64,000 nucleotides of DNA, taken from positions 13,416,183 through 13,480,182 of the forward strand of contig NC_133117.1 in the NCBI RefSeq assembly GCF_022965805.1, in the 5' to 3' direction. Every line of letters starts with the position of its first letter. Positions within the stretch are counted from its first letter, which is position 1. Origin of the DNA: Primulina eburnea. Lineage: Eukaryota > Streptophyta > Magnoliopsida > Lamiales > Gesneriaceae. The notes under the pieces were generated by a model. It had not been told where the DNA came from. It did not search any database and was given only the letters and a program-made list of their open reading frames with translations. Below are positions 1 through 64,000 of the stretch, piece by piece. The translations under genes were made by a program, and so were the position numbers.

Positions 1-245
1 TAGACTGTACAGTTGGAGAGGGCTTAAAAGATTTGATATATGCTACTCATATCCAGAAGGTGTATCTTTTTTTTGGTAGCTTATCACATAAAAACTCCAA
101 AGTTAAGCTTGCTTGACTTAGGGTAATTTTGGGATGGGTGACCCTCCTGGAAAGTTTCCCAAGGTGCGTGTGAGTGAGGATATAAGCACGCTAGAAAGAC
201 CCGTCTTGATACAGTGAGCTCAGTCATCGAATATGGGGCGTTACA
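1..245 (+). mobile_element. Cassandra-type (TRIM) LTR with 5S rRNA-like core, 3' part
   Basis: This is the 3' part of an LTR that closely resembles the complete LTR at 27651-28047: the same order of blocks, a 5S-like core, a GACATAAGCACGC-like block and the same end GGGGCGTTACA. It ends in CA like an LTR. A 5S rRNA-derived promoter inside an LTR is the hallmark of Cassandra TRIM elements in land plants. The left part lies outside the window, so TSD and completeness cannot be judged. Confidence 0.7.
82..160 (+). promoter_or_regulatory. 5S rRNA-like RNA polymerase III internal promoter (diverged)
   Basis: Box A-like AGTTAAGCTTGCTTG (101-115) and box C-like GGATGGGTGACCCTCCTGG (132-150) match the internal control region of plant 5S rRNA. 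This copy differs from the one at 27884-27960 by several substitutions and a one-base shift in box C. It is not a functional 5S gene, because the outer 5S stems are replaced by LTR sequence. Confidence 0.75.
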
Positions 246-832
246 GTTCACAAGGGTATATTAGGTATAAAAAGATTATGTTTAAAATTTGGGAAGATAA
301 TATTTTAGTTTGAATTAACTCGGGAATTAAACGTTTTACGAATTATTAATTAAAGAATTATATCAAAAAACCCTAATTTACGTCAAATAAAAATTTTAAA
401 ATTTAAATTTAAGCTTAAATAATTATTTGGGATGGTCTGGAGTCAAGAAAAGTATGAAAAAATCAAAAACGAGAAATTTTAAGTCTAGGGGAAAAACGGT
501 CATTTTACACCTGGTAGTACAGAAAAGGTTGGCAGTGTCCCGAGGAATCATAATGCATGTTAAATGTTGTTTTTGAACGTTTATGATGAAAATATGAGAT
601 TTTATGATTGACGGTAAAGATGTGAAATTTTCACTGTTAAAAATGCTTATTTTCAAATGTAGAAAGGACACGATATTTTATGATTAAAAAGAAAAAAGAA
701 AAATATTTGAAGAATGTGAATTTTGAATCTAACAAAAGGATATGATATATGATTTCTTAAAATATAGTAAGGGAAAAGTCCTCAGAGGGAGCCCGTTTAC
801 GGGAAAATATCCTAGAAGGAGCCCAACGATCA
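246..832 (+). repeat. Gypsy LTR fragment (element D), left half
   Basis: AT-rich non-coding sequence that element A split. The last five bases (GATCA, 828-832) are repeated at 20386-20390, so this piece was contiguous with 20391-21008. The right piece ends in CA just before a tRNA-Met-type primer-binding site, which identifies the joined sequence as an LTR. Its 5' end is either before the window or under the 5S-type LTR. No coding signal is seen. Confidence 0.7.
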
Positions 833-1992
833 TGTAAGGCCCGAGATAATAAAGATGATATTATTTTAATCCGAGAGTATGTAATTGGAAACTTTTGGAG
901 TGTTGAATTATATTCCCAGATGTTTGCAATTATTTAGGATTGAAATTGAATTAAAAAGAGTTTTGAGGACCAAATTGCAAATAGGAAGAGTTTAGGGGCT
1001 AAAGTGTAATTATGACTTGAGTGACACTTGTCACACATGCAATTGAAGTATATATATTGGTTCTTCAATTCCCACAAGAAAAGAACCGAGCAACTTTGCT
1101 CTGGAAATCCCTTTTGCTTCTTCGTATGTTTAAGCGGTGATTTTGACAATTCCATCTATCCGATTTTGAATCTGAACACGGTGTTGTATTCCTCTCGACA
1201 CGAGCTACAGCTGGACGTAAGTTTCATTGAGTTTTATTATCATTTGAAAAGATGATGTTGTAGGAATTTGATATAATTCATATATGATGTTCTTGACATG
1301 TTAGACATCGTAGAACCGAAGTCAGATCAGGAAACAGATTGATTCTGGAATTGTTATGATTTTTCAGATTATATTAATTGAAATTGAATAGATTTGGATT
1401 ATAGACTGATTACAAATCGTATCGAATATGGGTTATGATTTGTAATTAATATCTGGTGATATGGTATTGACGGGAATACTGAGAATGTGCTGTTATGCCG
1501 CTGATTTGAGTTAATTCAGATTAATCAGATTCAGAGTTGAATTGAGAATGGAATATTGATATTATGATTCTCGATATATCGTTTCAGATTTAAAGAGACA
1601 GTCTTGAGTTCAGAACTGATATTGATATTGTGCCTGTTTTATATTGTCATTTCCAGATTGAGAATGGACCGAGATAGAGTCGGGACTTCTTCTTCTTTTG
1701 AGCGAGAAGATAAAGGTATAAATTAATGTTGAGTTGAGATTGCACAACTCGAGGGAGGTTTGACTCGAGTTTCCCTAAATCACATACTGTACCTTATTGC
1801 ATTGATATTTGCATTGAGTTGATTGATATACTTGTTCTCTTGATATTAGATAACAGGTATTAGACGAGTTATCTTGTGACAGAAGTGCCGGATAGTGGTG
1901 GTATCGCCACGGCACATTGCACGATGTCTCAAGATAGGATATTAGCGATAGAGCTACAGTCCTTGACGGTTAGGTCAGGAAACTGGATGTTT

Positions 1993-2185
1993 GGTTATAT
2001 CGAGTAATGGAATCTATTACGGAATTCGATATAGGAACACCATATTTGGTTATATCGAGTAAAGGGTATTGGAATTCTTCTATTACGGAATTCGATATAG
2101 GAATACCAGGGCACTGGTTATATCGAGTAATAGAGATTATGGTTCCATCCTTTACGGAATTCGATATAGGAATACCACATCTGGA
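1993..2185 (+). repeat. Three imperfect palindromic repeats in element A LTR
   Basis: A motif with arms TATATCGA and TCGATATA-like (TTCGATATAGG), separated by GTAA...TTACGGAA, occurs three times at about 55-65 bp spacing. Each unit could fold into a short hairpin. The copy in the 3' LTR (19311-19500) has the same arrangement with a few substitutions. Confidence 0.8.
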
Positions 2186-2283
2186 AACCGGGATCCCTAG
2201 ACTAGGATTGAGTCTAGTCTAAAACGTGGAGTCACGAGCTTGAGTGACAGTTATATTGATTGATATTGATTGATGTTGATTAT

Positions 2284-2640
2284 GTTCCTGAATATGGTTC
2301 ATGTCCTTTTATGTTCCGGATATTGGTACATATTTAGAATAGAAATTATTCTTGATATTGAATTATGTTCCTGATATTGGTACATGTTTAGAATAGGAGT
2401 TATTCTTGATATTGATTATGTTCCTGATATTGGTACATGTCTAGAATAGGAATTATTCTTGATATTGAATTATGTTCCTGATATTGGTACATGTTTAGAA
2501 TAGGAATTATTCTTGATATTGATTTATGTTCCTGATATTGGTACATGCTTAGAATAGGATTTATTCTAGAGATTGAATTATGTTCCTGATTAGGGTACAT
2601 GTTTAGAATATGATTTATGCTTGTTATTGATTTATATCAT
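2284..2640 (+). repeat. 53-54-bp tandem repeats in element A LTR (about 6 copies)
   Basis: Units containing GTTCCTGATATTGGTACATG and TTTAGAATAGGAATTATTCT start near 2313, 2367, 2420, 2474, 2528 and 2582, a period of 53-54 bp. Apparent ORFs through this array on the minus strand are repeat artefacts. The same array is at 19600-19960. Confidence 0.9.
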
Positions 2641-3072
2641 GAGGTTGATATAGGATATGATTTTTGTTATATGCTCTTATATGATTTATATGATTGCATG
2701 TATACATGATTTATACTGAGAATGTAATTCTCACCGGAGTTATCCGGCTGTTGTCTTGTCTGTATGTGTGCATGGCAACAGGTGGGATAGGAGCGGGGTC
2801 AAGACGAGAACGAGGCTGGATTAGATAGCGTGGAGATCCGGGCTTCAGAAGCAACTTAGGATTCAGCACCGACATGTAGTTGAACCTAGTTGGATTATTG
2901 TAGATGACATCAGATTTGTATGTTCATGTTTAACATGTAATTTGATTTTAATTACATTACGTTTCCGCTTTACATTTTAAAAGAAAAATTTTTAGACCCT
3001 GTTTATTATGAATGATTAAATATTCCTAAAGACGATTAAGGAATGGATTAGCGTCCGGGTCCCCACAACAGG

Positions 3073-3085
3073 TGGTATCAGAGCT
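3073..3085 (+). other. Element A primer-binding site (initiator Met tRNA)
   Basis: TGGTATCAGAGCT lies five bases after the end of the 5' LTR. It is complementary to the 3' end of initiator Met tRNA, the usual primer for plant gypsy elements. Confidence 0.9.
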
Positions 3086-4740
3086 GTAGGTCCTTGAACT
3101 GTAGGTTCCTTAGCACTGAGATAGAAAAGAGTGAGCGGGGTAGAATGTGTTTTCTTTCCTGCTTTTGATTGCTAGCATGTGATATAGTATTATGTTGATT
3201 TACATTGAGTATGCTAGCATGCCAGCATGTTTTATTGCGTTTAAATGTACGTTACCTGAATATCTGAATTGATTTGGTAATATATCTGATTTGAAAATAA
3301 ATCAGAACCAATTTTGTAGTGCCCAAATTTAATACACGTATAACCCATGCATTCATTTAATTATTAAATCATTTAAATTAATTTTAAATGAGTTTTGGCG
3401 ATGCATGATTTATTTAAATGCATTGTTTTAAATTATTTATGTTTATGTGATGCACGTTAAAATGTCTTTCGAGTCTCATGTTTCAGGCGATCATTCGAGG
3501 CGGGATTGAGGAAAATACCCGGTGACGATTTTTGGCAATTTTAGATATGGTATTTTATTTTAAGTTGAGTTTGGGGGCATTTTAAATAATTTAGTGAGTG
3601 TTAGCATTTTTGAATCCTAAATTTAATTATTTTGTGAGTTTTGATTTTAGAACTTTTAAAGTCTAATATGGTGTGTTATATTTTAATTATAGAGTTTTAT
3701 TTAAAAAGTTGAGTGTGAGTTAGTGTTTTAATTAGTAGACAATTATTTTAGTAAACCAAAAGTTAGTCTTTTAATTAATTAAAACACACGCCTCACACAC
3801 ACAAACACACTTTTACACACAGTAATACACGCCTAAACACACACACAACAATTCATTCAAGTTTTATTATTTTTTTTGAGAGAAAGATTAGGGTTCTTAT
3901 TCCCCTAGAGTAGCCGCCCCCTTCCCTTCAAATTCCAGCAAGATTTCGGTCAGTTTTATTCAAGAGTAACGGTGCCACGTTCGCCCCGGATCAACCTCGC
4001 TCCTATCTCCGCTTCGGTGTCGCCTTTCGGTAACGTTATCATCAAAAAGGCACGTATACTCTGTTCTTGCTGTGTCGATCAAGTCATATTATGCGTTGTG
4101 TCGATTTTTATGCGTAAAAGTTATGTATGATGATAGTAGTTTGAGCGGATCATGAATCGGATCAATTTCGAAGGAAAATTTTTAGATCAAAAACTCGTTT
4201 TTTACTGTTCATGTCAAAACTGCGATTTTTCTGTTCATATTTTGGGAAAACTTTCAACGGCAAAAACGTGTAATTTTCGATACCTTCGATTTGATATATG
4301 ATTCGAAATTTTTGGACAAATATTGAGTGAGTTATGGCATTTTTCGTGGGACTGCTCAAACTGCGTTTCAGAAAAGTTATGATTTTGATAATTCTTGAAG
4401 TTTCAGTGTTGCAGGCTTCGTTGGAAACTGACGGGCGATCGTTGCTGCGTATAAGCATGCTAGTTTTGAGGTTTGGTGTATTTTTAAGATTTTGATGCAA
4501 GTTGTTAGGCGTTTGAATGAGTTTAAAGTTGTAGGAAAGGGATTGAGGTTAATTGCATAATTGGTGTTGCGTTGTGTAGTATAGTGGACGTCGTATTGTG
4601 AGGTGTTTGTATAAGTTTTGATGCAATGTTATGGTGTTCTAAGAAGAGTCCTAAGATGGTAAATTTCGTTCCATTGATGTGCAATTAGGAGATTAGGCAG
4701 GTGCATAAGTTTTCTCGCAGGTTTCGAAGCAACGAGCGAA

Positions 4741-5073
4741 CACGGACCCAAACACGGACCCGGGCACGGGGTCCGTGCCTTTGTTATTCCTTCAGTGTCA
4801 ATTTTGCGAGACAGCACGGACCCTTGCACGGATGAGGGCACGGGGTCCGTGCCTTTGGGTTTCACTTAGTGTCTTTTTCCAGTATCTACACGGACCCTTA
4901 CCCGGACCCTGACACGGGGTCCGTGCCTTTGCTTCCTTTCAATGTCTTCTTCCAGAGTCTACACGGACCCCCATCCGGACCCGAGCACGGGGTCCGTGCC
5001 CCTTCCGTTTCCCGACACACTCTAGGCAGTATGTACACGGACCCTCTCCCGGACCCAAGCACGGGGTCCGTGT
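4741..5073 (+). repeat. CACGGACCC / GGGTCCGTG inverted-repeat array in B LTR
   Basis: Five units, each with CACGGACCC on the left and CACGGGGTCCGTG on the right, spaced about 65-80 bp apart, so each unit can form a GC-rich hairpin. The array is conserved at 12392-12725 in the 3' LTR. It makes spurious ORFs on both strands. Function unknown. Confidence 0.9.
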
Positions 5074-5394
5074 ACCCTTGTTTTTGGGAAATATTTGTAA
5101 GTTCATTTTAAGTTAGATGTTATGGGTTAGTGCAAAGATTATTAAGGGCGTGTCGTGGGAAATTGTAGAAGGTCCTAAGGTCTGATTGAGCTTAAGAGTA
5201 AGCATGAGTTTTCTACGTCTAAGTAATGCAAGTTAAGTATGAAATTCACGTTAGTTAGTAGCAGCAACGGCCCCAGTCGAAGTCCAACGAATCCCTCAAC
5301 GCCAAGTAAGTATGTTGACGTGCAAGAAAACATTTTTTTTTAGTTTTTGAGGTATGCTAAATGTCTTGTGACCAAATTATGTTTGGATTGGAAA

Positions 5395-5510
5395 GCGTTA
5401 AATTATGAACGGGGACCAATCCGCCCGTTAAATTATGAACGGGTTAGATCGTGGTTGTGAAGCGTTAAATTATGAACGTGGATCAACTGGCCTGTTAAAT
5501 TATGAACAGG
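5395..5510 (+). repeat. Four GTTAAATTATGAAC repeats in B LTR
   Basis: The 14-mer GTTAAATTATGAAC occurs four times in about 115 bp. It is followed alternately by GGGG, GGGTT, GTGG and AGGG, and the second and fourth copies follow CCCGT or CCTGT. The pairs can form short stems. Also present at 13046-13162. Confidence 0.85.
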
Positions 5511-6150
5511 GATCTTATGTATGCGGCAGCGGATACGTCCCTGTCAGCCCAGTACTGTGGTATAGTCTGATCAGGCTCATTTATGTTACGGGTCACTCGC
5601 TTTGAAACATCCTCTACGCAAAATGATGAAGTTATGTATGTTAAAGTATGTTCAAGTATGCAACATGTTTATGAAAAGTTTAAGTTATGGCACGTCGAAG
5701 TATGTATGTACGTATGTTCAAGTTTATTATGCAAGTTCAAGTTCCAAGTATGTATGTCATATTTTCAAGTTGCATGTGGTTTTATTACGTATTACTCGTT
5801 ATTTCCAGTTTATACGTGTTGAGTCTTTAGACTCACTAGACTTGATCGATGCAGGTGACTATGTTGAGGAGACAGGAGGTGATGACCAAGGGGCAGGCTT
5901 GGGCTGAGTGGCAGGCTAAACCCGAGGACCGCAAGTTTATGTTTATGCAAATTTTTAAAATACTCTGATGTTTTGATTTGAACGTGAGACGTTTTGAGAC
6001 AGTTTACTTTAGCAAAATTTTATTGGTGACGGATGATGGTGAGATTTATGTTTATGAATGTTGAGTGACGACCGTATGAATGTTTTTATTTAAGAAAATT
6101 TTTAATTCTTCCGCAAATTTTAAGTAGTGTAGAATACGGTTCGTTACAGT

Positions 6151-6163
6151 TGGTATCAGAGCA
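6151..6163 (+). other. Element B primer-binding site (initiator Met tRNA)
   Basis: TGGTATCAGAGCA starts two bases after the 5' LTR and is complementary to the 3' end of initiator Met tRNA. Confidence 0.92.
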
Positions 6164-6383
6164 GTGTTCTTGTAAAGGGTTACGCCTACTGCCAGTCGCA
6201 AGAAGCTCTCGAAGTCACACCTCAAGTCTGTAAGTTTTAAAGTTTTGAGTTACGCTATGTACTATGCATTAGATCATGATTTCAGCATGTTTATGTTTTA
6301 AAGTTCAAATTTTGTGCATCTTATGATATTGGTATTATATTCATGCATGTTGGGTTTACGTGTTGGGTAATTGTTGGAACAGT

Positions 6384-7458
6384 ATGCCTCCTAGACGTAT
6401 GGTTAACCAGGAAGATAGGACTGAGGACAGGGAGCACCGAGAGGAGGAAAGAGCCAATCCTCCACCTCCACCACCACCTCCAGATATGCAGGCGCAGATG
6501 CTTGCAGGCATGACGCAGTTCTTCGCGCAGTTTGCGAGGAACCAGACTGCTGTAGGCCCCGAGGAGAGGCCTAGACCTGAGGCGGTATATGAGAGGTTCC
6601 GGAGGATGAGTCCGAAGGAGTTTGCGGGTACCACTGACCCGATGATAGCTGAAGGGTGGATCAAGTCCATCGAAGTGATTTTCGACTTTATGGAGCTGGC
6701 AGATGCTGATAGGGTACGTTGTGCCATTTTCTTATTAACTGGAGACGCCAGACTATGGTGGGAGAGTGCGTCAGTGGCAGTCAATTTACAGGTGCTGCCT
6801 TGGAATGGTTTTAAAGAGGTTTTCTACTCCAAGTACTTCACTGAGGAAGTACGAACCCGACTCACCAACGAGTTCATGACGCTGCGGCAAGGAGATAGTA
6901 GCGTAGCAGAGTTTGTGAGAAGGTTTGAGAGGGGGTGTCACTTCGTGCCCCTCATTGCGAACGATGCCCAAGCAAAGTTGCGGCATTTTCTGAATGGACT
7001 GCGGCCGATCCTGCGCCGCGATGTGAGAGTAGCTGGTCCCACTTCTTATGCAGTCGCCGTATCTAGAGCATTGGCGGCAGAGCAGGACCAGCGAGATATT
7101 GAGGCAGATAGGCAGGGCAAGAGGCCCTACCAGGCTCCACCGCAGCAGCAGAATCAGAGGCCTCAGTTTAAGAGGCCGTTTCAGGGACCGCCAGCGAAGA
7201 AGCCATATCATGGACCGCCTAAGGGCAAGGGTCCAGTTCAGCAGCAAGGGGCGCCTCAGAAGCCCGTTGCCTTCCCCGTGTGTCCTAAATGCAATCGTCA
7301 GCACCCGGGACAGTGCTTGTATGGATCAGGCAGGTGCTTCAAGTGTGGAGCTACAGATCATATGCTGAAGGAGTGCCCACAGTGGAAGCAACCAACCCAG
7401 GGCAGAGTATTTGCCATGCATGCACAGGAGGCGGACCCAGACACCACCCTACTGACTG
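6384..7458 (+). CDS. Element B gag (capsid and nucleocapsid), exon 1 of gag-pol
   Basis: Gag forms the cytoplasmic virus-like particle and binds element RNA. The ATG at 6384 (MPPRR) is chosen because gag of K, L and H starts in the same way; the open frame extends slightly further upstream without another ATG. A proline run (PPPPPPPP) and acidic N-terminus are followed by the capsid-like core of plant gypsy elements (about residues 70-240, with WIKSIEVIF, LWWES and LRQGDSSVAEF). A Q/P/K-rich basic linker and one CCHC zinc knuckle (CFKCGATDHMLKEC) end the protein. The frame then reaches a GT that looks like a 5' splice site; splicing joins it in frame to protease. Without splicing it would run on to a stop at 7578-7580. 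Confidence 0.9.
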
Positions 7459-7638
7459 GTAAACTTTTCTACCTAAGCTCGGTATTATATTGTCTTGCAT
7501 GTGGAATTTTTCTTCTTGGGATTATTAGCGTGCTATTAATACTTTGGGTACCTAAGGTTATTGAGTTCTATTGTGCTTAAGGTTTATGGTATAAATTTTG
7601 AGATATAAGTTAGTTTGTGTTGTGCTAACGCGTCTCAG
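7459..7638 (+). other. Candidate spliceosomal intron between gag and protease of B (180 bp)
   Basis: Begins GTAAAC and ends TCTCAG. It is T-rich and has a near-perfect branch-point motif TGCTAAC about 14 bases before the AG. Joining 7458 to 7639 gives [10 protein letters not shown], then [13 protein letters not shown], the usual start of a plant gypsy protease. The intron holds an in-frame stop (7578-7580), so Pol needs splicing. The gag-protease joints of I and J carry no such insert. Not proven without RNA. Confidence 0.8.
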
Positions 7639-9783
7639 GAAACATTTTCATTAAGAGACTATCCACAACCGCGTTGATAGACTCAGGAGCCACTCACTCC
7701 TTCATATCAGAGACGTTTGCCAATCATTTAGACCTCAAGTCCATCGGCCTAGACGTGAATTTTTCGGTAGTAGTCCCATCAGGGGAAGAGCTGTTAGCTA
7801 CCAGTGTGGTCAGAGATATCGACCTAGAACTGCATGGCCACCTAGTGTATGCAGATTTAATCATATTGCCGATGCCAGAATTCGACATTATCTTGGGCAT
7901 GGACTGGCTGACTAAGAATAGAGTTCTGATAGATTTTCAGAAGAGGTCAGTTTTAGTTAGACCGCCGGGCATGGAGCAATTTCTTTTTGAGCCAGCCAGA
8001 TGGAGAAGCTTTCCTCGCATGATTTCATGCATGCAGGCGAGGAGTTTGATCTCCAAGGGATGCCAGGCCTTTTTGGCTAGTATTATTTCAGCACCTGACG
8101 TGTCCACTCCATCCTTATCAGAGGTGCCAGTAGTCAAAGAATTTCCAGACGTCTTTCCTGATGACGTCACCGGTCTTCCACCAGAGAGAGAGGTGGAGTT
8201 TGCAATCGATCTCGTGCCAGGCACAGCGCCAATCTCCAAGGCGCCATACAGATTAGCTCCAGCTGAGATGTTAGAGCTCAAACAGCAGATTCAGGAGCTC
8301 CTCGACAAAGGGTTTATCCGCCCTAGTTTCTCACCGTGGGGCGCACCAGTGCTTTTTGTGAAGAAGAAGGATGGGAGCATGAGACTGTGCATCGATTACC
8401 GTGAGCTGAACAAGGTAACAATCAAGAACAAATACCCTTTGCCTAGAATCGAAGACTTGTTCGATCAATTGCAGGGAGCCACCGTGTTCTCTAAGATAGA
8501 TCTTCGATCAGGGTACCATCAGCTGAAAGTGAAGGATGCAGATGTCCACAAGACAGCTTTCAGGACCAGATATGGGCATTACGAGTTCTTGGTGATGCCA
8601 TTTGGATTGACAAATGCTCCAGCGATTTTCATGGACCTCATGAACCGAGTATTTCAGCCGTTCCTCGATCAATTCGTCATAGTATTCATTGACGACATTC
8701 TTATTTACTCGAAGAGCCATGAGGAGCACAACCAGCATTTGAGGACAGTTTTGCAGACCTTGCAGAGTCGCAAGTTATTTGCGAAATTCAGTAAGTATGA
8801 ATTTTGGCTGCAGAAAGTTGCATTTTTGGGGCATATAGTATCCAGCAGTGGTATTGAGGCGGACCCATCGAAAGTAGCAGCCGTTAAGGAATGGGTTGAG
8901 CCAAAGAACGCATCAGAAATCCGCAGCTTTTTGGGTTTAGCAGGCTACTACCGTAAGTTTATCAAGGGATTTTCGTCCATAGCAGTGCCGCTCACCTCAC
9001 TAACCAAGAAAAATGCAAAGTTTGTGTGGAGCGAGGAATGCCAGAAGAGCTTCGACACCTTGAAGCAAGCTCTTATTTCGGCGCCAGTGCTAGCCATGCC
9101 AACAGGGCAAGGTGAGTTTGTGCTTTATACCGATGCATCTAAGCTCGGATTAGGCGCAGTGTTGATGCAACAGGGTCGAGTTATAGCTTATGCTTCCAGA
9201 CAGTTAAAGGTACATGAGAAGAATTACCCGACTCACGATCTTGAGTTAGCCGCCGTTGTCTTCGCACTGAAAATTTGGAGACACTATCTATACGGCGAGA
9301 AATGTCAGATTTTCACCGATCACAAGAGTCTCAAATACTTCTTCACGCAGAGAGAGCTGAATATGAGGCAGAGACGGTGGTTGGAACTTGTGAAAGATTA
9401 TGATTGCGAGATTAGCTATCATCCGGGAAAAGCTAACGTCGTGGCAGACGCGTTGAGCAGAAAAGTGGCAGTAATAGCTCAGTTGACAGCTCAGAGACCA
9501 CTACAGTCGGAGATTCAGAAGTTTGGGCTAGAGATTTATCGTGATGGCAAGGCTCCTAGGCTGTCTAATCTGACAGTCAAATCTGGTTTGCTAGACCGAA
9601 TCCGAGCAGGTCAGTCTTCAGATGAGCAGTTACAGAAATGGAGACTGAAAGACGAAGCCAAGGGCAGTGTGCTGTACATAGTTTCAGACGGCATTGTGAG
9701 ATACAGAGGTAGAATGTGGGTGCCTAGTGTTGGTTCGATCAGACATGATATTTTGACAGAGGCACACGCATCTCCGTATTCCA
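7639..9783 (+). CDS. Element B protease, reverse transcriptase, RNase H and integrase start
   Basis: Continuation of the gag frame after the candidate intron. Protease has the catalytic motif DSGATHSF (from about 7678) and the flap-side motif [11 protein letters not shown] carries [30 protein letters not shown] and the catalytic FIDDILIYS (about 8686-8712). RNase H starts at [13 protein letters not shown] (about 9124) and includes [11 protein letters not shown] and NVVADALSR. The integrase N-terminus begins but is cut: at about 9783 the frame passes from AHASPYS straight to [11 protein letters not shown] in another frame. Part of the HHCC zinc-binding region is missing, and the original frame stops at 9813-9815. 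RT and RNase H look intact. Confidence 0.9.
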
Positions 9784-10929
9784 GAATGTCTCACATGTCA
9801 GCAAGTAAAAGCTGAACATCAGAGACCAGCAGGGTTGGTAAAGTCACTCCCCATCCCCGAGTGGAAGTGGGAGAACATTACTATGGATTTTGTTGTTGGG
9901 TTGCCGAGATCAGTCAGAGGATCGAATTCCATTTGGGTTATAGTGGACCGACTCACTAAGTCAGCGCATTTTCTGCCAGTGAAGACGACTTTCTCTATGA
10001 CGCAGTATGCGGAGCTTTATCTCAGAGAGATAGTTCGTTTGCATGGATTTCCAGTCTCTATTGTGTCCGACAGGGACCCGAGGTTTACATCGTCCTTCTG
10101 GAAGAGCTTACATGCAGCCATGGGGACGAAGTTGCTTTTCAGTACAGCTTTTCACCCGCAGACAGATGGCCAGTCTGAGCGAGTGATTCAGGTTTTAGAG
10201 GACTTGCTAAGGGCGTGCATAATTGATTTTCAAGGAACTTGGGAATCTAGACTACCTCTAGTGGAGTTCACATACAACAACAGCTTCCAAGCATCTATTG
10301 GTATGGCTCCCTATGAGGCGTTGTACGGGAGGAAGTGCAGATCACCAGTTCATTGGGATGAAGTTGGTGAGAGGACAGAACTTGGTCCAGAAATAGTTCA
10401 GCAGACTGCAGACGTTGTGGTCAAGATTCGTGACAGAATGAAGACCGCCCAGAGCCGTCAGAAGAGCTATGCAGATAAAAGGAGGAGAGATCTCGAGTTT
10501 GCCGTAGGAGATCACGTTTTTATCAAGATAGCACCTATGAAGGGTGTTATGAGATTTGGAAAGAGAGGTAAGTTGAGTCCGAGGTTTATTGGACCGTTTG
10601 AGATCTTGGACAGAGTTGGGACGCTAGCGTATCGTGTAGCCCTTCCGCCGAATCTGGCCGGGGTGCACAATGTGTTCCATGTCTCGATGTTGAGAAAATA
10701 TTTGGCTAATCCCTCTCATGTGCTGAGTTATGAGCCGTTACAGTTGACTCCAGACCTGTCTTATGAGGAGAAACCAGTCCAAATCCTAGACAGACAGGAG
10801 CGCAGGCTTCGGAACAAAGTGACTAAGCTAGTCAAAGTTCGGTGGTTAAACCAATCAGTGGAAGAGGCCACTTGGGAGTCAGAGATAGATATGAGACTTC
10901 GCTACCCGGAATTGTTCGGTAAGACTTAA
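9784..10929 (+). CDS. Element B integrase core and chromodomain-like C-terminus (frameshifted)
   Basis: Reads in the next frame from [14 protein letters not shown] (second half of the HHCC zinc-binding region). The catalytic DD(35)E core is recognisable: the first Asp in MDFVVGLPR, the second in SDRDPRF, and Glu in [12 protein letters not shown], with FHPQTDGQ between. A GPY/F-type module follows ([25 protein letters not shown]), then a short chromodomain-like tail ([24 protein letters not shown]), ending at the TAA after FGKT. Integrase inserts the cDNA into chromatin; the tail may steer target choice. With the upstream deletion no complete integrase can be made from this copy. Confidence 0.9.
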
Positions 10930-10950
10930 TTTCGAGGACGAAATTTTTAT

Positions 10951-10965
10951 AAGTGGGGGAGGAAC
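10951..10965 (+). other. Element B polypurine tract
   Basis: AAGTGGGGGAGGAAC lies directly before the 3' LTR, preceded by TTCGAGGACGAAATTT, a block also seen before the 3' LTRs of A and H. It would prime plus-strand DNA synthesis. Confidence 0.88.
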
Positions 10966-13799
10966 TGTAGTGCCCAAATTTAATACACGTATAACCCATG
11001 CATTCATTTAATTATTAAATCATTTAAATTAATTTTAAATGAGTTTTGGCGATGCATGATTTATTTAAATGCATTGTTTTAAATTATTTATGTTTATGTG
11101 ATGCACGTTAAAATGTCTTTCGAGTCTCATGTTTCAGGCGATCATTCGAGGCAGGATTGAGGAAAAGACCCGGTGACGATTTTTGGCAATTTTAGATATG
11201 GTATTTTATTTTAAGTTGAGTTTGGGGGCATTTTAAATAATTTAGTGAGTGTTAGCATTTTTGAATCCTAAATTTAATTATTTTGTGAGTTTTGATTTTA
11301 GAACTTTTAAAGTCTAATATGGTGTGTTATATTTTAATTATAGAGTTTTATTTAAAAAGTTGAGTGTGAGTTAGTGTTTTAATTAGTAGACAATTATTTT
11401 AGTAAACCAAAAGTTAGTCTTTTAATTAATTAAAACACACGCCTCACACACACAAACACACTTTTACACACAGTAATACACGCCTAAACACACACACAAC
11501 AATTCATTCAAGTTTTATTATTTTTTTTGAGAGAAAGATTAGGGTTCTTATTCCCCTAGAGTAGCCGCCCCCTTCCCTTCAAATTCCAGCAAGATTTCGG
11601 TCAGTTTTATTCAAGAGTAACGGTGCCACGTTCGCCCCGGATCAACCTCGCTCCTATCTCCGCTTCGGTGTCGCCTTTCGGTAACGTTATCATCAAAAAG
11701 GCACGTATACTCTGTTCTTGCTGTGTCGATCAAGTCATATTATGCGTTGTGTCGATTTTTATGCGTAAAAGTTATGTATGATGATAGTAGTTTGAGCGGA
11801 TCATGAATCGGATCAATTTCGAAGGAAAATTTTTAGATCAAAAACTCGTTTTTTACTGTTCATGTCAAAACTGCGATTTTTCTGTTCATATTTTGGGAAA
11901 ACTTTCAACGGCAAAAACGTGTAACTTTTCGATACCTTCGATTTGATATATGATTCGAAATTTTTGGACAAATATTGAGTGAGTTATGGCATTTTTCGTG
12001 GGACTGCTCAAACTGCGTTTCAGAAAAGTTATGATTTTGATAATTCTTGAAGTTTCAGTGTTGCAGGCTTCGTTGGAAACTGACGGGCGATCGTTGCTGC
12101 GTATAAGCATGCTAGTTTTGAGGTTTGGTGTATTTTTAAGATTTTGATGCAAGTTGTTAGGCGTTTGAATGAGTTTAAAGTTGTAGGAAAGGGATTGAGG
12201 TTAATTGCATAATTGGTGTTGCGTTGTGTAGTATAGTGGACGTCGTATTGTGAGGTGTTTGTATAAGTTTTGATTCAATGTTATGGTGTTCTAAGAAGAG
12301 TCCTAAGATGGTAAATTTCGTTCCATTGATGTGCAATTAGGAGATTAGGCAGGTGCATAAGTTTTCTCGCAGGTTTCGAAGCAACGAGCGAACACGGACC
12401 CAAACACGGACCCGGGCACGGGGTCCGTGCCTTTGTTATTCCTTCAGTGTCAATTTTGCGAGACAGCACGGACCCTTGCACGGATGAGGGCACGGGGTCC
12501 GTGCCTTTGGGTTTCACTTAGTGTCTTTTTCCAGTATCTACACGGACCCTTACCCGGACCCTGACACGGGGTCCGTGCCTTTGCTTCCTTTCAATGTCTT
12601 CTTCCAGAGTCTACACGGACCCCCATCCGGACCCGAGCACGGGGTCCGTGCCCCTTCCGTTTCCCGACACACTCTAGGCAGTATGTACACGGACCCTCTC
12701 CCGGACCCAAGCACGGGGTCCGTGTACCCTTGTTTTTGGGAAATATTTGTAAGTTCATTTTAAGTTAGATGTTATGGGTTAGTGCAAAGATTATTAAGGG
12801 CGTGTCGTGGGAAATTGTAGAAGGTCCTAAGGTCTGATTGAGCTTGAGAGTAAGCATGAGTTTTCTACGTCTAAGTAATGCAAGTTAAGTATGAAATTCA
12901 CGTTAGTAAGTAGCAGCAACGGCCCCAGTCGAAGTCCAACGAATCCCTCAACGCCAAGTAAGTATGTTGACGTGCAAGAAAACATTTTTTTTAGTTTTTG
13001 AGGTATGCTAAATGTCTTGTGACCAAATTATGTTAGGATTGGAAAGCGTTAAATTATGAACGGGGACCAATCCGCCCGTTAAATTATGAACGGGTTAGAT
13101 CGTGGTTGTGAAGCGTTAAATTATGAACGTGGATCAACTGGCCTGTTAAATTATGAACAGGGATCTTATGTATGCGGCAGCGGATACGTCCCTGTCAGCC
13201 CAGTACTGTGGTATAGTCTGATCAGGCTCATTTATGTTACGGGTCACTCGCTTTGAAACATCCTCTACGCAAAATGATGAAGTTATGTATGTTAAAGTAT
13301 GTTCAAGTATGCAGCATGTTTATGAAAAGTTTAAGTTATGGCACGTCGAAGTATGTATGTACGTATGTTCAAGTTTATTATGCAAGTTCAAGTTCCAAGT
13401 ATGTATGTCATATTTTCAAGTTGCATGTGATTTTATTACGTATTACTCGTTATTTCCAGTTTATACGTGTTGAGTCTTTAGACTCACTAGACTTGATCGA
13501 TGCAGGTGACTATGTTGAGGAGACAGGAGGTGATGACCAAGGGGCAGGCTTGGGCTGAGTGGCAGGCTAAACCCGAGGACCGCAAGTTTATGTTTATGCA
13601 AATTTTTAAAATACTCTGATGTTTTGATTTGAACGTGAGACGTTTTGAGACAGTTTACTTTAGCAAAATTTTATTGGTGACGGATGATGGTGAGATTTAT
13701 TTTTATGAATGTTGAGTGACGACCGTATGAATGTTTTTATTTAAGAAAATTTTTAATTCTTCCGCAAATTTTAAGTAGTGTAGAATACGGTTCGTTACA
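10966..13799 (+). repeat. Element B 3' LTR
   Basis: 2,834 bp, the same length as the 5' LTR and almost identical to it, including the repeat arrays at 12392-12725 and 13046-13162. Followed by the TSD AATTT. Confidence 0.95.
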
Positions 13800-13880
13800 A
13801 ATTTTGATCAGAAGGTAAGCTGATCAGAAAGGGATTGAGATTGATTATCTCCTGTGAATACTGACTCCTGTGATCATCAG

Positions 13881-14954
13881 ATATACCTCGTAGAAGAATT
13901 TCAGAAAGGGGTAGTACTTCGTCTGATCAGATAGATGTATCAGAAATTCAGATGAAAACTAAATTGAAAGAGTTTCAGTTATTTCAGCCGCCGATTCTGA
14001 GTGGTATCGGGACGTCTGAAGAGTATGAGAACTGGTTGGATGACATAGAAATACTGTTCGAATTACTTAATTGTACAGATGAACAGAGAATTAAACTGGT
14101 ATTCCCTCAGTTACGAGAAGCTGCCAGAAGTTGGTGGATTACACCCAAAGGAGTACTAGAACTGAGAGGTTCCCGAGGATTTCAGGGAGCTGGATCATCT
14201 GGATATGGTGATCAAGGAACAGACCCAGGACACACTTGATGATATAGTGGCAGGTATTGTTCCTTTATGATTATGGTGCATATGTATTGATATATACTAA
14301 TGCAATCGGTGTGATTATCCTTGATTGGGTGGCACTGATATATGCTTTACCTGTTGGTTCTGTATCTACTGTGGTATTGGTTCTTTACCTTTTTGGGAAA
14401 AGAATTGATATGAGTGATATTCTGTGATATATCATATACTGCAGAAAGTTGAGAATGAGATTGAATTAGACTAGCTTGTACTTGTAGTGTCTGATGATGA
14501 CTGCATGATTGATATTGATATATCGAACAAGTACAGATTTATTATAAAGTCTTGCCAGGAGATGGTAAGATTCGGACCTGAAATGGCCAATGAATGAATG
14601 ATATACAATAAGGGATTTAGATTTTGAATTCCTTGACATCTGTATTGTTTATGATTCGATGATTATCGAAAGGAATGGAATAATCCCTTATGTATTCAGT
14701 TGATGACTGAAGTGGAGCTTATCAGGGATTGATTTACTAATAGCAGGAAGTTTGCTACAGTCTTTCAGATGAGATTTCAGGTTGTCCTGTATCCGGAAGA
14801 GTGATTTCAGCCCTGATTTGATTCCAGGTATTGGTTTCATTTTAGAATTTCTTATAGACTGATACTGATTGAACTGAAAGAATTGAGATATCAGTTGAAA
14901 GAATTATTGTCTAAGAGTTAGAGTTACATTTGAATATATGTTTCTCTGGAAAGT
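13881..14954 (+). pseudogene. Element A gag-protease-RT remnant, first part
   Basis: The gag start context matches that of L and K, but the start codon is ATA (13883-13885). A gag core piece is readable at 13952-14150 (FQPPILSGIGTSEEYENW, ARSWW), then most of gag is missing and the sequence jumps to the gag-protease border (GGCAG/GTATTGTTCC near 14250). Diverged protease (GAACAAGTACAGATTTATTA near 14526) and RT start (GATGAGATTTCAGGTTGTCC near 14769) can be lined up by eye with H at 51840 and 52090. Many stops and frameshifts; no product expected. Interrupted at 14954 by solo LTR C. Confidence 0.8.
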
Positions 14955-15049
14955 TGTAGTAGCCCGAATTCCAAATTGGGTAATTAACGGATTAATGGTG
15001 ATTAAGAAGGTTTAATGTGTAATTTTGACCGTGGTCATAATCGGACGGA

Positions 15050-15325
15050 CCGAAGATGGTTCGGTAGCACCGAAGGGTTCGGACGATCCGAAGTGGGTTC
15101 GGTGGATCCGATCATTAGGTGTCAAGAGTTGATCGACACGTGGGAGTTCGGACGTTCCGAAGTGTAGGTTCGGTGGATCCGATCATGAGGTGTCAAGAGC
15201 CGATGGACACGTGGGAGTTCGGACGTTCCGAAGTGTAGGTTTGGTGGATCCGATCGTGAGGTGTCAAGAGCTGATGGACACGTAGGAGTTCGGACGTTCC
15301 GAAGTGGGTTCGGTGGATCCGAACA
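15050..15325 (+). repeat. Tandem TTCGGA-CGT-TCCGAA repeats in solo LTR C
   Basis: Four to five units of about 70-75 bp, each with an inverted TTCGGACGTTCCGAA-type motif (6-bp arms, CGT spacer), TTCGGTGGATCCGA and GTGTCAAGAG...GACACGTGGGA. It lies directly upstream of the TATA box, so it may be an enhancer-like zone. CACGTG/ACGTGG cores resemble G-box sites. Confidence 0.85.
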
Positions 15326-15330
15326 TAGCC

Positions 15331-15339
15331 TATAAATAG
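15331..15339 (+). promoter_or_regulatory. TATA box of LTR C
   Basis: TATAAATAG follows the repeat array and would place a transcription start about 30 bp downstream, near 15365. Confidence 0.65.
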
Positions 15340-16468
15340 TGCTCGGATTTCCTCATTTTGTATTGACAATCCTTGAGTTGTGTCTCATATTTGAGAGATT
15401 TGGAAGGTTTCTAGGGTTAGTTGCCGGTCGAGCGATAACCAAGAGCTGCCAGGATTGGTAGTTTAGCGACGCCTGAGTTACGAGGCAATCGACATCAAAG
15501 GGCTGTCGACGGACGAAGGTAAACCCTAAACCTTTGGTAGTACTAGGGAGTACTGGTTTTGCTAGTTGAGCATGGTAGTATTGTTCATTGGGTGCTTTTG
15601 ATGCGTAGGCTTGTTCTAGACCTGATTAGCGGTGCTGCGTAAGGCTAGGCTTGCTGTGATAGAGGTACGAAAGTACTATCCGAGATATCCTGGTTGAGTA
15701 TACATTCTTATATGTGTTGCATGATTATGTGGTGCATTGATATATGTCATATGATGCATGCTATTATGTCACGTTTATTACTGCACGTTGCATTTCATGT
15801 TGAGCCGTATCTCCTTCGAGATAGCCTTTACTGTTGAGCTGTATCTCTTTCGAGATAAGCTATATATCTTGTGGGGCCGCTCAGCCCTGTCTTGTCTTGT
15901 GGACGCATGGACACCGAGAGTACACAGTGGCCGACGGGTCGGGAGGGCTTCGGTGATCCGGGACATTTTAGGTCCACGTCTGTTCTTGCAGTGGATGCAG
16001 TGACCCAGAGGTTGGACCGCGCGGCACTATCCACTTGGCGCCTCTAGACTGAGCATTTTGAGATCTTTTGTGACTCCTGTTTCTTGACTACCCTGGTATC
16101 ATATCATAGCATGTGCATTTCATATAGGTTTGTATACTCATGCTTTTGTACTGGGCGTTCTTATCGCTCACGTCCTTGGTTTTTGTTTATCTTGGACACC
16201 CCATTCCCACGGGGCAGGCCTCAGGTTGGACAGCTCAGGAGGAGGAGGAGGAGGACGTTGAGTAGCTGGTTGGTTTAGTTCTTCAGTACTTTTTGTTTCG
16301 ATATGGTTGTACCGTATATTTCAGTTTAGTTGAGTTGTTCTGGATTTTCGATTGGGTTGTATATCTATCATTTGTTGGTATTTCCGCTGTTATCTCTGAT
16401 TATTATTAATTAAGTTAGTTGCATGCTTAGTTCTCAACTAGTAGGTGATTCTGGAACGGGTCACTACA

Positions 16469-18137
16469 AAAGTACTTCAGTTCCAATGATGGATTGATAA
16501 ATCCTGTGTTCAGCAATATTCTGAAGACATTATGCTCGTTTTATCTATGACATTTTGATATATTCGCAGCGTATGATTGAATTGAATATTTTGGGACTGA
16601 GATTGTTGTATACAGAATTGTTCGGATATGAATCTCGATTGTAACAGACTGTATTCAAAGTCGGTGATATCTGAAGATGGTATACTGACTGATTATAGTA
16701 CTGCTGAGATAGTGATCAGTGACTGAGAACGACATTGAATATGGCAGCATTTCAGAGATGTCAGAAATGTCAGAGATTGTGTCTTATGCAGTCATTAGAT
16801 CAGCATTGCGTACTGATATTCTGAATCTGATCCGATATTATTATCACTCTGAGTATGTGTTTGATATCGATTGTTATGAACCATTGAGATTATATACAGT
16901 GCAGTCGAGTCAGAACTGATTTTGAGGATTTAAAGCAGTTCAGAAGTTGAATCAGACTGTTCAGAACTTGATTTTGATAGTCAGAACAGTGTGTCAGAGC
17001 CGAATACCAGGTAGGTAATATTTTATTTTATATGATTAGCTGATTTGTTTGTGTCAGATATTCGGATTTGAATGACAGGTATTGTCAGATACACACAGTA
17101 GTAGATTCAGTACTATTCTGGTAACAGGAAATGTGTGATAATTCGAATAGACAGTTGTGATATAAACAGATAAAATCAGTTATGTCAGACATTGTATGGA
17201 AATGTCTAAATCGCTGACTGATGAAGACAGAAAGATAGAAACCAAGAGATTGATTATCTTGATTACTGATTTCTAAATAGAAATGGGAGTACATTTCTAT
17301 GGATCTGGTGATGGGATCACCGAAATTTTGCCAAGATTGTACCAGTAGGTAATTATGATTGAATGATTGTTCAAATCTCCCTATGTTATATTGTACAGGA
17401 TGACGTACAAATATGACCAGACGATTGAGAGGTATGTCGGAAACGGGGGTCAGATTGTATTGAATGCCAAAGTTGATTTTATCAGACTGTGATATTCGTT
17501 TGATTTTGTACTTTTGGCTGAGTGTACAGCATGATTGTTCATCTATGATTTATAGATTGAAGGATAGTCAGAGTAAACTATCCTGATACTGGAGGATATC
17601 CAGGAAATGTAGTGCTTGATTTTAGCACTAGTTGACATGATTCATTGTCACTTTTGATATATTGTACAATAATAGCTATTAGAGGAGTATCGAAATAGCT
17701 CTAGTCCAGATATTGTACAGTGAGAACTGGTATTTTCCTTTGAATGGAAATGATATGGCAGTATTACCTGAGATCGGATTTGATAAATCAGAAGAAATGA
17801 GGATAGCTCAGAATGCATAGACATAAATTAATATGCCAACGTCGGACGATGACTGTTGGTATTTGAAACCGAAGATTGAATATATCTTTGACTGGGATTA
17901 ACAGATTTGGTAACAGATGATGATATTAAATTATTATGGAACTGTTGCACTGGTGATTGGTATATACAGATGTTGTATAGCCATTGTTCTGAGGTTGATT
18001 CTATCACGAGTGATTTCGTGGATATGAGTTTATTGCAGTTTTGTATATCTCCTTCTTATATCTGATTTGAGATATGACATGATTATCTATATTCCATGAA
18101 TTGATTGATTGTGATTTCGAGGACGAAATCATATCTT
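16469..18137 (+). pseudogene. Element A pol remnant, second part (RT to integrase)
   Basis: Continuation of the eroded pol. Recognisable by position against H: the integrase start near 17272-17320 (AAATGGGAGTACATTTCTATGG against the EWKWDHISMDFV region of H), TGACGTACAAATATGACCAG near 17400 and GACTATCCTGATACTGGAGG near 17577 (TIQTLEDM region). It ends with TTTCGAGGACGAAATC at 18117. Full of stops, and shares specific lesions with K. No protein expected. Confidence 0.8.
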
Positions 18138-18150
18138 AGAGGGGGAGAAA
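18138..18150 (+). other. Element A polypurine tract
   Basis: AGAGGGGGAGAAA immediately before the 3' LTR. It is intact although pol is not, as expected if this end is still used for trans-mobilisation. Confidence 0.87.
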
Positions 18151-20385
18151 TGTAAGGCCCGAGATAATAAAGATGATATTATTTTAATCCGAGAGTATGT
18201 AATTGGAAACTTTTGGAGTGTTGAATTATATTCCCAGATGTTTGCAATTATTTAGGATTGAAATTGAATTAAAAAGAGTTTTGAGGACCAAATTGCAAAT
18301 AGGAAGAGTTCAGGGGCTAAAGTGTAATTATGACTTGAGTGACACTTGTCACACATGCAATTGAAGTATATATATTGGTTCTTCAATTCCCACAAGAAAA
18401 GAACCGAGCAACTTTGCTCTGGAAATCCCTTTTGCTTCTTCGTATGTTTAAGCGGTGATTTTGACAATTCCATCTATCCGATTTTGAATCTGAACACGGT
18501 GTTGTATTCCTCTCGACACGAGCTACAACTGGACGTAAGTTTCATTGAGTTTTATTATCATTTGAAAAGATGATGTTGTAGGAATTTGATATAATTCATA
18601 TATGATGTTCTTGACATGTTAGACATCGTAGAACCGAAGTCAGATCAGGAAACAGATTGATTCTGGAATTGTTATGATTTTTCAGATTATATTAATTGAA
18701 ATTGAATAGATTTGGATTATAGACTGATTACAAATCGTATCGAATATGGGTTATGATTTGTAATTAATATCTGGTGATATGGTATTGACGGGAATACTGA
18801 GATTGTGCTGTTATGCCGCTGATTTGAGTTAATTCAGATTAATCAGATTCAGAGTTGAATTGAGAATGGAATATTGATATTATGATTCTCGATATATCGT
18901 TTCAAATTTAAAGAGACAGTCTTGAGTTCAGAACTGATATTGATATTGTGCCTGTTTTATATTGTCATTTCCAGATTGAGAATGGACCGAGATAGAGTCG
19001 GGACTTCTTCTTCTTTTGAGCGAGAAGATAAAGGTATAAATTAATGTTGAGTTGGGATTGCACAACTCGAGGGAGGTTTGACTCGAGTTTCCCTAAATCA
19101 CATACTGTACCTTATTGCATTGATATTTGCATTGAGTTGATAGATATACTTGTTCTCTTGATATTAGATAACAGGTATTAGACGAGTTATCTTGTGACAG
19201 AAGTGCCGGATAGTGGTGGTATCGCCACGGCACATTGCACGATGTCTCAAGATAGGATATTAGCGATAGAGCTACAGTCCTTGACGGTTAGGTCAGGACA
19301 CTGGATGTTTGGTTATATCGAGTAATGGAATCTATTACGGAATTCGATATAGGAACACCATATTTTGTTATATCGAGTAAAGGGTATTGGAATTCTTCTA
19401 TTACGGAATTCGATATAGGAATACCAGGGCACTGGTTATATCGAGTAATAGAGATTATGGTTCCATCCTTTACGAAATTCGATATAGGAATACCACATCT
19501 GGAAACCGGGATCCCTAGACTAGGATTGAGTCTAGTCTAAAACGTGGAGTCACGAGCTTGAGTGACAGTTATATTGATTGATATTGATTGATGTTGATTA
19601 TGTTCCTGAATATGGTTCATGTCCTTTTATGTTCCGGATATTGGTACATATTTAGAATAGAAATTATTCTTGATATTGAATTATGTTCCTGATATTGGTA
19701 CATGTTTAGAATAGGAGTTATTCTTGATATTGATTATGTTCCTGATATTGGTACATGTCTAGAATAGGAATTATTCTTGATATTGAATTATGTTCCTGAT
19801 ATTGGTACATGTTTAGAATAGGAATTATTCTTGATATTGATTTATGTTCCTGATATTGGTACATGCTTAGAATAGGATTTATTCTAGAGATTGAATTATG
19901 TTCCTGATTAGGGTACATGTTTAGAATATGATTTATGCTTGTTATTGATTTATATCATGAGGTTGATATAGGATATGATATTTGTTATATGCTCTTATAT
20001 GATTTATATGATTGCATGTATACATGATTTATACTGAGAATGTAATTCTCACCGGAGTTATCCGGCTGTTGTCTTGTCTGTATGTGTGCATGGCAACAGG
20101 TGGGATAGGAGCGGGGTCAAGACGAGAACGAGGCTGGATTAGATAGCGTGGAGATCCGGGCTTCAGAAGCAACTTAGGATTCAGCACCGACATGTAGTTG
20201 AACCTAGTTGGATTATTGTAGATGACATCAGATTTGTATGTTCATGTTTAACATGTAATTTGATTTTAATTACATTACGTTTCCGCTTTGCATTTTAAAA
20301 GAAAAATTTTTAGACCCTGTTTATTATGAATGATTAAATATTCCTAAAGACGATTAAGGAATGGATTAGCGTCCGGGTCCCCACA
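18151..20385 (+). repeat. Element A 3' LTR
   Basis: 2,235 bp, the same length as the 5' LTR, with the same palindromic repeats (19311-19500) and the same 53-54-bp array (19600-19960). Followed by TSD GATCA. Confidence 0.95.
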
Positions 20386-20390
20386 GATCA

Positions 20391-21008
20391 TATTCCCATT
20401 TTACATCGGTGCTTAGTGCCCGTTCCCATGCGCAATGGTGTGCTAAGACTAATCAGTCGACCTGAGGATAAAGGCTAGTCATTTTCAAATATCAAACTTC
20501 ACCTAAAATGATAAATAGTTGAAAGCTTTACGATTTGAAGATTTATATGATTAAATTATGCTTACAAATTTATTTTGAATCAAAGTATGATTTGTAATGC
20601 ATGTGCTTGTATATGTATTATTTGCTACTCATGCTTAGAATGTGTTGAGTCATTATACTCATTAGGGTTGAATGCTGCAGGTGATGATTTTATTGAGGGA
20701 GGCACTGACGCTTGAGTGGATTGAGGAAGACAGTGCACTCCCGAGGGACTTTATTTTCCGCGTTAGCTTGATATTTAAAAGTTTAAAGATTTTGTTAATG
20801 ATTTTATTAGAGATTTTTATGCTTTATTTTTTGAGTTAAGATGATCATGTTAAAGGTTAGATTTGAATTTTGAGAATTGACGATTTATGGATTTTTATGT
20901 ACTTGAGATTTAAATGTTAAATTATTTTGATATATAGAAATGTTAAGTTATTTTAAATGGTGAATATCGAAAGTATGTAGGAAAAAAAAAGTAGTGGGAG
21001 ACGATTCA
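20391..21008 (+). repeat. Gypsy LTR fragment (element D), right half
   Basis: Continues 246-832 across element A. It contains a GAGTCATTATACTCATTAGG...GCAGGTGATGATTTTATTGAGG block with the same layout as the B LTR at 5818-5880. It ends GATTCA at 21008, two bases before a primer-binding site. Confidence 0.75.
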
Positions 21009-21010
21009 GT

Positions 21011-21023
21011 TGGTATCAGAGCG
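21011..21023 (+). other. Element D primer-binding site
   Basis: TGGTATCAGAGCG, two bases after the LTR end, of the initiator Met tRNA type. Confidence 0.85.
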
Positions 21024-21221
21024 AATGGTCCCCAAAAGTTTGTGTTAATGCCACTCTGAGAAGCTCAAGAAGTCACGCCTCAAGTCTGTGAGTTTTTACT
21101 TATTTAAATTTTATATTCTGAACTTTCAATGTTTTTATGATACATGATATATAGGTTAGATGCACGTTTCATTTCAAATGTTAAATTCATGTTGGTTACG
21201 TGGTATGTGCGATTTGTACAG

Positions 21222-21509
21222 AGATGCCTCCTAGACGGATTCTACGTAGTAATACTGAGAATAGGCATTAGGAGGAGATTCTACAGCATCCATCTAATCA
21301 GGATGCTAGTGCCCGTGTACTAGCCGGTATGACTCGTTTATTTGAGCAGCATGTGGGAAATGGAGCGAGAGTCCGACCGGACGCTGTTTATGAGCGATTT
21401 AGGATGATAGATCCCGCGTATTTTTCTGGCACTACGGATCCATCGTGGCTGAGAGATGGATCAAATCTTTAGAGTTGATATTTCGATATATTGATATGAC
21501 GGACGCTGA
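21222..21509 (+). pseudogene. Element D gag N-terminal fragment
   Basis: Starts with the family start MPPRR at 21222. There is a premature TAG 16 codons in (21267-21269). It then reads DASARVLAGMTRLFEQH, RPDAVYERFRMIDP and FSGTTDP, clearly homologous to gag of B (MLAGMTQFFAQF, RPEAVYERFRRMSP, FAGTTDP). A frameshift near 21440 precedes a recognisable WIKSLEL-like stretch. The sequence leaves gag near 21509 at a repeat-rich junction with the CACTA remnant. The rest of D is absent from the window. Confidence 0.8.
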
Positions 21510-21559
21510 CATCAGCACTTTAGAGTTGATCTTTTGGTATATAGATCTTTAGAGTTGAT

Positions 21560-22900
21560 CTTGCCACATCAGCACTCTTCCATGTTCTACCAACAATGAA
21601 ATAGATTGTTGAAGTGATATGAACTCCAATGCCCCTCACATGCCAATCATGTTCTTCATTCTCAAGTTCTTTTTTAAGTATATCCTCTTTTTTCCCTTCA
21701 ATATTCAGCTTACCCTCCAACTTTTGTTATATATAATCATCATGTCACGCATAATAAAAATAATTATTAGTAAAAAAAAGTTTCATAGCAATTTGATATT
21801 CTGGTTTTCATGTCTTGTTAATTTTCTTACAATCTCTGGTACTTTTTTCGTCAAAACCTAGCTTCAAAATGTCTTTCTTAGTTTACTCATCCTTTCTTCA
21901 AAATAATAACTATGTTAATCTAGTCAACATCACATATGCAAATATGCTCAAAAAATACTTACTGTTTCTTCACCATAGCTTTCATATCCTTCACGTGCAA
22001 GTCGATGAGGGTATAATGTTCGGTTTACTTCTCTCTTTTTGTTGATCAGTTAGTTTTTAGTTATTTCAAACATTCAACGTACATGTCAAATTTCAATATA
22101 AATAAAGAATTATAGTCCAATAAATTTAAAATAATAAATTAAGATTCTTCAAATGAAGTCATCCGACATGCAACTAATGACAAAGGAACTCCAACCATTT
22201 ATTCTAATACCACAACCAATATGTGACTCATTTAACTCCTCGGGTTTATCAAGCTTGTTAAAATTGAATGTCTGAGTGAGATGTGTATTGTATTGAAGCC
22301 ACTTACTATTTGCTAATTTTGAAAAAGCTTTCTTCAACCTTGTGTCAACATTGTATGTCAACTATAAATAACAAAAGTGGGAATTCGTTGAGAAGATTAA
22401 CATTTAACATTAAATATATCATGAAAATATGAATATTATAGTTTTCAAAACATTCTGACTTACATAAATTAACTGATTATCATATCAGTTCTTTAACATC
22501 ACTTGGAACCTTTTTCAAGTATTGTAACTAATCTTAACATTTTCTTGAGCCATCACACAAATATAATTTTGCATTTCAACATCAGCTTTTCCTATTGGTT
22601 GTCCAAGTTTATTGAATGTGAGATCTTTTCTAATTCCTTGAACCTTTTTCCTAGAAAGCTTATCCATTTTCGTACGAACTCTAGAAATTTTTGTGGTTTC
22701 GGTTTATGTATTTCAAACACTATGTTACCCTCCCAACTCTCTCTAGTGCCAGAAAATGCAATTTTTTCTTTACCCTTCCCAATTTTTGCATGATTTTTTA
22801 ATCTCTTACTGTTTCCAACCGTGTCATCACCATCGAAACCTATTTTAAGCTTTGTAGAGGATTCCATAGAGTCTAAAAATTCTGTTGATCAACAAAAGTT
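21560..22900 (-). pseudogene. Remnant of CACTA second gene (TNPA / Ptta-En-Spm type), tentative
   Basis: AT-rich sequence with short minus-strand coding pieces. The piece at 22149-22361 reads KWLQYNTHLTQTF and later GWSSFVISCMSDDF, reminiscent of the KWRxYKxxLT and W..FV..RLS..F motifs of plant Ptta/En/Spm transposon proteins. The piece at 22592-22867 is lysine-rich (NSKRLKNHAKIGKGKEKIAF). It lies downstream of the TPase remnant on the same strand, where the second CACTA gene belongs. Stops and frameshifts are frequent. No CACTA terminal repeat was found. The motif match is from memory, so this is tentative. Confidence 0.45.
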
Positions 22901-23039
22901 GTAGTTAGCAGCTTCTAGACAACAAAAACAAAGAAAAATTAAATAAAAAATTCATAATGCCACAATATGAAAAAAAAAGCAAGATAATATTGTCCAAAAA
23001 ATCATCTTCATCTTCAAAAGAGAATTGATCGATTAAATA

Positions 23040-24147
23040 TTGTCCAACCAAGTCCTATCAAAGTCTTCACGAATTCATAGTGGTTCATTATCATCTGTTC
23101 CGTCAACATCCATGGATGACACCCTTTTACTAAAACATTAATAGTGCATTATAGTGTCTTCCAACTCTTCCCAATTTATGTATTAAAAGTACTCCCTAAT
23201 TGGAGTTGCAAGTACAAAACTCCATAAATGATCTTCAAGATCCTCACTATGAAATACTTACTTCGCTTGACTTGTCAAGATAAAATAGTCTAATTTGAAT
23301 CATTTTCTATTGAGGTTTACCAACATGAAACCAAGATCATCTACTTTAATACCATTATTATTCTCCAATCAATTACCTTTAAACATTGAAATTTGAAATT
23401 ATTGGTAATCAACTACCCATATGTCTTCTATTACTCCATAAAAACCCATAACTTACAAAATAAGATTTTTATCTTTTGCAATATCTACAAAATATGATTT
23501 TTATTCTTTGAACTAGCAACTTGCATTGTCTTTGTGACTAAGCTTCTCCAGAGTCTAGAACAACTCGTATATAATCATGCTCTTTTGTACAATAAGTAAC
23601 CACATACAATCAAATAATTATATTTCTGATACTTGAAGGGTCGAATGGTAACTACACGTGCAACCTATATTTTTATATGATATTTTTTTATCATGGGCAA
23701 ATATGGTAATGAATGTATGCCAATACATAAAACTAAAGAAACATACAAGATCACAAAACCAAGTAATAAACATTTGCTCATGCTCATCTTGTAACCACTT
23801 CTTGTACTTTTCCCTGTGAGGAAATCTTTCATCCAAATACCACATGTATTCCCTAATGAAATTATTAAGAATAAATAAACAATAGAATGTAAGCAAAATG
23901 CATTAAAGTATTAATAAGTTAGATAAATTACTCGATATATAGATAAATCTCAACATTATTTTTCAATATGTAACGAGGTGCTTGCTTCAACTCATCGTGA
24001 CCAGTGGAGTGCACTAGTGCACCTTATTAAGGATTAGTAAGTTATATTTGTCTATGAATTGATGGTATCCAAATTATGTGCACACTAGATAGTTAGTCTG
24101 AGCAAAATTCAACACCTCTTCAACAATAAAACATTCAACTATGCACC
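23040..24147 (-). pseudogene. CACTA (En/Spm) TPase remnant, C-terminal part (DUF4218-DUF4216)
   Basis: Reading the minus strand from 24147 gives the DUF4218-like start of VECFIVEEVLNFAQTN, then YLDERFPHREKYKKWLQDEH (23750-23840), a DUF4216-like segment with GFYGVIEDIWVVDY (about 23400-23450), NNNGIKVDDLGFMLVNLNR and FILTSQAK (about 23270-23370), and an acidic tail (MDVDGTDDNEP, about 23090). Order and motifs are those of TNP2-type CACTA transposases, which cut and rejoin the DNA element. Many stops interrupt it. It continues upstream at 28048-28513 after the insertion at 24148-28047. Confidence 0.8.
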
Positions 24148-26380
24148 TATAAAGGCCCGAAAATTCGTGTTTGAAAATTTGCGGAAAAATTAAAATTTTC
24201 TTTTTAAAATAATTAAAATGCCTCATCCACAAAATAAACTGATAAATCAAGTTTAATGTTTAAAATAGCAGCGGAAGAAATTATTGCTCACAAAATAACA
24301 AATAAAGTAATCCAACAACTGATAAAAATATTTGAGCATAAAAATGGCAAGTGCTGTAAATGAGGTCCTCGGGTTCCACTACTGCCGACCCAAGCTAGCT
24401 CACTGGTCCCCGTCCTCGGCCCCAACATCATCAGTACCTACAACAATCAAGTCTAGTGAGCCTAAAGACTCAGCATACATATATCGTAAATAACGAGTAA
24501 ATAATATAGTAAAATTGCATGGGAGTAAAAATATCATGTCATGAGGCATAACGTGAAAATAACTTGTCATGAGCAATTATAATACGTGCATAACTGACTG
24601 AAAATCATAAGTGACAATGTTTGCTCCTTGGAGCCCTGTAATAAAATATCATGTCATAAATTTTCTGTTGAGATTTTGGTCTACGCAAGTGGCCCCTGCA
24701 CTGAACTGAACTGAACTGACCGGTAACTGCCGATCGGACCGGTAACTGTCGACCGAGTGAAGTAATGAACGTCTGATCAGACTAATGCCACAGTATACTG
24801 GGTGGTACATAACTGAACCAACCGATAACTGGCGACCGGATAATACAATGCTCCCATGATAATGAAATGGCCACAAGTAATATTTCATAAATCTCAAAAA
24901 TGAATATTTTCTATTTTTATGCACGTAATATAATTAACTGGCATAATGAAATATCCTGTATTATTTTATCACATGGATTGGATCTTTCTCAGGCTCGCTG
25001 CAACCTAAATTTATCAGGAACAATATACAAATGATTTTCTTGACCAAACTTTGTAATTGAATCCAAAAACGAGACAATTACGCCCAACGACTTCGTATTT
25101 AATCATGACTCTGTGCCAACCCAAACCAACACCGAACCATCATTTAGTCATGACTTAAAAACACTTAAAATGATGAAATAATGCTCCTAAAATGATGCAA
25201 GTAGAAATTTTGGTGAATGGAGGCCAAAACATGAAACGCTCTATCCAGAGTCAATTTGGCACATCGCACCGTAATTTCTCGTACGACTTCAAAAATGATC
25301 CGAATCACGAACGGCCAAAAACATGACCTTCCCAATTCAATGAGGCACTGTCCAGTCCAAGTCCATAGGCTAAAGCCAACCAAGAAATCGAACGAGCCAA
25401 TGAACCCAAGCAGCAAGTTGTTGTCCACAAAATACAGCAGCTGTGCTTTGGTTTCCTTGCGTCGTTTGCGAGGCTAATGGCCATTGGGGCTTGAACCACC
25501 GACCAGAACCTCTTACCAACATCCTAAGTAATGATTTGTACCATGGCTAAGGGCCCTAGGCCAGCCACAATTCGCACCACACCCGAAACCAACCGAAAGT
25601 TCCACCCGAGAGCACCCTTGCATGCCCGTGGTGTTTTGCTTCGTTTGCTGTCTCGTGTCGTTCCAGTGGCCATTTGATTGACCATGGCACGATCTAGACA
25701 TCCAGAGGTATGGTATGAACCGTGGGTAAGGGCCATAGGCCAACCAAGATCGACACCATTCCTCAAAACCGAAGGTTACACTTGTTGTAAAATGAGAAGG
25801 CCGAAGGGGGAAGGGGCTGTTTTTATGTTTTGATTTATAAACCGATGCAACCATGGACCAAGCCTCAAAAGGGCAACTTGGTCACGTCTTAGACATGCTA
25901 GGGAGGTGTTCAAACCAGGGTTACAGGCCCAAGAGCCAACCAAGGTTCGATCCATCCATGGACAAGCAAAACAAAATTTTCGAAACCCATTTCTGCACTT
26001 ATGGGGAGGTTGCTGTCATTTCGATTTCCAGCCAGCATGGGGGTTGAACTAATGGGCCAACATGGTCGTAAACCATTCTAGTACATGTCTAGGAGCCTAA
26101 TTGCGAGCCTAGGGTCGAACCAATACCTGAAACCATCAAAAACGTGCAAACCGTGAAGCATGAAATGGAATGAAACCGTGCAGAATTTTGTTTACCAACA
26201 AGCTGCTGTCATATTTCGGTTTTGATTGAAAGATCATGATCATGTAGTGCTTAAAATTCATAATACAACTTGATTGAAGAGAAAAGAAGAACATATGCAT
26301 GCCTGGTTTTGTTTTGAAAATAAAACAAACGAAACACAACGATGCGGCGCGGAGGAGATGGAGCGATCTTCTTGATCTTG
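24148..26380 (-). repeat. Gypsy LTR fragment, minus strand (left part of the chimera)
   Basis: On the minus strand it ends …CCGCAAATTTTCAAACACG…GGCCTTTATA, an LTR 3' end. The block at 24400-24480 (reversed) shows the TGAGTCTTTAGGCTCACTAG and …GGGGACCAGTGAGC layout seen in the B LTR at 5818-5935. The 25240-26110 part holds several diverged repeats around GGGCC(A/C)TAGGCCAACCAAG. It has no LTR start, so it is truncated near 26380, where pol sequence begins. No gene seen. Confidence 0.7.
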
Positions 26381-26403
26381 CTTCTACTCAATTATTTCTT
26401 GCT

Positions 26404-26456
26404 ATTATTCTCTCGGTAATCGATGCACAGCCTCATACTCCCATCCTTCTTCTTCA
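26404..26456 (-). pseudogene. Gypsy reverse transcriptase fragment
   Basis: The minus strand reads [16 protein letters not shown], the fingers motif of gypsy RT (same as B at about 8359-8402). It is cut at 26456 by the copia gag piece and resumes in the same orientation at 26675 with the RT start (LLDKEFI-like). Confidence 0.85.
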
Positions 26457-26678
26457 CAGAAAAACTACTCCAAAGAAGAGCCTTATACTTGCTACAACTG
26501 TGGCAAAACTGGTCACTACATTGCTGACTGTCCCAAACCAAAAAATGACAGTCGAGGATCTGCTGAAAGAGGGAAGGAGCCCTATGAGTGTAAAAAAAGA
26601 ACCAAAGATGACAAGAATTCATTCAAAAAGAAACATGAGGTGCTTCTAGCTGAGGAGAGCAAATCTAAAATGGGCGGA
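26457..26678 (+). pseudogene. Copied Ty1/copia gag zinc-knuckle segment
   Basis: 222 bp matching 30389-30610 of copia element F with a single difference seen by eye (GCTGAC against ACTGAC). It encodes CYNCGKTGHYIADCP and the following lysine-rich stretch. It is inserted in a minus-strand gypsy RT fragment. Short overlaps at both joints (CA at 26457-26458, CGGA at 26675-26678) suggest microhomology-guided template switching. Confidence 0.88.
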
Positions 26679-27589
26679 TAAACTCCTTGTCGAGAAGCTC
26701 CTGAATCTGCTGCTTGAGTTATAACATTTCAGCTGGAGCTAATCGATACGGTGCCTTAGAGATTGGCACAGTGCCTGGCATAAGATCGATTGCAAACTCC
26801 ACATCTCTCTCTGGTGTAAGGCTGTGATGTCATCAGGAAAGACGTTTGGGAATTCTCTGACTACTGACACCTCTGATAAAGACGGAGTGGGTATGTCAGG
26901 TGCAGACGAAGAACAGAGTTCTGATTGATTTTCAGAAGAGGTCGGTATTGGTTAGACCGCCGGGCATGGAGCAATTTCTTTTTGAACCAGGCAGATGGAG
27001 AAGTTTCTCTCGTATGATCTCTTGCATGCGGGCTAGGAGACTTATTTCTAAGGGGTGTCAGGCCTTCTTGGCCAGCATTATTTCTGCACCTGACATACCC
27101 ACTCCGTCTTAATCAGAGGTTTCAGTAGTCAGAGAATTCCCAAACGTCTTTCCTGATGACATCACAGCCTTACACCAGAGAGAGATGTGGAGTTTGCAAT
27201 CGATCTTATGCCAGGCACTGTGCCAATCTCTAAGGCACCGTATCGATTAGCTCCAGCTGAAATGTTATAACTCAAGCAGCAGATTCAGGAGCTTCTCGAC
27301 AAGGGGTTTATCCGCTGCTTGAGTTATAGCATTTCAGCTGGAGCTAATCGATACGGTGCCTTAGAGATTGGCACAGTGCCTGGCATAAGATCGATTGCAA
27401 ACTCCACATCTCTCTCTAATGTAAGGCTGTGATGTCATCAGGAAAGACGTTTGGGAATTCTCTGACTACTAACACCTCTGATAAAGACGGAGTGGGTATG
27501 TCAGGTGCAGAAATAATGCTGGCCAAGAAGGCCTGACACCCCTTAGAAATAAGTCTCCTAGCCCGCATGCAAGAGATCATACGAGAGAA
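26675..27589. repeat. Three copies of a gypsy protease-RT segment in -,+,- orientation
   Basis: Segment 1 (26675-26906, minus), segment 2 (26905-27314, plus) and segment 3 (27314-27589, minus) all come from the region between the protease end and RT start ([42 protein letters not shown]). Segments 2 and 3 form an inverted repeat with arms of about 275 bp (27003-27282 against 27315-27589) and a loop of about 30 bp. Segments 1 and 2 form another (26675-26906 against about 27086-27314). Only a handful of differences are seen between copies. The plus-strand piece resembles B at about 7911-8322 but is not identical. No full protein is encoded. Confidence 0.88.
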
Positions 27590-27650
27590 TGTGGGGCCAG
27601 TGACCACATGCTGAAGGAGTGCCAACAATGGAAGCAGCCTACTCAGGGCA
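27590..27650 (+). pseudogene. Gypsy gag zinc-knuckle fragment
   Basis: 61 bp reading CGASDHMLKECQQWKQPTQG, homologous to the B zinc knuckle (CGATDHMLKECPQWKQPTQG). It sits between segment 3 of the inverted-repeat cluster and the 5S-type LTR. Confidence 0.85.
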
Positions 27651-28047
27651 TGTAAGGCCTGGGGCCGAAGAGGGCGGGGGGTGATCGCCGGTGCCATCAG
27701 TTGCACGGACAATGAGCGGCTCCTGGCAGGCTTCTAGGTGGAGGGAACATGAATGAATCGACCCACACGGTAATGAGAGGGATTCCGAGACTGTTCAATG
27801 TAATGGACTGTACAGTTGAAGATGAATTAAAAGATTTGATTGGTACTACTCATATCATGAAGGTGCATCTTTTTTTCGGTAGCTCATCACATAAGAACTC
27901 CAAAGTTAAGCGTGCTTGACATGGGGCAATTTTGGGATGGGTGACCTCCTGGGAAGTTTCCTAGGGTGTGTGTGAGTGGGGACATAAGCACGCTAGAAAG
28001 ACTCGTCTTGGTACAGTGAGGACAGTCGTCAAATCTGGGGCGTTACA
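27651..28047 (+). mobile_element. Complete Cassandra-type LTR with 5S rRNA-like core (397 bp)
   Basis: Starts TGTAAGGCCTGG, ends GGGGCGTTACA. It contains the 5S-like region at 27884-27960 and resembles 1-245 over its last 245 bases. It has no TSD of its own: GGGCA lies on the left and GCACC on the right. The right flank instead pairs with the GCACC at 24143-24147, so this LTR is one end of the chimeric insertion. Confidence 0.8.
27884..27960 (+). promoter_or_regulatory. 5S rRNA-like RNA polymerase III internal promoter
   Basis: AGTTAAGCGTGCTTG (27904-27918, box A) and GGATGGGTGACCTCCTGGGA (27936-27955, box C) agree with the plant 5S rRNA internal control region as I know it; the segment between is altered. 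It is better preserved than the copy at 82-160 and could still bind TFIIIA. Confidence 0.8.
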
Positions 28048-28513
28048 GCACCCTTTAGTATGATTTTGATTTTGCACATAACCTTTCAAAATCTTCATGT
28101 ATATTTCAAATGGGTATATGTACGTATACTAAACCGATCCACACAATTTGACCTCATGCACAACGTGAAAATTTAAATGAATAATTATATCAAAATATGA
28201 ATTGGGAAATCCTTTTCAGTTAAACAAAATATCATGACAATCTCTATTTCATATCATCCAACATTAAAACATCTATCATTTTATTACATGACACATTGAA
28301 GAATAAACACAAGCGAGTGATAGTGTCTTTGACTCTTTTGGGAGAGACAACATGGATTGCCACTTGAGGCAATTGTTGCATTAAATTGTGGTAGTCATGT
28401 GACTTAAGGGCAACAAGTTTCAAGTCCTTCATCGATAGAAGGTTTTTAACACTGGATGAGTAACATGAAGTGAGTTGTATTCCAACAAAATAATTCAAAT
28501 TATTTATTTTTTT
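28048..28513 (-). pseudogene. CACTA (En/Spm) TPase remnant, middle part
   Basis: From 28498 the minus strand reads KDLKLVALKSHDYHNLMQQL, then VKDTITRLCLFFN, close to the conserved GLKSHDCHVLMQQ and ITRLCxFFN motifs before DUF4218 of plant CACTA transposases. After a diverged stretch, YPFEIYMKILKGYVQNQNH is read at 28055-28115 and the frame runs into the TSD GCACC. It continues at 24147 beyond the chimeric insertion. The upstream side is cut near 28513 by copia element F. The long open stretch (84 codons) suggests this part decayed slowly. Confidence 0.85.
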
Positions 28514-29521
28514 TGGAAACTAAATTTCTGCTGTTTGACAAACGGAGTGCCTAATCGAATGAACAAACTGGTAAAGGAACTGAACAAATATACTCAAACT
28601 GAAAGTTGCCATAAATGAATTTTAACACGCAAGCTAACGAAGGCAACTGAACCAACTCAACTGAATCTACATAGACAACTGACTGATCAGTTGCTACTTT
28701 CAGCCGTAAGCTTATCGACTATTACCTATCAGCTGCTCTTTCAGCTGTACACATCAACAAAAAGGACGTTCAACGGACTATAGTACAAAAGTGGACTGCA
28801 AAAGATAGTGGGAACGCCTCAATACAGCTACAGTGTAAGAATATCAAAAGAATGTTGACATGGAAAACCAACGGATAAAAGGATTCAAATTTCATTTAAT
28901 ATTACCATTGAAGGGAAGCCTATAAATAGCAGAGGGGAAGCAGTGGAAAAATAATCGACCCACTATTTCATTAAGCTTGATGTTACCCTGCTGAAATTAC
29001 TGCTTACATTCGAAAGTCAAAAGCTCAAACTTATCGCACATATTCGTAGCAATCAAGGCTATTCTTTCGAGCTTTAAATTACAACGTTATCATTGTAAAA
29101 CTCGATCTTGTAAAAGATCAATCGTGCTAAATTCAGTTGTATACACTGTGAAGCATTTTGTAAACTAAGAGTTTCAGTCTTGGCAGTGTTAAGTCCACAC
29201 TGAAATGGGTCTATACAAACTTTTGTATCGATCAAATTCTTTTAGTGAATATCCTATCGTTGTGATAGAAGGGGTGACGTAGGAGTGTTTGAAATCTCAG
29301 AACATCCGTAAATCTTGTGTTCTTAATTCAGTTTTTTCTCTATCTATCAGTCAGTTTTATTATGTACTTTATTGTTAACTGAGTGATATTGACTGACAGG
29401 ATTCCAAGTATCAGTTTATCACTAAACTGAACTCAACTTACAAAAAGTTTCGAAAAGTTGAGAGTGTATATTCAAACCCCCATTTCTAAATACTCTTTTA
29501 ACCAAATATCCGATCCTAATA
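28514..29521 (+). repeat. Copia F 5' LTR
   Basis: About 1.0 kb from TGGAAACTAAA to CCGATCCTAATA, just before the PBS. The expected terminal CA appears as TA. It has a TATA box at 28921 and many CAACTGA/CAGTTG-type short motifs, also common in the 3' non-coding part of F (46790-47720). The exact start is uncertain by a few bases. Confidence 0.65.
28921..28929 (+). promoter_or_regulatory. TATA box of copia F LTR
   Basis: TATAAATAG inside the 5' LTR in the direction of gag. Expected transcription start is about 30 bp downstream, near 28955. Confidence 0.65.
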
Positions 29522-29523
29522 AG

Positions 29524-29536
29524 TGGTATCATAGTA
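29524..29536 (+). other. Copia F primer-binding site (mutated)
   Basis: TGGTATCATAGTA resembles TGGTATCAGAGCA with substitutions. It lies directly after the LTR. Confidence 0.75.
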
Positions 29537-29581
29537 GTTGAATCTTGTCCCAGAATATTCTTATTCACAAAACTGATAACC

Positions 29582-30651
29582 ATGTCTTCTTTCAATAAAA
29601 TCCCAATGTTTTCTAGAAAATATTTTGACGACTGGAAAACCAGAATGCAGGCCCATCTAGCTGCACAGGACGATGATATGTGGTACATCATTACTGATGG
29701 ACCCATGAAGATTTTGAAAGCCAACACAGCTGTAACCATGTCTAATGGGGAACCACAACGTATAGAAAAGCCCAGAAAAGAATGGACAGCTGAAGACAAG
29801 AAGAAAGAAAATTTAGACAATGTGGCGAAGGATATCTTATATAAACGCTGGATAAATTCACTTTAAGCAAAATCAAAATGTGCAAAACCGCCAAAGAAAT
29901 AAGGGAGAAACTAATCCAGCTTTGTGAAGGAAACGAGCAAACTAAGGAGAACAAGCTATCAGTTGCTGTTCAGAAATTTGACAATATCAAGATGAAGTCT
30001 TGAGAATGAAAGAGTCGGTAGTATTATCAATGAGCTAAATGCACCTGGAAAAGTGTGTTCAAATAAATAGATAGCACTGAATGTTGTCAGGGGTCTTCCC
30101 AAAGAATGGGATGTCAAGACCATGGTAATGAGGAAGTCAAAGGACATGAACAAGGTCGAACTTCGTGACTTATTTGCTGATCTAAAGGGCTACGAGTTTG
30201 AACTACAAACCAGAGAAGGGGAACCTTCTTCACCGGCTGCCACAACTGATTTAATTGCTGTCAGACTGGAACCAACTGGTTTAGGTGACAAGTATGCTGA
30301 TTAGCTAAGCAATGACGCAATGTCATTGTTTGTCAGAAAGTTTGGTAAAATTGTGAGAAGAAATCAAGGAAACTTCCAGAAACAATATCAGAAAAACTAC
30401 TCCAAAGAAGAGCCTTATACTTGCTACAACTGTGGCAAAACTGGTCACTACATTACTGACTGTCCCAAACCAAAAAATGACAGTCGAGGATCTGCTGAAA
30501 GAGGGAAGGAGCCCTATGAGTGTAAAAAAAGAACCAAAGATGACAAGAATTCATTCAAAAAGAAACATGAGGTGCTTCTAGCTGAGGAGAGCAAATCTAA
30601 AATGGGCGGAAACTGACAGTGAGGAGTCAGAACCTGAAAGCCCAAGCAGTT
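29582..30651 (+). pseudogene. Copia F gag (broken)
   Basis: Gag of a copia element, the particle protein. The ATG at 29582 starts MSSFNKIPMFSRKYFDDW, the usual start, followed by MQAHLAAQDDDMWYIITDGP. The frame stops at about 29866 and continues in another frame (KMCKTAKEIREKLIQLCEG). Further breaks follow near 30000, then NVVRGLPKEWDVKTMVMRKS and LRDLFADLKGYEFE (30080-30205). After a stop at about 30302 the last part has a CCHC zinc knuckle (CYNCGKTGHYITDCP) and a lysine-rich tail to 30610. The gag end and the protease are missing: solo LTR G and element J follow. The 222-bp piece 30389-30610 has a near-identical copy at 26457. Confidence 0.85.
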
Positions 30652-31747
30652 TGTGAGACGCATTTACTCTAACGACAATTAATGATCAAACAATAATGGT
30701 TTGATTTAAAACTGCAGCGGAAAAAAATTTAAAATACTTTAAAACGGACCTCAGGGCCTAGAAAAATTTCGGCATGACCTCCCCGTAAATAGGACATCCC
30801 GAAAAACTCAATCATCAATTTATATCAAAATATACTCCCACTAGAGTCATTAAAACAACACCGAAGTTAAACAACCTATAGCCGCACTGGCCGGGACTAA
30901 ACAGAAATTAAAACTTACCAAATACTCACTAGGTCATAAACATCACAAAACAACCAAATACTACTACAGATACACGGGGCATCTCCTCGGCAAATAAACT
31001 ACAATACAAGACTGATACAAACCCATGACATACATATAGACTAATTGGGAGACTCCACTAAACAGAACCAAGCAATCCAACCTCAATACCGAGCTCCACT
31101 GGCGGAACCTCGGCCTGATGCTGCAAAATGACTCGGGAGATCTACCATGGTGCCCAATAGCAACCACAGTAGCCCCACAGTAAACAACTGAGATTAGTAT
31201 TCTGGTATCAAACAGTCCAACAATAACAACAATGTGGGGACCCGGACGCTAATCATGTTCTTAATCGTCATTGGGACTAATTAATCAATTATAAAACAGG
31301 GTCTAAATTTTTCTTTTAATATACAAAGTGGAAACGTAATGTAATTCAATTCAAATTACATATTAAACATAAACATACACATCCTGTATGATCTACAAGT
31401 ATTCAACTAGGTTCAACTACTACAATCAAGTAATAAAACCTATCTATGTCCAAGTCCGGAATCACCACGCTAATCTCGATCTTTCACCCTGAACCTGCCC
31501 CACCTGTTGTCATGCACACATACAAAACAAGACAACAGCCGGATAACTCCGGTGAGATTAACTCCCAGTATAAACAATGTAAACATGCAATCATATAAAA
31601 ACATATATAAAAGCATATAATTAACATTCATAACATGTATCAAATCAGAAACATAAATCAATAACAAGTAATGAATCACACTCAGACTCAAACAACGCGT
31701 CGTCTCAGACTCGACTCAACTCTAACCTAGGGATCCCGATGTCTGGG

Positions 31748-31975
31748 CGAAACAGCCACAGAATTGACAACTCAGTCAAGATTTAAGCGAATCAGCCAAT
31801 AGCTAGGCGAAACAACCAGTAGCTAGACGAATCAGTCAATAGATAGACGAATCAGTCAATATATAGACGAATCAGTCAATAAATAAGCGAATCAGCCAAT
31901 AGCTAGGCGAAACAGCCGATAGCTAGACGAATCAGTCGGTGACTAGGCGACTCAGCCAATGACTAAACAATTCAG
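31748..31975 (-). repeat. 21-bp tandem array in element K 3' LTR
   Basis: Units of about 21 bp of the form AGCTAG(A/G)CGAA(T/A)CAG(T/C)CAAT. A shorter version lies at 37088-37290 in the other LTR, and the reverse-complement family is at 62590-62840 in L. Copy number differs between the two K LTRs. Confidence 0.88.
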
Positions 31976-32756
31976 CAGTCCATACATGCAGTTGCTATAA
32001 ATCAATAGACTACAAACATCAATCCCAACAATTACAAATATCAATGTAATAACTAAGTATGTGATTTAGGGAGACTCGAGTCAAACCTTACTCGAGTTGT
32101 GCAATCCCAACTCAACATTAATTTATACCTTTCTTTCTGATATTCTGACTTTGTCGAAGTCTTGAACTCAAAGCCTGTTAATACTCAATCTGACAAGAAC
32201 AATATCGAGGAGGATAATATCAATACACCACTCGAATCAAATCTGTTCTACTCAATGCTCAACCTAATTCAATATCGATGGCATAACGGTATAATATCAA
32301 TATACCCAACAATACCACATCAATCTGATATTAATTCTAACATCTCATACTAAATAACAACTCAATTTTGATATCAACTCGACTCCAAAACTACTCCGAA
32401 AATCATAACAATTCCATAATCAGTCCAATTCTTAATCTGACTTCGATTCTATAATGTCTAATATGTCAAGAACAACATATATGAGTTCCATTCAATTCTG
32501 AAAATATCATAATTTCGAAACATATCAAAACGTAGCAAAACTTACGTCCAGTTGTAGCCTACGTCGATAGAGATACAGTACTGAAGTCGGATTTAAATTC
32601 AAACAAACGGTTTGCTCATGCATCAATTTCGAACTCAAGACCTGAGCCTTTTCTCTGAATCTTTCTTCGGTTAACTGAATGAATTTTCGTTCATTTACAT
32701 ATATATATATGTTGCATGTAACTCGTACGTGTCTTCTCCAAAATTTGCCAAAACAC

Positions 32757-32890
32757 CACTCGCGCATATGCGCGCTTCATCTCGCGCATATGCACCAAAG
32801 ATTCTGGAGCTGTCGCGCATATGCGCGAGGGCTTCTGGACCCCTCGTGCATATGCGCGTGTTTCTTCGCGCATTTGCGCCGGTCATTTCT
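32757..32890. repeat. GCGCATATGCGC palindrome array, K 3' LTR
   Basis: Five exact or one-base variants of the self-complementary GCGCATATGCGC in about 130 bp. The matching array at 38079-38222 has one more copy. It lies downstream of a TATATATATATG stretch on the plus strand, which on the element's own strand means the array precedes an AT-rich TATA-like run. Confidence 0.88.
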
Positions 32891-33041
32891 TTTGAGATGT
32901 TCGGCCGAACATCTCGAGATGTTCGGTGGAACATCTTGGCTTATATTATAACGATGCCCGACTTCTTCATTCAAGTTCGTATAACCTCAATCATGAAATT
33001 AATCAACGTATGATTACAGTAATTAAGTCTCGGGCATTACA

Positions 33042-33061
33042 TTTCTCCCCCTCTTAGATCT
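33042..33061 (-). other. Element K polypurine tract
   Basis: The minus strand reads AGATCTAAGAGGGGGAGAAA directly before the 3' LTR, like A and H. Confidence 0.87.
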
Positions 33062-35167
33062 GAGTTCGTCCTCGAACTCACAAGTAATCGATTCAGAAGA
33101 AATGTATATATAGAGTTTAAACCAAAACTCAAATATCTGATTCCGGTCTGGAATAAGAATTCACTAAGTATAATGTCATAATACTTCTCCAATCCTTCTG
33201 ACGGAATCAATCTCGCATTACTGGCTATACAATGTCCGTATAAACCGATCTACAGTTCATCACATATCTGTACCATCTGCTGTTATCAAAGACATCTACA
33301 GTCTTCAGCTTCAAATACCACTCGTCATCATCTGACGTTGGTTTCTTAAATCGGTCCATTCTGAACTATCTTCATCTTCCTTCGAATTTTCTTCAAAAGA
33401 AATCTGTAGTATTCACCGTATACTGTCTTGTCTATAACTATCTCATTACCCATCTGATAAGCTGATAGTTATTGTCACACAGTGATAATAAGTCATATCA
33501 ATTGGTGCTAACATCCAGCACTAAAGCTGTACAAAAATCTTCCAATCTTTGGCTAATACATTCTGACGGTCTGTCAATCTGTAAATTCATCTAAAAGAGA
33601 GTTCATGATATATTCTATCACCAGTACACAATCACTCAAAATTACAATCTGATATAATCTACTGTGGCATTCTGATCTTTCTGACCACTTTCCTGACATC
33701 AATCTGTGTCATTGGGTCATGTTTGTACGTAATCTGGTACAAACTGATAGCTATAGATTGAACAATCTGTCAATCTGAATCATATCATATTACACAATCT
33801 GTAAAAATGACGGTAATTTCATTACACAGGCTATAGAAATGTACTCCCATTTCTATTTAGAATTTTACAATTCTGTAATAAATCTTCTGATTTCTATCTT
33901 TCTATCTTTTCTGTTAGCGATTTAGACATATTAGTACAATTTCTGCCAACATTTCAATACATTTCTGTTATAACTGATCTCAATCACAACTATCTGTTCG
34001 AATACAATACAGTTTCAATCATCAGACTGAACACTGAATCCATGACTGTAGGCTTCTAACAATATCTGTTCTTTCTGATTCGAACTATTTGATATACACA
34101 AATCAGTTAATAACATAAATTAAAGAAGAAATACCTATCTGGTATTCGGCTCTGACTATCAATATCAAGCTGTACTGTACAATTCTGACACATCTGATAT
34201 CACAGAATAATCAATCTCATACAACCTACACAATCACATATCTGTTACTCTGATCGACACTCTGTTCTGATTATCGATATTGAGTTCTAAACATTCTAAT
34301 CAGCTTTTTGAACTGCTATCATTTCAAAATCAGCTCTGATTTGGACGATACAACATAATCTCTGTTGTCTACAATCAGTCTCAAATACGTATTCAGAATA
34401 TCATTAATATTCAATCAAATTCAAAACATGCTAAACTCATAAACCGCAACTGTTTGACACTGATGCCAATCTCAGCTGACTAATCACGGTTTAACTCTGT
34501 GAAAATCAACGAATATATCATCTTCAGTTATAACACATCCTGAATGCAATCTGTCTCAATCAGGATTCAAATTTCAGCAATTTCTAATATCAGTTCAAGG
34601 CTAAAATCAATCTCTCTGCCTGAAATTAGATCTGAAATCTGATCGGGGAAAACATCAATAACTTTCATATCATTGGTAAATCAGCCAATGATAGACTCAA
34701 TTTCAGTAAATCAACTGAATACATAAGGAGTCACTCTGCTCCTTTCTGTAATAATCGAGTCATAGTTAGTACGAATATCAAAGAAATTCCCAGTCTAGAA
34801 TTCTTATCGTACAATATTCATCTCTTGGTCATCTCAGGTCTGATTCTCACCATTTTCTGGAATTAATCTATGGTAGCTCTGTACTTGATCAGCATATCAA
34901 TTATCAGTAATGCAGTTCCCAAAATCAGAGAACACTAGTACAATACCATCTACCACACAATCTAACTCGATCTTATTCTCATCCTACTGTAGTATACAAG
35001 ATCTAACAGAAATCGCTGATACAAGATCTTTTCCCAAAAGGGAAAGAAACAAATACTACAGTAAATAGGAACTCAACAGATAATGCATGCATCAATGCAA
35101 ATCTTTCAGAATAAAAGTATGTGAAGCACCGGTATCCCTCAATACCTATGCAGGATAATCAAACAAA
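33062..35167 (-). pseudogene. Element K pol remnant (eroded)
   Basis: Minus-strand remnant of protease-RT-RNase H-integrase with stops in all frames. Near 35100-35150 the gag-protease border and a GATACCGGTGCTTCACA (DTGAS) protease motif are readable. At 33831-33860 (reversed) CTAAATAGAAATGGGAGTAC is the integrase start, with the same TGG-to-TAG change as in element A at 17272. Not functional. Confidence 0.8.
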
Positions 35168-36277
35168 TCAGTTACCTGCAACATCATCATCTGGTGCTTC
35201 CTGAGCCTGTTCCTCGGTCAAAGCAAATACTCTGGCCTGCTGTCTAGGAGGCTGGCCAACTGTCTGGCTTCCTCCTGGCCTCAGCTGTGACTGAGATGGT
35301 GCTGGCTGAAATAAAGGAACGGCAGCTGATCGTCTACTCCACTGTGCCTCTGATCCAGATGGTTCGGCTCCCTGGGATCCTTGGGAACCCCTCTGTGGAC
35401 ATACTCTGGCAAAATGTCCCTGTTGTTTGCAGAAGTGGCAACTACCAAGTACCCCTTGGCATTGCTCAGTGGAATGTCTCCCTCCACAATTTCCGCAGTA
35501 CACGCCAGTATAACTCTGCTGGGAACCACTAGAGCTAGAAGAACTGCCGCCAGACTTCTTAAACTGCTTTCCTCTAGCCTTCAGAAAATCTTTCTTCCCA
35601 CCACTGCTACTGCCACTCTCGAATCGGAAAGGTGGTTGCTATGGTCTCAACACTGGAGGAACAAATTCAGCTCCTCTCTGCCTTATCAGGCCCGCTTCAG
35701 CGCCCTTTGCTCTATTCATGGCATCAGCAAAGTTATTCGGTCGCCCTATGTTCACCAATGTAAAAATATCGGGATTCAAGCCATTGATGAACTGATCGGA
35801 AACGGCTTCGTCCTTTCCAGCCACATGTGGAGCAAACTTCAACAAGGTAGAGAACTTGGTCACATATTCTTCAATGTTCAGCTGACCCTGTCTCAAATTG
35901 TCAAACTCCGCCCCCTTTTCTTTTCTGTACGATATTGGGAAAAATCTCTGATAAAACTCAGTTTTAAATACATCCCAAGTAATAATCGTACCTCGCTGCT
36001 CCAAGGCCCTCTTCATTGTAACCCACCAGCTTTGTGCAACATCAAGCAACTGGCGCCCAATCAATTTAATCCGGCGCTCATCACTGTACTCCAGTGAATT
36101 AAACAGCATCTCAATGCTACCTAACCAACTCTCACACTCGACTGATGTCTCAGTACCTTTCAGAGTGGGTGGTTTGAATGATTGAAACCTCTTCAGCAAG
36201 GTTTCCATTGGAGTCGGTGTTACATCCATTGGAGGATTCGATGTACTACCCTGTTCTGGAATTCGTCTAGGAGGCAT
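35168..36277 (-). pseudogene. Element K gag, one nonsense codon
   Basis: From ATG (36277) the frame reads MPPRRIPEQGSTSNPPMDV, METLLKRFQSFKPPTLKG, a capsid-like core (LEYSDERRIKLIG, AQSWWVTMKRALEQRG, LRQGQLNIEEYVTKF) and PPVLRP. A single TAG at 35639-35641 follows. The same frame then continues through a Ser/Lys-rich linker to the zinc knuckle CHFCKQQGHFARVC and a Gln/Pro-rich end, stopping at 35168 after DDDVAGN. Apart from the TAG the protein is full length, in contrast to the decayed pol. Gag packages the element RNA; the near-intact frame may mean that gag stayed under selection longer or that a gag-only element was amplified. Confidence 0.87.
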
Positions 36278-36546
36278 ATCTGAAAATCAAAAGGATTAGT
36301 GACCCAATCCAACACATCTGTTTCAATTCAATCTCCCTCCCGATCATCTTACTGCTGATCGAGAATCAGTTCAGATTCATTCCCAATAATACATATTACA
36401 AAATCAAATCAGATAAGTCAAGTAACATGTATTATATAAAGCAGTACAACATGCTAGCAATCACAAGCAAGGAAAGAAAACTCAATCTACCCCGCTCACT
36501 AGCCTCTTCTATCTCAATCTCAAGAATCTACAGTTCTAGTACCTAC

Positions 36547-36559
36547 GGCTCTGATACCA
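36547..36559 (-). other. Element K primer-binding site
   Basis: The minus strand reads TGGTATCAGAGCC, five bases from the 5' LTR end. Confidence 0.92.
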
Positions 36560-36564
36560 CCTGT

Positions 36565-38383
36565 TGTGGGGACCCGGACGCTAATCATGTTCTTAATCGT
36601 CATTGGGACTAATTAATCAATTATAAAACAGGGTCTAAATTTTTCTTTTAATATACAAAGCGGAAACGTAATGTAATTCAATTCAAATTACATATTAAAC
36701 ATAAACATACACATCATGTATGATCTACAAGTATTCAACTAGGTTCAACTACTACAATCAAGTAATAAAACCTATCTATGTCCAAGTCCGGAATCACCAC
36801 GCTAATCTCGATCTTTCTTCACATCTGTGACCCTGAACCTGCCCCACCTGTTGTCATGCACACATACAAAACAAGACAACAGCCGGATAACTCCGGTGAG
36901 ATTAACTCCCAGTATAAACAATGTAAACATGCAATCATATAAAAACATATATAAAATAATATAATTAACATTCATAACATGTATCAAATCAGAAACATAA
37001 ATCAATAACAAGTAATGAATCACACTCAGACTCAAACAACGCGTCGTCTCAGACTCGACTCAACTCTAACCTAGGGATCCCGATGTCTGGGCGAAACAGC
37101 CACAGAATTGACAACTCAGTCAAGATTTAAGCGAATCAGCCAATAGCTAGGCGAAACAGCCGGTAGCTAGACGAATCAGTCAATAGATAGACGAATCAGT
37201 CAATAAATAAGCGAAACAGCCAATAGCTAGGCGAAACAGCCGATAGCTAGACGAATCAGTCGGTGACTAGGCGAGCCAATGACTAAACAATTCAGCAGTC
37301 CATACATGCAGTTGCTATAAATCAATAGACTACAAACATCAATCCCAACAATTACAAATATCAATGTAATAACTAAGTATGTGATTTAGGGAGACTCGAG
37401 TCAAACCTTACTCGAGTTGTGCAATCCCAACTCAACATTAATTTATACCTTTCTTTCTGATATTCTGACTTTGTCGAAGTTTTGAACTCAAAGCCTGTTA
37501 ATACTCAATCTGACAAGAACAATATCGAGGAGGATAATATCAATACACCACTCGAATCAAATCTGTTCTACTCAATACTCAACCTAATTCAATATCGATG
37601 GCATAACGGTATAATATCAATATACCCAACAATACCACATCAATCTGATATTAATTCTAACATCTCATACTAAATAACAACTCAATTCTGATATCAACTC
37701 GACTCCAAAACTACTCCGAAAATCATAACAATTCCATAATCAGTCCAATTCTTAATCTGACTTCGATTCTATAATGTCTAATATGTCAAGAACAACATAT
37801 ATGAGTTCCATTCAATTCTGACAATATCATAATTTCGAAACATATCAAAACGTAGCAAAACTTACGTCCAGTTGTAGCCTACGTCGATAGGAATACAGTA
37901 CTGAAGTCGGATTTAAATTCAAACAAACGGTTTGCTCATGCATCAATTTCGAACTCAAGACCTGAGCCTTTTCTCTGAATCTTTCTTCGGTTAACTGAAT
38001 GAATTTTCGTTCATTTACATATATATATATGTTGCATGTAACTCGTACGTGTCTTCTCCAAAATTTGCCAAAACACCACTCGCGCATATGCGCGCTTCAT
38101 CTCGCGCATATGCGCCAAAGATTCTGGAGCTGTCGCGCATATGCGCGCATTTTCTCGCGCATATGCGCGAGGGCTTCTGGACCCCTCGCGCATATGCGCG
38201 TGTTTCTTCGCACATGTGCGCCGGTCATTTCTTTTGAGATGTTCGGCCGAACATCTCGAGATGTTCGGTTGAACATCTTGGCTTATATTATAACGATGCC
38301 CGACTTCTTCATTCAAGTTCGTATAACCTCAATCATGAAATTAATCAACGTATGATTACAGTAATTAAGTCTCGGGCATTACA
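36565..38383 (-). repeat. Element K 5' LTR
   Basis: 1,819 bp, very similar to the 3' LTR. 21-bp array at 37088-37290, palindrome array at 38079-38222 and the perfect 20-bp palindrome at 38237-38256. Confidence 0.93.
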
Positions 38384-39589
38384 AACAATAACATTAATCA
38401 TGCATAATCATATAATGAAATGTGATATGCCATGCATGAATGGCTCAACAAATAACCGGGATAATAGGAGCCAACAAACGGTACGATAACAACTGTAATA
38501 ATACTCGAGCAACAACACAGGGGAGCTACATCGTCATGCAGCTAAACCGCACTGCCAAGTATGCGAGGTATGCCAAGATGTGCTGAATAACACCCCTGAC
38601 TCGGCCTCCATACAGCTGATACGCTATAACAGGATGGCATAACAGAACGAACTAGATGACACAATCCCAGTGCTCACCTCCAAAGGCTGCACTAACCACG
38701 GGATTGTTCAATCACATCTACGGTATCATGTATATAGGCCTATCAGCCACTCAATGATCCCGAGGTAAACAACAGTGCCAGATAACAACGGATGTCACAA
38801 TGGCTAACAAAACGATAGGGCTCAACATGAATGTCATAACTGTATGCCCGATGCTAAATGCCAATAATATGTCATAATAATAACATAGATCACAACGAAG
38901 ACATTTAACAATTTACAACAGTCAACAAATCATAAACACGATCCATGTAACACAGAATAACAATTAAACATAATTTATGTTTTACCGTCGTATGTTACCG
39001 AGCTGTAACATACCTATACCAACTTGAAACTCCAATATCAACTTTTCTTCAAGATTCTCGGCCTAAACAAAACCACAATAAGCCGATCATGAAAGTCACA
39101 TTCCATACCAAATCAACTTCTCTTCAAGATTCTCGGCCTAAACAAAACCACAATAAGCCGATCATGAAAGTTACATTCCATACCAATGTCCGATTTGGCA
39201 CAAAAGAGCATAAAATTTGTATCTCGCTCAATATTAACTCAAATCAATATCCGCCAATTGAAAATGAAAGATAACTCAATTATCTAAGTTTCTCCAGCTG
39301 AAACCATCTTCAGAATCTCAGTAGATTATTCTCAGAATTTTCAAGAACTCACTGCTACTTTCGAAGTCGCGGACAGAATCTCATACACCGAGCAGTTCCA
39401 GAAAAACAAACATAACTTGCTCAATTATTAATGGAATTTAACGAATCTTATATCATTACGAAGACAACACATAGCTCTACAACTCTTATTTGAATCACAA
39501 TTCCAGATTCCGAGCGCATAATTGACAAAAACTCGAATTACAGTAGGTGTTCTACACAACACAGTTGCAGAATTCGATGCATCGGTATA

Positions 39590-41270
39590 GTTGGCCCTTC
39601 TTCAACGCATCGGTATAAACAACAAAGTCCTCTGAACCAGTGGGCAAAGCAAGTACAGGAGCTGTCGTCAACTTATCTTTCAACTCTTGTAATCCACTCT
39701 GGCAATCATTGAACCACTCAAACTTTACAGTCTTCCTCGTCAGATTGGTTAACGGCAGGGCAATCTTGGAAATTCTGCAATAAAACGACGATAATAACCC
39801 GCCAAACCAAGAAATCTGCGTACCTCTGATACAGTGGTAGGAATAGGCCACTTCTGAATCGCCTCTATTTTCACTGGATCAACAGCTACACCATCTTTCG
39901 AGACAACATGGCCTAAGAAAGAAATCTGATCCAACCAGAAATCACATTTCTTCAACTTAGCATACAACCTCTTCTCTCTCAGCAACTGAAGAACAACTCT
40001 GAGGTGCTCTGCATGAAGCTCTCTGGTCTTGGAATAAATCAATATGTCATCGATGAAACAATGACAAAGCTATCCAAATACGGCTTGAACACTCGGTTCA
40101 TAAGATCCATGAAGACTGAAGGAGCATTAGTCAGACCGAAAGACATCACAAGAAATTCATAATGACCGTACCTGGTCCGGAATGCCGTCTTAGGGATATC
40201 AGACTCCCTGACCTTCAACTGAAAATAGCCAGATCGCAGATCAATCTTCGAAAACACTGTAGCCCCCTGCAGTTGATCAAAAAGATCGTCTATTCGCGGC
40301 AACGGATATTTATTCTTGATAGTCACTTTGTTGATTTCTCTATAATAAATGCAAAGCCGCAAAGACCCATATTTATTTTTGACAAAAAGAACCAGAGCTC
40401 CCGAAGGCGAAGAACTCGGCCGAATAAAACCTTTATCCAATAGATCATGCAACTGCGTCTTCAACTCTTTCATCTCTGTAGGGGCCATTCTATACGGAGA
40501 CTTAGAAATAGGAACCGTACCCAGAACTAGATCAATCACAAACTCTACATCTCTGTCTGGCGGTAAACCCGGAACATCATCCTCAAATACATTAGGGAAC
40601 TCTCTCACCACATCCATATCATCAATATTCAACTTAACCATTCTATCCATATCAACAATCGAAGCCAAAAACCCATCACAACCTCTAAACAACAACTTCT
40701 TAGCCTCAAGACATGAAATAAAAGGAAGGACCAGCGAAGTACCTGTACTGGCGAGCATACCTTCCCTACTGCCATCATCTGCAAATTTCTCCGTCTTAGC
40801 AACGCAATCAATCACTGCACGATAAGTTGATAGCCAATCCATGCCAAGTATAATATCAAACGCAACCATCGGAATAACAATCAAATCGGCATAAACCACT
40901 CGCTCATCAATTTGAACAAAGCACGCATACACAATAGATGTCGGGCACAACACATCCCCAGAAGGCAATACAACATTAAACTGGAGGGGAAGAATAGAAG
41001 GAACTAAACCCGAAGATCTCAAAAATAGTTCAGACATAAAAGAATGAGTAGCACCTGTATCAATCAATGTCGTAGCTACTCTGCCTGAAATTAAAATAGT
41101 GCTAGAGATCACAGAACAATCATGGTTTATACCTTCCTTCGTCATGGTGAAGATGCGACCCTGTACCTTCTCTTTACTCGATCCTCTTGGACAGTCCTTG
41201 GCAATATGGCCTGCAGTGCCACATTGGTAACAAGTATGAGTACTAAATCTGCACTCTCCCCTATATGCCT
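39590..41270 (-). pseudogene. Element J zinc knuckle, protease, RT and start of RNase H
   Basis: After a zinc knuckle ([14 protein letters not shown], about 41210-41250) the protease reads [11 protein letters not shown] and [12 protein letters not shown] is readable with [38 protein letters not shown] and FGLTNAP. Changes in conserved places (VKNKYGS for VKKKDGS, CIYYRE for CIDYRE) and a one-base loss just before the catalytic FIDD (about 40060) break it. The next frame has [25 protein letters not shown] and [15 protein letters not shown]. Another frameshift leads to ALPTGSEDFVVYTDA, where the element is cut off. No active enzyme expected. Confidence 0.87.
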
Positions 41271-42143
41271 ACTGCACTTGGGACACAAAGGCTTCTCTGG
41301 ATAAAATGGAACTGCCGGTGCTTTAGAACTCGGTTTCATCTTGCCTTTCCCATTAAAAGTGCCCTTTCCTCTTTGGCTCGAACCCTGACACCTTTGAGCA
41401 ATATCCTGCTGCCTCGTCTGTCTCTCTCTTGCAATATCTTTCTCATCTAGCTCGGCTAACAAGGCTTTAGCCACAATCTCTTTAAACGTCACCGCTTTAG
41501 ACATATTGATGTCCCTCCTGATCTCTGCTCGAAGACCTCTAATGAAATGAGCACCCTTGTCTTTGTCATTGGAGGCAATATACGGGGCAAACAGACATCC
41601 CTCCTCGAACTTCAGAATGTAATCATCGACATTCATACCTCCTTGACGAAGATCTAAAAATTCAGTCACCTTCCGAGCTCTAAGTGCATCTGGGAAGTAC
41701 TTGTCATAGAAAAGATCAGTAAAATCTTGCCACTTCAATGCCGGTACATCAACACCTACCTTGGTAGCATTCCACCAAATGCGTGCAGCTTTGACTAACA
41801 TGAACACTGCACAACCAATTATGTCCTTGTATTCATAGTTGAGATGATCAAATATCGCCTCAAGAGCTTTGATCCACTCTACAGCCACCAATGGATCAGT
41901 GCTTCCTGCAAATTCCGACGGATCCATCCTCTTAAAAGCAGTAAAGTTTCCATCGGTTCCAACTGCTTGTGCCACTTGGCCTCTCCCTTGGCTTCTACCT
42001 TGACCTGTACCTTGCAAACAGATCAACTATTGAATATGCTCACTATGGACCTTGGCTTGCTCTTTCAGTAACTTGCCGAACTCGTCGACAACTCTCGATG
42101 AGGAGCTATCCTCACCCTCTGAAGCCTTTCTCTTAGGAGGCAT
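41142..42143 (-). pseudogene. Element J gag (stop and frameshift)
   Basis: ATG at 42143 (MPPKRKASEGEDSSSS). A TAG at 42027-42029 interrupts after 38 codons. The same frame then reads NFTAFKRMDPSEFAGSTDP, LVAVEWIKALEAIFDHLNYE, ARIWWNATKVG, FLDLRQGGMNVDDYILKFEEG and [12 protein letters not shown], then a frameshift puts the real zinc knuckle into the pol frame. The core is homologous to gag of B but distinct from K and L. Confidence 0.85.
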
Positions 42144-42261
42144 TACTCCTACAATATGCTCACATAATACATATCAACCAATAACAATGAATAGATGTAG
42201 AAGAAGACATACCCGGTCTGTTGAAAGTAGACGAATTCATATGCATTGGTCTGAAGAACGT

Positions 42262-42276
42262 TGCTCTGTATCACTA
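42262..42276 (-). other. Element J primer-binding site (degenerate)
   Basis: The minus strand reads TAGTGATACAGAGCA, related to TGGTATCAGAGCA with two or three changes, just after the LTR end at 42279. Confidence 0.65.
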
Positions 42277-42278
42277 AA

Positions 42279-44035
42279 TGTAACACCTCGACCAGTTTTA
42301 ATAAAATAGCAGCGGAATTTAAAATTTTCTTTAAAAGAAAGAAGGATTTAGAATACATTTCAATATATAATCAAAATTATATACATGATCAATAAAATGA
42401 TGCAACAAAATACAAAATATCATTTTTGTGATCATGTCCAAAATGCTAGCAAAATAGTCTTCTTCCTTCCTTCTCTTATTCATATGACTTCGGCTCCAAT
42501 CAACGTCCAGGCTAGTCGCTCTTATCTGCATCACATGAAATAACTGAAATGAGTATAAAACTCAGCAAGTGGAACTCTTACATAGCAATGGATACATGTC
42601 ATACTCTGTAAAACATGACTTTGAAAACATTAAATACCATCAACTCTGAAACATAAATATCATAGCATGAATAACAATAACGATGATATTTCTCTTTTCT
42701 CTGATGGATTGATATCTAAATAGTATCTCTATCTCTGTTCCTATATCCCATCGATATGAATCGATACTCTGTTGGGATATAAGACTATGGTCATTGATCA
42801 ACTAATTGCATGCAATCTCGGACTATGTATCTATCAATCCAATAAATCATTTGAACTCTCTTTTAGGCATTAAACCAAACACTTTGCATACTCTTTTCTT
42901 TTGTATTCCCTTTGACATAATTTAGACATAAATGTCTCTATTACACAACAAAATGTATTAATACATAGCATGAATGAAATTGAAGGGAATAACATGTTAA
43001 AACCATTGAAACACAATACATATATTATCATGTGAGCACAAGGAAATGAATTCCACTTACTACACTTGGATCACTTGATTCTATTCTTTTGGTACACTTA
43101 TTACAACAACAAACCATATATTGCACCATTAATAACCCAATAATCAAACAACCATACTAATAAATCCATAAAACCAACACCATCAACAAACCCATGATTT
43201 CTCCCAACACCGAAAACCAAGAATAAACTATACCACAAGCTTACCTTAGCTCCTTGAACCAACAATGACCTTGTTCTCACTACAATAATCCAACAATAAG
43301 CTTGAATCAAAGAAAGGAAGGAAAGAAATGTAGGAACCCTAGTCTCCCTTGAGCTGCAAACCGAGAAGAGTGGAGAGAAATGAGGGAAAAGTGAACCAAC
43401 TCATGTATTTAATCACTTAAAACCGAAAACACGCTTTTACTATTCACGCACCGCGGGTGAACTCCAAAATTCACTGCGGGTGCGCTCCAAAATACACCGC
43501 GGGTGCGCTAGGCATTCTATAACACTTCCGAAAATCCAAAGTGACGACCGCGGGTGCGCTACATTCTTACCGCGGGTGCGCTCTGCCTACTGGAATTCAA
43601 CCAAAAATCTGAAACAAGCGACCGCGGGTGCGGTACCTTTCTGACCACGGGTGTGGTGCCGCCTCTGCCCAATCACTGTGGGTGGGGTGGCTAACTGACC
43701 GCGGGTGCGGTCACCTCTGTAGAGAACAACAAACTTTTGCAATTAAAATCTAATCGCAACGCTGCTTCTCCTCATAATTCTGCAACACTCTCAACAATAA
43801 AGTTGCACCTCTATAACTTATCTAACCACCCCAATTGGCCTCATACCAATTGGCTCAACATACTAGTTACCATGAATTAAATCGCAACAACGCTACAATA
43901 CAACTACACATCATCTAATATCAACAATACTATAAACCATAAATCGCAATTCTTAACATCAAACTATACTTAATCTTAACCAAAGAGTCAATAATCATAT
44001 GAAATCTCAAACCGTACCGTTCACCAGGCTTGGCT
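42279..44035 (-). repeat. Element J 5' LTR
   Basis: On the minus strand it ends GGTCGAGGTGTTACA. About 1.75 kb. It contains the ACCGCGGGTGCGCT array (43446-43705). The distal end near 44020-44038 is uncertain because no TSD or clear TG start is visible. It does not match LTR G, so the neighbouring LTR is not its partner. Confidence 0.7.
43446..43705. repeat. ACCGCGGGTGCG repeat array in element J LTR
   Basis: Nine or so copies of ACCGCGGGTGCG(C/G)T or one- to three-base variants in 260 bp. CCGCGG is a palindrome. GC content is far above the surrounding LTR. Comparable in position to the arrays of B, C, K, H and L. Confidence 0.88.
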
Positions 44036-44039
44036 ATTG

Positions 44040-46763
44040 CATATATTACTAGTTGAGAATCTGAAGTTAACTTGATTAGTATTGGTTAGTTGTGCGACAA
44101 TGGATTCTCAGTTCAATTTGATAAACATTCTTGTTCAATCAAGAACTCAACTGATGAGGTCATCCTAACTGGTAATCGTTGTAGAAACACTTATAAAGTC
44201 CGTTGGAATGATCAACCTTGTGCACCAGTTTGTTTCATTGCTTCCAAATCTTCCAAAAACTGGTTGTGGCATGAGAGGTTGAACACTCTAAACTTTCAAT
44301 CTATTGCTTATCTGAGTAATCATGATCTTGTAACTGGTTTGTCCAAAATAAATTTTTCAAAAGACATTTTTTTCAGAATGTCAGTTTGGTAAGCAAGTAA
44401 GATCTTCATTCAAAAACAAGGGTTTTAAATCATCCTCCCGATGCTTATAACTTTAAATATGGATCTTTTTGGTCCAATACCAGTCATAAGTTTAGGGGGA
44501 ATGAAATATACCTTAGTAGTTGTGTATGATTTTTCAAGATTTACTTGGATCATATTTATCAAATCCAAATACCAAACTGCTGCACAACTGATTAAACTCT
44601 TTAAAAGATTATTAAATGAAAAATCAATTGGGATTGACCGAAAAGGTCTGATAGAGGGACTGAATTCATCAATCAAACTCTTGCAACGTTTTTAGAGAAT
44701 ACTGGGATCAAGCATGAGCTCTCAGCAGCTAGAACTCTTCAACAAAAGGTTGTGGCTGAGAGAAGAGATTAGACTCTTAAAGAAGCTTCTAGAACAATGC
44801 TCGCTGATTCTGGTATTTCTCAAAGATTTTGGGCAGAAGCAGTAAATACTGCATGTTACACTCAAAACAGATCAATGATTAAAAAGAATCATGTGAAAAC
44901 ACCATATGAGATTTGGCATGGACGAAAAAGTAAGGTTTCATATTTCAAAATATTCGGCTGCAGATGTTTTATTCTTGATAATGGCAAAAATCAGTTAAAA
45001 GCTTTTGATATCAGAGGGAATATTTCTTAGATATTCATCTGTTAGTGATGTTTATAGAGTCTTCAACAAGAACACTTTAAATGTTGAAGAGTCAATTCAT
45101 CTTGTGTTCGATGAATCTATGCTAACCAATAAGCCAACTGATCCAGATGAGCTAGTTGATCAATTTATAGATATCAATTTGGAGGATGATAATTAAGAAA
45201 AGAATTATATCAATCAAAACATCCTTCAAACACCTGAACCAGAAGTAATAGATCAATCAGTTGAACATGAAGCTATTCCTGATAATCAGTTGCTGGAGCC
45301 TATTGGTAATATTCAGTTACCAACTGATACAGCTCCAACTGAAACCGAAACTGAAAACATTCAATTACCGACTAAAGTTGGTGCTGATATGGACACAACA
45401 AATACTGAGCTTAGATTGAAGAAATCACATCCTCCAGAATTGGTAATTGGTAACCCGTCTGATCCAGTAAGAACTAGAAATCAAATTTTTAATTTATTTA
45501 TTCATTCTGCTTTTGTTTCACAACTGGAACAAAGAAAACTGATGAAGCTCTTGCTGATCCTAACTTGATAAATGCAATGCAAGAGGAGTTAAATCAGTTT
45601 ACCCATAACAATGTCTGGAACTTAGTTCCAAGACTTGTTTGTAATACTATTACAGGTACAACATGGGTATTCAGAAACAAACTGAATGAGGATGGTACAG
45701 TTGCTCACAAGAAAGTAAGATTGGTAGCACAAGGATATAGTAAGAGGAAGGAATTGACTACGATGTAATGTATTCACCAGTTGCAATACCATGTTCAAAT
45801 TTTCCAAAAATGATCATATTTTACTGGTACAAATTTATGTTGATGATATTATATTTGGATCAACTAACCTCAAATTATGTGAAAAGTTTGTAAGTTAATG
45901 CAGAACAAATTTAAGATGAGTATGATGGGTGAAATGACATTATTTCTCGGTCTGCAAGTGAAGCAACTGAAGACTGGTATTTTTATCAATCAGACTAAAT
46001 ATACGAAGGAGTTGCTGAAGAAATTTGGCATGGAAAAATGTTCCGCTGCAAGTACACTCACGAGTTCATCAGTCAAACTAGACAATGATCAAGGGGAATA
46101 TCAGTTGAGACGACACTTTACAGAGGTTTAATAGGTTCATTGTTGTACCTAACTGCTAGTCGTCCTGATATTATATTTGCTATCTGCATGTGTGCTAGAT
46201 TTCAAGGAAATCCTAAACAGTCACATTTTTCTGCTGCCAAACGAATTTTAAAATACCTTAAAGGTACGCAAAATGTTGGTTTATAGTATGCTAAAGACTC
46301 TTCCTTCAATTTAGTTGGATATTCAGATGCATATTATACAGGATGTAAGCTAGATCGTAAAAGGTACTAGTATATCATGTTAGTTCCTAGGAGACAGACT
46401 GATCTCATGGTTTAGTAAGAAGCAAACATCCATAGCTACTTCCACAACCTAAGCAGAATACCTTGCCGCTGGAAGCTGCTGTGCCCAACTGCTCTGGATT
46501 CAGCAACAACTGAAGGATTATGGGGTTGATGCTAAAGAATCGCCAATATTTTGCGACAACACGAGCACAATTGAGATCACTTACAATCCAGTTCTTCACT
46601 CAAGGACCAAGCACATTTTTTTCAAGCATCATTTCATCGGACATCATGCTCTAAAGAAAGCTATCAGACTGGAATATGTTCCAACTGAACAACAAGCTGC
46701 AGACATCTTCACCAAACCACTACCAGAGACTAAGTTTTCTCACTTTCAAAAATACTTGGCTTA
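44040..46763 (+). pseudogene. Copia F pol: integrase, RT, RNase H (broken)
   Basis: Pre-integrase: CDNGFSVQFDKHSC and WLWHERLNTLNFQSI. Integrase core: MDLFGPIPVISLGG, TLVVVYDFSRFTW, then in another frame DRGTEFIN, KHELSAART and EASRTMLADSGISQRFWAEA. RT: NAMQEELNQFTHNNVWNLVP, TTWVFRNKLNEDG, LVAQGYSK, then a deletion straight to QIYVDDIIFGST (about 45825-45870), so the palm is incomplete. Thumb: FLGLQVKQLKTGIFINQTKY. RNase H: SLLYLTASRPDIIFAI, HFSAAKRILKYLKGT, and after further shifts TEAEYLAAGSCCAQLLWI, HSRTKHI and EQQAADIFTKPLPE, ending KYLA at 46763. Enough lesions to exclude activity. Protease is absent, lost at J. Confidence 0.88.
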
Positions 46764-47076
46764 ATTGAGTTAACTTAATCATATCATTGTTATTATCATT
46801 TTGTTTATTTCCAGTTATAACTGATCAGTTAATCTTCTATCGAGTGGTAACTGCTCAGTTAGTTAAATGTGAATGAATAACATTTCAATTTGTCATTATT
46901 AGTCAGTGTTACTCGTTTGCCATCAGTTTGATTGTAGAAATATAAAAAGACAACGATAATCTAAATAAACCTTTATTTAAAAAAGAGGAGCATACATTGA
47001 TAATTTCTTTTTTCACCGCAGACCTCCACGAGGATAACCAAGTGGTTAATCCCCCAGCAGAAGTCTTTAGGAAGCC

Positions 47077-47388
47077 CTATGAAATAGAAATCTTTTTCAG
47101 AGTCCTCCTTTCCTTGATAAGCATCAAAAGGTAGACACTTTCATCAGTGAAGATGTCCACCTCATCAGCAATGCGATGGTGCCGCTGATACTTTCTCATC
47201 GTTGCTACCCTTTTGGGGGTAGCAACTAATCCTCCCTGCTGGAAGGATTGATATTCTTGAAGCTTCATCCAGAAATGAAAAATCTTTTCAAAAACATCAT
47301 TTTCCATTACTGGCTTCCTTGATTCCACAGCTGATTGCATAAATTTTTCTTCCATGTCTGGACATTTTGAACTACTTTCTCCAGTCAT
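47077..47388 (-). CDS. Antisense 103-residue ORF downstream of copia pol
   Basis: Unknown protein, antisense to the element, in the long 3' part of copia F. The ATG at 47388 starts MTGESSSKCPDMEEKFMQS. It is mixed and charged, with a likely helical middle (ENDVFEKIFHFWMKLQEYQS) and a basic stretch (KRVATMRKYQRHHR). No domain recognised and no signal peptide or membrane segment. A TATAAATAG on the same strand (47441-47449) lies 53 bases upstream, so it may be transcribed separately. It is divergent from the ORF at 48020. An intact ORF in an element whose pol is dead is unusual. It could also be a captured gene fragment. Confidence 0.5.
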   Translation of the reverse strand: MTGESSSKCPDMEEKFMQSAVESRKPVMENDVFEKIFHFWMKLQEYQSFQQGGLVATPKRVATMRKYQRHHRIADEVDIFTDESVYLLMLIKERRTLKKISIS

Positions 47389-47440
47389 TTTCTTTTACCG
47401 ATATCTACTTGCAAATAAGTAGTGATTAACCATGTTATTC

Positions 47441-47449
47441 CTATTTATA
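47441..47449 (-). promoter_or_regulatory. TATA box upstream of the antisense ORF
   Basis: The minus strand reads GGCTATAAATAGGAA. With a start about 30 bases downstream (near 47412) the leader to the ATG at 47388 would be about 24 nt. Only sequence evidence. Confidence 0.5.
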
Positions 47450-48019
47450 GCCAAGGCTCAAGGCAACTGAAGAGACGCAATCATTATACTGGACGATTCA
47501 TCTTCTACGCATAAGATTTTTTTCTTTGATTACACGTCATTTTAACCGTCATTTAAATTTTCAGAATATAAACTATGCATTTATTAAGGATGAATATCTG
47601 AATTAATCTGTTAACTGAGAAGAAAAACAATCAGATGGTCTTCAGCTGAGGTTACTTAGCCCACAACTGATCACTCAGTTGTTGCCCCAACTGATCTTCT
47701 CCAGTACGTTAACTGATTAATCAGAAATGATTCCATATTAATTGATGTGACTGATTATTTACGCATTAATTATTGTTTTTCAATGAATAGTGTTTTAAAA
47801 CGTGGCCTTACGTAAACCATTTAAATTTTCACACACGTTTCAACACACGAACACACGTTTTGGTCAAAATTTCCTGGACTGACACGTGTCCAAATAATTC
47901 AAATAGTCACGTACATATGTACTATACCCGCTCTGTTTCAGTTTCCCTTTACGCTAACTTCGAATTACAGAACAAATTCAAAACTCTAAGCATTCCTTCT
48001 CGTATAAATCAGATTATCA

Positions 48020-48631
48020 ATGGCAAATCAAGGACCTGCTCATATCCTGAATGCTATGGCCATCAACATTACCTCAATCATGACTGTTCCAGATGAAACC
48101 GTGACGAACATATTAAACAAACTGGAAGCAGTTGGTTTGAAATCATTTTTAAGATTATCTTCCCAAGAGATATATCCCAAGGATATCCAAGATCTTTACT
48201 CTAATGGTTATATCACTACCACCGGAGACATCGCTACTACTGTCAATGGTCAGCTACTGATCATTGATGAGAACTATTTCGGCAACCTATTTCAGCTGCC
48301 TTCCGAAGTGCTAGCACATATCTCGGAAGTAAAAACATCGGATGTTGTTGAAATGCAAACCCTACTCTCTGCTGATGGACGGACAATCAAAGTTTCCGAT
48401 CTAAATAAGGAGCTCAAGCCAGAAGTTCAGTTACTAGCTGATATTGTAGCCAAGGGACTGTTAGCAAAGGCAGGATCCTTTGCTGATGACTGCCATAGTG
48501 GCAGAAAGACGACTGAACTAGAAAAATATCATATTCAACATTCTGAGAAATATGTTTCAGTCGTCAAAACAATCAAAATGCTATGCAGTGAAGCTCGGCT
48601 AGTTGCTGAAAGTCAAAGGGTTGGTGAATGA
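48020..48631 (+). CDS. Extra sense ORF of copia F (plant transposon-protein-like)
   Basis: 204 codons from ATG 48020 (MANQGPAHILNAMAINIT). Readable blocks are NILNKLEAVGLKSFL, DLYSNGYITTTGDIATTVNG, FQLPSEVLAHISEV and ELKPEVQLLADIVAKGLLAK followed by AGSFAD. The layout recalls the putative plant transposon protein domain found in ORFs next to plant retroelements, especially in Lamiales, as far as I remember. Function unknown. The stop at 48629-48631 follows a likely frameshift: in the neighbouring frame the sequence continues with NTKTVQPPKPKFDMSPEKFL up to about 48770, so the original protein was longer. Upstream, an ACACGTGTCC G-box-like site (47882-47891) lies in the shared divergent region. 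Confidence 0.55.
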   Translation: MANQGPAHILNAMAINITSIMTVPDETVTNILNKLEAVGLKSFLRLSSQEIYPKDIQDLYSNGYITTTGDIATTVNGQLLIIDENYFGNLFQLPSEVLAHISEVKTSDVVEMQTLLSADGRTIKVSDLNKELKPEVQLLADIVAKGLLAKAGSFADDCHSGRKTTELEKYHIQHSEKYVSVVKTIKMLCSEARLVAESQRVGE

Positions 48632-48826
48632 TGATTCTGAAAGATCATCCAAGATCAAGATCTTCAATACCAAAACTGTCCAGCCACCAAAGCCCAAATT
48701 TGACATGTCTCCTGAGAAATTTTTGAAAGTAAAGAAGGAAATTGGGACGCAAGAGGCTTCCAAATCAATCTAGAAAACCTTGAAAACAATCAGGAAGAAG
48801 ATAATCAATAGAAAACTGATTGCCAG

Positions 48827-50732
48827 TGTAATGTCCGAGATTTTTTCTTGTTAATCCGATATTATTGATTTATAAATTGATGTGATTATGAAAGGAATAG
48901 ACCGAGAAAGAAAAGAGGATGAATGTTATATGTGAGAGGACAGAAGGCCTTTCGCATATGCGTGGAGAGGCGCGCATATGCGCGAGCAAGGCAGTAAACC
49001 TCGCGCATATGCGCGAGACAAGGCGCGCATATGCGCGAGCATGTCAAATTCTCATGTGTCGAGATAGTAGGTCTCACGCATATACGCAGGGACAGGGCGT
49101 ACATATGCGCGAGCAGATGAATTCTGTTGCACCTAGACAGTAGGTCTCGCGCATATGCGCCGATGATAGTCGTGCATATGCGCGAGACGTGCAGTATGAA
49201 TATCAAGCCACATATCTTCTCATGCATATTTATATGTAAAATTCTTCATTTCCCCTTCAGTATGAACAATAAGAAATCGAGAATTCATGGGAAATCCTCA
49301 AGGCTTCTTCAGGGATTAAGATTTTGACTTTATAAGATCCAGCCGTCTGATTTTCGATCTTTGAATAGTTTCATGCTTCTCCTCTCAAGAGCTTCATAAG
49401 GACGTAAGTTTTATTACTTTTCAGCATGGTTTGAAAATTTATTGTTGAAGGAATCATGATTTGAGTTATATTATGTGTTCCTGAGATTGTGATAATCGTA
49501 TAATCATAACCGGATCAAAGAAGGGATACCGCATGAAATTGTTATCATTTTCATATTGATTTGATTGAGATTATACTGATTTTGAGAATATCAAATTGTG
49601 TTTGTTATCGATTATGAGATATGATTTGTATCTGTCGATGTTGAGTTGCCGGGATATATCGAGATTGAGATGTTATGCCGTCGAAACAGAATAGATTGAG
49701 TTCTGATCATATCCAGTATTGATTTGAGTTGTATATTGATGTTGTACTTCTCGAATGTTATTCCAGATTGGTGTTGAAGGCTTCAAAGACAGAACAAGGC
49801 CGAACCCCGACGAAAAGAAAGATATAAATCAATGTTAACCGATAGATACAACTCGAGTAAGAAATAACTTGAGTTTCCCAAAACCACATACTTATTTGTT
49901 ATTATTTTAATACATTTGTATCCTTTGAATGTATATGCTTATTCTAATGATTTATAGAAAAGCGGAGAAAAGAAGATAGATATTGAGAAAGAGTCTTGGG
50001 CAGATGTGCCTAGTCTTTGGCAGAGGTGCCAAGTCACTGGACATTTGGTTTATATCGATGTGCTTAGGAGTAGATCGACTCCTATTGTAGAGATTCGATA
50101 TATTGTACCAAATTTTGGGAATAAGAACGTACCACCATCTAGATGGGTGATTTGATGGGAGACTGTTGCATTCTTGTTCAAACCGGGATCCTTAGACTAG
50201 ATGAGAGTCGAGTCAGAGATTAAGAGTTAAAGAGTCTGATTTACAGTTTTAGATCGACTCATGTTTTCAGATTATGATACATGCTATTGATAATTGTTCT
50301 ATTTTTTTGTATATGCTTTTATATGAAATGCATGTATACGTTTTTTATAGTGGGAATTATATTCTCACCGGAGTTAACCAGTTGTTGTTGTGTTTGTATG
50401 TGTGCATGACAACAGGTATGATAAGATCAGGGTCGAGAAGAGGATGAGAGATCAAGATTAGAGTGGAGATCCGGACCTAGAAGTAGAATTGGCTTTCAAC
50501 ACTTGATGTATAGTTGTTGAACCCTAGTTTGATATGAATGTATTTTGTACGAGAATTGTACTTTTGATCTTGATGTTTATATAAGATGATGCATAATTTG
50601 TTATAGTAATTTTTACACTTGATTATAAGTGTTCAATTCCTTTTAAAAAAATTTTTTAGACCCAGTACAATTAATTGTTCCACTTAATCCCAAAGAGGAT
50701 TTAAGAAGAAGAATTAGGTTCGGGTCCCCACA
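48827..50732 (+). repeat. Element H 5' LTR
   Basis: 1,906 bp, TGTAATGTCC…GTCCCCACA. Contains the GCGCATATGCGC array (48955-49192) and the TCACCGGAGTTAACC…TGTTGT block near 50364 shared with A, K and L. Confidence 0.9.
48955..49192. repeat. GCGCATATGCGC palindrome array, H 5' LTR
   Basis: Eight exact or near copies of the palindrome, often as CTCGCGCATATGCGCGAG (18 bp, self-complementary), spaced about 20-50 bp apart. Repeated with other point changes at 55140-55382 in the 3' LTR. Confidence 0.88.
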
Positions 50733-50737
50733 CCAAG

Positions 50738-50750
50738 TGGTATCAGAGCA
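50738..50750 (+). other. Element H primer-binding site
   Basis: TGGTATCAGAGCA, five bases after the 5' LTR, complementary to initiator Met tRNA. Confidence 0.92.
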
Positions 50751-50995
50751 GTAGGTTCCTTAGACTGAGATAGATGAGAGTGAGTGGGGTAGATTGAGTT
50801 TTATTTCCTTGCTTTTGTGGTGCTAGCATGTTTTACTGCTTTTTAAATTACATGTTACCTTATTATCAGATTTGATTGGAAACATGTATGACTTGAGAAT
50901 GAATCAGAACTGATTAGTGATCAGCAGTAAGATGATCAGAGGAGGACTGAAACAGATTTGTTAGACTGGATTGCTAATCATTTTGATAATCAGAT

Positions 50996-51570
50996 ATGCC
51001 TCCTCGAAGAATCCCAGAACAGGGTAGTACCTACAATAATCCGATGGATGTTACAGCGTCACCTATGGAAACACTGTGGAAGATATTTCAGTCGTTTAAA
51101 CCGCCGACTCTAAAAGGCACTGAAAATTCTGTTGACTGTGAGAGTGGCAGTAGTAGCAGTGGGAAGAAAGATCATTTGAAAGCCAGATGAAAACAGTTTA
51201 AAAAGTCTGGTAGTAGTTCATCTAGCTCCAGTGGTTCACGCCATAGCCAGAGTTATACAGGGATCTATTGCAGAACATGTGGCGGAAGACAAGGAGTGTT
51301 TGGTAGTTGCAACATTTGCAGACATCAGGGATACTTTGCCAGAGTTTGTCCACAGCGAGGTTCTCAATGATCCCAGGAACGGAATCATCTGGATCAGTGG
51401 CTCAGACTCATAGACGATCATCTGTTGTTCACTCTTTCCAGCCAGCACCTACCCAGTCACAGCCGAGGCCAGGAGGAAGCCAGACTGTTAGCCAGCCTCC
51501 GAGATAGCAGGCTAGAGTATTTGCACTGACTGAGGAACAGGCACAGGAAGCACCAGATGATGTTGTTGCA
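50996..51570 (+). pseudogene. Element H gag (large internal deletion)
   Basis: ATG at 50996 (MPPRRIPEQGST, METLWKIFQSFKPPTLKG) as in K and L. After VDCES (51145) the whole capsid core is missing and the frame jumps to the Ser/Lys-rich linker (GSSSSGKKDHLKAR). A stop follows at 51188-51190. A zinc knuckle remnant is readable (CNICRHQGYFARVCPQRG, about 51315-51365). The Gln/Pro-rich end reaches DDVVAG at about 51570. Non-functional. Confidence 0.87.
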
Positions 51571-53560
51571 GGTCACTGTTCTTTTTTTGGTTACCCTAAT
51601 TATGTTTTGATTGATACGGGTGTATCTCATACTTTTATTTCTGAGCGATTTTCAATGATACATGCTTTGCCTGTTGAGTCATTATCTGCTGTAGTATCTG
51701 TCTCTTCACCTTTGGGGAGAGGTCTGATATCTGTGAATTCTGTTAAACATTGTATGCTGCAGCATGATGGTAATAAGATTGAGTTAGATTGTATTGTACT
51801 CGATTTGTCTGATTTTTACTACATTATCGGTATCGATATGCTGAACAAGTACAGAGCTGCCGTAGATTGTTTCCAAAAAATTGTAAGATTCAGACCTGAT
51901 ATGGCTGATGAATGGATATTTTATTGTAAGGGCTCCAGATCGCGAATTCCTTTGATATCTGCTTTGTCAATGACTCGATTATTACAGAAAGGAGCAGAGG
52001 ATTCCTTGTGTATTTAGTAGACGTACTGAAATCGATCCCTTCATTGGCAGATTTTTCAGTGGTATGTGAGTTTGCTGATGTCTTTCAAGATGAGATTCCA
52101 GGTTTACCTCCAGTTCGAGAGATAGAGTTCAGAATTGAATTGATACCAGGTATTGTACCTATTTCAAAAACTCGATACAAAATGGCACCGATTGAATTAA
52201 AAGAATTGAAAGATCAGTTAGAGGATTTACTGGCCAAGGGTTGGGTGCTCCAGTATTGTTTGTCAAAAAGAAAGATGGTTCAATGAGAGACTCTGATTAT
52301 CGGCAATTGAAAAAAGCTACGGTAAAGAATAAATACCATTTGCCGCATATCGTTGATTTATTTGATCAGTTGCAGGGTTCTTTTGTTTATTCTAAGATTG
52401 ATTTGAGAGCTGGATATCATCAGCTGAGAGTCAGAAATTCTGATATATCGAAGATAGCTTTCAGAACCAGGTATTGCCACTACGAGCTGTATTTATGGGT
52501 TTGATGAACCGTATATTTCAGAAATATCTTGATGACTTTGTGATTATCTTTATCGATGATATTCTGATTTATTCAAATAATATGACTGATCATGCTGAGA
52601 ATTTGAGAACTGTATTGAAAACACTGAGACTGAAAAACTGTATGCAAAGCTGTCGAAATGTGAGTTTTGTCTGAGACATGTTATGTTGTTGGGACACATT
52701 ATATCTGGAGATGGTATTTCCGTCGATCCTAGCAAAGCTGAGGCTATGATCAATTTGTCTAGACTGACATCAGTGTCAGAGATACGCAGTTTTATTGATT
52801 TAGCAGGCTATTATCGTCGATTCATCAAAGATTTTTCGAGTATTGCTAAACCGATTACTCAGTTGACTCAGAAGAATACTCCTTTTGTTTGGTCAGAGGC
52901 ATGTGAATCCAGTTTTCTTGAGATCGTCGATTCATCAAAGATTTTTCGATTATTGCTAAATCGATTACTCAGTTGACTCAGAATAATATTCCTTTTGTTT
53001 GGTCAGAGGCATGTGAATCCAGTTTTCTTGAGCTGAAGAAATGATTAACCAGTGCTCCAGTGTTGACTATCCCGTCAGGTACTGGTGATTTTATTGTTTA
53101 TTTTGATGCTTCTCACAGAGGATTAGGTTGTGTTCTGTGTAGCGAGGACATGTGATTTCTTATGCCTCGAGACAATTAAAGCCGCATGAAACTCATTACT
53201 CGATTCATGATCTTGAATTGACTGCTATCGTGTTTGCATTAAAGATTTTGCGACACTATCTGTACGATGAGAAGTTTGAGATTTATTCTGATCACAAGAG
53301 TCTGAAATACCTATTTTCATAGTCAGAATTGAATATGAGGCAACGAAGATGGCTTGATTTATTGAAAGATTTTGATTGTGAAATCAAATACTACTCGAGA
53401 AAGTCAAATGCAGCAGCTGATGCACTGAGTCGACAGGAATGTTCTTTATCCTTATCGGCAATTGGTGTTTCAAATTTGATTGAAGATTGCTGTTTGTCTG
53501 GATTAGTATTTGAAACAGAGTGTAAACCATTGAGACTCTATGTTGTTCAAGTTGAACCAT
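51571..53560 (+). pseudogene. Element H protease, RT and RNase H (broken)
   Basis: Protease: LIDTGVSHTFISERF, YIIGIDMLNKYRAAVD, open from 51607 to about 52017. [34 protein letters not shown], then an in-frame-shifting loss before [27 protein letters not shown] is kept, the PFGLTNAP motif is missing, [12 protein letters not shown] (catalytic) is present, and after further shifts LLGHIISGDG. A 110-bp tandem duplication (52813-53032) shifts the frame. RNase H: MRQRRWLDLLKDFDCEIKYY and NAAADALSRQ. Compared with A and K, much more of the protein is readable. Confidence 0.87.
52813..53032 (+). repeat. 110-bp tandem duplication within element H RT
   Basis: 52813-52922 and 52923-53032 are copies (ATCGTCGATTCATCAAAGAT and following) with about four differences. 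As 110 is not a multiple of three, it breaks the frame. It arose after the element was formed and has since diverged. Confidence 0.92.
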
Positions 53561-53639
53561 AGCTACTTTTGAGAATTAAAGAAGCTCAAAATTTGATCAG
53601 AATATTCAGAACTCGATTTTGATGGACAGAGTAGGACAT

Positions 53640-54910
53640 CGATCAGAGTATCAGGTTTGTGAGAATGTATTATATGTGAATAATCGTTTAATTGTACCGG
53701 ATGTTTCAGACTCGAAACAACAGATTTGTCAGAAGCACACAGTAGTCAATTTAGCATTTATCCTGGTGGCAGAAAGATGTATAATGATTTGAAGAAACAG
53801 TTTTGGTGGAAACAGATGAAAGCAAATATTGCAGATTTTGAATCCAAATGTCTGAATTGCCAACAGGTGAAAGCCGAAAGAAAGAAACCAGGAGGTCTGT
53901 TGCATAGCTTATCTATTCCTGAATGGAAATGGGATCACATTTCCATGGATTTTGTGACGAAACTACCACGATCCTCCCGAGGTTGCGATGCGATTTGAGT
54001 CGTGATTGACAGATTGAACAAATCATGATGTTTTATTCCGTACAAGATGACGTACAGACATGACAAATGGCAGAGATTTATGTCAGAGAAGTGGTCAGAT
54101 TGCATGAGTGCCGAAGTCGATTGTATCCGATCGCGATCCTCGGTTTACTTCGCACTTTTGGCACAGTTTGCAACAAGCTCTAGGTACAAAATTACATCTT
54201 AATACCGCATATCATCCTCAGACTGAAGGACTGTCAGAGTGGACTATCCAGACATTGGAGGATATGCTTAGAGCTATAGTGCTAGATTTTGGCACTAGTT
54301 GGCAAGATTCTTTGTCACTTTGTGAATTTTCGTATAACCATAGCTATCAGACGAGTATAGATATGGCTCTGTTTGAAGAATTGTACGGTAAGAAGTGCAG
54401 ATCTCCTCTTTACTGGGATGATATCTCTGAGGTACCTGAACTTGGGCCTGATATGATTCGAGATATGACTGAGAAAGTGAAACTGATTCAGCAAAGAATG
54501 AAGACAGCTCAGGATAGACAGGCCAAATATGCCAATATTCGACGACGACCGTCGGTATTTGAGGCAGGAGACAGAGTATTTCTGAAGATTTCTCCTTTCA
54601 GAGGTGTTGTCAGATTTGGCAAGAAAATAAAATTGTCTCCACGATATATCGGTCCGTATGAGATTCTCGAGAAGATAGTTGATCGTGCCTATCAAGTTGT
54701 ATTTTCCTGATGCATCTCATACTCTTCAGCCAGACGAGGCCGAATTTGATGAGACTTTGAGTTATTTTGAAAAACCGATTCAAATTCTTGATCGTAAGGA
54801 AAAACAGCTCAGAACAAGGACTATTCCGCTTGTGATAGTTCAGTGGAGTCGTCATGGCATTGAAGAAGCTACTTGAGAAACTGAATCAGACATGAGACAG
54901 AAATTCTCAA
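53640..54910 (+). pseudogene. Element H integrase with chromodomain-like tail (broken)
   Basis: HHCC region: EAHSSQFSIYPGGRKMYNDL and CLNCQQVKAERKKPGG (53726-53900). Core: HISMDFVTKLPRSSRG, then stops near 53998. It is open again from 54108 with [27 protein letters not shown] and TIQTLEDMLRA (Asp and Glu of the catalytic triad kept). GPY/F: LSPRYIGPYEILEK. After a frameshift the chromodomain-like end reads EKPIQILDRKEKQLRT and VQWSRHGIEEAT, with a TGA where Trp is expected. Same architecture as in B; this copy is inactive. Confidence 0.87.
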
Positions 54911-55005
54911 AATTATTTCACTGATGTGAGTTTTATATTTAGCGTCTGTTATACATTTATATATGTGATTTGATTTCCTGCGATTTCGAGGACGAAACAG
55001 ATCTT

Positions 55006-55017
55006 AGAGGGGGGAAT
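55006..55017 (+). other. Element H polypurine tract
   Basis: AGAGGGGGGAAT directly before the 3' LTR, preceded by TTTCGAGGACGAAAC. Confidence 0.85.
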
Positions 55018-55794
55018 TGTAATGCCCGAGATTTTATCTTGTTAATCCGAGATTATTGACTTATAAATTGATGTGATTATGAAAGGAATAGACCGAGAAA
55101 GATAAGAGGATGCATGTTATATGTGCGAGGACATAAGGCCTGGCGCATATGTGCAGAGATGAGACGTGCATATGCGCGAGCAAGCCACAAGACCATGTGC
55201 ATATGCGCGAGACAAGGCGCGCATATTCGCGAGCATGTCAAATTCTCAAGTGTCAAGACAATAGGTCTCGCGCATATGCGCAGGGACAGGGCGCGCATAT
55301 GTGCGAGCAGAGGAATTATGTTGCGCCGAGACAGTACGTCTCGCGCATATGCGCCGATGATAGTCACGCATATGCGCGAGACGTGCAGTATGAATATCAA
55401 TCAACATGTCTTCTCATGCATATTTATATGTAAAATTCTTCATTTCCCCTTCAGAATGAACAATAAGAAATTGAGAATTCATGGGAAATCCTCAAAGCTT
55501 CTTCAGAGATTAAGATTTTGATTTTACAAGATCCAGCCGTCTGATTTTCTATCCGAGAATAGTTTCGTGCTTATCCTGTCAAGGGCTTCATAAGGACGTA
55601 ATTTTTTTTATTTTTCAACATGGTTTGAAAATTTATTGTTGAAGGAATCATGATTTGAGTTATATTATGTGTTCCTGAGATTGTGAATCATATAATCATA
55701 ACTGGATCAAAGAAGGGATACCATATGAAATTGTTACCATTTTCATATTGATTTGATTGAGATTATACTGATTTTGAGAATATCAGATTGTTTT
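55018..55794 (+). repeat. Element H 3' LTR, 5' portion
   Basis: Corresponds to about 48827-49604 of the 5' LTR, including the palindrome array (55140-55382). Interrupted after ATCAGATTGTTTT by element I. Confidence 0.9.
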
Positions 55795-57499
55795 TGTGAG
55801 AACCCGAAAATTTCGACCGAAGCAAATCAAGTAAGTAATATAAAAATTAATTAAAATAATTCAGTAATTTTCGTTTCAATTAAACTACTTGAATAATAAC
55901 TTAAATCTCATCAAATTTAACTCGAGAAAGTAGATTCTAAGCTCGGGGATTAGCTCAACAGGAGGCCAAGCTACAAGTAAGTGTATCCATTGAAGTGTTG
56001 CCAAGGGAGGAGTAAAACCCCAGCTCAGGAACGCGAACTTTCAGCTCGAAGAAGCTCAACCAAGCTTGTCCTAACAAGACCACAAATGGAGCTAAAAGGT
56101 GAGCTAAAAGCTTTGGACAAATTAAAGATGCAAGAGATGGCTTTTGAGTAAACGAAAAAGGGAGCTAAGGGCTTGAGCTTTAGGTTAGGACAACATTATT
56201 ATGCAAGAAGGTGACCTTTGGTGCTTTGCATGCCTTGACCACATTCATGGCTTGTCTTGGAGAGCAAGGTTTCGACCAAGGCTAGATGAGGGGTCATTCC
56301 TTGGCCTATAAATAGGAGATATCATGCAATGTAAAGCCTTACAAAAATTCAAGCAAATGTTTCGGCCCTCCTCTTCCCTCACCCTTCAAAATTTTCGGTT
56401 TTCCTCATTCCACACAAGTCACGGCCGAAAAATCAAGAAGGAAGAAGGAAGTCTTGTTCTAGCAGTTCGGAGTTGCTTTTCCGTGTCAAAGTGCTGCCCG
56501 ATCAACGACAACAGTTGTTAAAATCACGACGAAGTGCTGCCGAATTTTTGAGGAGAAAGCTTCATTCAAAAATCTACAAGGGTAAGTGGGCTTTTGATAT
56601 ATATTCGTTTGTATTTTTAAACTTGAATATGTATATCATGACATGCATGTATGTGTGTCTTCATTTTCGAAAATTGCTAAGCCATTCTGTTTAAAATTTC
56701 GATCGATTATGTGTTCTCTTCTATGCTTCGAAATTCGTTGATTCCGCTGTGTCCGTATGAAAACTCTGAAATCTGAAAATCTGAAAAGTTCTGTCTGTTA
56801 CTTCTGAATTCTGTTTGCACTGTTACGATTCGAATTTGAAATGGGACGAGAATTGTGATTCTGTCTGGCCCCCATTGGTGGGTATAAAACCATGTTCTGT
56901 CTGGCCCCCATTGGTGGGTATAAAACCATGTTCTGGCCTCACCCCTTAGAGGACTAACATATTGGGGACAATTTGACCATGGAAATGAGATGAGTAACAG
57001 TGTTCTGTCTGTTCTGATATGTTCTGTTCCGAATATCTGTATTGCTTATGTTTTGTTCTGAATCATTTGATAAGTTCTATCCTTTGAATCGTAAACGTCT
57101 AATTAAGTTAAAGATATTGATTTTGAAAGTTTGTTAAAGAAGAGTTCTAAGAAACTAAGTTCTATATGTATTTTTGGAATCGATCGACCCCCACTTGCTG
57201 AGTGTTTCCCAAAACACTCACCCCTTACAAATTTCAGGAAAAGTGAGGGACAACTGGATGAGGAAGAGCAAAACGCTTTCTGGGGATGGTGAATCGGAGA
57301 TCAAGATCGGAACTCAACATTCTACTTTTCTTTCGTTTCCGCTAATTGAAACTCTGATGTATTTTATTCCTTTGTCATTGTAAGACAATATTTCATTTAT
57401 GAAAAAGACTGGTTTGATTTGATACGAGGCTTTATTGTTTTCAATTTAATTGTTAAACAATGCCGGATGTCACCGACGCTTCGGACTCGGGGCGTGACA
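55795..57499 (+). repeat. Element I 5' LTR
   Basis: 1,705 bp. TATA box at 56307. A 36-bp unit with CTGTCTGGCCCCCATTGGTG and GGGTATAAAACC is duplicated at 56859-56930. The end GACTCGGGGCGTGACA lies six bases before the PBS. Confidence 0.88.
56307..56315 (+). promoter_or_regulatory. TATA box of element I LTR
   Basis: GCCTATAAATAGGAG. Expected start near 56340. Confidence 0.65.
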
Positions 57500-57505
57500 T
57501 TTAAG

Positions 57506-57518
57506 TGGTATCAGAGCT
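57506..57518 (+). other. Element I primer-binding site
   Basis: TGGTATCAGAGCT six bases after the LTR, initiator Met tRNA type. Confidence 0.92.
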
Positions 57519-57766
57519 ACCAGGTTCATAATCCCGCTGGGATTTTGACAGACAAAATTTGACAAAACTTTGGCAAAAGCCTAGTGCATCCCAATCTGAA
57601 CCCAACCTTCATCTGTTCTCTAAAAATTCGAACAGCTCCAAAAATCTATCCTTTCGGTCAGTCATTCCGAAAATCCTTATTATTGAAAATTCCACGACAA
57701 CTTTGTTGCTACTATTTGTGCTTCGTGCCTTTCTACGATTCTGATGATTTATTTTTATCCTAGGAA

Positions 57767-58270
57767 ATGGCTGCCCCTCGTACTCGCGCACAGGCTGCTC
57801 TGTGCATGCGTCAGCTTACCATCGATAACCACGCTAGGAAAATAGCGACTTGAAAGGCGCGACTAGCCAAAGGGAAATTGGAAAGGCAAGAGCTGAATGA
57901 GATTAGGCACCTGCTGGAGTCGGACGTACAGCGACTCACTCATCATTTGGATGTAGCTGAAAGTCAAATGCTACAGATACCGACGAATTCGATTCGCTTC
58001 GCGCGCTTGGTTTCAATCAACAAGGATTTACTTGAGAGAATTGAGATAGAAAAGGATCGCGCTGCTCAGGCCCGTCAGCGCCAGGAGGAGTACATCGCCA
58101 AGCAGGATCGGTATATTTCGAAGCTCCACGACACTATGGATCGGCTCCAAGACCAGAATAACTACCTACATTCAGTGATAGAAAACATGGAGGAAGCAGA
58201 AGTAGCACCCATGGAGGTAGATGGAGTCGAGAGCGATAGTGATAGCGACGGAGGAGATGTGTTCGATTAA
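57767..58270 (+). pseudogene. Element I extra ORF 1 (coiled coil, one stop)
   Basis: ATG 57767 (MAAPRTRAQAALCMRQLT). A TGA at 57851-57853 interrupts after 28 codons. The frame then stays open to 58270, reading ERQELNEIRHLLESDVQRL, ERIEIEKDRAAQARQRQEEY and DRLQDQNNYLHSVIENMEEA, a long heptad-type coiled coil, and an acidic end (ESDSDSDGGDVFD). No known domain. It lies between PBS and gag, where most plant gypsy elements have only a leader. The ATG is preceded by TTTTTATCCTAG/GAA, which looks like a 3' splice site. Confidence 0.7.
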
Positions 58271-58411
58271 ATTAGCAAATTTTTAACAGAATATCTGGAT
58301 TGTAATAAAGTTGTGACCGAGAAAAATATTATTTCGAAACTTTCTATTATTGCATATTCAAAATTTGACAAATATCTTATGAAAATGTTCTTTTCTTATT
58401 AGGAACACTAC

Positions 58412-58972
58412 ATGGATCCCCAAAACATCATAAATGAACTCCAAAGTCAACTTCAAGAGCAAGAGATGGAAATTAAAATACTGAAAGAAAGAAATGAGAA
58501 ACTAGAAAGAGATAACTACCAATTGGATGGAAACAATATATGTATAGGGGAAGACCTTCGGGAAGCCAGAGTTGAGGAAAAGAAATTGCGCGATGACGTC
58601 AGACGATACGCTGCGTATCATCTAGAGTCGGAACGACAGCATGAGATCACCAAACAAGAGCTGAAGAAAGCGCAAGATAGGATTCTTACGCTCCAAATCC
58701 GAAGTGATGGCCTTCTCAGTATTCAACATCGTCTTGAGGAAAAGATTGGAGAACAAGAAATCGATGAGAAAGTAAGCCAATCGACAATACAAGAACTGCA
58801 GGACCAAGTGAACAACCTTGATCACCACAACACGCAACTGCAGAATTACATCGAGCATCTACAAAATGAGATGGTCAACATGGAAGAACTCATAGAGCAA
58901 TTGGAAGAAAATCCAATAGAAGAAGAAGAAATTAACGAGGCTGTAGGAGACGGCGAAGTGTTAGATGAATAG
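58412..58972 (+). CDS. Element I extra ORF 2 (coiled coil, intact)
   Basis: 186 residues, open, MDPQNIINELQSQLQEQEME at the start. It is almost entirely coiled-coil: KILKERNEKLERDNYQL, KKLRDDVRRYAAYHLESE, STIQELQDQVNNLDHHNTQL and EHLQNEMVNMEELIEQLEEN, ending in acidic EEEEINEAV…VLDE. Function unknown; similar in layout to ORF 1 (coiled coil plus acidic tail), so the two may be old duplicates or parts of one spliced protein. A TTCTTTTCTTATTAG/GAAC tract lies just before its ATG, again acceptor-like. It might help in particle assembly or interact with Gag, but that is a guess. Confidence 0.75.
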   Translation: MDPQNIINELQSQLQEQEMEIKILKERNEKLERDNYQLDGNNICIGEDLREARVEEKKLRDDVRRYAAYHLESERQHEITKQELKKAQDRILTLQIRSDGLLSIQHRLEEKIGEQEIDEKVSQSTIQELQDQVNNLDHHNTQLQNYIEHLQNEMVNMEELIEQLEENPIEEEEINEAVGDGEVLDE

Positions 58973-59127
58973 GGAGAAAAGGACCCTAGATTATCTTTTG
59001 ATTGTATCTAGGATTACTTGATTTAATCTTTGGTTGTATGCAAATCCTTTTCAATATTAATAAAATTATTCCTTTGATTAAATTTTGTGGCAAACAAATT
59101 AATAGAGAAAATACGTGTTTATAGGAG

Positions 59128-60195
59128 ATGGCAGGCAGACCACCCCGAAACAACCGTAACGCTCGGGACGCCAACCAAAACGATAATCCACCACCACCGC
59201 CACCACCCAGAGTAAACCTCAGTCAAGAGGATATGATGGCAATAGCAACTATCGTCGCTGCAACATTACAAGGATTTGTGAATCCACTGGCCAACGCCAT
59301 CCAACCACCCCAAGAACCTCAGCCACGTGGGATTAAGTATCACTATGAATCTCTCAGAAGGAATCGAGTTCCAACTTTCGATGGGAACCCAGATCCGGAA
59401 GTCAGTCACAACTGGCTCAAGAACGTTGAAACACAACTACATCTACTGGAGGTACCGGAAGAATTGAGAGTGGAAGTCGTGACCCCGTTTTTGGAGGATC
59501 GGGCTAGGAAATGGTGGGAAACTGTGTCGCTACCTTTAGCTGAAGTAGAAGATATCACGTGGCAAATTTTCAAAAGAGAATACTTGAAACAATACTATCC
59601 GGCCGAGTTTCGTCTACAAAAGCTGAATGAGTTTGAGAATTTCAGACAGTCACCAGATATGACGGTAATGGAGTACACGTCAAAATTCAACGATTTAGGA
59701 ACTTACGTTCCGACAATCATGTAAGATGAGACGTTAAAAATGCACCGCTACAAGAAGGGACTAAACAGCCGAATTCAGTCGGCACTGGCAGTGTACAAAC
59801 CAAGCAGCTTTTCGGACTTGATGGGCGCTGCAATGAGTGCAGAAACCGATATCAAGCGACGAGAAGAAGAAAACAAGAACAAGAGACCATTGAACAATCA
59901 ATCCACGCAGAATAATCTCAAGTTCAAGAAACCAAATTATTCAGGAGGGTCCTTCAAAGGAAGTTCTGGCAGTAATGGTAGCACCGAAGGAAAATGGTGT
60001 GACACATGTCGACAAAAACATATTGGGGAATGTTATCGGCAGACAGGCGCTTGTTTCAAGTGCGGGAAAGTGGGCCATAGAATTAAAGACTGTCCAGACA
60101 ACAAGGACAAAGGGTCGGGACCCAACAAACAACATGAAAACAAGACAAATGCTCGGGTTTATGCCATAACCCAGGAAGAAGCCGATAATAGCAAC
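59128..60195 (+). pseudogene. Element I gag (single nonsense codon)
   Basis: ATG 59128 (MAGRPPRNNRNARD), proline run, then a capsid-like core (RNRVPTFDGNPDPEVSHNWL, DRARKWWETVS, FENFRQSPDMTVMEYTSKF). TAA at 59722-59724 after VPTIM; the same frame goes on [18 protein letters not shown], a basic linker and the zinc knuckle [14 protein letters not shown]. It continues without a break into protease, so gag-pol was one reading frame with no intron, unlike B. Confidence 0.87.
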
Positions 60196-61442
60196 GAAGT
60201 TGTGGCAGGTACCATCTTACTCAATAAAACGCCTGCGTATGCTTTGTTTAATTGTGGTGCCACCCATTCGTTTGTGTCTAGAAGATATGCAAAGAAGCTT
60301 AAACTTGAACATGATATTCTTAGCGAACCGTTAAGAGTAGCAACACCGGCTAGTAAAATAGTCGAAACCCGCAAAGTATATCGAAACTGTAAAATTTGTA
60401 TCGACAAACAAATTTTCGAAGTAGAATTAATCCAACTCAATATGGTGGAGTTTGACATCATTCTTGGAATGGATTGGTTAGCTAAAAACCATGCCATAGT
60501 AGACTGTCAGAAGAAAGAAATTAGACTTCAAACTCCAACAAAGAGGGAAGTAATATATCAAGGGAAATCCAAAGAAAGAAAATCTCTGCTATCTGCCTCG
60601 CAAGCCTGGAAAGCCATAAAGGGAGGAGAAGAGATTTATCTGGCAGTAATTAATGAAGCTAAAGAGGAAGAAGTCCCAAAGTTGGAAGATATTCCAATTG
60701 TTCAAGAATTTCCAGACGTTTTTCCCGAAGACTTTCCAGGAGAGATACCCGATAGAGAAGTAGAATTTGAAATCAACTTGGTCCCTGGTACGGCACCAAT
60801 CTCTAAGGCACCATACCGAATGGCTCCAGCTGAATTAAAAGAGCTAAAGGACCAACTGCAAGAACTACTGGACAAAAAGCAGGTTCGTCCCAGTACATCA
60901 CCGTGGGGAGCCCCAGTGCTTTTCGTAAAGAAAAAAGACGGGATCATGAGACTATGTATTGACTACAGGGAGTTGAACAAGATCACTATCAAGAATAAGT
61001 ACCCACTCCCGAGAATAGATGACCTTTTCGACCAGCTGAAAGGAGCTAAAGTTTTCTCAAAACTTGATCTCAGATCAGGTTACCATCAGTTAAAAGTCAA
61101 AGCGGAAGATAGCCCTAAGACCGCTTTTAGGACAAGGTATGGGCACTACGAATTCACGGTAATGCCGTTTGGTCTGACCAATGCTCCCGCAGCATTCATG
61201 GATCTTATGAGCCGGGTATTCAAACCGTACCTCGACAAGTTCGTGGTAGTGTTCATAGATGACATCTTGGTGTACTCACCAAGTGAGGAAGAACATAGTG
61301 AACATCTGCATCTCACCTTGCAAACATTACGAGAGAAAGAACTCTATGCCAAATTCAAAAAGTGTGAATTCTGGCTAAAGAGTGTGGCGTTCCTAGGTCA
61401 TATAATCTCAGAGCAAGGGGTGTCAGTAGACCGGGTTGGCCA
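60196..61442 (+). pseudogene. Element I protease and RT (truncated by deletion and element L)
   Basis: Protease: the catalytic motif reads [13 protein letters not shown] where [11 protein letters not shown] is usual, so the catalytic Asp is Asn and protease should be dead. [12 protein letters not shown] is intact. RT is complete in motifs: [76 protein letters not shown] and the catalytic [23 protein letters not shown] follows, then about 25 bp are lost (frame change into WPQPKTV), and L starts at 61456. RNase H and integrase would be on the far side of L. Confidence 0.88.
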
Positions 61443-61654
61443 CAACCAAAGACAGTGTAAGGCCCAAGAATCTAATTACCGTAATCTGAAATGATTTGGG
61501 TATAATTACCGTAATTTAAGATTAATCTGGAATGATTTATTGATCAATTGACATGATTGAGGTTATACAAACTTGAATGAAGAAGACGGGCATCGTTACA
61601 TTATGAGCGAAGATGTTCAACCGAACATCTCAAGATGTTCGGCCGAACATCTCG

Positions 61655-61798
61655 GCGCATATGCGCGAGATAAGTCGCGCATATGCGCGACCTGTCCAGA
61701 AGGATCGGCGCATATGCGCGACGTAGAGGGCGCATATGCGCGGGAGGGACAGTAGGTTCAGCGCATATGCGCGAGAAGAGTGGCGCATATGCGCGCGG
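61655..61798. repeat. GCGCATATGCGC palindrome array, L LTR
   Basis: Six exact copies of the 12-bp palindrome in 144 bp (starting 61655, 61677, 61708, 61730 and on), upstream of a TATA-like run. Confidence 0.92.
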
Positions 61799-62589
61799 CA
61801 TGCAGCCTGAAATTGAGCCACTTGGCTTCGTGCATGTACGTGTATGTATTTATATATATATACATGAGTCTTCAGAAGGTAAGAAACAAAGGAAGTCGAG
61901 GAAAGAGGGAAAGAAAAGGGTTCGAAGCATAGACTTGCGATTTTTTATGAAATCCGTCCGTCTGATTTTGAATCTGACTGCGGTACTGAGTTCCTATCGA
62001 CGTAGGCTACAACTGGACGTAAGTTTTGCTACGTTTTGATATGATTTGAAATTATGGTATTGTCAGAATCTGATATGATTCATATATGATGTTTTTGGCA
62101 TGTTAGACATCGTATAATCGAAACCGGACTGAGGAACAGATACCATATGAAATTGTTATGATTTTTAGAGTTGAGTTGATTGAGAATTGATATCAGAATT
62201 GAGTTGTTATCGAGTATGAGATATTAGAATTAATATCTGATTGATATGGTATTGTTGGGTATATTGATATTATACCGTTATGCCATCGATATTGAAGTAG
62301 GTTAAGTATTGAGCAGAACAGATTTGATTCGAGTGGTGTATTGATATTATACTCCTCGATATTGTTCTTGTCAGATTGAGTATTGACAGATTTGAGTTCG
62401 AGACTTCGACAGAATCAGAGTATCAGAAAGAAAGGTATAAATTAATGTTGAGTTGGGATTGCACAACTCGAGTAAGGTTTGACTCGAGTCTCCCTAAATC
62501 ACATATTTAGATTATTACATTGAGATTTGTAATTGATAAGATTGACGTTGTTGTCTATTGATTTATAGTCATTGCATGTATTGATTACT

Positions 62590-62840
62590 GAGTTGTTGAG
62601 TCATTGGCTGATTCGCCTAGTCACCGGCTGAGTCGTCTGGTTATTGACTGATTCGTCTAGCTATCGGCTGTTTCGCCTAGCTATTGGCTGATTCGCTTAT
62701 TTATTGACTGATTCGTCTATATATTGACTGATTCGTCTATCTATTGACTGATTCGTCTAGCTATCGGCTGTTTCGCCTAGCTATTGGCTGATTCGCTTAA
62801 ATCTTGACTGAGTTATCAATTCTGTGGCTGTTTCGCCCAG
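62590..62840 (+). repeat. 21-bp tandem array, L LTR
   Basis: About 11-12 units of the form TATTGACTGATTCGTCTAGC and the variant TATCGGCTGTTTCGCCTAGC, the reverse complement of the K arrays. The two unit types alternate in blocks, a sign of higher-order duplication. Confidence 0.88.
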
Positions 62841-63375
62841 ACATCGGGATCCCTAGGTTAGAGTTGAGTCGAGTCTGAGACGACGCGTTATTTGAGTCGA
62901 GTTTGAGTCTGAGTATGATTCATTGTTTGATATTGATTTATGTTCTGATTTGATACATGTTATGAATATTTGTTATTATGCTTTTATATATGTTTTTATA
63001 TGACTGCATGTTTACATTGTTTATACTGGGATATTCATATCTCACCGGAGTTATCCGGCTGTTGTCTTGTTTTGTATGTGTGCATGACAACAGGTGGGGC
63101 TGGATCAGGGTCAAGAAGAGGATGGGGGAAGATAGATAGCGTGGAGATCCGGGCTTGGCAGCAACTTAGGATTCAGCTTTGATTTATAGTTGAACCTAGT
63201 TTAATTGTGTAGATAACACAAGAATTGTATGTTTATGTTTAATATGTAATTTGAGTAAATTACATTACGTTTCCGCTTTGTATTTTAAAAAAAAATTTAG
63301 ACCCTGTTTTATAATTTATTAATTAGTCCCAATGATGATTAAGATCATGATTAGCGTCCGGGTCCCCACAACAGG

Positions 63376-63388
63376 TGGTATCAGAGCG
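63376..63388 (+). other. Element L primer-binding site
   Basis: TGGTATCAGAGCG, five bases after the LTR, initiator Met tRNA type. Confidence 0.92.
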
Positions 63389-63641
63389 ATAGATCCTTTA
63401 GATTGAGATAGAAGAGGCTAGTGAGCGGAGTATATTGAATTTTCTTCCTTGCTTTTGAATGCTAGCATGTCTTACTGCTTTATATAATACTTGTTACTTG
63501 ATTTATCTGATTTGATTTTGTAATATGTATAATTGGGAACGAATCTGAATTGATTCTCGATCAGCAGTAAGATGATCGGGAGGGAGATTGAATTGAAACA
63601 GATGTGTTGGATTGGGTCACTAATCCTTTTGAGTTTCAGAT

Positions 63642-64000
63642 ATGCCTCCTAGACGAATTCCAAAACAGGGTAGTACATCGAATCCTCCAATGGATGTAAC
63701 ACCGACTCCAATGGAAACCTTTCTGAAGAGGTTTCAGTCATTTAAACCACCCACTCTGAAAGGTACTGAGACATCAGTCGAGTGTGAGAGTTGCTTAGGT
63801 AGCATTGAGTTGCTGTTTGATTCACTGGAGTACAGTGATGAGCGCCGGATTAAATTGATTGGGCACCAGTTGCTTGATGTTGCACAAAGCTGGTGGGTTA
63901 CAATGAAGAGGGCCTTGGAGCAACGAGGTACGATTATTACTTGGGATGTGTTTAAAACTGAGTTTTATCAGAGATTTTTCCCATTATCGCACAGAAAAGA
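63642..64000 (+). CDS. Element L gag, N-terminal part (continues beyond the window)
   Basis: ATG 63642 (MPPRRIPKQGSTSNPPMDV). It is open to the window end with METFLKRFQSFKPPTLKG, SVECESCLGSIELLFDSLEY, DERRIKLIGHQLLDVAQSWW and FKTEFYQRFFPLSHRK. Nearly the same as gag of K with scattered substitutions. No stop in 119 codons, whereas K has its only stop later. Forms the particle and binds RNA. Whether pol is intact cannot be seen. Confidence 0.9.
   Translation, partial: MPPRRIPKQGSTSNPPMDVTPTPMETFLKRFQSFKPPTLKGTETSVECESCLGSIELLFDSLEYSDERRIKLIGHQLLDVAQSWWVTMKRALEQRGTIITWDVFKTEFYQRFFPLSHRK

Follow-up and report, generated by a model that had tools for sequence, protein, structure and literature searches.

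The segment at positions 24148-28047 of the window (the whole 64,000-nucleotide stretch of DNA that was analysed) is a single insertion in a CACTA element, bounded by the 5-bp target site duplication (TSD) GCACC, and both of its outer ends are exact U5 tips, one from the LTR of gypsy family G and the other from the LTR of a Cassandra-type 5S TRIM. A single integration of a chimeric cDNA with ends from different elements is well supported. In the best reading, to which a probability of about 60% is assigned, two tRNA-primed minus-strand cDNAs would have been fused during reverse transcription, integrated, and patched at a later time. The genome-wide search that identified a local donor for the copia piece divides what had seemed a single chimeric event into retrotransposition and local repair.

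Target site and outer ends

The left copy of GCACC occupies positions 24143-24147, and the right copy lies at 28048-28052. Both flanks (23960-24142 and 28053-28219, minus strand) carry a DUF4218 part that extends to the joint; when they are fused with one TSD, a single DUF4218 match results (66.8 bits, query 2-67, model 32-97), which is ungapped at the joint. DUF4218 is continuous over the empty site, and we take this domain to be a mark of CACTA transposases. A weak Pfam match of the joined flanks to an unrelated virus family is below the cut-off. In a genome search with the joined-flank query, 39 places were found, two of which are the locus's own halves and were left out; the remaining paralogous places are uninterrupted at the insertion site in 37 of 37 cases (76-84% identity), with spans that differ by at most 3 bp from the matched query. 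The 5-bp duplication and the restored empty site are those of an ordinary LTR-retroelement integration; however, the insert lacks the direct pair of matching LTRs that would place U3 on one side and U5 on the opposite side; U5 of G lies on the left and U5 of Cassandra on the right.

On the left, the insert ends exactly at the 3' (U5) terminus of a family G LTR in minus orientation. This LTR spans TGTAGAACCC...GGCCATTATA, with a primer site next to it in L004-L007, and a solo copy (L002) is flanked by the TSD GCTCA. The TATA tip is normal for the family, whose LTR ends in TATA ahead of the primer site, which rules out a mutated CA. The right end is a full 397-bp 5S LTR (27651-28047, plus strand), with its U5 end outermost; its boxes A and C, identified with the published consensus, occupy 27904-27946 and are 18 nt apart, and its Rfam 5S score (22.1 bits) is below the gathering score of 38. 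LTR pairs of this TRIM are present at 14 loci. In particular, the copy in L021 has two LTRs, a Met primer site, a short internal part (70 nt) with TGGTATCAGAGC, and the TSD GGACT. A minus-strand solo LTR with a replaced middle is ruled out, as the right end is a full sense Cassandra LTR and not U3 of the G LTR. The preliminary description had already proposed one TSD-bounded insertion whose removal restores the CACTA frame, with the 3' end of a minus-strand gypsy LTR on one side and a complete 5S-type LTR on the other, and had called for a search for the empty CACTA site in relatives; the proposed structure holds, paralogous places in the same genome show the site empty, and the U5 character of both ends was absent from that description.

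Internal parts and the local copia donor

The insert is composed of parts from four families: gypsy G (LTR), gypsy H (RT, pol and gag), copia (a 222-bp gag piece), and the Cassandra-type TRIM (a complete LTR). The last ~2.26 kb of the G LTR, which is ~3.0-3.17 kb long, occupy 24148-26410 (minus strand; the match stops near 26407), and are followed by 48 bp of family H RT (26411-26458, minus strand) and by a copia gag zinc-knuckle piece (26457-26678, plus strand). Three H pol pieces in alternating orientation come next: P1, a pol linker (26679-26904, minus strand); P2, a PR-RT linker (26905-27314, plus strand) inverted relative to P1 and P3; and P3 (27315-27589, minus strand), an inverted copy of P2 with 280-bp arms and a 25-nt spacer, interpreted as a fold-back. 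The inverted arms measure 233 bp (99% identity) and 280 bp (98%) and differ by 1.3-2.5%. A gag zinc-knuckle piece of family H (27590-27650, plus strand) leads to the TRIM LTR; its final 5 nt, GGGCA, are common to the sequence before the TRIM 3' LTR, and the Cassandra arm begins at the PPT/U3 border.

The LTR derives from one gypsy family and the pol and gag pieces from another. In 18 H loci, identity is 92-95% for P2 and up to 97% for P1, whereas the pol pieces are only 67-76% identical in six G-LTR elements, which rules out that they were part of G elements; another LTR end was found in five of six H loci. The 48-bp RT piece is 83-100% identical in the 18 H loci (98-100% in L011, L012 and L025) and 75-88% identical in the six G-LTR elements, and by itself gives no clean split of the two families. 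Element B in the window, at only ~85%, is ruled out as the source of the pol pieces, and a Cassandra nested in an H element like that of L021 does not fit as the direct source, given the order and orientation of gag. Among the best 40 candidates scored per search, none is close enough to be the donor of the G LTR, whose other copies do not exceed 92%, or of P2, for which the maximum is 95%; shorter pieces do attain 97-100%. As described previously, gypsy pol pieces in both orientations, a copia gag piece and a gypsy gag piece are all present, and the joints listed then stand; an additional joint, missing from that list, lies at ~26410, where the RT piece meets the G LTR, and the gypsy parts derive from two families. 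The search for other copies with the same joints, which the same description had recommended, yielded none among the best 40 scored places per search, nor did whole-genome pattern searches for two of the joints.

The copia piece agrees at 221/222 positions with a segment (30389-30610, plus strand) of a degenerate copia copy located 3.7 kb away in the window. When the best 40 of 1833 candidates in the 812-Mb genome were scored, the next best reached 91%, and the 38 other scored places 82-91%. Moreover, the piece and the neighbouring copy share nine states, one of them a one-base insertion, that are absent from 10 relatives. To judge from this near-identity and the shared states, the piece is a copy of its neighbour. 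It replaces ~33 bp of gypsy H, its joints have 6 and 2 nt of microhomology, and one joint lies no more than ~3 bp from where the P1/P2 stem has its base. These features resemble break repair with local filler rather than particle packaging: the donor is less than 5 kb away and is clearly the best match among those scored, and microhomology and a small deletion mark the joints. Repair-mediated duplications that capture proximal DNA have a mean length of 162 and a maximum of 619 in PMC2671141, where a table gives losses of 1-15 nt. The copia piece is similar in donor distance, length and microhomology (2-9 nt there) but differs in its plant setting, its position within a retroelement and the larger loss.

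Formation of the insert

According to the preferred reading, two minus-strand cDNAs would have been started from their own tRNA primers on gypsy G RNA and Cassandra TRIM RNA, within a particle or shortly afterwards, and both would have moved onto gypsy H templates. Copying of the complementary strand and fold-back, from P2 to P3, may then have linked the cDNAs end to end, which would yield a linear DNA with U5 on either side that integrase put into the CACTA element, duplicating 5 bp of the target. In a subsequent step, both strands would have broken at the foot of the P1/P2 hairpin, perhaps because of the hairpin itself, and repair would have copied 222 bp from the copia element, with the loss of ~33 bp of H. 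We infer this order of polymerisation and of events, as well as the joining by reverse transcriptase and the part played by the hairpin. The fusion requires many template switches, which counts against it; nonhomologous switching is at least 1000-fold rarer than homologous switching in retroviruses, according to an excerpt of PMC3187697.

It had been proposed that one virus-like particle held the RNAs of G, H, copia and Cassandra and that template switching built the whole insert, which entered as one molecule. The single TSD, the unbroken empty site and the microhomology at the joints agree with this, and the integration of one cDNA with ends from different elements is retained from it. However, the view that all parts entered together, in a molecule made from co-packaged RNAs, is unsupported because the copia piece was copied from its neighbour: a copia source from anywhere in the genome would have had to land beside its own copy, a great coincidence. 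The identities in the donor search strongly oppose this origin, the nine shared states also count against it, and it is very improbable. An assembly artefact at the palindrome is less credible still and can practically be dismissed; inverted repeats are difficult to assemble, but the arms differ from each other, several unrelated joints are present, and the TSD is exact and the site empty in the paralogues.

Two further explanations, both unlikely, concern the role of host repair. The CACTA element might have suffered a staggered double-strand break that was filled in one event by joined retroelement cDNA fragments and local copia copying, the TSD being a product of fill-in rather than of integrase. 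Such a capture, known for proximal DNA (excerpt of PMC2671141), would explain the copia patch and the zigzag of P1-P3 together, and would fit the one break position common to the copia joint and the P2 end; however, chance would then have to account for the exact 5-bp duplication as well as for an intact U5 tip on either side, and two other insertions, L082 and L089, have the same U5-to-U5 form and exact 5-bp duplications without a long filler. The ages of the parts leave room for a single event: changes seen in none of the sampled family copies number 42/2203 in the two LTR parts and 13/927 in P1-P3 (p 0.37), and the idea of a zigzag younger than the LTR parts was dropped after this like-for-like comparison. 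Differences among P1-P3 (8/927) set against LTR-private changes (42/2203) give p 0.04, which compares unlike counts; L003 and L042 are one place, and the zero for L003 carries no meaning. Alternatively, only the first step may have been the work of host enzymes, which would have joined two incomplete nuclear cDNAs, each with one good U5 end, prior to normal integration. The U5-to-U5 form would then need no strand switch, and the 2-5 nt microhomologies at the H joints are consistent with it, but L082, L089 and the present insert all have a joint at or beside the PPT/U3 border, and strand-transfer intermediates fit this recurrence better.

U5-to-U5 insertions and related systems

L082 and L089 are U5-to-U5 Cassandra insertions with perfect 5-bp duplications, TAAGT and ATATC, respectively. 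The former is the one case among 20 Cassandra loci examined (two overlapping), and the latter is the sole place that matches the exact head-to-head pattern; in both, as in the present insert, the joint lies at or beside the PPT/U3 border. Three TSD-bounded insertions of this form in one genome suggest that integrase does not require a U3 end opposite a U5 end, and that unfinished cDNAs of unrelated elements can obtain an end from a TRIM. It is conceivable, though less than probable, that reverse transcription in this plant repeatedly yields linear DNAs that carry U5 on either side, in which the growing minus strand is joined to Cassandra plus-strand strong-stop DNA at the PPT/U3 border, and that integrase accepts them. 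If so, tools that need direct LTR pairs would overlook a class of LTR insertions whose ends are inverted and unequal, and broken cDNAs of other families could acquire an end fit for integration from a coding-free TRIM. Titles and the starts of abstracts retrieved in literature searches contained no TSD-bounded U5-to-U5 LTR insertion, which is no proof of absence.

The right arm is similar to known Cassandra TRIMs in its 5S boxes and, in family copies, in the Met primer site and the TRIM internal part; tandem arrays and reshuffling of these elements, but no U5-to-U5 inverted form, appear in the Cassandra descriptions excerpted from PMC7215508 and PMC10853983. Sabot and Schulman (2007; PMC1950507) described TSD-bounded complexes of grass LTR retrotransposons, which they ascribed to abnormal template switching between packaged RNAs. 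The present insert is likewise a complex insertion flanked by a TSD. However, those complexes are built from closely related elements and have three direct LTRs, of which the outer ones are almost identical, whereas here there is no third inner LTR, the outer LTRs come from two families and are inverted relative to each other, each with its U5 facing out, and the insert combines parts of four families. BARE-2 and long Veju are inter-family chimeras that also join sequences of different origin, in their case by abnormal template switching (PMC1950507; excerpt of PMC13317346), but they are lineages of elements, whereas the present case is one insertion with inverted and unequal ends. In Arabidopsis, pairwise Onsen recombinants are formed from co-packaged RNAs (excerpt of PMC5668417); recombination during reverse transcription is common to both cases, but in Onsen it occurs within one family.

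Target site duplication and empty site

The insert (24148-28047) is a real chimera bounded by a target site duplication (TSD), a new variant among template-switched LTR insertions that carries a local repair patch. The window corresponds to C17:13416183-13480182, and its CACTA and Cassandra elements point to a plant. GCACC is present at both borders of the insert as a 5-bp TSD. With a single GCACC left between them, the joined flanks yield one gapless DUF4218 match on the minus strand, which scores 66.8 bits vs 43.1 bits for the longer flank by itself (one internal stop was entered as X in the joined-flank translation). The preliminary description, which regarded the insert as a single unit whose removal restores the CACTA frame, is thus borne out. 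The check for an empty CACTA site that it proposed was run on paralogous places of the same genome (812 Mb): the joined flanks found 39 places, two of which are the two halves of this locus, and each of the remaining 37 is continuous through the joint. As well as a single assembly permits, the empty site is demonstrated.

A further proposed check was for other copies of the joints. Long-query genome searches found no other place across the joints among 40 scored of 6209 candidates and 40 of 2659, and a whole-genome pattern allowing up to three mismatches at the LTR/RT joint matched no place besides this locus; the same type of pattern at the gag/5S joint also matched one C10 place with three mismatches, the changes lying on the gag side.

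Two U5 ends and a gypsy interior

Both terminal LTRs are as had been claimed. The left one (24148-26410, minus strand) comprises, by comparison with family copies, the final 2.26 kb of the approx. 3.0-3.17 kb LTR of a gypsy family, G. In four G loci (L004-L007), a tRNA-Met primer site follows the same LTR end (exact in L007, one base altered in the other three); thus, the insert has a U5 end at its left border. L002, a solo G LTR, extends from TGTAGAACCC to TATA, with the TSD GCTCA. The right one (27651-28047, plus strand) is a full 397-bp Cassandra-type LTR, also recognized from family copies, whose 5S-like stretch contains the published boxes A and C (27904-27946, spacing 18 nt) and gives an Rfam 5S match of 22.1 bits, under the curated cut-off. 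It matches a complete Cassandra-type 5S element, or TRIM (L021), whose two LTRs are 397 bp long (a 1-bp gap in one of them), with 70 bp between them including a Met primer site, and the TSD GGACT. As the primer site comes after the LTR end, the insert likewise has a U5 end at its right border.

On sequence identity, the RT piece (26411-26458), the pol pieces P1 (26679-26904, minus), P2 (26905-27314, plus) and P3 (27315-27589, minus), and the gag piece (27590-27650) are from a gypsy family, H, separate from G. Identity of 18 H loci to the insert is 92-95% for P2, 91-97% for P1, 83-100% for the RT piece and 78-97% for the gag piece; in six elements picked by paired G LTRs, the pol pieces reach merely 67-76% and the RT piece 75-88%. 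Upstream sequence was fetched for six H loci: in five, a different LTR end lies ahead of the primer site, and in the sixth (L038) no primer site was seen.

Read inward, each arm looks like minus-strand cDNA started at a tRNA primer. The left arm would pass from G U5 into U3, then to H RT and H pol, and the right arm from Cassandra U5 via U3 to the PPT and then H gag. Together, P2 and P3 make up a fold-back whose 280-bp arms are 25 nt apart; by eye, the joint at 27314 is compatible with fold-back priming across six bases with one mismatch, approx. 2 nt of microhomology is visible at each of the P1/P2 and P3/gag joints, and none is definable at the LTR/RT joint. In all 19 best-ranked other places, the Cassandra match starts at 27646, not 27651, because GGGCA precedes the TRIM 3' LTR; since GGGCA also forms the final bases of the gag piece, the gag/5S joint amounts to 5 nt of microhomology where PPT and U3 meet.

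Origin of the copia piece and order of events

The suggestion that gypsy, copia and 5S parts were mixed in one packaged molecule is unsupported, as the copia piece (26457-26678) is best matched by a neighbour. Of 1833 candidates, 40 places were scored: the piece itself, the copy at window 30389-30610, which is identical at 221 of 222 positions, and 38 others with 82-91% identity. Nine states common to the insert and this neighbouring copy are missing from 10 relatives; the neighbour is a diverged copy too, 82-89% identical to these relatives across the main aligned stretches. Between P1 and the RT piece, approx. 33 bp of H have given way to the copia piece, whose joints show microhomology of 6 and 2 nt. 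PMC2671141 describes human repair captures of proximal DNA with donors less than 5 kb away, a mean length of 162 bp and microhomology of 2-9 nt, and in these features the copia piece resembles them. Its joint lies within approx. 3 bp of the P1/P2 stem base, which makes a hairpin-induced break a natural cause; a break induced by the P1/P2 hairpin would have been repaired with copia sequence.

Integration of a chimeric cDNA followed by a later local patch is the favoured reading, with a probability of roughly 60%. A single break-capture event producing both the copia piece and the alternating pol pieces is unlikely, though it gained slightly, and the two-step reading lost slightly, because timing no longer argues for two steps. 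Changes missing from all sampled family copies number 36/1806 in the G part, 6/397 in the Cassandra part, 1/233 in P1, 6/414 in P2 and 6/280 in P3; compared like-for-like, the LTR parts (42/2203) and P1-P3 (13/927) do not differ significantly (p 0.37), and a p of 0.04 for an age difference, which came from unlike counts, was dropped. Only one of 202 columns has a change common to all three pol copies and absent in the 18 H loci, which places the alternating arrangement close in time to when H sequence reached the locus. The lone copia difference fits a young patch, 222 bases being too few to decide. Eight G LTR pairs, matched by position, differ by 3.1-6.5% and 14 Cassandra LTR pairs by 0-4%.

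Recurrence of the U5-to-U5 build

The U5-to-U5 build is the aspect of the locus worth following. Among 20 Cassandra loci inspected (L021 and L070-L088, of which L071 and L075 overlap), L082 (C13:23824887-23826055) consists of an inverted LTR, three bases, a truncated LTR, an internal part and an LTR, with the TSD TAAGT. When LTR starts lying head to head were sought across the genome with an exact pattern, one place matched, on both strands; there, L089 (C1096:338743-339546) has an LTR, nine bases with a PPT-like ending and an LTR in opposite orientation, with the TSD ATATC. In each of these two loci, both ends are U5 and the 5-bp TSD is perfect. In all three cases, the insert included, a Cassandra LTR arm reaches from U3 start to U5 end, which is the extent of plus-strand strong-stop DNA in retroviral replication.

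Other Cassandra sequences were also observed. The complete TRIM of L021 (C16:16380465-16383879) is nested within an H gag-pol region, and matches with an identical layout near C16 position 16346000, approx. 36 kb away, suggest duplication. At C9:2951925-2952896 (within L071 and L075), two tandem full-length LTRs precede internal sequence and 38 bp that match a third LTR, and together they may form an array. A second 5S LTR fragment (window 3-246, end GGGGCGTTACA) is 87% identical to the Cassandra LTR of the insert; no primer site comes after the fragment. The window also holds gypsy element A (832-20385; 2236-bp LTRs, 99.5%), whose LTRs carry tandem repeat units of roughly 107 bp (2308-2635 and 19627-19953), and gypsy B (3315-13799; approx. 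2835-bp LTRs, 99.6%), apparently nested in A; this nest has an SH3_Tf2-1 domain, together with a chromodomain match slightly under its cut-off.
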